From contig JAQUKT010000009.1 of NCBI GenBank assembly GCA_028718945.1, positions 1 through 36,170 of the forward strand: DNA of 36,170 nucleotides, read 5' to 3'. Position numbers and translations under genes: made by a program. The stretch is from Actinomycetota bacterium (GTDB lineage Bacteria > Actinomycetota > Geothermincolia > Fen-727 > JAQUKT01). The notes beneath the pieces were generated by a model. It saw only the letters and a program-made list of their open reading frames with translations. It was not told the DNA's origin and did no database searches. Below, piece after piece: positions 1 through 36,170 of the stretch (within the stretch, counting starts at the first letter, position 1; each line of letters begins with the position of its first letter).

Positions 1-126
1 CCGTGAGTTCCACGGAGAGTATAAACGGACGTGGAGGAGATGTAAGACCTCTCCAATCCAAGAGGCAGACTCCCGTGAAGCGTCAATCAGAATGTGTGGC
101 GTAAAAATACACGTTTTGAGGGACGG
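1..126. other. Left-edge sequence downstream of the ThiF-like gene; no gene assigned
   Basis: The first 15 bases form a small hairpin (CCGTG, loop AGTTC, CACGG), and a second GGAGG/CCTCTCC pairing lies near 32-56. No ATG start is seen on the minus strand that would continue the operon. A plus-strand frame is open from base 2 to a TAA ending at 169, but it has no start in view and overlaps the ThiF-like gene by about 40 bases. It could be the edge of a structured RNA or of a neighbouring gene; the window cuts off too early to decide. Confidence 0.2.
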
Positions 127-999
127 TCAGGTGATTATCTCGAAAGACCAGTTTTCAATGTCCATGTAAAGCATCCTCCCTCTGAGCGGCTCACCGACTC
201 CAGTGAGCGCCTTTATCGCTTCCTGGACTTGAAAAGCAGCGGCAACTGCCGGGGTTGTGGCAGGGGTTCCGGTTTCAACCTCGATGCCCTCGAGTTTTTC
301 TCCCCGTTGTTCCGTTGTGTTTGTAATGTTTGATTGAAGAGGAATGAAGGATGAAAGTCCGGGCTCTCCGGGGAAAATCGAGGTAACCTCGAGAGTTGTT
401 CCCGCTATTGCTCCATGAATCAGGACCACGCCAACCCTGCGGCACGCTTCCTCGAGGATGAGTCTGTCTCGCAAAGTGTCAAGAGCGTCTATGGCAACAT
501 CAGTCCCTTTGAGTATCCGCGCAAGGTTTTTTTCGTCTGCCTCTGTTTGAACCGCTTCGACTTCGACATCGGTGTTTATGCGTGAGAGGCAATCGACGGC
601 TACTCTTGCCTTTTCCTCACCGAGCACGGTTTCGTCTGAAAAGTATTGTCTGTTGAGGTTTGTTTCATCGAAGGTGTCCTTGTCCACAATGATGATTCTC
701 CCGACGCCCGTTCTCGCGAGGAGCACAGAAGCGTAACCTCCTATTCCCCCGGCTCCGATGACAGAGATGCACGAGCGAAGGAGCTTCACCTGCCCCTCGG
801 CGCCAATCGTTCCCATGTTTTTTATGTATTTGAGTGGGATGATATGATTTTCAAGAGAAAGGATGGAAATCTCGCGAGGGCGCTTGTGGAACGTTTTTGC
901 TATACTCCTACATGCTTCGTTCGAGAGAGTGCGGTAAGTTTTACTTCCTTCGATCCTGTCATGCGAAGAATCCTTTATTGCCTGAATGATTTCTTTCAT
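127..999 (-). CDS. ThiF/MoeB/HesA-family adenylyltransferase (E1-like)
   Basis: Enzymes of this family adenylate the C-terminal glycine of a ubiquitin-like sulfur carrier, the first step in thiocarboxylate formation for thiamine, molybdopterin/tungstopterin or cysteine synthesis. The 290-residue product shows the nucleotide-binding glycine loop GAGGIGG at residues 82-88 and the DETNLNRQ motif (111-118) with its conserved Asn and Arg. An extension of about 55 residues precedes the usual start of the fold (NMGTIGAEGQ). The CxxC pairs that bind zinc in MoeB and ThiF are absent, and the C-terminal third has no Cys where the catalytic one is normally found. Its ATG directly follows the stop of the ThiS-like gene (TAGATG), so the two are translationally coupled and almost certainly partners. 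The lack of zinc cysteines sets it apart from housekeeping ThiF; the final pathway cannot be read from this window. Confidence 0.85.
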   Translation of the reverse strand: MKEIIQAIKDSSHDRIEGSKTYRTLSNEACRSIAKTFHKRPREISILSLENHIIPLKYIKNMGTIGAEGQVKLLRSCISVIGAGGIGGYASVLLARTGVGRIIIVDKDTFDETNLNRQYFSDETVLGEEKARVAVDCLSRINTDVEVEAVQTEADEKNLARILKGTDVAIDALDTLRDRLILEEACRRVGVVLIHGAIAGTTLEVTSIFPGEPGLSSFIPLQSNITNTTEQRGEKLEGIEVETGTPATTPAVAAAFQVQEAIKALTGVGEPLRGRMLYMDIENWSFEIIT

Positions 1000-1239
1000 C
1001 TATCCACCCGAGATTGCGGGAACAATTGAAACCTGGTCCTTGTCCTTTAGCACTTGGTCGAGAGCGCTCTTTTTCTTATTGACGATGATGGGACCAGCGA
1101 GACTACGGGAGACGCCAAGGTTTTCAATCATGTTCAAAACAGTTGCATGTTCCTTGAGGCGGAGCTCAAATCTCGTCCCCCCGGGTGGGGGAACCACTTT
1201 TTGAGCAAATATTGTTGCGACTCCTACATTGATTTCCAT
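1000..1239 (-). CDS. ThiS/MoaD-like ubiquitin-fold sulfur carrier
   Basis: This is a 79-residue beta-grasp protein ending in Gly-Gly (PAISGG), the tail that is adenylated and thiocarboxylated by an E1-like partner. Length and the C-terminal pattern DQVSIVPAISGG match ThiS/MoaD carriers, in which the hydrophobic strand before the GG tail is conserved. The partner ThiF-like gene begins on the very next base after its stop. The site-2 protease gene lies 32 bases upstream, so it is probably co-transcribed with the whole minus-strand cluster. Which cofactor it serves (molybdenum/tungsten cofactor, thiamine, cysteine) is not shown by the sequence; MoaD-type use with a tungsten enzyme outside the window is one possibility (inference). 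Confidence 0.85.
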   Translation of the reverse strand: MEINVGVATIFAQKVVPPPGGTRFELRLKEHATVLNMIENLGVSRSLAGPIIVNKKKSALDQVLKDKDQVSIVPAISGG

Positions 1240-1271
1240 TTTTCCTCACCTTATAGAGTTTTCTTGGAATT

Positions 1272-2423
1272 TCAGCTTTTCCCGAGCATTTTCATGCGAA
1301 GTTCGATGAAACGCAAGAGCTCCTCTCTTGTAATTATTCCAAGGAACTCTCCTCCATCCATGACAAGGGCAAACTTCTCACCCGAAAGCATTGTTTTGAA
1401 GAGGTGTTCGAGAGGTGTATCAGGGGGAACTATCTGGACCTGTGAGAGCGGCTTTTCTATTCTTCTGGCATCAAGGAAGTCAAGCTCGGCGCCTGAAACG
1501 TTGTTCAAGTCCTCAATGGTTACGACGCCCTCAATCCTTCCTGCTTCGTCCTTGACCGGCAAAGCTGGAAGGCGATAGTTTGCGAAGAAATAATTAGTCA
1601 CGGTGGAAAGTGGAGTATCGTAGGCAATGAGAGGTATTTGAGAGAAGACTATGGCGCTCGCGTTTACTCCGGACGCCGCTATTCGCATTAGCGTCTGCCG
1701 GTAACTTGTCCTTGCCAGTTGAAATATGAAGATTCCTATTATCACCGGCCATACTCCCGAGATCCACTGGGTCGTGCCCGTGATAAGAAAAAAGCCAAAT
1801 ATTACAAGAATGACTCCGATGACTTGCCCTGCGCGGCTTGCTACTCTGGTTGCCTTTTCAAGATTTCCAGTGCGCCACCAAAGGAGGGAACGGAGAACGC
1901 GACCACCGTCAAGTGGAAATCCAGGGAGAATGTTGAATATCCCGATGAAAAGACTGAAAGCGCAAATTAAAAGTAATGGTTCAGTGAGAATCGGACCCGC
2001 ACCATTTTTCATCGCGAGGTGATAGAAAAGATAGAAAATGGCGGCGAAGAGGAATGTTACAAGTGGTCCTGCGACAGCCATCTTGAATTCTGTTTGCGCC
2101 GATTCCACGTCCTCTGACATTTCGGCGACCCCTCCGAAAAGGAAAAGGGTTATTCTCCTTATTGGGATTCCATTTCTCTTGGCGACGAAGCTATGGGCGA
2201 GCTCATGCGCCAGGAGGGTCAAGAAAAGGACAATAGCAGTTACCAGCCCAAACAGCCACGGCCAGGCGCCGCCTGGGAATGACTTTCCATTTTGGGGCTT
2301 TGCGCCTGAGAACAAGTCTCCGAGTGAAATTGCGAAAAGAGCAAGAATCACCAACCAGGACGAGTGTATGACTATGTCAATCCCGAATACGCGTCCGATT
2401 CTGAATCCAGATGATGAGGGCAT
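1272..2423 (-). CDS. Site-2 protease family (M50) zinc metalloprotease with two CBS domains
   Basis: This is an intramembrane protease of the S2P/SpoIVFB class that cuts substrates within or near the membrane. The 383-residue protein has several hydrophobic helices in its first 240 residues, the zinc-binding HELAH motif at 73-77 and the second metal motif NILPGFPLDGGR (Asp172). Two CBS domains follow at about 250-310 and 315-380; in related proteins these bind adenine nucleotides and gate activity. Its ATG overlaps the stop of the PfkB-family gene by one base (TGATG), showing tight coupling. Being in an operon with MTA phosphorylase and a kinase of small metabolites makes nucleotide sensing by the CBS pair an attractive idea, but that is inference. 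The substrate is unknown. Confidence 0.92.
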   Translation of the reverse strand: MPSSSGFRIGRVFGIDIVIHSSWLVILALFAISLGDLFSGAKPQNGKSFPGGAWPWLFGLVTAIVLFLTLLAHELAHSFVAKRNGIPIRRITLFLFGGVAEMSEDVESAQTEFKMAVAGPLVTFLFAAIFYLFYHLAMKNGAGPILTEPLLLICAFSLFIGIFNILPGFPLDGGRVLRSLLWWRTGNLEKATRVASRAGQVIGVILVIFGFFLITGTTQWISGVWPVIIGIFIFQLARTSYRQTLMRIAASGVNASAIVFSQIPLIAYDTPLSTVTNYFFANYRLPALPVKDEAGRIEGVVTIEDLNNVSGAELDFLDARRIEKPLSQVQIVPPDTPLEHLFKTMLSGEKFALVMDGGEFLGIITREELLRFIELRMKMLGKS

Positions 2424-3334
2424 CAGTTCTCGCTCCCGAAGTTGACCATTTCCCGGAGCATGCTGAATCTCTCCTCTATTTCCTTTTCCCCGATATTGAC
2501 CATCCCTTCGACGCTGAACTTCTCGACGCAGAAAGACGCCATTACTGTCCCGTAAAGGATTGCCCTCCTCATGTTTTCCTCGGTGATGTCACCTGTTTTT
2601 GCGATGTGCCCCATGAATCCTCCCGCGAAGGAATCACCCGCCCCCGTGGGGTCGAAGACATCCTCAATGGGGAAAGCCGGTGCGCTGAACACATTCTCCT
2701 TTGTAAAAAGCAGTGCCCCGTGCTCTCCCTTCTTTACAACAAGTATGCGAGGACCCATTTCAATTATTTTCCTTGCGGCTTTGATTAAGTTAGGCTCCTC
2801 AGCAAGATGCCTACATTCCGAGTCATTGAGAACAAAAGCGTCAACTTCCGATATCGTTTTTTTCAGTTCGCTGTTCTTGTTGTCGATCCAGAAGTTCATC
2901 GTGTCCAGGGCACAGAAGCGTGGCGATTCGACTTGGTTGATTACTGAATGCTGAAGGACAGGGTCGATGTTTGCGAGAAAGACATATTCGCTTTCTTTAT
3001 GTTTCTCGAGGAGTTTCGGGTTGAAATTCTCGAAGACATTCAGGCTTGTGTCGATGGTGTCCCGTTCATTGAGGTCGTATCCATACGCGCCTGCCCATCT
3101 GAATGTTTTGCCTTCACGAATTTCGAGCCCATCAATTTCGATGTTTTGAGATTTGAGAAAGTCTATATGAGTTTTCGGGAAATCGGTTCCGACAACAGCA
3201 ATCATGGAAACGGAGGTGTAATATGAGGCTGCGACTGAAAAATATGTGGCAGCACCCCCGAGCACTTCTCTTGCTTCTCCGAATGGGGTTTTCACGCTAT
3301 CAAGTGCTACTGAGCCAACAACGAGAAGGGTCAA
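2423..3334 (-). CDS. PfkB/ribokinase-family sugar or nucleoside kinase
   Basis: The 303-residue product has the two PfkB signatures: the N-terminal glycine-rich GGAATYFSVAA region (about 26-36) that contacts substrate, and DPTGAGDSFAGGF (228-240) with the anion hole and catalytic base Asp234. Such enzymes transfer the ATP gamma phosphate to a sugar, nucleoside or related hydroxyl. It starts 15 bases after the MTA phosphorylase stop and ends inside the start codon of the M50 protease gene. The neighbouring MTA phosphorylase releases adenine and methylthioribose-1-phosphate, so the likely substrate belongs to nucleoside or methylthio-sugar salvage, but residues alone do not settle this. Adenosine kinase-like activity is an alternative. 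Confidence 0.88.
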   Translation of the reverse strand: MTLLVVGSVALDSVKTPFGEAREVLGGAATYFSVAASYYTSVSMIAVVGTDFPKTHIDFLKSQNIEIDGLEIREGKTFRWAGAYGYDLNERDTIDTSLNVFENFNPKLLEKHKESEYVFLANIDPVLQHSVINQVESPRFCALDTMNFWIDNKNSELKKTISEVDAFVLNDSECRHLAEEPNLIKAARKIIEMGPRILVVKKGEHGALLFTKENVFSAPAFPIEDVFDPTGAGDSFAGGFMGHIAKTGDITEENMRRAILYGTVMASFCVEKFSVEGMVNIGEKEIEERFSMLREMVNFGSEN

Positions 3335-3349
3335 ATCTTTCTCACTCCT

Positions 3350-4216
3350 TTATTGGAGGTATTTTTCGAGTAAAACTTTGACCATATTCATCTTTTCTTC
3401 GGGCACCCTCGAAAGGTCGCTAACGATTGCATCTGAAAGCGCCTGCCTGCATGTGCAATTTCCATTGGTTTCTTCAGCGATTGAGGGCGTCGCGACGCGA
3501 ATAATCTCTTTTGCGCTTTCGATGCATAATGCCATGTTTTTGAGTATCATATCGCCGGACACTTCTTCTCTTTCTTTCCATACGTCATAGTCTGTTACCA
3601 GTGAAAGAGATGCATAACACATCTCCGCTTCCCTTGCGAGTTTTGCTTCAGTGGCGGCTGTCATACCAATGATATCCACGCCCCAGGAGCGGAAAAGTCT
3701 GGACTCCGCACGGGTCGAAAATGCTGGACCCTCGATGCAAACATAAGTTCCGCCCGGGTGAATTTTTGCTCCTGTTCTTATGCCGCCCTCGTGAAGCACT
3801 CCAGATAGGTATGGGCAGGTAGGGTCAGCGAAGCTGATGTGGATTGCTGGAGTATCCTCGAAAAAAGTCTGTTGCCTATTTTTCGTGAAATCAATGAACT
3901 GGTTAGGAATTACTATTTCGGTCGGGGCGACTTCTTCTTTCATGGTGCCAACCGCGCTTACGGAGATGAGTGTATCAACCCCGAGCATTTTCATCGCGTA
4001 GATATTCGCTCTGAAATTCACTGATGGGGCGGGTATGAGGTGCCCTCTGCCGTGGCGAGAAAGAAAAACAACCTCGATTCCTTCCACATCCACGATGTGA
4101 AAGGTATCGGAAGGCTTCCCGAAGGGAGTGTCTAATTCCAGTTCTTTCCTGACCTCAAATTCGTGAGGTTCGTAAAGACCCGAACCTCCCATAACACCTA
4201 TTTTGCGTCTATTCAT
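3350..4216 (-). CDS. mtnP: S-methyl-5'-thioadenosine phosphorylase
   Basis: This enzyme cleaves 5'-methylthioadenosine with phosphate into adenine and 5-methylthioribose-1-phosphate, in the methionine salvage pathway that recycles the by-product of polyamine synthesis. The 288-residue protein carries the N-terminal phosphate loop GGSGLYE, the SRHGRGH motif and the family signature CIEGPAFSTRAE. These are followed by GMTAATEAKLAREAEMCYA and the nucleoside-binding VTDYDVW. Length fits the trimeric MTAP/PNP-II family. It is the first well-defined enzyme of the minus-strand cluster, 15 bases upstream of the PfkB gene and about 100 bases after the zinc-ribbon gene. Other substrates of the family (inosine, guanosine) cannot be fully excluded, but the MTAP assignment is the best fit. 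Confidence 0.92.
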   Translation of the reverse strand: MNRRKIGVMGGSGLYEPHEFEVRKELELDTPFGKPSDTFHIVDVEGIEVVFLSRHGRGHLIPAPSVNFRANIYAMKMLGVDTLISVSAVGTMKEEVAPTEIVIPNQFIDFTKNRQQTFFEDTPAIHISFADPTCPYLSGVLHEGGIRTGAKIHPGGTYVCIEGPAFSTRAESRLFRSWGVDIIGMTAATEAKLAREAEMCYASLSLVTDYDVWKEREEVSGDMILKNMALCIESAKEIIRVATPSIAEETNGNCTCRQALSDAIVSDLSRVPEEKMNMVKVLLEKYLQ

Positions 4217-4320
4217 GGCTCACGTCCCTCTCAAGGTAATTCAATGGAGTAAAAGTCATAATGAAAAAGTTATCCCTCATGTTTTTTTTGATTGAAAATT
4301 CTTAGAGGGAAAATCGCGGT

Positions 4321-4587
4321 TCACGCTTTGGTGCTTTCTTCTATGCTCTTTCCATCGTTGCTTGATTCGGAAGCCGGCGGCTTTTTTTCCTCGATTCCCT
4401 TGCTCAAGGAATCCACCCTCGAATCAGTCGAGTAAAAGCCCTTTCCCTTGAATACAATGCCAACGGGGTGAAACACCCTTCTCAATTCTCCCCCGCATAG
4501 CTCGCATGTTTCCAGGGATTCGCCTATTCCGTGGACCACCTCAAAGCTCTCGTTGCATTTCCTGCATCTGTATTCGTATTTTGGCAT
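4321..4587 (-). CDS. FmdB-family zinc-ribbon protein
   Basis: This small protein of 88 residues opens with MPKYEYRCRKC, the hallmark of the FmdB/CxxC_CxxC_SSSS family. Cys8 and Cys11 pair with Cys28 and Cys31 to form a zinc ribbon, and the rest is a charged, disordered tail. The frame can be extended upstream to 4635, but the family start and a GAGGTG ribosome site just ahead of two adjacent ATGs (4590 and 4587) favour this start. The family is named for a putative regulator of formamidase, but its molecular function is not established. It lies about 100 bases upstream of mtnP on the same strand and could share its transcript. Confidence 0.85.
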   Translation of the reverse strand: MPKYEYRCRKCNESFEVVHGIGESLETCELCGGELRRVFHPVGIVFKGKGFYSTDSRVDSLSKGIEEKKPPASESSNDGKSIEESTKA

Positions 4588-4742
4588 CATATCACCTCGA
4601 ATAATGAAATCGCTCGAAAAAAATAACCGGCTCAACCGGAAAAATCACATGACCGCTTATTATTATAGAAAAACTCTTTGAGTTCTTCAACAAATCGTAT
4701 TGAATCCAAGCAAGTACAAATTATGCCGCGTGTCTATCTTTT

Positions 4743-4770
4743 AGGGCACACCACAAGGGAATTTGCCCTT
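4743..4770 (+). promoter_or_regulatory. Alternative hairpins in the leader of the diguanylate cyclase gene
   Basis: AGGGCA (4743-4748) can pair with TGCCCT (4764-4769), while AAGGG (4755-4759) can pair with CCCTT (4766-4770). The two pairings exclude each other. The site lies about 80 bases before the chosen ATG at 4850. It may be an operator, a terminator for upstream transcription or a chance palindrome. Confidence 0.22.
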
Positions 4771-4849
4771 TACTGTTCTGGAGTCAAGTAATCTTGCTTT
4801 TTTTTCGATAAAATCTACGACTGTGGTTAGAAAGCAAGTGGAGGGAAAT

Positions 4850-6313
4850 ATGTCCCAGGGGGCAATTGTTCTTGCGGATGATAACAAATTGGTTGTCAAA
4901 ATAACTTCTGCAATTCTCGAGGGCGCCGGCTATTCTGTAAGTGTCGCCTGGGACGGTCTCGAAGCGATAAACAAGGTGTACGGGGAAATGCCGGACCTCG
5001 TTATTCTCGACATCGAGATGCCGAAAATCAACGGCTATCAGGTTTGCAGGTTGCTCAAAGATGATGAATTTACAAAGGATATTCCGGTTCTGATGCTCAC
5101 GGGTCGCGACCAGCAAACCGATTTATTCTGGGGAATGAAGACAGGTGCTGACGCGTATGTCACAAAGGGGTTCAAGCCAGAGCAGCTGCTTTCAGAAGTA
5201 AGCGAACAGATGAGAAAGGGAAAAGAAAGAAGGAGCCTTGACAAAAAGGGCAAGGCACCAGGGAAGGTTCTTGATGAAGAAGGGGTGCTTTCCCGGGTCA
5301 TAGACCTTCTTGACTCGAAGCTTTTTTCCTCGACAATTCTCAACGAAATTGGGGCACTTGCGGGTCTCTCGCAGGATTATCGAAAAACTATGGCTTCTGT
5401 CCTTGAGATTATTTCGTGGGTAGTCGGGAACACGATCGGTGTCGTTCTTTTGTTTGAGGAAGAGGAAATGGTTTTACATGTAAGTAGGAATATGAATTTT
5501 GATGAACTGAAGGAGGTTCAAAAGAAAGCGTTTGAGACTGCTGCTTCGTATGGTTATGACAGGCTGAACCCCGAAAGAGTGAAGGTGGATATTTTTGGCG
5601 AAGAGAATATTGCCAAAGAAAAAGAAGGAGAAAAGCGAAACTTTTCATTTGCGCATGTCCCGCTTTCCGTGCAAAAAAGGATAATCGGGATACTGATGCT
5701 TGCCGGGCCCGCTTCCCCTGCTTTCGCGAGACAGGCTGAGATGGTCTTAGGAATAGTTCAGAATCAGGCAACGATTGTCATTGACAACGCGAGGCTTTAT
5801 GAGGCGGCGAGGCAGCTTGCCATAACCGATGGTCTTACGAAGCTTTACAATCACAGGTTTTTTCAGGAACTTTTTGAAAAGGAGTACAAGCGCTCCGACC
5901 GTTACAATACAATATTCAGCTTTATCATGCTTGACATTGACCACTTCAAAAAGGTAAACGACACTTACGGCCACCTCTGTGGCGATGAAATACTGAAAGG
6001 ACTTGCAGATTTGATAAAGGGTTGCTTGCGCTCGATGGACATCGTTGCCCGATATGGAGGAGAAGAGTTCGCAATTCTTCTTCCCGAGACCAACGGTGAA
6101 GAGGCATTGCAGACTGCCGAGAGAATGAGGATGGCCGTTGAATCTCAGACTTTCATGGGGGACGATTTTGGTCTAAATATTACCGTGAGCATGGGTGTCG
6201 CGACATACCCCAGTCCTGATATCCGTGGGCGCTCTGATTTGATTGCGAAGGCTGACAAGGCTCTCTATGAGGCAAAGGAGTCCGGGCGTAACCGGGTTGT
6301 ATTTGTTGAATAA
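4850..6313 (+). CDS. Response regulator with GAF and GGDEF domains (diguanylate cyclase)
   Basis: It makes the second messenger cyclic di-GMP from two GTP. The order is receiver (about 1-125, phosphoacceptor Asp54 in VILDIEMPK), a linker, a GAF-like sensor (about 165-310) and a GGDEF domain (about 325-487). The active-site signature is GGEEF (403-407). An RxxD inhibitory site (Arg394-Asp397) sits at the classical five-residue spacing, so product feedback is expected. The frame is open from a TTG at 4763, but the ATG at 4850 has a GGAGGG ribosome site and begins exactly at the receiver fold. No histidine kinase is adjacent, so the phosphate donor is encoded elsewhere. The gene stands alone between the minus-strand cluster and the convergent nucleoside hydrolase, and a 28-bp dispersed repeat begins on the base after its stop. 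Confidence 0.93.
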   Translation: MSQGAIVLADDNKLVVKITSAILEGAGYSVSVAWDGLEAINKVYGEMPDLVILDIEMPKINGYQVCRLLKDDEFTKDIPVLMLTGRDQQTDLFWGMKTGADAYVTKGFKPEQLLSEVSEQMRKGKERRSLDKKGKAPGKVLDEEGVLSRVIDLLDSKLFSSTILNEIGALAGLSQDYRKTMASVLEIISWVVGNTIGVVLLFEEEEMVLHVSRNMNFDELKEVQKKAFETAASYGYDRLNPERVKVDIFGEENIAKEKEGEKRNFSFAHVPLSVQKRIIGILMLAGPASPAFARQAEMVLGIVQNQATIVIDNARLYEAARQLAITDGLTKLYNHRFFQELFEKEYKRSDRYNTIFSFIMLDIDHFKKVNDTYGHLCGDEILKGLADLIKGCLRSMDIVARYGGEEFAILLPETNGEEALQTAERMRMAVESQTFMGDDFGLNITVSMGVATYPSPDIRGRSDLIAKADKALYEAKESGRNRVVFVE

Positions 6314-6341
6314 TGGGGTCAGGTCTTGCAATGACACATTT
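6314..6341 (+). repeat. 28-bp dispersed repeat, copy 1
   Basis: TGGGGTCAGGTCTTGCAAT followed by GACACATTT begins on the base after the TAA of the diguanylate cyclase gene. The same unit recurs at 12653, 23701 and 24205, always in the same orientation. Its end forms ACACATTTGTGT with the next bases here. Confidence 0.85.
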
Positions 6342-6640
6342 GTGTAAAAGAGGCTACATATTTGTTGGATGGCAAGGGCATTGATACTATCCAGGAATCA
6401 CAAATCGAAGTAGTCATGAGGTGCTTTGCATCTTTTTCTTGTGCAATTCTTTAGGTTCTCGGTCGAGGGGGGTTTCGTTAAAGCAAATCGAGTTTCTCGA
6501 CTTGAATACGAGGCTCGTTGCTGATTAAGAGGGTAATGGAATGAAAGAAGAAGCTCTCAAGATTCAGCTCTGCTCTGTTTCAGATATGAAACCTGAAAGC
6601 CTCGACGGGGACGCATGTGAAGTATCAGTCTCTGTGCCAA
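6342..6640. other. Convergent intergenic stretch without a recognised gene
   Basis: This stretch separates the diguanylate cyclase from the nucleoside hydrolase end to end. Apart from the dispersed repeat at its left edge I see no gene, RNA or clear terminator. A 53-codon plus-strand frame starting at 6541 runs into the hydrolase gene on the opposite strand and has no ribosome site or family resemblance. Confidence 0.5.
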
Positions 6641-7528
6641 CTACAACGTTGCTATTGCGCGTAGAAACTCCTCGAGTAAAAGCTCCTGCTCGACTTTCAT
6701 AGGGACTCTTGTGGGGACTTTGTCCCTTGATTGTTCCCGCTCCAATTTGCCTCTTTCAACGCTTCCGGTTCTTACTTTCAATCCAAAGCTTTCTATGCCA
6801 GAGAAGATGTCAGGGCGTCTCAAGAAAATGGAAGCAATGACATCCCATGGAACGAAGCCACCCTTCCAAGGTAGAAAAGACAAGGCCTGGTTGAGTCTGA
6901 GCCACGGCTCGATTCTATAGGCGAGATAAGTCGAGACTCTATTCTCGATTTGCCAGAGCGCGTCAAGTTCGCTTCTTGTGAATAGGACCTGTCTGCACAG
7001 GTTTGATGTTATTAGTGTCTTTTTGCAGGGGGCGCCCATGACTTCATCGGCGGACACGGGGTCTTGAAGAAAATTGAATTCGAGGGCTTCAAAGAAGCGA
7101 TTATTCGAACTCCTGAGCGCTCCTCCCATGATTACAATTTCACCGATGTTACTGTAGAAGGTTGGGTCGAGCCTCCCGGCTGTGGCTACGTTTGTGAGGG
7201 GGGCAATAGAAAGTAGCGTTATTTCACCGGGGTTTCCCCTTGCTGTTTCGATGAGGAAGCGCGAAGCCGCGGTTGGCTTGCCAAGAGAAAAGGAGCAGGG
7301 GGCTCCAGTGTGAACAGCTATCCCATGCAAACCTGAAACTTTGATTATTTCTTCTGCTTTGCGCGTGGTTCTTCTCACCGATGCGTTTCCGAAAACCGTT
7401 GTGAGACCGCACACTTTGAATTCTGAAGGGAATGCGAGAACGTAGAAGACGGCAAGAGCGTCATCAACATCGCGAAAGGCATATCCAGTTGCCGGGTCAG
7501 TATCAATGATTATCTTTTTCAACCTCAT
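6641..7528 (-). CDS. Inosine/uridine-preferring nucleoside hydrolase family protein
   Basis: The family hydrolyses the N-glycosidic bond of nucleosides to a free base and ribose, using a calcium ion held by an aspartate cluster. The N-terminal metal motif is recognisable as IIIDTDP ... DVDDALA, with about eight residues (ATGYAFRD) inserted between DTDP and the DD pair relative to the usual DTDPGxDD. The central IVIMGGA and the later EFNFLQDPVSA motif, which carries a further metal-binding Asp and substrate contacts, are intact. The 295-residue length is typical. It is cytoplasmic, with no signal peptide. GAAAGAGGA precedes the ATG. The start overlaps by four bases the stop of a doubtful upstream frame that lies in a repeat. 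The base preference cannot be read from the sequence. Confidence 0.88.
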   Translation of the reverse strand: MRLKKIIIDTDPATGYAFRDVDDALAVFYVLAFPSEFKVCGLTTVFGNASVRRTTRKAEEIIKVSGLHGIAVHTGAPCSFSLGKPTAASRFLIETARGNPGEITLLSIAPLTNVATAGRLDPTFYSNIGEIVIMGGALRSSNNRFFEALEFNFLQDPVSADEVMGAPCKKTLITSNLCRQVLFTRSELDALWQIENRVSTYLAYRIEPWLRLNQALSFLPWKGGFVPWDVIASIFLRRPDIFSGIESFGLKVRTGSVERGKLEREQSRDKVPTRVPMKVEQELLLEEFLRAIATL

Positions 7529-7848
7529 TCCTCTTTCGATATAACGTACCGTCCCATATATATCATTTCATTCAAGCGCCCCCTTTCCATCCAGCTTCCC
7601 CATGCTGCCTCGAAATACATCCGTGCGACTTCATTCGCGAGCCTTGCTTGAGTGGTGCACGACGCAAAAATGACACTTTGGGTACACCTACCAAAAGGGA
7701 ACGGTACACTAACGTTATGTTCATGATTATATGCGTTGTCGCTTTTGATGGAGGAGTATTTCTTTCCCGAATTTTTCAAAGAATTAGGCAGAAGCATCGC
7801 CGGGATTGATATCATTGAGATTGACGCCAGTATTGTTGGTGTGGCCAA
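7525..7848 (-). CDS. Doubtful small ORF overlapping repeat A, hypothetical
   Basis: This frame of 107 codons ends in an ATGA overlap with the nucleoside hydrolase start. Its C-terminal half (TQSVIFASC ... MYFEAAWGSWMERGR) lies in a stretch that recurs in decayed form at 13.9 kb. There the same strand reads TESVILRR ... MRMYVEGAL before a stop. The N-terminal half has no recognisable features and no good ribosome site. It could be a remnant of a gene carried by the repeat, or a chance frame inside a non-coding repeat. I do not recognise a family. Confidence 0.25.
   Translation of the reverse strand: MATPTILASISMISIPAMLLPNSLKNSGKKYSSIKSDNAYNHEHNVSVPFPFGRCTQSVIFASCTTQARLANEVARMYFEAAWGSWMERGRLNEMIYMGRYVISKEE
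7540..7708 (-). repeat. Repeat element of about 165 bp, copy A
   Basis: Aligning this stretch with 13892-14058 by eye gives blocks shared on the same strand. On the minus strand both contain GGTAGGT, AG(C/T)GTCATT(T/C)T, GCAAGGCTC or ACAAGGCTC, GGATGTA(T/C), TCGAGG, GGATG and TATGGGACG in the same order and spacing. Copy A abuts the 5' end of the nucleoside hydrolase gene. Confidence 0.6.
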
Positions 7849-7931
7849 AAGGGAATGAAGAGGGCTTGAAGTTGAAGCGGCTTTCTTGATTCTTATTGTG
7901 GGAGAGGGGCAAAAAGGGAGGTTCCCGGATA

Positions 7932-10274
7932 GTGGAGGCTGGAACGGACAAAGTATTCCTTGAGTGCGGCGGGGCAGACTTTTGTTTCGACCTTGAGACC
8001 GGCAGCTTCTCTTTACATACGGGAGGAACTCCGGTCTTTTCTTGCGCCTCGGGGAAAATTATTTTGAGCGGAAAAAAGGGGATGGAATGCATTGAGGCAG
8101 CTGGCAGGTGGGAAAGAAACAATTCAGGGGATGGTCTTCTCTGCACAAGGAGGACAAACTCCTGCTTGCTCATTTACAGGTTTGCGCCAGTCGAAGGCGG
8201 CGTAAGAATCGAGATGGGGATTTCATGGGACGGGAGAGGAGAAGCCCCTGCCGTTGAATTCATCGCCCCGCTTGTTGTCCAGGAAGGTGGCATATGGCCC
8301 TCTGAAAAGGGCACGCGAGCCTGGAGGTTTTATCAGAACGGCTGGCAGTGCTGGACACCGAGCGGAACACTCAAAAGCAGAAGAGCTGGTTTTTATCTCC
8401 TCCCCTTTTTCCTGCCGCGTCATCTTTACGCGATGGTTGGAAACCCTTCCACTCCCATTCCGCTTCAGCGAGGATATTTCTCAAGCGAGTGGTTTGCCGG
8501 AATCGGGGACCTTGCAAATGAAAGAAGCATCGTTGCTGGCTTCATCGGGGTGAAGAAAGCATTTTCTCAGGTGTTTGCGAGTATTTTGAGGCACCCGAAG
8601 GATTGTTCGCTTTTTTCGCGCTCGCACTTCGAGGGGAAGCTTCTCGAGAGCAAGGAGCCCCTTTTTTCGGAACCTTTGGTTGTAATAACGGGCGACCTTT
8701 CCGGGCGTAATTTTGAGCATTACGCTGGACTGCTCGCGAAAGAATCAGGTGGGAGCTTCAGGCAAATTCCTACAGGATGGTGTTCCTGGTATCACTATTA
8801 CAACAAAATCACCGAGGAAGAAGTCGAGAAGAACGCGAGTCTCTTCTCCGGGAAGCACAAAGAACTTGGAGTTGAGTTTGTGCAAATAGATGACGGGTAC
8901 CAGGCTCAGATTGGCGACTGGCTCGAGACAAATGCGAAATTTAGAGGGGGAATCGAAAAGGCAGCGTCCTTGATTCAAGAAAAAGGGATGGTGCCAGGGA
9001 TTTGGCTTGCTCCATTTTCTGTGTCGAGGCGGTCGCGAATATTCAGGGAGAAGAAAGAATGGCTGATCAAGAACAAAAAGGGCAAGCCCACCATTGCTGG
9101 CATAAACCCGTATTGGAAAGGGCAGTACTACGGGCTTGACCTCACCAACGAAGAGGTCATTGAATACCTTCGCGGTGTTTTTTCAGCTCTCAGGGACTAT
9201 GGATTCAGGTTCTTCAAACTCGACTTTCTTTCGAGCGGCATGCTCGTCGGCAGAAGGAAAAACGAAAATCTTACCCGCGCGGAGGCTGGGAGGAAAGCGC
9301 TCGAGGTGATCAGGGCCGCTGCCGGTGATGACTCCTACATTCTTGGTGCTGGCGGTCCAATTTTTCTTGGTGTTGGAATTTTCGATGCGCAGAGAGTCGG
9401 GGGGGATGTTGCGCCTTACTGGAGTAAGTTCTGGCAAGCTTTGTTTCACGACAGGGCAACTGCCGGATTGAAGAATTCGCTCATATGGGATTTCACCCGC
9501 TGTTTCTTGAACGGGCGGGTGTTCGATGGAGACCCTGATTGCGTGATGCTTCGCTCGAGAGAAACAGACCTGACAGAGGATGAGCGAAAAACGCTCATTT
9601 CTGCCGCCGGAGTATTTGCGGGAGCGCTTCTGTTTTCGGATGATGGGGAGGCTCTCTTGGATTCGGATGTAGGGCTTGGCTCTGTGTTGCTTCCCCGCAT
9701 TCGCTCTTTTCCGAGATGCCCGGATATCTGGAAGAGAGAGATCCCTTCCCTCATGTTGAGCGATTTTTCCGATGTTTGCGGGAAATATCATGTTCTGTGG
9801 ATGTTGAACTGGTCCTCTCGGGCAAGCACCCTTTCGACAACTCTTGATGAACTTGGGTTGAATGGGGGAAAGTATCACGCCTGCGAGTTCTGGAGCGGGA
9901 GATACCTTGGAGTTGTCGAGAAAGAGTTGAAGGTCGAGGGAGTTCCAGCTCACGGGTCTTGTGTAGTGAGGCTGACGGAGGTAGGTTCTCCTCGCGTCAT
10001 TGGCTCTACGATAAAAATTTTGCAGGGCGCTCAGGAGATTTCATATTTTGGCAGCGATGATGAAAATATTATAATTCGTGTAGGAGGTTCGAAAAAAAGA
10101 AACGCGTCAATCATACTTTTCGCGCCTAAGTGGAAGGGCCTCTCAGAGGTTGGTGGCGTGGATCCCTCGATAGAACGTCTGGGTGAGGGTGTCTGGGGGG
10201 TAAGTTTTGAGCTGGAGGGAGAAAAGGAGCTGCGGTTTTCTAAGAGAAGATTGGAGGATAGGCAATGCCAGTAG
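7932..10274 (+). CDS. Glycoside hydrolase family 36 enzyme (alpha-galactosidase-like)
   Basis: GH36 enzymes remove terminal alpha-galactose (or alpha-N-acetylgalactosamine) from oligosaccharides with retention of configuration. From this start the protein has 780 residues: an N-terminal beta domain, a (beta/alpha)8 barrel from about 280 and a C-terminal beta domain. Barrel motifs include GWCSWYHYYNKI, FVQIDDGYQ and FFKLDF, the last holding the nucleophile Asp431. RVGGDVAPYW holds the likely acid/base Asp492. No signal peptide is visible, so it acts in the cytoplasm on imported sugars. The frame is open from a TTG at 7896, but the GTG at 7932 follows GGGAGG at 10-base spacing and is preferred. 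The next gene, an alpha/beta hydrolase, overlaps it by ten bases. The substrate could also be an unusual alpha-glycoside. Confidence 0.9.
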   Translation: MEAGTDKVFLECGGADFCFDLETGSFSLHTGGTPVFSCASGKIILSGKKGMECIEAAGRWERNNSGDGLLCTRRTNSCLLIYRFAPVEGGVRIEMGISWDGRGEAPAVEFIAPLVVQEGGIWPSEKGTRAWRFYQNGWQCWTPSGTLKSRRAGFYLLPFFLPRHLYAMVGNPSTPIPLQRGYFSSEWFAGIGDLANERSIVAGFIGVKKAFSQVFASILRHPKDCSLFSRSHFEGKLLESKEPLFSEPLVVITGDLSGRNFEHYAGLLAKESGGSFRQIPTGWCSWYHYYNKITEEEVEKNASLFSGKHKELGVEFVQIDDGYQAQIGDWLETNAKFRGGIEKAASLIQEKGMVPGIWLAPFSVSRRSRIFREKKEWLIKNKKGKPTIAGINPYWKGQYYGLDLTNEEVIEYLRGVFSALRDYGFRFFKLDFLSSGMLVGRRKNENLTRAEAGRKALEVIRAAAGDDSYILGAGGPIFLGVGIFDAQRVGGDVAPYWSKFWQALFHDRATAGLKNSLIWDFTRCFLNGRVFDGDPDCVMLRSRETDLTEDERKTLISAAGVFAGALLFSDDGEALLDSDVGLGSVLLPRIRSFPRCPDIWKREIPSLMLSDFSDVCGKYHVLWMLNWSSRASTLSTTLDELGLNGGKYHACEFWSGRYLGVVEKELKVEGVPAHGSCVVRLTEVGSPRVIGSTIKILQGAQEISYFGSDDENIIIRVGGSKKRNASIILFAPKWKGLSEVGGVDPSIERLGEGVWGVSFELEGEKELRFSKRRLEDRQCQ

Positions 10275-11080
10275 AGTCAATAGAGGGAATAAGAATTGCT
10301 TACGAGATGAAGGGTGAGGGGAAACCGATTGTCTTTCTTCATTGCTGGACGGGTAACAGACGACTTTTCAACAGGCAGGTCGAGAGGTTTTCCAGCGACT
10401 ATCAATGTATCTTGATTGATTTTCCAGGGCATGGCGAATCCGGTGAATGCGAGGAATATTCCGTTGAGCGTTTTGGCGAGCTTACATTTACGCTTCTTCA
10501 AAAACTGGGCGTGAGGAAAGCTGTTTTTGCGGGTCATAGTTTGGGAGGCATGGTTTGTCTTTTTATGGCGATAAATCATCCGGGGATAGTCCATGCGTTG
10601 ATTCTGCTTGACACAACGCCTCACCTCTCAGGCTGGTTCCCCCAGAATATTTTTGCGGCGGCTGGCGTGAGACTTGGAAAGTTTGGCTTCAGGTCCGGGA
10701 AGGCGCTTGTTGCGGCAGCGGTTGCCACTCATCCGTTTTCGAGTCTCGAGTCAAAGATTTTGACCGCGAGGGAATGCTCGAAAGTGAAGAACAAGCCGCT
10801 TGTAGAAACGCTTGATAGTTTGAGAAGGTTCGATGTGAGAAGGAAACTTTCGAAAATCAAAAAGCCGGCTCTTGTGGTTGTTGGAGACCTTGACATGCTT
10901 GCTGACGTAAGGCAGGCGATGAAGATGGCAAAGGAAATACCCGACGCTATGCTAAAGATAGTAAGGGGAGCGGGCCACATGGCTCTTTTTGAGAAGCCTG
11001 AAATTGTAAACGAGGCAATATCTGACTTTCTCGAGCGCGTCTATCCGCCTGTCAGGATAGAAGCGAAAAGCGCGTCATAG
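10265..11080 (+). CDS. Alpha/beta-fold hydrolase
   Basis: This is a 271-residue serine hydrolase of the single-domain alpha/beta fold. The nucleophile elbow is GHSLGG with Ser92, the acid is in VVGDLD (Asp208 or Asp210) and the histidine is His238 in GAGHMALFEKP. The oxyanion segment FLHCWTGNRR follows strand 3. It has no signal peptide. The ATG lies inside the end of the GH36 gene, with GGAGG eight bases upstream, so the two are one operon. That pairing suggests a role in processing the same glycoside or an ester on it, but substrate cannot be predicted within this very broad family. Confidence 0.88.
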   Translation: MPVESIEGIRIAYEMKGEGKPIVFLHCWTGNRRLFNRQVERFSSDYQCILIDFPGHGESGECEEYSVERFGELTFTLLQKLGVRKAVFAGHSLGGMVCLFMAINHPGIVHALILLDTTPHLSGWFPQNIFAAAGVRLGKFGFRSGKALVAAAVATHPFSSLESKILTARECSKVKNKPLVETLDSLRRFDVRRKLSKIKKPALVVVGDLDMLADVRQAMKMAKEIPDAMLKIVRGAGHMALFEKPEIVNEAISDFLERVYPPVRIEAKSAS

Positions 11081-11135
11081 TTTTTGAGTTTGCCTGCATT
11101 CCTGCTGAATCAAGTTGAAAGTTTTCTCAATGTTC

Positions 11136-11600
11136 TTATACGAGAGATTCTGCGCGCTTCTTCAAATCTTCAAGAGCGGACTTCATAACTTTTTTATCAA
11201 CCTGTTTCAAAAGCCTCGAAAACATCGGACCCCGAAGCGCTTTTGGAAGCGAGTAGGAGACCCTGTAATAGTACGTTACTTCTGTTTCGTCCTCTGAAAG
11301 CGGGGCAAACTCGTAATAAGCCTCGACATCATCGAGGTCTCCTTCCACATAGTGGATATCTATCCTGTCTTTCTTGTAGGAGTATTCGAGGACATAATTC
11401 AATTTTCTGTATATGGCATCAACCGTGTATTTGACCTGAGTCCCTCTTTTGCTCCTGTCTCTCTTCAGGACTTCGATATTCACGACTCCTGACATCCACT
11501 CGGGATATGTTTCAAAATCAAGGAGTGTTTTCTTTATGGTTTCCACACCTGTGTTGATTACGATTGTTTCCGAAAGCCCGCCTTTTGTTTCCGAAGCCAT
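11136..11600 (-). CDS. SRPBCC (START-like) family protein
   Basis: This is a 154-residue helix-grip protein of the polyketide-cyclase/COQ10-like group, which bind hydrophobic ligands in a deep cavity. Recognisable features are the early TLLDFETYPEWMSGVVNIEVL segment, the antiparallel strands through YTVDAIY and LEYSYK, and a long C-terminal helix containing SRLLKQVDKK. The ATG has AAGGGGGG a few bases upstream. It converges on the alpha/beta hydrolase gene with a gap of only 55 bases. It is transcribed divergently from the cysteine synthase gene, so the two could share a control region (11601-11757). The ligand is unknown. Confidence 0.83.
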   Translation of the reverse strand: MASETKGGLSETIVINTGVETIKKTLLDFETYPEWMSGVVNIEVLKRDRSKRGTQVKYTVDAIYRKLNYVLEYSYKKDRIDIHYVEGDLDDVEAYYEFAPLSEDETEVTYYYRVSYSLPKALRGPMFSRLLKQVDKKVMKSALEDLKKRAESLV

Positions 11601-11728
11601 GTTCCCCCCTTTTGACGGATAGACATTTCAGGTGAATCGATTCTTGATGCAAGAAGTATATTCGAAAAGTAAGGAAATTGAACCCTTATTTCTTTTGCCC
11701 ATTAACGCTGATGAAATGAGGAGTGCGC

Positions 11729-11734
11729 TATAAT
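11729..11734 (+). promoter_or_regulatory. Putative -10 box (TATAAT) for the cysteine synthase gene
   Basis: A perfect TATAAT lies 24 bases before the cysteine synthase ATG. No convincing -35 hexamer is present at 16-18 bases upstream. A start site near 11741 would leave a short leader containing the GGGAGG ribosome site. Confidence 0.45.
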
Positions 11735-11757
11735 GCAAAAAACAGGGAGGAAAAGAA

Positions 11758-12684
11758 ATGCTCATTGGGAAAGAGCCTTGCATCTTTGATTTGATTGGCT
11801 CTACGCCAATCGTGAAAGTAAAAAAATTGAATCCAAACCCGAACGTAACAGTTCTTGCGAAACTCGAGGGTTTCAATCCGTGCAGTTCGATTAAGGACAG
11901 AATTGCCATTTACATGATAGAGGGGTCTGAGTCAAGGGGTGAACTTCGAGAGGGAATGACGATTGTTGAACCAACGAGTGGGAACACCGGAATTGGTCTT
12001 GCCATGGTGGCTGCTGTGAAGGGCTACGACCTCAAGATCGTGATGCCTGATAACATGAGCATTGAAAGACGTCTCGTAATGGAGGCTTTCGGGGCGGAGG
12101 TAATTCTCAGCCCTGGCAACAAGGGCATGAATGGCGCAATAGAAATCGCGGGCGAACTCGCAAAAGATTCAGGTGTCTATATGCCAGACCAGTTTTCGAA
12201 CCCGGATAATGTTCGTGCCCATTATGAAGGAACAGGCGTTGAAATCCTGAAGCAGACCGACAGGGTTGATGTTCTTGTCGCGGGAATAGGAACCGGTGGA
12301 ACGCTCATGGGAGTTGGCAAAAGGCTGAAGGAACGCGACCGGAAAGTGAAAATTGTTGGTGTTGAGCCTTTACCAAATTCGAAAATCCAGGGATTGAAAA
12401 ACCTCGGTGATTATGTCCCTCCAATCATTGACCTCTCACTTATTGATGAGAAGGTGAACGCGGATGACTCGGAAGCATTCGGGATGACCGACGAACTGGC
12501 TAAAACGGAGGGGCTTTTTGTGGGAACCTCGAGCGGGGCGGCGATGTGCGAGGCAGTCAATCAGGCTCGAAAGATTAAAGGTGGGACTATCCTTGTAATA
12601 TTCCCCGACCGCGGAGACCGCTACCTTTCCGAGATGGGGTCAGGTCTCGAGATGGGGTCAGGTCTTGCAATACGACAATCTTGA
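11758..12684 (+). CDS. cysK: Cysteine synthase (O-acetylserine sulfhydrylase) with altered C-terminus
   Basis: This PLP enzyme joins sulfide with O-acetylserine (or a related activated serine) to make cysteine. The PLP lysine is Lys46 in NPCSSIKDRIA. The substrate loop PTSGNTGIGLAM and the phosphate loop GTGGTLMG are intact, and the C-terminal SSGAAM motif is present. The start has GGGAGG ten bases upstream. The protein stays close to relatives up to DRGDRYLSE and then ends in MGSGLEMGSGLAIRQS. Those last 16 residues are encoded by two adjoining copies of the dispersed repeat, which has replaced the native stop and last residues. The catalytic core is complete, so activity is likely. CysK and CysM types cannot be separated with certainty. 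Confidence 0.9.
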   Translation: MLIGKEPCIFDLIGSTPIVKVKKLNPNPNVTVLAKLEGFNPCSSIKDRIAIYMIEGSESRGELREGMTIVEPTSGNTGIGLAMVAAVKGYDLKIVMPDNMSIERRLVMEAFGAEVILSPGNKGMNGAIEIAGELAKDSGVYMPDQFSNPDNVRAHYEGTGVEILKQTDRVDVLVAGIGTGGTLMGVGKRLKERDRKVKIVGVEPLPNSKIQGLKNLGDYVPPIIDLSLIDEKVNADDSEAFGMTDELAKTEGLFVGTSSGAAMCEAVNQARKIKGGTILVIFPDRGDRYLSEMGSGLEMGSGLAIRQS

Positions 12685-12698
12685 CTTTTTGCCTGACC
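12635..12698 (+). repeat. Dispersed repeat, tandem half and full-length copy 2, inside the end of cysK
   Basis: TGGGGTCAGGTCT at 12635-12647 is followed at 12653-12671 by TGGGGTCAGGTCTTGCAAT and then ACGACAAT, a diverged tail. GGTCAGG (12657-12663) can pair with CCTGACC (12692-12698) to form a long-loop hairpin, as in palindromic REP-type elements. The cysK stop codon is inside the element. Confidence 0.8.
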
Positions 12699-12901
12699 TG
12701 TTGAGAGGAAAGGGGTTCGGGATAGTTTAGACAGCACTTGCATTTTGTTTCAAATCTTCTTGAAAACTATTTCCTTATTCAAAAATGTGGTTGACGCCAA
12801 GCAATGCATTCTTCTGCGCGTATGAAAGAGAGGCAAAATATCTCAACTGAAAAACTTGATGCGCGTATTCCGCCACACTGGAGGAGCAGAATCTTGAAGG
12901 C

Positions 12902-12931
12902 TTGAAAAATGTGGTTGCTTTGCTTTAGAAT
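12902..12931 (+). promoter_or_regulatory. Putative sigma-70-type promoter for the pseudokinase gene
   Basis: TTGAAA (12902-12907) and TAGAAT (12926-12931) are separated by 18 bases. The ATG at 12946 lies only 15 bases after the -10 box, so the transcript would be nearly leaderless. This agrees with the lack of a clear ribosome site. Confidence 0.4.
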
Positions 12932-12945
12932 AGAGCAGAGCAAGC

Positions 12946-13890
12946 ATGAATAGAATAGAGGAAGTTTTCAGAGGAATTGGATACTGTCTTGAGGCTTGCG
13001 TCGCAAGCGATTGTTTCGGAGACATATATCTCGGCAAGTATGTTTCTCACAACCTTGATGTACTTCTGAGAGTAATGCCGGAAGGTATCTTGGGGGATTC
13101 AAGGGCAGGCGAACTTGCGCTTTCGCAGGTAGAGATTTGGAGCAGGCTTTCACATGGAGGAATACTTCGAGTACTTGACTGGGGCAAGGTCGAGGGTTTC
13201 ACATTTTTTGCGACGGAGAAGCCTCGTGGCAAGCCGCTTTTCGAGTTCTTGCGCGAAAGAAGCGAAGTCTCGCTGGAGCGCCTTGACTTCAGCCTTAATG
13301 TCCTTTGTTCTCTCCTTGAAGCGCTCGAGGCAGCAAGGCGATGGGGAGTGCTTCATCTTACACTTTCCTTGAACAATATATGGATTGAAGAAAATTGTGA
13401 GGTTCAGGCATCCGATTTTGGGCTCTGGTATCTATCGCGAGATTTTCCCGAAATTTTTCCAGCAGAAAGCCCGTTTCTTTCACCAGAACAGAAGAATGGC
13501 GAAGCAAGCGCGGCAAGCGATGTTTATTCTGCCGCACTTGTTTTCGTTGCTCTGGGTTGCGGGCTGGAGGCTTCTTCCGGCGTCAAGAATTTTCACGAGA
13601 TGCCAGAGGTGCCTTCGGGTCTTCGCGAGGTTTTCTTGATTTCACTTGATGAGAATCCGCGCGCGAGATTCATATCTGCGGGTGATTTTTTGCGCAATCT
13701 TGGAGGGACTGTTTCTCTTCGTGAGAGTGAGTACGAGTTCTGCCCTTTCTGCGAACTGAAAGCAAGAATTGAGGACGAAAGACTGTTGAAAAGCGAGAAT
13801 CGGGCTTCAAGCGCACGAGTTCTTTTACCCTGGATTTTGATACTTGCCCTTGCCGCGGCAGCACTTGCGATGTGGCTTGCGGCACTTTAG
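12946..13890 (+). CDS. Protein-kinase-like protein, probable pseudokinase with C-terminal membrane anchor
   Basis: The 314-residue protein has the layout of a bacterial Ser/Thr kinase but has lost key residues. The beta-3 lysine of VAIK is Arg42 (VLLRVM). The HRD catalytic motif is HLT (137-139), so the catalytic Asp is missing. The following Asn144 and the DFG motif (Asp157-Gly159) remain. An APE-like SPEQ (179-182) and the SDVYSAALVF helix (191-200) are also kept. After the kinase fold comes a CPFC pair (266-269) and a hydrophobic C-terminal helix (about 292-314), giving a tail-anchored protein facing the cytoplasm. It may bind nucleotide without catalysing, acting as a scaffold or regulator. 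No partner kinase or phosphatase is adjacent. Low residual activity cannot be excluded. Confidence 0.8.
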   Translation: MNRIEEVFRGIGYCLEACVASDCFGDIYLGKYVSHNLDVLLRVMPEGILGDSRAGELALSQVEIWSRLSHGGILRVLDWGKVEGFTFFATEKPRGKPLFEFLRERSEVSLERLDFSLNVLCSLLEALEAARRWGVLHLTLSLNNIWIEENCEVQASDFGLWYLSRDFPEIFPAESPFLSPEQKNGEASAASDVYSAALVFVALGCGLEASSGVKNFHEMPEVPSGLREVFLISLDENPRARFISAGDFLRNLGGTVSLRESEYEFCPFCELKARIEDERLLKSENRASSARVLLPWILILALAAAALAMWLAAL

Positions 13891-13891
13891 T

Positions 13892-14058
13892 TCATCGTCC
13901 CATAGATACCCTAACATTCGAGCGCCCCTGCATCCACACGAGCCTCAAAGTGCTCCCTCGACGTACATCCTCATGCGCCTTTGGTCAGGAGCCTTGTTGG
14001 CGCGGCGCAGAATGACGCTCTCGGTGCGTCAACCTACCTATTGGACGGTGCGCTTAGG
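13892..14058 (-). repeat. Repeat element of about 165 bp, copy B (decayed)
   Basis: This is the same element as at 7540-7708, same strand, lying between the 3' ends of the pseudokinase and the HisJ-like gene. On the minus strand one frame reads TESVILRR, then MRMYVEGAL, then a stop; a shifted frame continues EARVDAGALEC before another stop. If the element once coded for protein, this copy is dead. Confidence 0.6.
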
Positions 14059-14077
14059 TGATTCGCCACGGGTTCGT

Positions 14078-14878
14078 TCATGAATCGAGAGAGACGAGGT
14101 TCATTCTTCTTTTTTCAAAGGTCGCAATTTTGCAATAGCCATATTCGCGGAGAAGGCTTTCCGCCCTTTCAAAGCCACTGCCGATGTCTTCCGGGCAATG
14201 GGCATCCGAACCGAGAGTTACAGGTATTCCAAGTTCGCTTGCTATACCTATGAACGAATTCTCCGGATATATCTCGGATGCCGGCCAGCGCAGTCCTGAT
14301 GTGTTTAGCTCGTAGCACATATCGTTTTCGAGAGCGGAACCCAGAACCTCTCGGTAGGCATCACCGAAATCCCGATTTGGCCTGTAACCGAATTTCTTTG
14401 GAAGGTCTGGATGAGAGAGAATGTCGTAAAGACCCGTTTCCGCCATCTCTTTGAGAATTCTGTAATACCTCAAGTAGAATTCTTCGAGGTTTATACGCTC
14501 GTATTTGTCCATCTGTCTCGGGTCGTCAAATATCCATCCGTCAACGAAATGAACTGAGCCAAGTACATAATCAAAAGGATGTGAATCAATCATTTTTTCT
14601 ATTTTGTCTATGGTGTGTGGCTCGTAATCCGCTTCGATTCCAAGCCTTATGGATATTTCACCTGCATATTTTTCCTTCATTTCAAGAACCTGTTCCACAT
14701 AAAAGGGAAGTTCTTCCGGGGACATCGAGAGGGCTCTGTCATCGGTATATGTGAGCGGCATGTGGTCTGCGATTCCCAGGTGAGAAAAGCCCTTCTGGAT
14801 TGCCGAGAGAACGAGGTCTTCGATACTTCCTCTCGCGTGACCACAAAAGTGGGTGTGAACATGATAATCAACTAACAT
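14078..14878 (-). CDS. PHP-domain phosphatase, histidinol-phosphatase (HisJ) type
   Basis: PHP phosphatases of this type remove phosphate from histidinol phosphate in histidine synthesis, using a cluster of metals bound by His and Asp. The 266-residue protein begins MLVDYHVHTHFCGH, the first metal motif (His6, His8, His14). It continues with GIADHMPL, the EADYEPH segment, GSVHFVDGW and the closing GSDAHCPED motif. The frame is open upstream to 14935, but the ATG at 14878 is preceded by GAAAGGAGAA and starts on the conserved motif. It overlaps the end of the PH-SHOCT gene by 11 bases, so they are coupled. No other his genes are in view, so a different sugar or amino-alcohol phosphate substrate is possible. 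Confidence 0.87.
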   Translation of the reverse strand: MLVDYHVHTHFCGHARGSIEDLVLSAIQKGFSHLGIADHMPLTYTDDRALSMSPEELPFYVEQVLEMKEKYAGEISIRLGIEADYEPHTIDKIEKMIDSHPFDYVLGSVHFVDGWIFDDPRQMDKYERINLEEFYLRYYRILKEMAETGLYDILSHPDLPKKFGYRPNRDFGDAYREVLGSALENDMCYELNTSGLRWPASEIYPENSFIGIASELGIPVTLGSDAHCPEDIGSGFERAESLLREYGYCKIATFEKRRMNLVSLDS

Positions 14879-15572
14879 CGTTCTCCTTTCCAAGCCGATC
14901 AAGAAGTTTTTGCTTTGCCTCGACGAATTCTTCACTGGATATTGTTCCCCGCCTTAGCATTCCCTCGAGCCTTTCTATCTGGTCAACTATTTCCGAGTAA
15001 ATTGGTGGTCGTTCGGGTGGAATTACCTCGAGTTTCGAGGTGGGCTGGTTAAGCGCAACCTCGCGCGCTATTTCGCGCACAGCCTCGAGGTCTTTACTTT
15101 CCCGGAGGACTTCTTGGGAGGGAAAAACACCGAGGATTTCATCTTTGAGCATATTCGGATGAGGCATCTTTGGGAAAGTCGCGCTTCCCTGTTCTCCCTC
15201 CCACTCCACGATGATGTCGCCAAAGCCAAGCATTCTTCCGGTGAGTGACTGAGAGACGGAAATGCGAGTAATTTTCGAGACGGGGATTTCGCTCGTTTTC
15301 TTTGTGAAGACGCCGGAGGAGTAAATGAGCCTGCGTGTTGTAAGTGTAAGAGACGCGGCTTTCCACTTGAGCAGCTGGGCTGCGCTGTATGAAATTAGCA
15401 GAAAGGCAAAGAAGATTCCTGCAACAAGGGGCAAGCCTTCCCTCAAAGAAGGAAAGATCACAAGGCACAAAATCCAGATGATCAAAAATAAGAGTGCAAG
15501 AAACACATGCTTGAGGAACACCACAGGGTTATGGTGAACTTTGAATATGGTCGTCTCATTCTCATAGTCCAT
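14868..15572 (-). CDS. Bacterial PH-domain membrane protein with SHOCT tail
   Basis: From the ATG at 15572 the protein has 234 residues. A short cytoplasmic start is followed by two hydrophobic helices (about 20-37 and 46-68). Next comes a bacterial PH (bPH2) domain with LTLTTRRLIYSSGVF ... EIPVSKITRISVSQS. The C-terminal 35 residues (IDQ/VDQIERLEGMLRRGTISSEEFVEAKQKLL-type) form a SHOCT motif, a short segment seen at ends of many bacterial proteins and thought to mediate oligomer formation. The frame extends upstream to 15674, but the added residues lack a ribosome site and family support; the chosen ATG has AGGGAAG upstream. It is coupled by overlap to the PHP phosphatase. Function is unknown; membrane or envelope stress roles are inference. 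Confidence 0.78.
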   Translation of the reverse strand: MDYENETTIFKVHHNPVVFLKHVFLALLFLIIWILCLVIFPSLREGLPLVAGIFFAFLLISYSAAQLLKWKAASLTLTTRRLIYSSGVFTKKTSEIPVSKITRISVSQSLTGRMLGFGDIIVEWEGEQGSATFPKMPHPNMLKDEILGVFPSQEVLRESKDLEAVREIAREVALNQPTSKLEVIPPERPPIYSEIVDQIERLEGMLRRGTISSEEFVEAKQKLLDRLGKENDVS

Positions 15573-15704
15573 TTGCTTCTTCCCTGGCGCTTGAGAGAAA
15601 AGTTCCAGGAGTATTTTTCTAATAATAATCGAATTCATATTAAAAAGGGGCGTGCTTTCCTGATTCGTTCTCATGATTTTCCTGGGTTCAAGAAGTAAGC
15701 CGCC

Positions 15705-15734
15705 TTATCAAGAGAGTGCCTGTTGAAGTAAAAT
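15705..15734 (+). promoter_or_regulatory. Putative promoter of the LCP-Hsp20-Lon operon
   Basis: TTATCA (15705-15710) and TAAAAT (15729-15734) are spaced by 18 bases. Transcription starting near 15741 would leave a leader of about 33 bases before the ATG at 15774. No CIRCE-like inverted repeat is seen, despite the heat-shock genes downstream. Confidence 0.4.
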
Positions 15735-15773
15735 TTCAATTGTTTCTTGCTGGAAGTGAGATTTTATTCTGAG

Positions 15774-17090
15774 ATGAAGAGAAGGATAGACGAAAGAAGA
15801 AGCCCACAGCTTTATATCGAGGGGAAAACGCACACCCTTTACAGAAAAAGGAAATTCAGGCTGAAAACCATCCTAAAGATTGGCGCGTTTGTTATTTTAG
15901 CTCTCCTCATTGTGTTACTTCTGTGGGGTTACACCTGGCTCAAGGCTAAAGAGGCAAAGATGCACGTTCGTGGAGTTGACAGTGTGCTTGACAGCACGGC
16001 TTCTGGGCAACCTGTAAACACATTGATTCTTGGAGTGGACAGGGGAAGCGTGAAGGGAGAGGAAAACGTAGCGCGTTCTGACATAATGATGATACTCAGT
16101 GTCAACAAAAAGAGCGGGAAGTCGGCAGTCATCTCTATTCCACGCGATACGAGGGTGAGAATTCCGGGCTATTCCGGGTACGAGAAGATAAATGCCGCGT
16201 ACGCATTTGGGGAAACACCACTTGCGATTGAGACCGTAAAGAATTTGACCGCCCTTTCGATAAATCATTACGTTATTCTCGACTTTGAAGGGTTCAAGAG
16301 CATCGTGAACGCGCTTGGCGGGGTGCCGATGCACATTGATGTCGCGATTCACGACAGGTACGCGGGAGACGTTCCCGCGGGAGATGTTGTGCTAAACGGA
16401 GACCAGGCACTCGCATTCGTGAGGGCAAGGCATGACCCGCGCACTGTTCCCGCGGGCGATCTTGATAGAGTGAAGAACCAGAGAAAGTTCCTGCAGGCAA
16501 TGCTTGGCTCTGCTGCTCACACGAGAAATCCCTTTAAGATTACCAAGCTCGTTGACGCCGTTTCGAGTAATGCGAAAACTGACCTATCGTTTTTCTCAAT
16601 GCTTTCAATTGGAAGGGACCTTCAGTCATCAAACGGAAGTGTCAAGATGACGACCGCTCCGGGTGAACCGAGGGTGTTAGGCGGAGTCTGGTATTACATT
16701 ATTGATGAGGCGGAATTCAAGGATATGCTGAAAACTTTTGCTGAAAGGACCGAGGTCGAGCCGGAGAAATCACAGGTTAGCCAGACGAAGACGCGTTCAC
16801 GGGTAAGGTTGGTTGTGCTCAATGGTGCTGCTGTTACCGGTCTTGCTTCTAAGACGGCGGAACAGCTCAGCCAGCTTGGTTACAAAGACATTCTTACCGG
16901 AAATGCCGTGAACTTGTACTCGAGAACTACTGTATACTATGGCGAGGGAAAAAGTGAATGGGCTGGACTTGTGGCTTCCGACCTTGAGGGGGTTGATGAG
17001 CCGGTTCTCGACGAAAATGCGGAAGTTGCTCTCGGGCACGATGCGGATGTAGTTGTGGTCCTGGGCAAAGATTACAGGTTACACAAATGA
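15774..17090 (+). CDS. LytR-CpsA-Psr (LCP) family cell-wall ligase with LytR C-terminal domain
   Basis: LCP proteins transfer lipid-linked glycopolymers such as teichoic acid, capsule or arabinogalactan onto peptidoglycan outside the membrane. The 438-residue product has a basic N-terminus, one membrane helix (about 32-52) and then the LCP domain. That domain starts at NTLILGVDRG and includes the signature ISIPRDTRVRIPGY and the arginine-rich AFVRARHDP ... DLDRVKNQRKFL. A LytR_C domain (about 345-435, VLNGAAVTGLASKTAEQL) follows. The frame is open from a TTG at 15747; the ATG at 15774 gives the usual basic start but its ribosome site is weak. Hsp20 follows after 27 bases. The presence of an LCP enzyme points to a Gram-positive-type wall. 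Confidence 0.9.
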   Translation: MKRRIDERRSPQLYIEGKTHTLYRKRKFRLKTILKIGAFVILALLIVLLLWGYTWLKAKEAKMHVRGVDSVLDSTASGQPVNTLILGVDRGSVKGEENVARSDIMMILSVNKKSGKSAVISIPRDTRVRIPGYSGYEKINAAYAFGETPLAIETVKNLTALSINHYVILDFEGFKSIVNALGGVPMHIDVAIHDRYAGDVPAGDVVLNGDQALAFVRARHDPRTVPAGDLDRVKNQRKFLQAMLGSAAHTRNPFKITKLVDAVSSNAKTDLSFFSMLSIGRDLQSSNGSVKMTTAPGEPRVLGGVWYYIIDEAEFKDMLKTFAERTEVEPEKSQVSQTKTRSRVRLVVLNGAAVTGLASKTAEQLSQLGYKDILTGNAVNLYSRTTVYYGEGKSEWAGLVASDLEGVDEPVLDENAEVALGHDADVVVVLGKDYRLHK

Positions 17091-17117
17091 GGTTATTGAG
17101 CTGAAAGGCGGCAGGCG

Positions 17118-17570
17118 ATGGAAAAGAATTTGGTTGAAAAGCTGTTAGAGCCGGAGGATGTGCAGAGTCAGGTTGAGAGGTTTTTCATGCATCTCGGGCG
17201 CTGGAAGAGACCTCTTTTCTATTTCGAGAAAGCGTGGAAACCGCGGTGTGATGTAATCGAGACCGAGGATGAGGTTGTAGTTGTTGCTGAACTCGCGGGA
17301 GTTGATGTGAGCAGTCTCGATGTTCGGGTCGAGGGCGACATGCTCTTTCTTGGCGGCATGCGCGCAAGACCGATGAGCGAGGAAAGAATGAACTTTCACA
17401 TTATGGAGATAAACTATGGTCCATTCGAGAGAGAGATTTCTCTTCCATGTGAGGTGGAAGCCGAGAAAGCGAAGGCGAACCTCGAGGATGGTTTTCTCGA
17501 AATAAGGCTTCCTAAGGTGGTTCTCAATGGCAAACAACTGGAGGTTGATGTTGATGTCCCCTTCCAGTGA
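17118..17570 (+). CDS. Hsp20/alpha-crystallin small heat-shock protein
   Basis: These ATP-independent chaperones hold unfolding proteins for later refolding or degradation. The 150-residue protein has an N-terminal arm, then an alpha-crystallin domain (about 45-140) opening with PRCDVIETEDEVVVVAELAGV. The fold closes with ANLEDGFLEIRLPK, which matches the A-x-x-x-n-G-v-L consensus with Phe in place of Val, followed by the usual short tail. Lon starts inside its last codons (17-base overlap with the chosen Lon start), so holding chaperone and protease are made together. That is a logical protein quality-control pair. Confidence 0.9.
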   Translation: MEKNLVEKLLEPEDVQSQVERFFMHLGRWKRPLFYFEKAWKPRCDVIETEDEVVVVAELAGVDVSSLDVRVEGDMLFLGGMRARPMSEERMNFHIMEINYGPFEREISLPCEVEAEKAKANLEDGFLEIRLPKVVLNGKQLEVDVDVPFQ

Positions 17571-20088
17571 TGAGAAAGAGGGAGATTCGAGAAATTCCAG
17601 TTGTGAGGAAACCGAAAAGGGCAAAAGGGAAGAAGGCGTAACTATTATTGCCCCCGAAGGCGAGCCCTCTGTTCGCGCCGATAAGAAAAGCCCCAACAGC
17701 AACTCGGTTGACTCAATTGAAATATCTTCCGAACTCCCGATAATGCCGGTCAAGGATACTGTGGTTTACCCGCACATCGTTGCGCCACTCCTCGTGGAGG
17801 AGGGACACCTCATAAAGCTCATGGACGATGCGCTTGCGGGAGACAGAACTGTTGGGATGGTCGCAGCGCGCGGGAACGAGGAGAATCCTTCCCCGGAGGA
17901 CCTTTATGAAGTTGGCACAGCGGTTGCGGTGGCACGGATGTTCAAACTTCCCGATGGCAAGATGCAACTTTTGGTTCAGGGAGTAGCAAGGATAAGGATA
18001 ACCGAGTATGTCGAGACCCATCCTTACCTCAAGGCAAAGGTTGAAAGACTCAGGGATGTGATGGATGAGAAAGATTCGGTTGAAATCGAGGGGCTTGCGC
18101 GGAACTGCTTGAACCTTTTCAGGAAAATCGTAAGTCTTGCCCCTTATCTGCCTGATGAAATTTTTATCGCCGCAATGAATGTTGGAGAACCAAATGACCT
18201 TGCCGACTTTCTGGCCGCGAACATCAACCTTGATGCGGAGCAGAGGCAGGCCATCTTAGAGGAACTCGACGTGAAGGAGCGCTTGAAAAAACTCACTGTT
18301 CTTCTTAACCGTGAGGTGGAAGTTCTCGAGGTCGGGAGCAGAATACAGAATCAGGTTCAATCGGAGCTCTCAAAGGGACAGCGTGAGTTTTTCTTGAGAG
18401 AGCAGTTGAAGGCGATTCAGAAGGAACTCGGTGAACTGGATGAAAAGTCAATGGAGATAAAGGAGATAAAGGAGGCGATCGAGAAGTCGGGCATGCCTGA
18501 GGAAGCGAGGAAGGAAGCTGAGCGCGAACTCGAAAGGCTTGAGAATATGCCCCAGGCAGCAGCCGAGTACACTGTCGCCAGAACTTATCTCGACTGGATG
18601 GTCAACCTTCCCTGGAAAGAGAGCACCGAGGACAATCTTGATGTGAAGCGCGCGGCGCGAATCCTGGATGAAGACCATTATGACCTCGAAAGGGTAAAGG
18701 AAAGAATTATCGAGTATCTTGCGGTAAGGAATATAAAGAAGGACACCAAAGGCCCGATACTCTGCTTCGTTGGACCGCCGGGTGTAGGCAAGACATCTCT
18801 CGGGCAATCGATTGCCCGCGCGCTTGGTAGAAAGTTCTACCGGATTTCTCTCGGCGGAGTTCGTGATGAAGCGGAAATCAGAGGGCACAGAAGAACCTAT
18901 GTTGGCGCTCTTCCCGGAAGGATAATTCAGGGCTTGAGGAAGGCCGGGACTAACAATCCGGTCTTCATGCTGGATGAGGTTGACAAATTGGGAGCGGACT
19001 TCAGAGGAGACCCTGCTGCGGCGCTTCTTGAGGTCTTGGATCCGGAGCAAAACAACACCTTCTCGGACCATTATCTCGATGTTCAATTCGACCTCTCGAA
19101 GGTGATGTTCATTACGACAGCGAACATACTATTCACGATTCCGCCCGCTCTTCTTGACAGAATGGAAGTTCTCGAACTACCGGGTTACACGGAGCCGGAA
19201 AAGGTAAAGATCGCCCAGCAGTTCCTGGTTCCACGCCAGATAGAGGAGCATGGGTTGAAGAAGTTTCAGGTGGAGATTGACGAGTCCGCGCTCCACGGGA
19301 TTATTAGGAACTATACCAGGGAAGCGGGAGTGAGGAACTTGGAGCGGGAAATTGCTGGTATCTGCCGTAAGATTGCGAGAAAAGTTGCCGAAGGAGGGAA
19401 GGGTCCGTTCAGGATTACTGCTGATGATCTTCACGACATGCTTGGTCCCATCAAATACCGCCTCGAGGTCGTCGAGGAGGACGAGGTTGGGGTTGCCACT
19501 GGTCTTGCATGGACAGAGGCTGGCGGGGACGTTCTGTTCGTTGAGGCTGAATCCTATCCCGGGAAGGGTAATTTGAGTCTTACCGGAAAATTGGGAGAGG
19601 TAATGCAGGAATCGGCAAAAGCAGCCGTGACCTTCGCTCGAGCAAATGCGTCTGTTGTTGGCATTCCCGATAAGTTCTTCGATGAGAATGACATCCACAT
19701 ACATGTTCCCGCAGGGGCAATTCCCAAGGATGGACCATCCGCTGGCATAACAATGGCAGTGGCTCTCATTTCAGCGGCTACCGGAAAGTCCGTGAAAAAG
19801 GATGTCGCGATGACAGGGGAAATCACATTGCGAGGAAAGATTCTTCCAGTGGGTGGGATAAAGGAGAAGGTGCTTGCCGCTCACAGGGCGGGCGTGAAAA
19901 AAGTTATTCTGCCGAAGGAAAACGAAAAAGACCTCGATGAAGTTCCAGATTTCGTGAAGGAGGAACTGAAGTTCGCGTTCGTGGAGAATATCCGCGAGGC
20001 GATCCCACAGGTCATTGATAGCTCGAAACCACAAAAAAGAAATGTCCCATCCGGTGATGGAAAGGAAAGCCATGTTGGAACTGCATAA
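17554..20088 (+). CDS. lon: ATP-dependent protease Lon
   Basis: Lon unfolds and degrades damaged and regulatory proteins in the cytoplasm. From the ATG at 17554 the protein has 844 residues. A charged, low-complexity start of about 50 residues precedes the N-terminal substrate domain (beginning LPIMPVKDTVVYP). An AAA+ module has Walker A GPPGVGKT (407-414) and Walker B VFMLDEVD. The proteolytic domain has Ser729 in PKDGPSAG and Lys772, the 43-residue spacing seen in the E. coli enzyme. The frame is open from 17527, but GGAGG nine bases before 17554 favours this start. The low-complexity N-terminal extension is longer than in E. coli Lon. The next gene overlaps its end by 17 bases, continuing the operon. 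Confidence 0.96.
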   Translation: MSPSSDEKEGDSRNSSCEETEKGKREEGVTIIAPEGEPSVRADKKSPNSNSVDSIEISSELPIMPVKDTVVYPHIVAPLLVEEGHLIKLMDDALAGDRTVGMVAARGNEENPSPEDLYEVGTAVAVARMFKLPDGKMQLLVQGVARIRITEYVETHPYLKAKVERLRDVMDEKDSVEIEGLARNCLNLFRKIVSLAPYLPDEIFIAAMNVGEPNDLADFLAANINLDAEQRQAILEELDVKERLKKLTVLLNREVEVLEVGSRIQNQVQSELSKGQREFFLREQLKAIQKELGELDEKSMEIKEIKEAIEKSGMPEEARKEAERELERLENMPQAAAEYTVARTYLDWMVNLPWKESTEDNLDVKRAARILDEDHYDLERVKERIIEYLAVRNIKKDTKGPILCFVGPPGVGKTSLGQSIARALGRKFYRISLGGVRDEAEIRGHRRTYVGALPGRIIQGLRKAGTNNPVFMLDEVDKLGADFRGDPAAALLEVLDPEQNNTFSDHYLDVQFDLSKVMFITTANILFTIPPALLDRMEVLELPGYTEPEKVKIAQQFLVPRQIEEHGLKKFQVEIDESALHGIIRNYTREAGVRNLEREIAGICRKIARKVAEGGKGPFRITADDLHDMLGPIKYRLEVVEEDEVGVATGLAWTEAGGDVLFVEAESYPGKGNLSLTGKLGEVMQESAKAAVTFARANASVVGIPDKFFDENDIHIHVPAGAIPKDGPSAGITMAVALISAATGKSVKKDVAMTGEITLRGKILPVGGIKEKVLAAHRAGVKKVILPKENEKDLDEVPDFVKEELKFAFVENIREAIPQVIDSSKPQKRNVPSGDGKESHVGTA

Positions 20089-21502
20089 GGTATTCAATCC
20101 ACGCTCCATAGCATTTTTTGGAGCCTCGAACAATCCAACCACGATGGGAACCGGAGAGCTCGCATTCCTGATTATGGCTGGCTTCAAGGGAAAGATTTAC
20201 CCCGTTCATCCATCGGAGAAAAAAGTCCTTGGAATAGATGCTTACAAGAGCGTCAGTGAACTGCCCGAGGTTCCAGACCTTGCAGTGATGGTGCTTCCGA
20301 CCAGTATTGTTCCTCCCATACTTGATGAGTGTGGCAGAGCAGGAATAAGCGCCGCAATAGTCGTATCTGGAGGATTCAAAGAGATAGGAGGAGAGGGGGA
20401 AAAGCTTGAGCGTGAGATTGAAAAGATTGCCAGGAAGCATGGGATAACGCTTATCGGTCCGAACTGCATGGGGGTTGGTCATTTCGAGATAGGATTGAAC
20501 ACAACCTATTCTCCTTATGACCAAAAACCGGGGGGCGTCACCATAATAAGTCAGAGCGGAACTTACGCCAGTCATGTCTTTGGATACACCAAGCAGGCGG
20601 GAATAGGCCTTTCTCACTCGGTGAGCGTTGGGAATTCAGCGGTGGTTGACATCTCCGATTGCCTTGAATATTTCGCCGATGAGCCATCGACGAAGGCTAT
20701 TGCGCTTTATGTTGAAGGAATAAATGATGGCGAAAAATTCATGAGAGCGGCAAAGAAAGCCACCAGCAAAAAAGCGGTGGTAGCCTATTACGTGGGTGGA
20801 AGCAAGGCAGGAGCAAGGGCGGGACTTTCTCACACCGGAGCGTTAGCCGGCGATGACGCGATTTATGATGGAGTTTTCAGGGAAACTGGAATTATTCGTG
20901 CCTACGACATCGAGGAACTCCTCACCTGGTCATGGGCGTTTTCGAATCAACCACTCCCAGCAGGTCCACGCGTGTGTATTCTTTCGCACTCCGGTGGTCC
21001 GGCTGCGAGCATAGCTGACAGGGCCGAAAGAGATGGTCTGGAGGTCCCGATTTTCTCGGCTGAACTTCAGAAGAAGCTTCGCGAGCTTGTTCCCATGACA
21101 GCGGCTGTTTCGAATCCGGTTGATCTCACTTTTTACATGGATGTTGCTTCGGTTTGCGAAGAAATTCCGCGAATTCTCTGTTCGAGTGGGGAGATTGATG
21201 CACTCGTAATCTATCTGATATTCGGCTCGTTCCTTTTGAGTAAAACAAAAAAGGCGCTGGGTAAACGGCTCGATTTCCCGGCCGATAGCGTGATTCCGGA
21301 CATAACAGGTTATCTTTCGAAATTTGTTGAAATCCCCCACGATTTCGGAATACCTGTGATTGCATCATCCTTCTGGAGTAAAGAAGATGAGGGCATCGAG
21401 CTTCTTTGCGAAAATGGAATCCCTGTCTTTAATGCTCCCGAAAGAGCGGTCGACGCGGTTTCCGCAATGTGGAGGGTTAGCGCGGCCGCGAAAGAGGGTT
21501 GA
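20072..21502 (+). CDS. ADP-forming acyl-CoA synthetase, alpha-subunit-like CoA-binding protein
   Basis: NDP-forming acyl-CoA synthetases interconvert acyl-CoA, ADP and phosphate with free acid, CoA and ATP, passing phosphate through a histidine. The 476-residue protein has the CoA-binding Rossmann domain (FNPRSIAFFGASNNPTTMG, 1-130), a ligase domain with IGPNCMG and SQSGTYA, and the phospho-His candidate His254 in GLSHTGALAGDD. A third domain follows and the protein then stops. The ATP-grasp beta domain of the full enzyme is missing here, and no beta-subunit gene lies next to it. It must pair with a subunit encoded elsewhere or belong to the acyl-CoA/protein acylation regulators that use single domains. 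The chosen ATG (20072) has an AGGAAAG site; the frame is open from 20015. Confidence 0.82.
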   Translation: MLELHKVFNPRSIAFFGASNNPTTMGTGELAFLIMAGFKGKIYPVHPSEKKVLGIDAYKSVSELPEVPDLAVMVLPTSIVPPILDECGRAGISAAIVVSGGFKEIGGEGEKLEREIEKIARKHGITLIGPNCMGVGHFEIGLNTTYSPYDQKPGGVTIISQSGTYASHVFGYTKQAGIGLSHSVSVGNSAVVDISDCLEYFADEPSTKAIALYVEGINDGEKFMRAAKKATSKKAVVAYYVGGSKAGARAGLSHTGALAGDDAIYDGVFRETGIIRAYDIEELLTWSWAFSNQPLPAGPRVCILSHSGGPAASIADRAERDGLEVPIFSAELQKKLRELVPMTAAVSNPVDLTFYMDVASVCEEIPRILCSSGEIDALVIYLIFGSFLLSKTKKALGKRLDFPADSVIPDITGYLSKFVEIPHDFGIPVIASSFWSKEDEGIELLCENGIPVFNAPERAVDAVSAMWRVSAAAKEG

Positions 21503-21607
21503 TCCTTCCGGTAAAACGAACCGAAAATCCCGAAATTGTCACAGGAATGCTGTAATCTATTCTCAAAGAGAGTGTTTCGACTTTTCTCACGAAAGGAGGT
21601 GGGGGAG

Positions 21608-22804
21608 ATGCCCGTTTATTCCCGGAGTCGAATAGATACATTCCTGAGTTGCCCCCTGAAATACAGATTCAAATACATTGACGGCATCCGCAAAGAGGAG
21701 GAAAACGTCGAGCCTTGGCTCGGTAACGTTGTCCACAAAACTTTGCATGAACTTCTAAGGCTGAAGAAAGATTTCAGGAGAGAGCCAAAGCTCGAGGCTG
21801 CAATCGAAATTTTCGAAAAAATGTGGAGCGATAGCGTTCATGAAAAAATCACAATTCACGACGAGTTCGCTAATCTCGATGACTACAGGCGAAGGGGTCT
21901 TATGTTCATCGAGAATTTCTTTGAGGCGGAGAAAGGGCGCGATTATGGAGAAATTGTCTCTCTCGAGGGGCAGGTTAATTTCAAGATTGATGGGTATTCC
22001 TTCACAGGATACATAGACAGATTGCAAAAGGATGGAAGCACATACCACATCGTTGACTACAAAACTTCTAAATCCCCCTTGAGCCAGGAGGCTGCCGATC
22101 GAGATGAGCAGCTTGCGCTCTATGAGATAGGGGTGCGCCAGAATTTCCCGCAGGTAGAAAAAGTCGTTCTTCACTGGCACATGCTCAGTGACGGAACGGT
22201 TGTGGATTCATCAAGAAGTCCCGAGCAACTTGAAAGCTTGATGCAAAAGGTTCCAATTCTTGTGAATGAAATTGAAGCAGAGAAAGATTTTCTACCACTC
22301 GAGAGTGGTCTGTGCAACTGGTGCGAGTATAAAGAGGAATGCCAGAGCGAAAGGGAAAAGAGAACCATTGCGCATGAGGAGATGGATTTTGCTTCTATGG
22401 TGGAGGAATATGAAACGCTCTACGAGGAAAAATCGGAACTCGATTCCAGTTTGAAGAAAATAGAAAAGGCCATGGAGAAACTTGCTGCCCCAATCGTAGA
22501 TGAATGCTTGAGGAGGGATTGCTGGTCGGTTGAGGGAAAAGAGCATATTCTCAATTTGGAAAGGTCTGAAAAGATTTCGATTCCGGGAAAGGGTGGAAAA
22601 GCGCGGGACGAACTTGAAAGAATCCTTCGTGAAGCAAGAAGGTTTGATTCGCTTTTCTCGATTGAGAGAAACGCTTTTCTAAAGGCGCTTGGCGAGGGGA
22701 TGCTTGGCGAGCTTACGGAAACCGTGAAGGGAATGCTCGAAGAAAGAGAAGAGATAAAAATAAAAGTTCTGAGGAGGAAAACCAGGCCTGAAAGCGGTTC
22801 TTGA
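21608..22804 (+). CDS. PD-(D/E)XK nuclease family protein, RecB/AddB/Cas4-like, with Fe-S cysteines
   Basis: The 398-residue protein has the RecB-type nuclease core: His43 in GNVVHKTLHELL, Asp137 in GYIDRLQ, Asp150-x-Lys152 in IVDYKTSK and the QxxxY helix (Gln168, Tyr172). Cys15 (LSCPLKYRF) and Cys236, Cys239, Cys245 (CNWCEYKEEC) match the split four-cysteine 4Fe-4S site of AddB, Dna2 and Cas4. A long helical tail (about 250-398) with coiled-coil character follows. The ATG at 21608 has a near-perfect AAAGGAGGTG ribosome site, which fixes the start against the open frame upstream. No helicase gene or CRISPR array is adjacent. Expected activity is single-strand DNA end processing; it may work with a separately encoded helicase. 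Confidence 0.88.
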   Translation: MPVYSRSRIDTFLSCPLKYRFKYIDGIRKEEENVEPWLGNVVHKTLHELLRLKKDFRREPKLEAAIEIFEKMWSDSVHEKITIHDEFANLDDYRRRGLMFIENFFEAEKGRDYGEIVSLEGQVNFKIDGYSFTGYIDRLQKDGSTYHIVDYKTSKSPLSQEAADRDEQLALYEIGVRQNFPQVEKVVLHWHMLSDGTVVDSSRSPEQLESLMQKVPILVNEIEAEKDFLPLESGLCNWCEYKEECQSEREKRTIAHEEMDFASMVEEYETLYEEKSELDSSLKKIEKAMEKLAAPIVDECLRRDCWSVEGKEHILNLERSEKISIPGKGGKARDELERILREARRFDSLFSIERNAFLKALGEGMLGELTETVKGMLEEREEIKIKVLRRKTRPESGS

Positions 22805-22937
22805 GGGGCTTTTCTGTTCCGCTTTTGTAATGCAGGTACATGTTGGTTTCCAGTGATTTATGCGATGGCGAGAAAATCTGGCGTTTCTCGTTTATAATCT
22901 TTGACGATGGGTTGAATTTACTAAGGGGAATCTTGAA

Positions 22938-23699
22938 ATGAGGAAAAAGGCTCTTAGAAAAATCTTTTCTGTCATGATTGTTGTTTCTCTTTCGTCCATT
23001 GTCTGTGGGTTCGGGTGCGGTACCCATATTCCGAAAATAGAGTATGCGAGGTCAGCAAGGAATGTTGTCCTTTCAATGAAAGTTGGAAGCGAGAAAGTGC
23101 ATATCTGGAGTGATGTTGCTCCGTGTTTTGAAATTTATGGAGATGGGAAGGTTCTCAAAAGGGTTCAAGACCCCGAGTTTGGAGTTATCGCGCAGGGGAC
23201 GCTTAGCTATCGGAAGATAAATTCGCTGTTAAAGGAAATCGCTCAAGATGGTTTCTTTTCTCTTGAAGACGAATACTCCACCGAAAAAGTCAAACATCCC
23301 GACTATTCAGTGGAGATAACAATCAATCTCAAGACTGCGCGCAAGAAGGTTTGCGAATCCGGGGTTAAGGTTCCGGCGATCGAGGAAATCAAGGAACTGC
23401 TATTGGATGTAAACGTAGAAAATCCAAAAGACTACATTCCACAAACCGGTTTTCTAACTATTACTGCACTCAATGACCCGAGCGCGCGCATTCTTCCCGC
23501 CGGAAGTGTAGTTTATTCCGTCTTGCCGGATCAGAGAACGATTGATGGGGCGATATCGAGCAAAACCTCACTCCCCGTGGAGGGGAAAGTTTTCATCGAG
23601 ATAAAAAAAGAGGAAGTTTCGCAGGGCAGAAGGGGACTCGATGTTTCGGTTGGAGGCAAGAGATACAGAGTCTATCCCCTTTATGACACCTATTTGTAG
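22938..23699 (+). CDS. Putative secreted protein or lipoprotein, unknown function
   Basis: This 253-residue product begins with a basic stretch and a hydrophobic helix (about 10-24) followed by VCGFGCG. That gives a signal peptide and possibly a lipid-modified cysteine, although neither Cys has a perfect lipobox. The mature part mixes beta-rich segments, for example VILS/VVLSMKV, HPDYSVEITINL and TGFLTITALN. I recognise no enzyme motif. A TATAAT-like box at 22893-22898 lies 40 bases upstream. The gene stands alone between the nuclease and a minus-strand SCP2-like gene, and a dispersed repeat begins one base after its stop. An envelope or cell-surface role is the most that can be said. Confidence 0.7.
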   Translation: MRKKALRKIFSVMIVVSLSSIVCGFGCGTHIPKIEYARSARNVVLSMKVGSEKVHIWSDVAPCFEIYGDGKVLKRVQDPEFGVIAQGTLSYRKINSLLKEIAQDGFFSLEDEYSTEKVKHPDYSVEITINLKTARKKVCESGVKVPAIEEIKELLLDVNVENPKDYIPQTGFLTITALNDPSARILPAGSVVYSVLPDQRTIDGAISSKTSLPVEGKVFIEIKKEEVSQGRRGLDVSVGGKRYRVYPLYDTYL

Positions 23700-23700
23700 G

Positions 23701-23728
23701 TGGGGTCAGGTCTTGCAATAACACATTT
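23701..23728 (+). repeat. 28-bp dispersed repeat, copy 3
   Basis: TGGGGTCAGGTCTTGCAAT followed by AACACATTT starts one base after the lipoprotein-like gene's TAG. It differs from copies 1 and 4 only at the single variable base. Confidence 0.87.
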
Positions 23729-23759
23729 TTGGCTTTGCTATTTTGCCGCGGCTTTTATT

Positions 23760-24191
23760 TTAGGCTTCCCCAGGCATGTCGAACTTTGAATATTCGCTCT
23801 CGAACTCGGTTGGGATTGAGCGAAGTATCTCAACCCACCTGTCTGTGGACCGAGAAGCCTTGAGCAGCTTGATGAAATTCCCCTTTATCTTGAGTCTTCT
23901 CAAAGAGACTGCTTTCGCCGCGCTCAAGTTGCCGGTGAGAATATCGACCCAGACTCCGTAAGGAGCAATCAATGTAAAATCTGTTTCCCTTTCTCCTTCC
24001 CATACTTCCGCCATTTCCCCGTCAACCATTTTTGCCCCAACCATCCTGTTTTCGGTAATTCCCTTTTCGGGTTCCGCCTTTATCACAAGGGTATATGACT
24101 CATTTTCTCCCTTGGCGAGCCTCAGGTATTCCTCATCGGAATTTGTGCGCCTCTTTACCTCGTCCATGTGCTCGATAGAACAAAATTTCAT
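23760..24191 (-). CDS. SCP2-like sterol/lipid carrier domain protein
   Basis: This 143-residue protein shows the tail end of an SCP2 fold: a WVDILTGNLSAAKAV helix, the strand RRLKIKGNFIKL and the closing helix KASRSTDRWVEILRSIP. SCP2 domains bind lipids or acyl-CoA in a hydrophobic tunnel. The N-terminal half is less typical, so the assignment is to the fold and not to a ligand. The ATG at 24191 has GGAAGGG directly upstream; a TTG at 24203 is an alternative. The gene lies alone on the minus strand, bracketed by two same-direction copies of the 28-bp repeat. The upstream copy sits where its promoter or leader should be. Confidence 0.68.
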   Translation of the reverse strand: MKFCSIEHMDEVKRRTNSDEEYLRLAKGENESYTLVIKAEPEKGITENRMVGAKMVDGEMAEVWEGERETDFTLIAPYGVWVDILTGNLSAAKAVSLRRLKIKGNFIKLLKASRSTDRWVEILRSIPTEFESEYSKFDMPGEA

Positions 24192-24204
24192 AATCCCTTC
24201 CAAA

Positions 24205-24232
24205 TGGGGTCAGGTCTTGCAATCACACATTT
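24205..24232 (+). repeat. 28-bp dispersed repeat, copy 4
   Basis: TGGGGTCAGGTCTTGCAAT followed by CACACATTT lies 13 bases upstream of the SCP2-like start codon. With copy 3 it encloses a unit of about 500 bp. The rest of 24233-24363 shows nothing recognisable. Confidence 0.87.
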
Positions 24233-24363
24233 TAGGTTGCTTACATGGATGAAACACATGAAATTATACACTTTTGAGGAGATATGTTTGATTGTTAGTT
24301 ATTTGACCTTGCTTTCTATCTCTGCGAAGTTTGTCTAAGCGGTTGGTTTATTCATTGAGTTGC

Positions 24364-24393
24364 TTGAAAGAATCATTGTCGTGAGGATAAAAT
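24364..24393 (+). promoter_or_regulatory. Putative promoter of the acs gene
   Basis: TTGAAA (24364-24369) and TAAAAT (24388-24393) are separated by 18 bases. This gives a leader of about 100 bases before the acs ATG, long enough to hold the hairpin at 24444-24476. Confidence 0.5.
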
Positions 24394-24443
24394 AAAGAAC
24401 CGGTTTTTGATTATTACCCTGGATTTCTTTTCTGGGGTGAAGG

Positions 24444-24476
24444 GTGCCCGTTAGCAATGCTCGGGCATGGATTTTT
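24444..24476 (+). terminator. Terminator-like hairpin in the acs leader (possible attenuator)
   Basis: TGCCCG (24445-24450) pairs with CGGGCA (24462-24467), with one extra G-T pair at the base and an 11-base loop. A run of six T follows after a few bases. It lies between the predicted promoter and the acs start, so it could stop or modulate transcription into acs. The three bases between stem and T-run make it a less than ideal terminator. Confidence 0.45.
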
Positions 24477-24500
24477 TATGATGTGAAAGGAGAACGGAGA

Positions 24501-26486
24501 ATGGGAAACGGCAAGAGTGAAGATGTTGGGGGACAAAAGATATTCCCCCCCAAGGAGCTCAGCCAGCACGCCTGGGTCAAGAGCTTCGACGAGTACAAGG
24601 AACTCTACAGGAAATCCGTGGAAGACCCCGACATGTTCTGGGGAGAGAAGGCGGAGGAGGAACTCGACTGGTTCAAGAAATGGGACACCGTCTATTTCTG
24701 GGACGAGAAGAAATGCGTGTGTAAGTGGTTTGACGGCGGTAGGTTGAACGCGAGCTACAATTGCCTGGACAGACACTGTAAGAACGGGAAGAAAGACAGG
24801 GTCGCAATAATATGGGAGGGCGACGATCCGGGTAAACAGAAGACTTTCACCTATCAGCAGTTGCTCGACGAGGTATGCAGGTTCGCCAACGTGCTGAAGA
24901 AGTACGGGGTCAAGAAAGGCGACAGGGTCTGCATTTATCTGCCTATGATTCCCGAGTTGCCTATTGCAATGCTTGCCTGCGCGCGTATCGGCGCAATCCA
25001 CAGCGTTGTTTTCGGGGGATTCTCGTCAGACGCTCTCCGGGACAGGATACTTGACAGCGATTGCGAGGCCCTCGTCTGTTCGGACGCGGGGTTCCGCGGC
25101 GGCAAGGTGGTGCCGCTGAAGAAGAACGCTGACCAGGCACTGCAGGAGTGCCCTAACGTGAAGAATGTGTTCGTGGTTAGACATACGGGTGTAGAGGTTG
25201 ATATGGAGGAAGGACGCGACCGCTGGTGGGATGAGGAGTTGGCTGCCGACGACATATCCAACTGGTGCGAGCCGGAGGAGATGGATGCGGAGGACCCACT
25301 ATTCATACTCTATACCTCAGGTAGCACTGGCAAGCCGAAGGGCGTTCTGCACACCACCGGTGGATACCTTCTTTACGTCGCCCTCACGCTTAAGTGGATA
25401 TTCGATATCCACGACGATGATATCTGGTGGTGCACTGCTGATATTGCCTGGGTTACCGGGCACAGCTATATCGTTTATGGACCGCTCTCCCTTGGCTGCA
25501 CCGAGGTGATGTTCGAGGGCATCCCAACCTATCCCGAGCCTGACCGTTTCTGGGAGATTTGCGAGAAGGATGGCGTGACGATCTTCTACACCGCGCCAAC
25601 GGTTATTCGCTCTCTCATAAGGCTCGGCGACAAGTGGACTGAGACCCGGGACCTTTCGAAACTTCGCATACTTGGCACAGTTGGGGAGCCAATAAATCCC
25701 GAGGTCTGGCTGTGGTACTACGATAAGATTGGCGGTAAGCGCTGCCCCATCATGGACACCTGGTGGCAGACCGAGACCGGCGGCGTGCTCATTACCCCGC
25801 TGGCGGGTGCTACTCCAATGAAGCCGGGTTCCGCCAGTTTCCCGTTCCCCGGAGTTATTCCGGTTATCCTGCGTCAGGACGGTTCCGAGGCGGATGTGAA
25901 CGAGAGTGGATACCTTTGCATCAAGAAGCCCTGGCCTGGCATGATGCGCACGGTCTACCGGAACCACGATCTTTTCGTTAAGACCTACTGGTCAATGTTC
26001 CCGGGAGTCTACCTGACCGGTGACGGGTGCAGGAAGGACGATGACGGTTTCTACTGGTTACAGGGGCGCATCGACGACGTAATAAACGTATCCGGTCATC
26101 GTATAGGCACTGCAGAAGTGGAGAGTGCCCTGGTGAGTCACGAGTTTGTGTCGGAGGCTGCAGTGGTGGGAATGCCTCATGACATCAAGGGGCAGGGCAT
26201 CTATGCTTTCGTCACTCTGAAGAGTGCCTATAAAGACATGGACGTCGACAAGGTGAGGAAAGACCTGGTGCTCCATGTGCGCAAGGAAATCGGTCCAATC
26301 GCGAGCCCGGATGTCATACAATTTGCCCCAGCGCTGCCCAAGACGCGCAGCGGGAAGATAATGAGACGGATACTCCGAAAGATAGCTGAGGGCACCGCGG
26401 ACCAGTTAGGAGACACCAGTACGCTTGCTGAGCCGGAGGTAATAGACCAGCTGATTTCCGAGTCGAGGGAGCTGCTGACCAAGTAA
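24501..26486 (+). CDS. acs: Acetyl-CoA synthetase (AMP-forming)
   Basis: Acs activates acetate with ATP and CoA to acetyl-CoA through acetyl-AMP. The 661-residue protein has the family's full length and motifs: YTSGSTGKPKG phosphate loop, MDTWWQTETGG with the tryptophans that restrict the acyl pocket to acetate, and GRIDDVINVSGHRIGTAEVE. The acetylation-controlled Lys619 lies in KTRSGKIMRR. The frame is open from 24444; the ATG at 24501 with AAAGGAG eight bases upstream is preferred. The acetate transporter gene follows after 55 bases, giving a two-gene acetate scavenging operon. Codons look richer in G and C at third positions than in neighbours such as lon or the nuclease, which may reflect high expression or transfer. 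Control by lysine acetylation is family knowledge. Confidence 0.96.
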   Translation: MGNGKSEDVGGQKIFPPKELSQHAWVKSFDEYKELYRKSVEDPDMFWGEKAEEELDWFKKWDTVYFWDEKKCVCKWFDGGRLNASYNCLDRHCKNGKKDRVAIIWEGDDPGKQKTFTYQQLLDEVCRFANVLKKYGVKKGDRVCIYLPMIPELPIAMLACARIGAIHSVVFGGFSSDALRDRILDSDCEALVCSDAGFRGGKVVPLKKNADQALQECPNVKNVFVVRHTGVEVDMEEGRDRWWDEELAADDISNWCEPEEMDAEDPLFILYTSGSTGKPKGVLHTTGGYLLYVALTLKWIFDIHDDDIWWCTADIAWVTGHSYIVYGPLSLGCTEVMFEGIPTYPEPDRFWEICEKDGVTIFYTAPTVIRSLIRLGDKWTETRDLSKLRILGTVGEPINPEVWLWYYDKIGGKRCPIMDTWWQTETGGVLITPLAGATPMKPGSASFPFPGVIPVILRQDGSEADVNESGYLCIKKPWPGMMRTVYRNHDLFVKTYWSMFPGVYLTGDGCRKDDDGFYWLQGRIDDVINVSGHRIGTAEVESALVSHEFVSEAAVVGMPHDIKGQGIYAFVTLKSAYKDMDVDKVRKDLVLHVRKEIGPIASPDVIQFAPALPKTRSGKIMRRILRKIAEGTADQLGDTSTLAEPEVIDQLISESRELLTK

Positions 26487-26499
26487 CATATTAGTGGTT

Positions 26500-26516
26500 G
26501 AAGCCGCAATGGCTTC
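26500..26516 (+). other. Intercistronic hairpin between acs and the acetate transporter gene
   Basis: GAAGCC, loop GCAAT, GGCTTC forms a tight six-pair hairpin 13 bases after the acs stop. No T-run follows, so it more likely stabilises the acs message or tunes the second gene than terminates. Confidence 0.4.
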
Positions 26517-26541
26517 TTACTGACAGAAAGGAGACTGTCAA

Positions 26542-27120
26542 ATGGCGGAAGATAACAAACTTGCAAATCCGGGAGTGCTCGGGCTCACCTGCTTCGGCAT
26601 GACCACGTTCCTCTTGAACCTGCACAACGCTGGGATCTTCAAGATGGACGCTTCAATTCTCGCGATGGGGCTGTTCCTGGGAGGGTCCGTCCAGATAATC
26701 GCGGGAATACTCGAATACAAGAGATCTAATACATTCGGTCTCACCGCGTTCTGTTGCTACGGAGCCTTCTGGTTGACCCTTTGCTTCATAATAATCGCAA
26801 AACCCTACATGGCAACCAAGGTAGGACTCGAAATGAGCGACAAAGGATTTGCCTGGTACCTGGCACTGTGGGGATTGTTCACGTTGTTGATGTTTTTCCC
26901 TACCCTCAAGCTCGACAGGGTCCTACAGTTCGTGTTTCTCTCACTTGTGGCTTTGTATACACTCCTCGCGATCGGATTCGGTTGGGGTTTTACTGGAGTC
27001 ATAAAGGCAGCCGGGGTGGTAGGTCTGGCATGCGGGGCTTCAGCTATCTACCATGCGCAGGCAGAGCTATGGAATGAGGTGTATGGCAAGAAAGTGTTGC
27101 CCCTCTGGCCTGCAACGTAG
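26542..27120 (+). CDS. GPR1/FUN34/YaaH family acetate transporter (SatP-like)
   Basis: This 192-residue membrane protein has six hydrophobic helices. It carries the family's N-terminal signature NPGVLGLTCFGMTTFLLNLHNAG and the FLGGSVQIIAGILEY segment that lines the channel. The family takes up acetate and succinate, often coupled to protons. GAAAGGAG lies eight bases before the ATG. Its position after acs makes acetate the natural substrate: uptake followed by activation to acetyl-CoA. Codon choice resembles that of acs. Confidence 0.93.
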   Translation: MAEDNKLANPGVLGLTCFGMTTFLLNLHNAGIFKMDASILAMGLFLGGSVQIIAGILEYKRSNTFGLTAFCCYGAFWLTLCFIIIAKPYMATKVGLEMSDKGFAWYLALWGLFTLLMFFPTLKLDRVLQFVFLSLVALYTLLAIGFGWGFTGVIKAAGVVGLACGASAIYHAQAELWNEVYGKKVLPLWPAT

Positions 27121-27403
27121 AGCACAAGCACAGGACCAAAAAGAAGCTCTGATAAATTGAACACGGTCTAATATGCGGTGGGCTGAATAGGAGTTAGTTA
27201 TCCTTTACGGCAGAGTTCTTGCGGATATTTCGCGAGGGGACTTAACTCAAGACTCCCACAAGAAGGAAGCTTCCTCTTTCCTACCAGATAATCTGCCTCA
27301 GTGGAAAAGATGTGTCGTATATGTGGCGCGTTGAAATTCCAGCCTTGAAAATTTAATTTGCCTGATATGCTCAAGCCCGTATGGCTGCTGTACTTGTGGC
27401 AAA
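27121..27403. other. Intergenic stretch between the acetate operon and the island edge
   Basis: Together with 27448-27615 this is the longest stretch without a confident gene. It holds a short palindrome AGGAAGCTTCCT near 27264 and no coding frame I can support. The last 47 bases (27357-27403) resemble, in their first 18 positions, the bases at the same distance from the other tRNA copy (32594-32640), with 15 of 18 matching by eye. Confidence 0.4.
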
Positions 27404-27447
27404 AGCCCCCGGCGGGACTCGAACCCGCGACCTACGGATTAGGAATC
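27404..27447 (-). repeat. Attachment site duplicate: 3' half of tRNA-Arg(CCU)
   Basis: These 44 bases are identical to 32641-32684, the region from the anticodon loop to the 3' end of the tRNA gene. The match breaks sharply inside the 5' side of the anticodon stem, so no complete tRNA can form here. It marks the end of the island far from the intact tRNA gene. Confidence 0.9.
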
Positions 27448-27573
27448 TGAATTGATACGTTTGTGCAGTTTTAAGTAGTTTATTCCAATTGCGTATAAAT
27501 GCAGTCATGATGCGGGTCAACGAGTATTTCTCTTAAATCTTGTTTCTCCTAATTTCATGTAGTTTCGGCTAAA

Positions 27574-27595
27574 ATAGGTGAAATATAGGTGAAAT
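27574..27595 (+). repeat. Tandem 11-bp repeat, left arm-site candidate
   Basis: ATAGGTGAAAT occurs twice without a gap (27574-27584, 27585-27595). The right end of the island has the same arrangement with G in place of one A. Integrases of the tyrosine family bind short direct repeats of this size in attachment-site arms. Confidence 0.6.
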
Positions 27596-27615
27596 GGGAA
27601 TAGAGGGGAGAAAGC

Positions 27616-27786
27616 GTGGAAATCAAGGAAAGACGAAAAGAAGGTGTCATCTGGAAAACAAAAGATTCTGAAGAAAGAAACTGTTACATGAGTTCTGGTT
27701 ACTTCAAGGGCATCCCGGTTGAACCTGCGGGATTATGGAGATTTCATTCTCTTGCTGAAGCGAGAGAGCAATTGAAAAAGGTATAG
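27616..27786 (+). CDS. Small hypothetical protein of the island (56 residues)
   Basis: The frame starts with GTG behind GGGGAG and reads VEIKERRKEGVIWKTKDSEE, a mid-section with CYMSSGYFKGIPVEP, and ends in SLAEAREQLKKV. It is charged, soluble and without transmembrane or signal features. The same GAGAAAGCGTGG string surrounds its start and the start of the repeat protein at 28003, so the two may share expression signals. I do not recognise the family. It is the first reading frame inside the left arm of the island. Confidence 0.5.
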   Translation: MEIKERRKEGVIWKTKDSEERNCYMSSGYFKGIPVEPAGLWRFHSLAEAREQLKKV

Positions 27787-27850
27787 AAGTAAGTTATAAA
27801 TAGAGCTATGCTTTGCTTGGTTCTATCGCGTCAGAAAGGAGATGAATGCC

Positions 27851-27970
27851 ATGCAAGAGTATCAGCAAACTGCTCCGTTGACAAAGATTGGTAATCTGCC
27901 TATGACATTATTCCTTGCTAGTGAATCCCACAGACGAATAGAGTATTCAACCAGCAAGTCTTATAATTAG
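27851..27970 (+). pseudogene. Truncated copy of the TM2-protein gene, N-terminal end only
   Basis: The first six codons (MQEYQQ) and the ribosome-site region GAAAGGnG match the intact TM2 gene at 31126. After that the frame diverges (TAPLTKIGNLP ...) and stops at 39 codons, without the membrane part. It looks like a 5' fragment left by recombination between TM2 copies. Confidence 0.6.
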
Positions 27971-28002
27971 GCAAGGAACCGCCAATTGATGAGAGAGAAA
28001 GC

Positions 28003-30009
28003 GTGGTAATGAAAAAATATCCGAGATTGCCAAGCAATAAGGGATTGTTTTTCAATAGGCAAGTGGCGGCTTTTTTGGAAGTATTAGCCATATTAGTACT
28101 TATGATGATGAGCCCTTTTGTTACTTCATATGCATTTGAGCAAGGCTTGTTAGCTACAAGTAATACATTTGGCGATGGAAATTCGAGCACTTGGTATCTG
28201 GCTGAAGGCTCTACGGCATGGGGTTTCGATACCGTTATATCGATTGAGAATCCAAATCTTACTGGTGTCACCTGTTCGATAACTTTCATGACAACTACTG
28301 GGCCATTACAGTATCGCGATATTGGTTTGCCATCACAAAGCCAAACAACGCTTAATCCTCGTGATTTTCTTGGAGAGCGTGATTTCTCCACAAAAATCCA
28401 GTGCAAAGAAGGGAAACCAATTGCAGTGGATAGGAGCATGTATTGGAGCTGTCCTGGTACCACTCAAACGGAGGGTCACGGTTCTTTGGGTGTAACATCT
28501 CCATGCAAATGCTGGTATCTTGCAGAAGGCTCTTCAAATTGGGGATTCGAGTGCTGGCTCTTAATTCAAAACCCGAATTCTTCACCAGCCAACTGCGCAA
28601 TAACTTACATGATTCAGGGAGAAGGGCCTCGGACTTTTAACAAAGTTGTTAGTGCAAACTCCCGGGCAACCTTCAATATGGCGAATGACATTGGAGCTAA
28701 GGATGCAAGCATAAAAGTGGAATCGGACAAGGCGATTATCGCAGAACGTGCAATGTATCGGAACAGTAGGCGATGCGGACACGATTCGATTGGCACAACA
28801 TCACCATCAACCACGTACTTCCTATCTGAAGGAACAACGGCCTGGGGATTTTCGGAATTCATACTTGTTCAAAACCCAAACAGTTATCAAGTGGCTGTGT
28901 ACATAACCTATATGCAGAGCGACTTTTCAGAACCAGTGCAGAAGCCTCCATTCACAATGCCTGCGAACTCGCGGCAAACAATCAAAGTAAATGACGACTT
29001 GCCTGATAGAGACCTCTCAGCAAAGGTACAAGCATCAGGTCCAATAATCGCTGAGAGAGCAATGTATTGGAATAACGGCACAGGAGAAGCTGGACACGCA
29101 TCCATAGGGCAACCTTCTCCAAATATGATTTACTACTTGCCTGATGGGCAGTCTTCTCAGGGTTTTGAAACATGGACACTTGTCCAGAACCCTAATAACG
29201 AGATGGTTGGGATAAAGGTCTCATACCTTACTCCCTCGGGTAAGGCCAATGTTTATTTCACCGACTATATTCCTGCACAATCCAGGGCAACTTACAATAT
29301 GGCATCGAATCTTCCAGACTCCCGAGCGTCAAGCAAGGTCGAGTCACTCGATGTCGGAATGCCGATTATGTGCGAACGCGCAATGTATTTTGGGAATCGC
29401 TCAGGAGGGCATAATACAATCGGCTATTCTCCGAAACAGGGTAATGTGTTGATAGCCGAAGAAAGACCAATTAAAGACGAAACTTCACTTTGGATTCACG
29501 GCGTAGTCGAGAACCAAACTCTCCAGTCCGTTATGTGCGTCCATATAGCTGCAACTTTCTATGATGCTTCTGAGCGTGTCATCGGAAGCAAATCAGGTTA
29601 TACAAACCTTTCAGTCATGGACCCCGAGGACTACTCTCCATTTAGAGTATTGTTCTATGATGTTCCGGCGAGTTACCATCATTACTCCTTAGCAATCGAA
29701 TATCAAATTAGCGAAACTCAGAGGAACAAGGATGTTGTGGTCATTTCTCATCAGCACTACACTGACACGTATGGATACTATCATGTCACTGGTACCATCA
29801 AGAATAATGGAAAAAGAACTCATGATTATTCTGAGGTTTGCATAGTATACAGGGACTCCTCTGGGAACCTCCTTTCTACATATTCAACCTTTGGAGAACT
29901 GGACTCGCTTGCGCCAGGTCAGAGCACTTCTTTTGATGCTTCAATTCCGCCATCTTGGGGGGCAGATAAAGTATCAAGCTATACAATCCTTATTTCCTGC
30001 GAATCATAG
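28003..30009 (+). CDS. Secreted protein with four WYLAEGSTAWGF-type repeats and two FxLYD-like domains
   Basis: The 668-residue protein has an N-terminal hydrophobic segment (about 22-44) ending SYA, a signal peptide. Four repeats of about 100 residues begin at 64, 171, 272 and 377. Each opens with (W/Y)YLAEGSTAWGF or a variant, passes through an (I/V)QNPN motif and an (S)R.T.N turn, and closes with AERAMYW and GH.S.G. They resemble DUF5719-type beta domains. Two further beta domains (about 495-570 and 575-668; WIHGVVENQT and YHVTGTIKNNGKR) look like FxLYD domains. No cell-wall anchor is seen. It starts at GTG 28003 or ATG 28009. It lies within the tRNA island, while the subtilase beside the island carries the same repeats. 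A surface or matrix role is inference. Confidence 0.82.
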   Translation: MVMKKYPRLPSNKGLFFNRQVAAFLEVLAILVLMMMSPFVTSYAFEQGLLATSNTFGDGNSSTWYLAEGSTAWGFDTVISIENPNLTGVTCSITFMTTTGPLQYRDIGLPSQSQTTLNPRDFLGERDFSTKIQCKEGKPIAVDRSMYWSCPGTTQTEGHGSLGVTSPCKCWYLAEGSSNWGFECWLLIQNPNSSPANCAITYMIQGEGPRTFNKVVSANSRATFNMANDIGAKDASIKVESDKAIIAERAMYRNSRRCGHDSIGTTSPSTTYFLSEGTTAWGFSEFILVQNPNSYQVAVYITYMQSDFSEPVQKPPFTMPANSRQTIKVNDDLPDRDLSAKVQASGPIIAERAMYWNNGTGEAGHASIGQPSPNMIYYLPDGQSSQGFETWTLVQNPNNEMVGIKVSYLTPSGKANVYFTDYIPAQSRATYNMASNLPDSRASSKVESLDVGMPIMCERAMYFGNRSGGHNTIGYSPKQGNVLIAEERPIKDETSLWIHGVVENQTLQSVMCVHIAATFYDASERVIGSKSGYTNLSVMDPEDYSPFRVLFYDVPASYHHYSLAIEYQISETQRNKDVVVISHQHYTDTYGYYHVTGTIKNNGKRTHDYSEVCIVYRDSSGNLLSTYSTFGELDSLAPGQSTSFDASIPPSWGADKVSSYTILISCES

Positions 30010-30116
30010 CAAATATATCTATTGCGTCTGCTTTTTTTGACTGGAAGTTGAAGCCTAATGATGAATAGTCGAAAGTTTTGATAGTATATGAATAAATAAA
30101 AAAGAACTTACTATAC

Positions 30117-30317
30117 ATGCTTCGCTTTTCATTACTTCGCACCTCAAGAATTGGTATGGGAATCCTCAGGGATTTTGGGCCGCATAGGTATTACCTTGGT
30201 GACATAACTATGGGCGTTATTTATACATTCACAGGGGGTTTGTTTCTTATAGGCTGGCTCATTGACGCAACCAGAATCAACAGAAGAGTCGATATCATAA
30301 ACGCAAGAGGGTATTAA
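30117..30317 (+). pseudogene. Truncated copy of the TM2-protein gene, C-terminal part
   Basis: Bases 30183-30316 match 31231-31364 with constant offset 1048 and only a few differences, covering HRYYLGDITMGVIYTF to the stop (INARGY). The first part (MLRFSLLRTSRIGMGI ...) is unrelated to the intact copy, and no ribosome site precedes it. The first membrane helix is incomplete. The rest of 30010-30469 shows no other gene. Confidence 0.7.
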
Positions 30318-30469
30318 ACAAGGTTTTCTGAGAAGATTGACATGAGGCACTCACTTGATGACAATAAGTATTGTGTGATAACCGAAAGCTTTGAGAAGCA
30401 AAGTTTTATATTTTGTTAGGTAATATCGGTTTCTACCAAGCTCAAGGAAAAGATAGAAAGGGGATAACC

Positions 30470-31078
30470 ATGAGTCCCGAAGGAAGTCCTACTTCATACG
30501 GAACACAGGCCCCCCAATTCACAGTTAACCCTCCCCCAACACCACCTGGGCACAAAATGCCCTCTCAGAATAAAGGAAACAAGTTGAAGTGGGTTCTCAT
30601 TATCGTTGGAGTGATAATCGTCCTGGGTATTGTCGGTGCCATTGCAAGCATAGGCGAGAAAGAGGAATCCACTAAGCCTGAGGTCTCTAAGACATCGACC
30701 GAGGAAGAAACTACGCCTGAAGTAACTTCACCGAAGGCTCAAGCACCAGATATATCGGAGTTTGAGCCAGTTGGATTCTTTGATAATCGCCCTGCAATGT
30801 ACGGTATCAGCTATTATGTCACCAGTCCGACCAAGGCAGACATCAAGGCTTTATGTGACGAGATGAAGGTGAGATATATCGACACAGGACTCACCACGAA
30901 CCTTCAAGTAGATTTTTTTGATAACCTGGAAAACACACCGGACTTCAAGACATACCACGAGGATTACGGATATTACTATTTCCCCGACTCCTGTGAGCCT
31001 TATCATGTTGCTAATTACTACTACAATGCAAATAACAATGCCACTAGGCTTCTGTTTCTCAAAGATATTCCAGATTGA
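30470..31078 (+). CDS. Single-pass membrane protein with external beta-rich domain, unknown
   Basis: From the ATG at 30470, preceded by AAAGGGGAT, the protein has 202 residues. A Pro/Gly/Ser-rich cytoplasmic start of about 40 residues leads to one hydrophobic helix (WVLIIVGVIIVLGIVGAIA). An acidic Thr/Glu-rich linker follows, and then a folded domain with many Tyr residues (about 100-202; HEDYGYYYFPDS). The proline-rich start followed by one helix resembles proteins that often sit beside TM2 proteins, and the intact TM2 gene follows 47 bases later, so the two are probably co-expressed. I do not recognise the outer domain. The frame is open from 30413 but the added part lacks a ribosome site. 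Confidence 0.7.
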   Translation: MSPEGSPTSYGTQAPQFTVNPPPTPPGHKMPSQNKGNKLKWVLIIVGVIIVLGIVGAIASIGEKEESTKPEVSKTSTEEETTPEVTSPKAQAPDISEFEPVGFFDNRPAMYGISYYVTSPTKADIKALCDEMKVRYIDTGLTTNLQVDFFDNLENTPDFKTYHEDYGYYYFPDSCEPYHVANYYYNANNNATRLLFLKDIPD

Positions 31079-31125
31079 GTATAATAACCAGTCGAGGGTG
31101 TTTGTTATGAAAGGGGGTAATTGTC

Positions 31126-31365
31126 ATGCAAGAGTATCAGCAACTTGTTCAGCCTGTTCAAAAGCCTATAAAACAAAAGAAGAAATGGGTAGCATGGGTT
31201 CTTTGGGCTACTCTTGGGCTTTTTGGGGCTCATAGGTATTACCTTGGTGACATAACTATGGGCGTTATTTATACATTCACAGTGGGTTTGGGTTCTATAG
31301 GCTGGCTCATTGACGCAACCAGAATCAACAGAAGAGTCGATATCATAAACGCAAGAGGGTATTAG
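31126..31365 (+). CDS. TM2-domain membrane protein (intact copy)
   Basis: TM2 proteins have two membrane helices joined by a short turn, with the conserved pattern of aromatic and glycine residues around LFGAHRYYLGD. The 79-residue protein has a short polar start, helix 1 (WVAWVLWATLGLFGA), the HRYYLG turn, helix 2 (GVIYTFTVGLGSIGWLIDA) and a charged tail. AAAGGGGG precedes the ATG. Partial copies of the same gene lie at 27851 (5' end) and 30117 (3' end), so this locus has undergone repeated local duplication. The molecular role of bacterial TM2 proteins is not established. Confidence 0.83.
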   Translation: MQEYQQLVQPVQKPIKQKKKWVAWVLWATLGLFGAHRYYLGDITMGVIYTFTVGLGSIGWLIDATRINRRVDIINARGY

Positions 31366-31387
31366 TCGGTTTGTATCTCCTCTTACA

Positions 31388-31410
31388 CTTCCACCACAAG
31401 GAAGCGTTTT
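31388..31410 (+). terminator. Weak terminator candidate after the TM2 gene
   Basis: CTTCC, a seven-base loop and GGAAG form a five-pair stem followed by CGTTTT. It lies 23 bases after the TM2 stop. The stem is short, so it is offered with low confidence. Confidence 0.3.
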
Positions 31411-31485
31411 GTGTTTCCATATACCTGACTGATACCTCGCTTTAGAAACGAAATCATGAAGCCTCAGGGCACAATTTCGACGCCC

Positions 31486-31929
31486 TCATTGTCCTTGTCT
31501 GCTGGATTTGACTATCTTTGTTAACTCCTCGATTTCTTTTTCTATGTCCACGTTCTCGATACGTCCTGAGTGCTCTACTGCGCGCTTATCTTTCCATCTT
31601 TCCGGGGCACGGTTCTGAAGGAAAAATATGATTGCGGTGATGCTTCCTTCCTCTGCGCACTTCTTTAGTTGACGCTCGTAATATGCAATCGCTTTTTCCT
31701 CTGCTTTTTTTATTGCTTCAAAAAATTCAATATATCCCTCCCTCCCTTCCCGTCCCCAATTTGTCCAATTACAAAGCGTCTGTGGTGTTATTCCCACTTT
31801 TGCGCAAGCACTTTCCTTTGTGCAACCATTCTCTATCGCCTTGCATATTTTCTCCTGAACCTCCGAAGTTAATTTTGTTCTTCTTCCCCTCATTGTTGTC
31901 TCCCTGAATTCTTCTGTATTTTTCGCCAT
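31486..31929 (-). CDS. Phage terminase small-subunit-like helix-turn-helix protein
   Basis: The 147-residue protein starts with a basic patch (RGRRTKL), followed by a helix-turn-helix (about 20-60: IENGCTKESACAKVGITPQTLCNWTNWG). Next come a helical segment with AIKKAEEKAIAYYERQLKKCAEEG and the FFLQNRAPERWKDKR stretch typical of small terminase subunits of tailed phages. A coiled end (about 120-147) follows. GGAGGT precedes the ATG. In phages this protein recognises packaging sites; here no large terminase, portal or capsid genes accompany it. It may mark viral DNA for packaging by a helper, or be a regulator that keeps the same fold. Upstream lies an array of repeated operator-like sequences. 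Confidence 0.75.
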   Translation of the reverse strand: MAKNTEEFRETTMRGRRTKLTSEVQEKICKAIENGCTKESACAKVGITPQTLCNWTNWGREGREGYIEFFEAIKKAEEKAIAYYERQLKKCAEEGSITAIIFFLQNRAPERWKDKRAVEHSGRIENVDIEKEIEELTKIVKSSRQGQ

Positions 31930-31973
31930 CTTACTACCTCCAATATTTTTTTGCGCTTGCTCTGCTTATGTCT

Positions 31974-32080
31974 GATTTTTGTGCGTGCTCAAAAAGTCCA
32001 ATTTTTCCTTTCGTGGAGCGAAAAACTCGATTTTTGCATTTTTGTGCGTACCCCCATATTTTCGCGCACGCACAAAAATC
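31974..32080. repeat. Operator-like inverted and direct repeats upstream of the terminase-like gene
   Basis: GATTTTTGTGCGTGC at 31974-31988 has a perfect 15-bp inverted partner at 32066-32080 (GCACGCACAAAAATC). A third, direct, 13-bp partial copy (ATTTTTGTGCGTA) lies at 32038-32050. All three lie between the winged-helix gene and the start of the terminase-like gene; the last arm runs into the stop codon of the former. They are natural candidates for binding sites of either DNA-binding protein. Confidence 0.7.
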
Positions 32081-32426
32081 AAAATTCCTTCTCTGTATCC
32101 TCTTTCAACGAATACATTTTCACCGGTCGCCCCTTCCCCTCAGTCTTATCCTCAACGAAATTAACCCTGTTATCTTCCACCATTCCCTTAAGATATCTGG
32201 ATGCCCGCGAACTGCTAATACCTAATGCTTCGGCAATATTTTTTACGGATGCTGTTCCTTCCTGCTCCAGATAATCAATTATCTCCCCTTCCCGCTCCTT
32301 TGATTCGTAATCACTGGCCTTCCCCTCATACATCCAGGTTAGATTGCCCGTGTCAAGTTTGATGACATCTGTTGAATTCTCTGCATAACGAGAGGTAATA
32401 CTTAGATTTGCAATCTCGGCAACCAT
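32079..32426 (-). CDS. Winged-helix DNA-binding protein of the island
   Basis: The 115-residue protein has an N-terminal part of about 40 residues of unclear fold and then a winged helix-turn-helix (about 45-100). That domain contains EGEIIDYLEQEGTASVKNIAEALGISSSRASRYLKGMVED and a wing with KTEGKGRPVKMYSL. The helix pattern (LGISSSRASRYL) resembles MarR/ArsR-type or replication-linked winged helices. No strong ribosome site precedes the ATG. It is the gene nearest the intact tRNA and could regulate the island; the repeats just downstream, in the promoter of the next gene, are likely targets. No ligand-binding or metal motif is visible. Confidence 0.7.
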   Translation of the reverse strand: MVAEIANLSITSRYAENSTDVIKLDTGNLTWMYEGKASDYESKEREGEIIDYLEQEGTASVKNIAEALGISSSRASRYLKGMVEDNRVNFVEDKTEGKGRPVKMYSLKEDTEKEF

Positions 32427-32543
32427 GACCTTAAATGTTTATTCTCACCTTATACCGGAGGATATGGACAGTGCGGTTATGAGGGCTTCGGCAGGTTTCC
32501 AAAGGGACAAGAAAGTTATCAGTTTTCGCCATCCAGGGAAAAA

Positions 32544-32565
32544 ATAGGTGGAATATAGGTGGAAC
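32544..32565 (+). repeat. Tandem 11-bp repeat, right arm-site candidate
   Basis: ATAGGTGGAAT (32544-32554) and ATAGGTGGAAC (32555-32565) lie back to back, matching the left pair at 27574-27595 with one systematic A-to-G change. The site ends 75 bp before the tRNA 3' end. Confidence 0.6.
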
Positions 32566-32640
32566 GGATTCTTGAATCACTTTGGTATCCCTATTTGGTT
32601 GATATGCTTAAATACGATGGTTATGCGGGTTCACGATAAG

Positions 32641-32684
32641 AGCCCCCGGCGGGACTCGAACCCGCGACCTACGGATTAGGAATC
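32641..32684 (-). repeat. Attachment site within the intact tRNA-Arg gene
   Basis: This is the 44-bp copy of the direct repeat that remains part of the functional tRNA gene, covering the anticodon loop to the discriminator base. The matching copy is at 27404-27447. Confidence 0.88.
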
Positions 32685-32714
32685 CGTTGCTCCTTCCGCC
32701 TGAGCTACGGGGGC
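32641..32714 (-). tRNA. tRNA-Arg (anticodon CCU)
   Basis: The 74-base gene folds as acceptor GCCCCCG/CGGGGGC, D stem GCTC/GAGC, anticodon stem ACGGA/TCCGT and T stem GCGGG/CCCGC with loop TTCGAGT. The anticodon loop TTCCTAA gives CCT, reading AGG codons as arginine. CCA is not encoded. It is the integration site of the adjoining island, and its sequence has been kept whole by the duplicated 3' half. Confidence 0.95.
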
Positions 32715-32882
32715 TTGGTTCAAATTCTATCAAAGAGTAACCGGCAATTCATTGTTCGACTCATCGGGCATATATGGAATTGCGGAACTTTCATTTTGGC
32801 AATAGTATGAAAAAGCAATTTGCGGTTCCTTCAAGAAAAGGTGAAAATTCAATAATGTTCATTTTTATCGGGAGGGACATTT

Positions 32883-35771
32883 TTGAGCAAAGAGATTAAA
32901 TATTATCTTTTGGTGATTGCTATTATCGCGAATCTTTTGTGCCCCTTGGGTTGTTTTCTTTGCGAGCCCGGATTGTGCAGTGAGCATAATTCGCAGAGTC
33001 TCGGCCCTTTGAAATCGAGCCCGGAACTTCCAACCTTCTCTTTGCCGGGCAACCTTGATAATCTCAAGTGCGTTCCCGGTGAGATACTTGTGAGGTTCAA
33101 AGAGAATGCCGGAGCGGGAAAAATATCCGAGACAATGAGACTAATAGGTGCTTCATCCTTGGAAAAGAATCCATACGCGAATTTCGATTTGATAAGGCTT
33201 CGCGATGATTCGAAAGACGCGCTAAAAGACGCGCTCGAGGCGCTCCGTCACTTTAGCTTCGTTGCTTATGCCGAGCCAAACTACATTCGAAGCGCCGCTT
33301 CCACAGCACTTTTCCCGCCTCCTCCGAATGACCCCGATTTTAACAAGCAGTGGAACTTTGACGATCCGTCGGGGGATGCGGATATAAATGTTATCGAAGC
33401 CTGGAGTGATTTTTCCCCGCAGGGAGGGAGTAGCCAGACAATAATAGCGGTGCTCGATACGGGAATCGCGTATGAGAACTACGGTTCATACTCACTTGCT
33501 CCAGACCTTTCGAACACGGAATTTTCTCCAGGATACGACTTTATCAACAAGGACTCGCACCCGAACGACGACAACGGGCATGGGACCCATGTCGCTGGCA
33601 CCATAGCGCAGAGCACCAACAATTCGATTGGCGTTGCAGGGGTTGCTTTCAATTGCAAGTTGATGCCGGTGAAGGTTCTTGACAAGAAGGGGGATGGTGC
33701 GGATTCTGCTATAGCGAGCGGCATAAGGTATTCGGTTGATAATGGTGCCGATATTCTGAACATGAGCCTTTGCGGTGAGGCTCAAAGCGAAGTTTTAGAG
33801 GAGGCAATAGATTATGCCTATCAGAAAGGGGCTGTAGTTTGCGCCGCTTCGGGAAACAATGGAACAAGCTCCGTCAGCTATCCTGCTGCATACCCTGCAT
33901 GCATTGCTGTCGGGGCTACCAATCGAGATGGAACTTTAACCAAATACTCGAACTACGGTTATGCGATTGATGTCGTTGCCCCGGGAGGGGAAGGAAACGA
34001 AGGGATTCTTCAGCAGACATTCAAAGTTTCCGAAAGACCCTCGAGCGGTTTTGCTTTCAAGGAAATGATAGGAACTTCTATGGCATGCCCCCATGTTGCA
34101 GGAGTTTCAGGGCTTGTCAAATCCATTCACCCATCCTGGAGCCAGAAGCAAATAAAGGCGGCGATTCTTGCGACCGCGAAGGACACCGGGGAAGATGGAT
34201 GGGACGCGAAATACGGCTTCGGGCTTTTGGATGCCGGGAAAGCGTGCGCCTGGACAGGTAATGACGTGCCGTCTCCTTCGATGAGTTCGATTTCACCGAA
34301 TCACGGAACAAGCGGCGAGAATGTTTCTGTTTCGATCAAGGGAAAGGGCTTTTCCTCTCCGATGAAGATATGTCTTGCGAGAGAAGGAGAGGGCACGGTT
34401 GCCGCGAAGGAGGTTTCACTTTCGGGGAGTACGGGAATTTCATGCAGGTTCGAACTTTCCGGCGCGCAACCGGGCCTCTTTAGTTTGGTGGTTGAAAACG
34501 CGGAATTAGAAGGAGCGATTCTCACCGGCTCCTTTCAGGTTGACTCTTCGGACTTGAAAACGTGGTATCTTGCGGAGGGCTCTACTGCATGGGGATACGA
34601 GGAGTTCATTCTCGTCGAAAACCCTCGGGAACAAAACGCAAACGTGGAAATTACCTTTATGACTCCTGAAGGACCTTCAGGTCCTGTTCCTCTCGTTGTT
34701 CCACCGCGCAGCAGGAGTACCCTGAATTGCAACAATGTGATTCCCGGTAAAGACATCTCCGCAAGGGTTACGGCGAACTGCGACATCATAGTTGAGCGGG
34801 CAATGTACTGGTCGGGAAGGCTCGAAGGGACGGATTGCATCGGTGTCCAGGCTCCATCATATACCTGGTATCTTGCGGAAGGGTCAACTGCTCATGGTTT
34901 TTCAACGTATCTTTTAGTTCAGAATCCAAACTCTCAAGAAGCGACCGTCTGGATTACATATATGACGCCGGATGGACCGGTTGGGGAAGTGCCATTCAAG
35001 ATTGCCGCAAATTCCCGCCGCACCGTCAATGTCAATGAAAGACTCCGGGAAAAGGACTGTTCATTCAGGGTTTCATCAGACATGAGGGTGATTGCGGAAC
35101 GCTCGATGTACTGGGATGGGAATAGAGGCGGGCATGTTTCGACCGGAACAACTCAGCCTTCTCAGTCATGGTATCTTGCTGAGGGTGCGACGTCATCTGG
35201 CTTTGACGAGTGGGTTCTTCTGCAAAACCCGTGCGACTCCGATGCGCAGATAGAGCTTTCTTGTATGACACCGGAGGGGACTGCTTTTGAAGGCTCTTTC
35301 ACCCTGAGTTCGGGGTCCCGGTATTCGGTCCATGTGAACGAGGTTGTCCCCGGTCGGGATGTCTCCGTTAGAGTGTCTTCGAGCGTGGGTGTGATTGTCG
35401 AGCGGGCGATGTACTGGAATAACGGCACAGGCAAGGCGGGTCACGCATGCTGCGGCATTTCTCAGCCGCGAGAAACGTGCTTTCTTGCGGAAGGGTCAAC
35501 CGCATGGGGATTTGAGGAATGGGTGCTCGTCATGAATCCGAATGATGAGCAGGCGATGGTAACAATTGAGTATCACACATCAAATGGTCCCGTTCCAAGG
35601 GAATCGATCTTGCTTGCTCCATTCAGCAGGACAACAATCTTTGTCAACAAGGATGTTCCAATGGTGGATGTTTCAACAGAGGTGATTGCTGATATACCCA
35701 TTATTGCTGAGCGGGCGATGTACTGGAATTCTCGTGGTGGAGGGCACGCGTCAACTGGATTGATGCGTTGA
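32883..35771 (+). CDS. Secreted subtilisin-family (S8) protease with TIG/IPT domain and four WYLAEGSTAWGF repeats
   Basis: The 962-residue protein has a signal segment (about 5-28) and a fervidolysin-like prodomain (65-135). The S8 catalytic domain (about 150-455) has Asp192 (AVLDTG), His233 (NGHGTHVAG), oxyanion Asn325 and Ser399 (GTSMACPHVAG). An IPT/TIG beta domain (465-553) and four repeats starting at 561, 662, 763 and 867 complete it. These are the same family as in the island protein at 28003. The start is TTG at 32883, backed by GGAGGG six bases upstream. No sortase motif or C-terminal helix is present, so the repeats may hold the enzyme on the surface or matrix. All catalytic residues are present, so it is expected to be active. 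Confidence 0.93.
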   Translation: MSKEIKYYLLVIAIIANLLCPLGCFLCEPGLCSEHNSQSLGPLKSSPELPTFSLPGNLDNLKCVPGEILVRFKENAGAGKISETMRLIGASSLEKNPYANFDLIRLRDDSKDALKDALEALRHFSFVAYAEPNYIRSAASTALFPPPPNDPDFNKQWNFDDPSGDADINVIEAWSDFSPQGGSSQTIIAVLDTGIAYENYGSYSLAPDLSNTEFSPGYDFINKDSHPNDDNGHGTHVAGTIAQSTNNSIGVAGVAFNCKLMPVKVLDKKGDGADSAIASGIRYSVDNGADILNMSLCGEAQSEVLEEAIDYAYQKGAVVCAASGNNGTSSVSYPAAYPACIAVGATNRDGTLTKYSNYGYAIDVVAPGGEGNEGILQQTFKVSERPSSGFAFKEMIGTSMACPHVAGVSGLVKSIHPSWSQKQIKAAILATAKDTGEDGWDAKYGFGLLDAGKACAWTGNDVPSPSMSSISPNHGTSGENVSVSIKGKGFSSPMKICLAREGEGTVAAKEVSLSGSTGISCRFELSGAQPGLFSLVVENAELEGAILTGSFQVDSSDLKTWYLAEGSTAWGYEEFILVENPREQNANVEITFMTPEGPSGPVPLVVPPRSRSTLNCNNVIPGKDISARVTANCDIIVERAMYWSGRLEGTDCIGVQAPSYTWYLAEGSTAHGFSTYLLVQNPNSQEATVWITYMTPDGPVGEVPFKIAANSRRTVNVNERLREKDCSFRVSSDMRVIAERSMYWDGNRGGHVSTGTTQPSQSWYLAEGATSSGFDEWVLLQNPCDSDAQIELSCMTPEGTAFEGSFTLSSGSRYSVHVNEVVPGRDVSVRVSSSVGVIVERAMYWNNGTGKAGHACCGISQPRETCFLAEGSTAWGFEEWVLVMNPNDEQAMVTIEYHTSNGPVPRESILLAPFSRTTIFVNKDVPMVDVSTEVIADIPIIAERAMYWNSRGGGHASTGLMR

Positions 35772-36034
35772 AAAGGAAGAACACTTGGCACGCATCGAAG
35801 GTCTTGAGGTCTGGGTTCTGAGGTTCTTTTCAAGATTTCTCGCATGGCTCGAATGCAACGAGACGAGCAATTTTCGGCAAAGATGAAGGACAAAAGAAAA
35901 GAACCGGGAAAGTAAGAATTGAGATTGGTCAAAGTCCTGATTGGCAAAACTATGTTAGAGTCAAGCGCGGAGCCTGCTTTTGGGTTCGAGCATCAAGTTT
36001 TTCTTGAGGGTTAGATCGGGAAGGGGGATTAAGA

Positions 36035-36170
36035 ATGGCCGAGGTTCTGTCAGTAGCGGAAAACGAATTCAAGGAGAAGATTCTTGAAGCCGAAAAACCA
36101 GCACTCGTCGATTTCTGGGCGCCGTGGTGCGGCCCCTGCCAGATGCTTCACCCGGTAATTGAGCAGATTG
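36035..36170 (+). CDS. Thioredoxin, 5' part (runs off the window)
   Basis: The first 45 codons are present, starting with ATG behind AAGGGGG. The thioredoxin active site WCGPC appears within [21 protein letters not shown], in the usual position and with the conserved Asp before it. Thioredoxin keeps cytoplasmic disulfides reduced and gives electrons to reductases. The gap of 263 bases from the subtilase shows no convincing gene. The gene is cut by the window edge and not by mutation. Confidence 0.93.

Follow-up and report, generated by a model that had tools for sequence, protein, structure and literature searches.

The tRNA-Arg(CCU) gene in a 36,170-nucleotide stretch of an Actinomycetota genome (contig JAQUKT010000009.1; the window) is the border of a compact island that carries a terminase gene, and the question arises whether this island is a helper-dependent phage satellite or the remnant of something larger. 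The preliminary description had left both readings standing. For the present state of the island, remnants of an integrase and a replication gene favor the second, and a satellite is its likely ancestry. The source genome is a draft assembly of 121 contigs and 1.8 Mb, with a completeness of 94%.

Attachment and arm-type sites

The intact integration target, tRNA-Arg(CCU) at 32640-32714 on the minus strand, was called by ARAGORN with the anticodon CCT and scored 66.8 bits against Rfam RF00005. Its 3′ half contains the right copy of the attachment core (32641-32684), and the left copy, a displaced tRNA 3′ half, lies at 27404-27447. The two copies are identical over 44 bp and 98% identical over 47 bp. 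The 5.2-kb island bounded by this perfect repeat was correctly delimited in the preliminary description, and the integrated element corresponds to 27448-32684. The GC content of the island is 42.8% versus about 49.5-50% in the flanks. Except for weak matches to other tRNA genes, no further copies of the tRNA-Arg half were found in the 1.8-Mb genome.

Inside each end of the island lies a 24-bp tandem of two 11-bp units, both tandems being in one orientation. The left arm-type site, AAAATAGGTGAAATATAGGTGAAA at 27571-27594 (+), and the right one, AAAATAGGTGGAATATAGGTGGAA at 32541-32564 (+), agree at 22 of 24 positions; when 300-bp stretches of the window were paired at random, the best agreement was 20 of 24. 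With up to 3 mismatches allowed, the 1.8-Mb genome contains no sites other than these two, one per island end, and no second copy of the island ends was found elsewhere in it. The same paired arrangement exists in three other genomes (G006, G007, and G063). A search of 84,980 species genomes yielded 54 occurrences of the two-unit pattern, 7 of which lay within 150 bp of a tRNA gene compared with 0.55 expected. Several adjoined a tyrosine integrase; the near and far sets of ORFs were otherwise alike, and chance would account for most of the other matches. An obligatory association of the motif with an integrase was rejected, as it held for only part of the 54 matches. In G063, a member of the Verrucomicrobiales, the pattern recurs in direct orientation within either end of a tRNA-Leu element that carries an integrase. 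In G065 it is present in direct orientation at positions 67 kb apart, with an integrase beside one end and tRNA-Leu at the other. Because the same layout flanks integrase-bearing tRNA elements in these two genomes, the comparison supports the prediction that the pair in the window represents integrase arm sites. Elements of this kind may be sought by looking immediately within a tRNA-half repeat for the 11-bp GGTRRA arm motif in paired form.

The verrucomicrobial element (L172, G063:C90, about 12682-22348) spans ∼9.7 kb between 59-bp att repeats and has paired arm motifs. It encodes a helicase/primase-like gene, and no structural gene was recognized in it.

Integrase and helicase remnants

Compared with a tRNA-integrated element of the tyrosine recombinase type, the island has the tRNA-half repeat and the arm-type sites and lacks an intact integrase gene. 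The preliminary statement that no recombinase is present holds for intact genes, but the 3′ end of one remains. In a six-frame comparison of the island with integrases, 32416-32526 (+) matched the C terminus of an integrase located at tRNA-Lys on another contig of the same genome (G000:C34) with 43% identity over 37 amino acids and an E value of 1.5e-7. The match scored 84, whereas the maximum obtained with shuffled stumps was 39; the C34 integrase was the only one matched strongly. The remnant (SATMTLNVYSHLIPEDMDSAVMRASAGFQRDKKVISFRHPGKK followed by the stop, 32416-32547, plus strand) comprises about 43 codons (32416-32544), includes the catalytic-tyrosine region NVYSHL, and reads toward the tRNA gene. 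The right arm site contains its stop codon (32545-32547), and the reading frame of the G007 integrase likewise terminates within an arm repeat. Once the integrase tail had turned up, the notion that the island is integrase-less by design was rejected.

The 115-aa protein encoded at 32079-32426 (−), previously annotated as a winged-helix regulator, proved to be the C-terminal tail of an AAA_25 RepA/DnaB-like helicase. In a 342-aa AAA_25 protein from G018, residues 222-324 align with it (35% identity, E = 2e-14), and so does the corresponding part of two larger proteins, a 465-aa AAA_25/DnaB-N protein from G007 and a 718-aa Prim-Pol/AAA_25 protein from a plasmid. All three alignments start after the AAA_25 domain. 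No relatives of the protein were found in the viral contig collection. A winged-helix regulator annotated beside an att site may thus be a helicase stump.

Homology of the helicase tail starts at its residue 6 (32411), and homology of the integrase tail starts at 32416, so that the two tracts are 4 bp apart. Because rep homology ends and int homology starts at this point, the two divergent genes would each have lost their 5′ part at one junction (32411-32416), and a single internal deletion is inferred as the simplest cause of both losses. Alternatively, the junction may stem from an assembly chimera in the draft genome. An apparently integrase-free island can arise by a small deletion with a readable scar, in which the integrase tail touches the rep tail. 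No excision factor (xis) was recognized among the island ORFs in family searches.

Between the rep tail and the terminase gene, the 14-mer ATTTTTGTGCGTRC occurs in three exact copies (31975+, 32038+, and 32066-32079−). They lie within 105 bp (31975-32079), and no other exact copies are present in the 1.8-Mb genome. Because the origin of phage-inducible chromosomal islands (PICI) comes after rep (PMC6092414), the cluster is a candidate origin; an operator or a pac/packaging site would be alternatives. Compared with a PICI-type replication module, in which rep/pri is followed by ori, the island lacks an intact rep and has its C-terminal tail followed by the 14-mer cluster.

A second trace of integration lies just outside the island. 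At 27263-27390 (+), a relic of the integrase-proximal end of another element is 77% identical over 130 bp (E = 1.6e-21) to the stretch that separates the C34 integrase from tRNA-Lys. Since this relic abuts the left repeat, tRNA-Arg was probably entered at least twice in a tandem insertion, with the island being the later arrival. The C34 integrase itself (L015, G000:C34 5736-6816) is broken, being interrupted by a transposase-like ORF, and its locus represents a second decayed insertion in the same genome. With respect to a helper integrase fitting the arm repeats, which the preliminary description had suggested looking for, a related enzyme is thus present in the form of C34, but an intact arm-binding integrase fitting the island was not found in the 94%-complete assembly. 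Two further candidates were rejected. The integrase at tRNA-Glu on contig C32 has no Pfam arm-binding domain match. In the case of a XerC-like gene on C31, the first 1.2 kb of the contig look foreign and the resemblance to tRNA-Ala is weak. This AT-rich gene (L010, G000:C31 1-1240) lies at the contig end by tRNA-Ala in a region whose composition is unlike the rest, and could be either another element end or contamination.

The tRNA-Arg(CCU) gene lies near an S8 subtilisin-like protease with DUF5719 repeats (32883-35771), and this adjacency is kept in three genomes of the same bacterial order (G006, G007, and G011). In all three, the 44-bp duplication is absent. The preliminary description had named the same gene order without this duplication as grounds for refuting its reading; however, the other flank differs, so the comparison is not one with a strict empty site.

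The terminase small subunit and the cargo

The terminase small subunit (TerS) is encoded at 31486-31929 (−). As the preliminary description had proposed from the sequence, the protein is TerS-like, with matches to PHROG 309 (E = 6e-24) and PHROG 4102 (E = 3e-23); the match to Pfam Sf6_terminase (2e-5) is just under the cut-off. Its predicted structure is of low confidence, and Sf6 TerS was among the top PDB matches, none of which was significant. To the TerS of a G006 element, the protein is 34-36% identical. No TerS relatives were found in the genome contig collection. A viral relative is encoded in contig L023 beside a large terminase subunit (TerL), and a TerL scan of viral contigs returned one partial contig. 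Family searches of the island ORFs gave no capsid, portal, tail, or TerL match, consistent with the earlier account of an island without capsid or large terminase. When the TerL, portal-like, and capsid-like proteins of L023 were compared with the island by tblastn, the best result was a 29-residue match with E = 0.02. In the source genome, a search with one PHROG model (PHROG 2) found no large terminase.

The remainder of the island is occupied by cargo, all of it on the plus strand. The largest gene (28003-30009) encodes a 668-aa secreted DUF5719-repeat/FxLYD protein of host type, which matches NCBIfam FxLYD with 1e-16 and Pfam DUF5719 with 1.9e-5, the latter just under the cut-off. Because it is 39% identical to the repeats of the S8 protease beside the tRNA gene, the protein is probably host-derived. 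A TM2-domain membrane protein is encoded at 31126-31365 (Pfam TM2, 1.8e-17). In addition to this intact copy (31109-31365), two fragments of TM2 genes lie on either side of the secreted DUF5719 gene: a 5′ fragment at 27834-27875, 81% identical to 31109-31150, and the 3′ part of a second gene at 30173-30316, 95% identical to 31221-31364. The arrangement suggests that the secreted DUF5719 gene arrived by disrupting a TM2 copy. A 221-aa protein with one predicted membrane segment (30413-31078) has weak family matches around this segment only, and a 56-aa ORF beside the left arm site (27616-27786) had no match in family searches. The ORFs for TerS and the cargo are open, and they do not alone show decay of the whole island.

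The FxLYD, DUF5719, and TM2 matches agree with the secreted and membrane cargo given in the preliminary description. The argument built on it, that such cargo makes the island unlike known satellites, is weak, considering that the secreted protein is of host type and TM2 proteins occur in phages. Of the parts named there, the island, the repeat, the TerS-like protein, and the cargo are retained; the winged-helix regulator and the recombinase-free reading are not.

Related elements and origin of the island

The closest counterparts in layout were found in G006, a genome of the same order and a different family, in which one contig (C57) carries two intact elements. One occupies tRNA-Pro (L197, 92264-100695, 8.4 kb, 43-bp tRNA-Pro repeat) and the other tRNA-Cys (L198, 111885-121069, 9.1 kb, 45-bp tRNA-Cys repeat). 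Both have the order TerS, coiled-coil ORF, TerL, and AAA_25 rep on the minus strand, followed by an ORF and the integrase on the plus strand and the tRNA gene on the minus strand. Paired GGTAGA arm sites are located within either end, and among the larger ORFs of the two elements no capsid, portal, or tail family could be recognized. An initial assignment of the TerS/TerL region of G006 to a prophage was replaced by the two compact elements once the att repeats had been found. In G007 the corresponding order is AAA_25 (−), ORF (+), integrase (+), and tRNA-Thr (−).

The G006 TerL (L074, 14572-16101) is 45% identical to the TerL of the Methanothermobacter phages psiM2 and psiM100, an unexpected link between bacteria and archaea. 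The coiled-coil ORF was searched for in 397 genomes of the phylum and turned up in G006 only, apart from one marginal match in G170; no relatives of it were found in the viral contig collection.

The island shares with both G006 elements the polarity, TerS, rep tail, integrase tail, arm sites, and an adjoining tRNA gene, and it lacks their TerL and coiled-coil ORF. Because of this absence and the presence of cargo, it is regarded as a reduced relative of these elements rather than as a proven member, and it may come from a neighboring lineage or have undergone further losses. The relationship is distant, with 28-36% identity between the TerS proteins and 28-35% between the rep tail and its homologues. 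We consider it likely that the island is a disabled relative of a small satellite that encodes terminase, loaded with cargo and reduced by internal deletion. The observations that carry this reading are the att repeats, the arm sites, the integrase and rep tails, and the intact sister elements in the same bacterial order. Entry into tRNA-Arg(CCU) would have occurred by tyrosine-integrase recombination between tRNA 3′ halves, and the prediction that the enzyme was self-encoded is well supported. The ancestor would have carried a rightward integrase gene ending at the tRNA and, divergent from it, the AAA_25 helicase, a possible origin, terS, and cargo. Judging from gene families and the G006 cousins, the helicase would have served replication and TerS would once have directed packaging by a helper phage. 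The single deletion at 32411-32416 would then have cost int and rep their 5′ parts along with everything that separated them, whereas the two att cores, the two arm-site pairs, terS, and the cargo would have stayed in place. As it stands, the island should be unable to excise alone. With its cores and arms preserved, it might conceivably be excised and so rescued in trans by a related integrase.

An ordinary prophage remnant, in which a temperate phage at tRNA-Arg lost its integrase, helicase, TerL, and structural genes and left terS and cargo behind, accounts for the evident decay of int and rep and for a TerS that belongs to a true phage family with its viral relative beside TerL in a phage contig (L023). 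However, the two G006 elements that share this layout, each inserted at its own tRNA gene and with intact att sites, measure only 8.4-9.1 kb and have no recognizable capsid, portal, or tail gene; the lack of a PHROG 2 match in the source genome and of structural-gene matches among the island ORFs also argues against it, and we consider this origin unlikely. It is improbable that the island derives from an integrative plasmid-like or mobilizable element with an AAA_25 rep and an integrase, in which terS is a stray gene and which was never a phage satellite. AAA_25 helicases of this type are also found on plasmids (C. bescii pATHE01), and the stretches examined in G007 and G018 have rep and its neighbors without a terminase. 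Against this, TerS follows directly behind rep in the island, TerS and TerL are on the rep strand in both G006 elements, and no relaxase or conjugation gene was recognized.

The island could also be a functional element that does without an integrase, cis-mobilizable and MITE-like, being mobilized in trans through its att and arm sites and packaged by a helper through its own TerS. The cores, both arm pairs, terS, and the unique 14-mer cluster are intact, the genome has a related integrase at tRNA-Lys with a relic of that att type abutting the island, and integrase-lacking satellites have been reported from virions (PMC10690885). We nevertheless regard this as quite improbable, because what remains of int and rep indicates loss rather than design, the related C34 integrase is itself interrupted, and neither an intact fitting arm-binding integrase nor a second copy of the ends was found in the genome. 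A chance repeat or chromosomal rearrangement at the tRNA gene without any mobile element, although the cargo is partly host-like, is refuted by the 44-bp exact repeat together with the paired arm sites, the integrase tail, and TerS.

Returning to the reduced satellite relative, its two intact cousins suggest a type of satellite that encodes TerS as well as TerL itself and has no capsid genes. No described satellites were found in the literature for the bacterial order of the window. It is quite possible, though we propose it only tentatively, that these elements belong to an undescribed family of this clade, consisting of tRNA-integrated satellites with TerS, TerL, AAA_25 helicase, and integrase and without capsid, and that the island is a cargo-carrying relative one deletion away whose att, arm, and terS parts are still mobilizable. 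If so, G006-type satellites would fill the empty heads of a helper with their own packaging motor. The intact, terminase-complete, capsid-less pair in G006 is the most valuable lead from this analysis.

In the comparison with known systems, the G006 elements are the nearest. Like the island, they are bounded by direct repeats of a tRNA half and have paired 11-bp arm sites within each end. In both cases the integrase is directed toward the tRNA gene, the AAA_25 rep diverges from it, and TerS, of the same PHROG, is encoded on the strand of rep, distal to the tRNA gene. Unlike the island, the G006 elements have kept int and rep; they also encode TerL and a coiled-coil ORF and are free of the DUF5719/TM2 cargo. 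Cis-mobilizable elements (CIME) have att sites but no recombinase. The island resembles them in having kept its att sites and lost the recombinase; it differs in that no conjugative relative is present at the window site and its relatives carry terminase genes.

Similarity to PICI and SaPI lies in the order of integrase/regulators, rep, origin, terS, and cargo, in the small size, in the site-specific att, and in a TerS without structural genes; the island also fits the PICI criterion, in which terS is optional. In contrast to these, the island is without int, xis, rep, and regulators, and its G006 cousins carry TerL, which is absent from the PICI gene description in the excerpted text of PMC6092414. 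The minimalist PICMI satellites of Vibrionaceae (PMC10803314) are likewise very small, with an integrase and a replication gene and no capsid gene. However, their core consists of int, alpA, and primase at fis, in another bacterial group and at another target, and the word “terminase” is absent from that paper (PMC10803314). The cf-PICI also encode both terminase subunits; they differ in the capsid, portal, and connector genes described for them in PMC10690885, none of which was recognized here. Finally, the integrase-lacking VEIMEs and MiniFlayer-type satellites (PMC10690885) share with the island the absence of an integrase. Those elements have been reported from particles or as a helper-associated phage (PMC10690885), whereas the island is chromosomal and has att sites, arm sites, and an integrase remnant.
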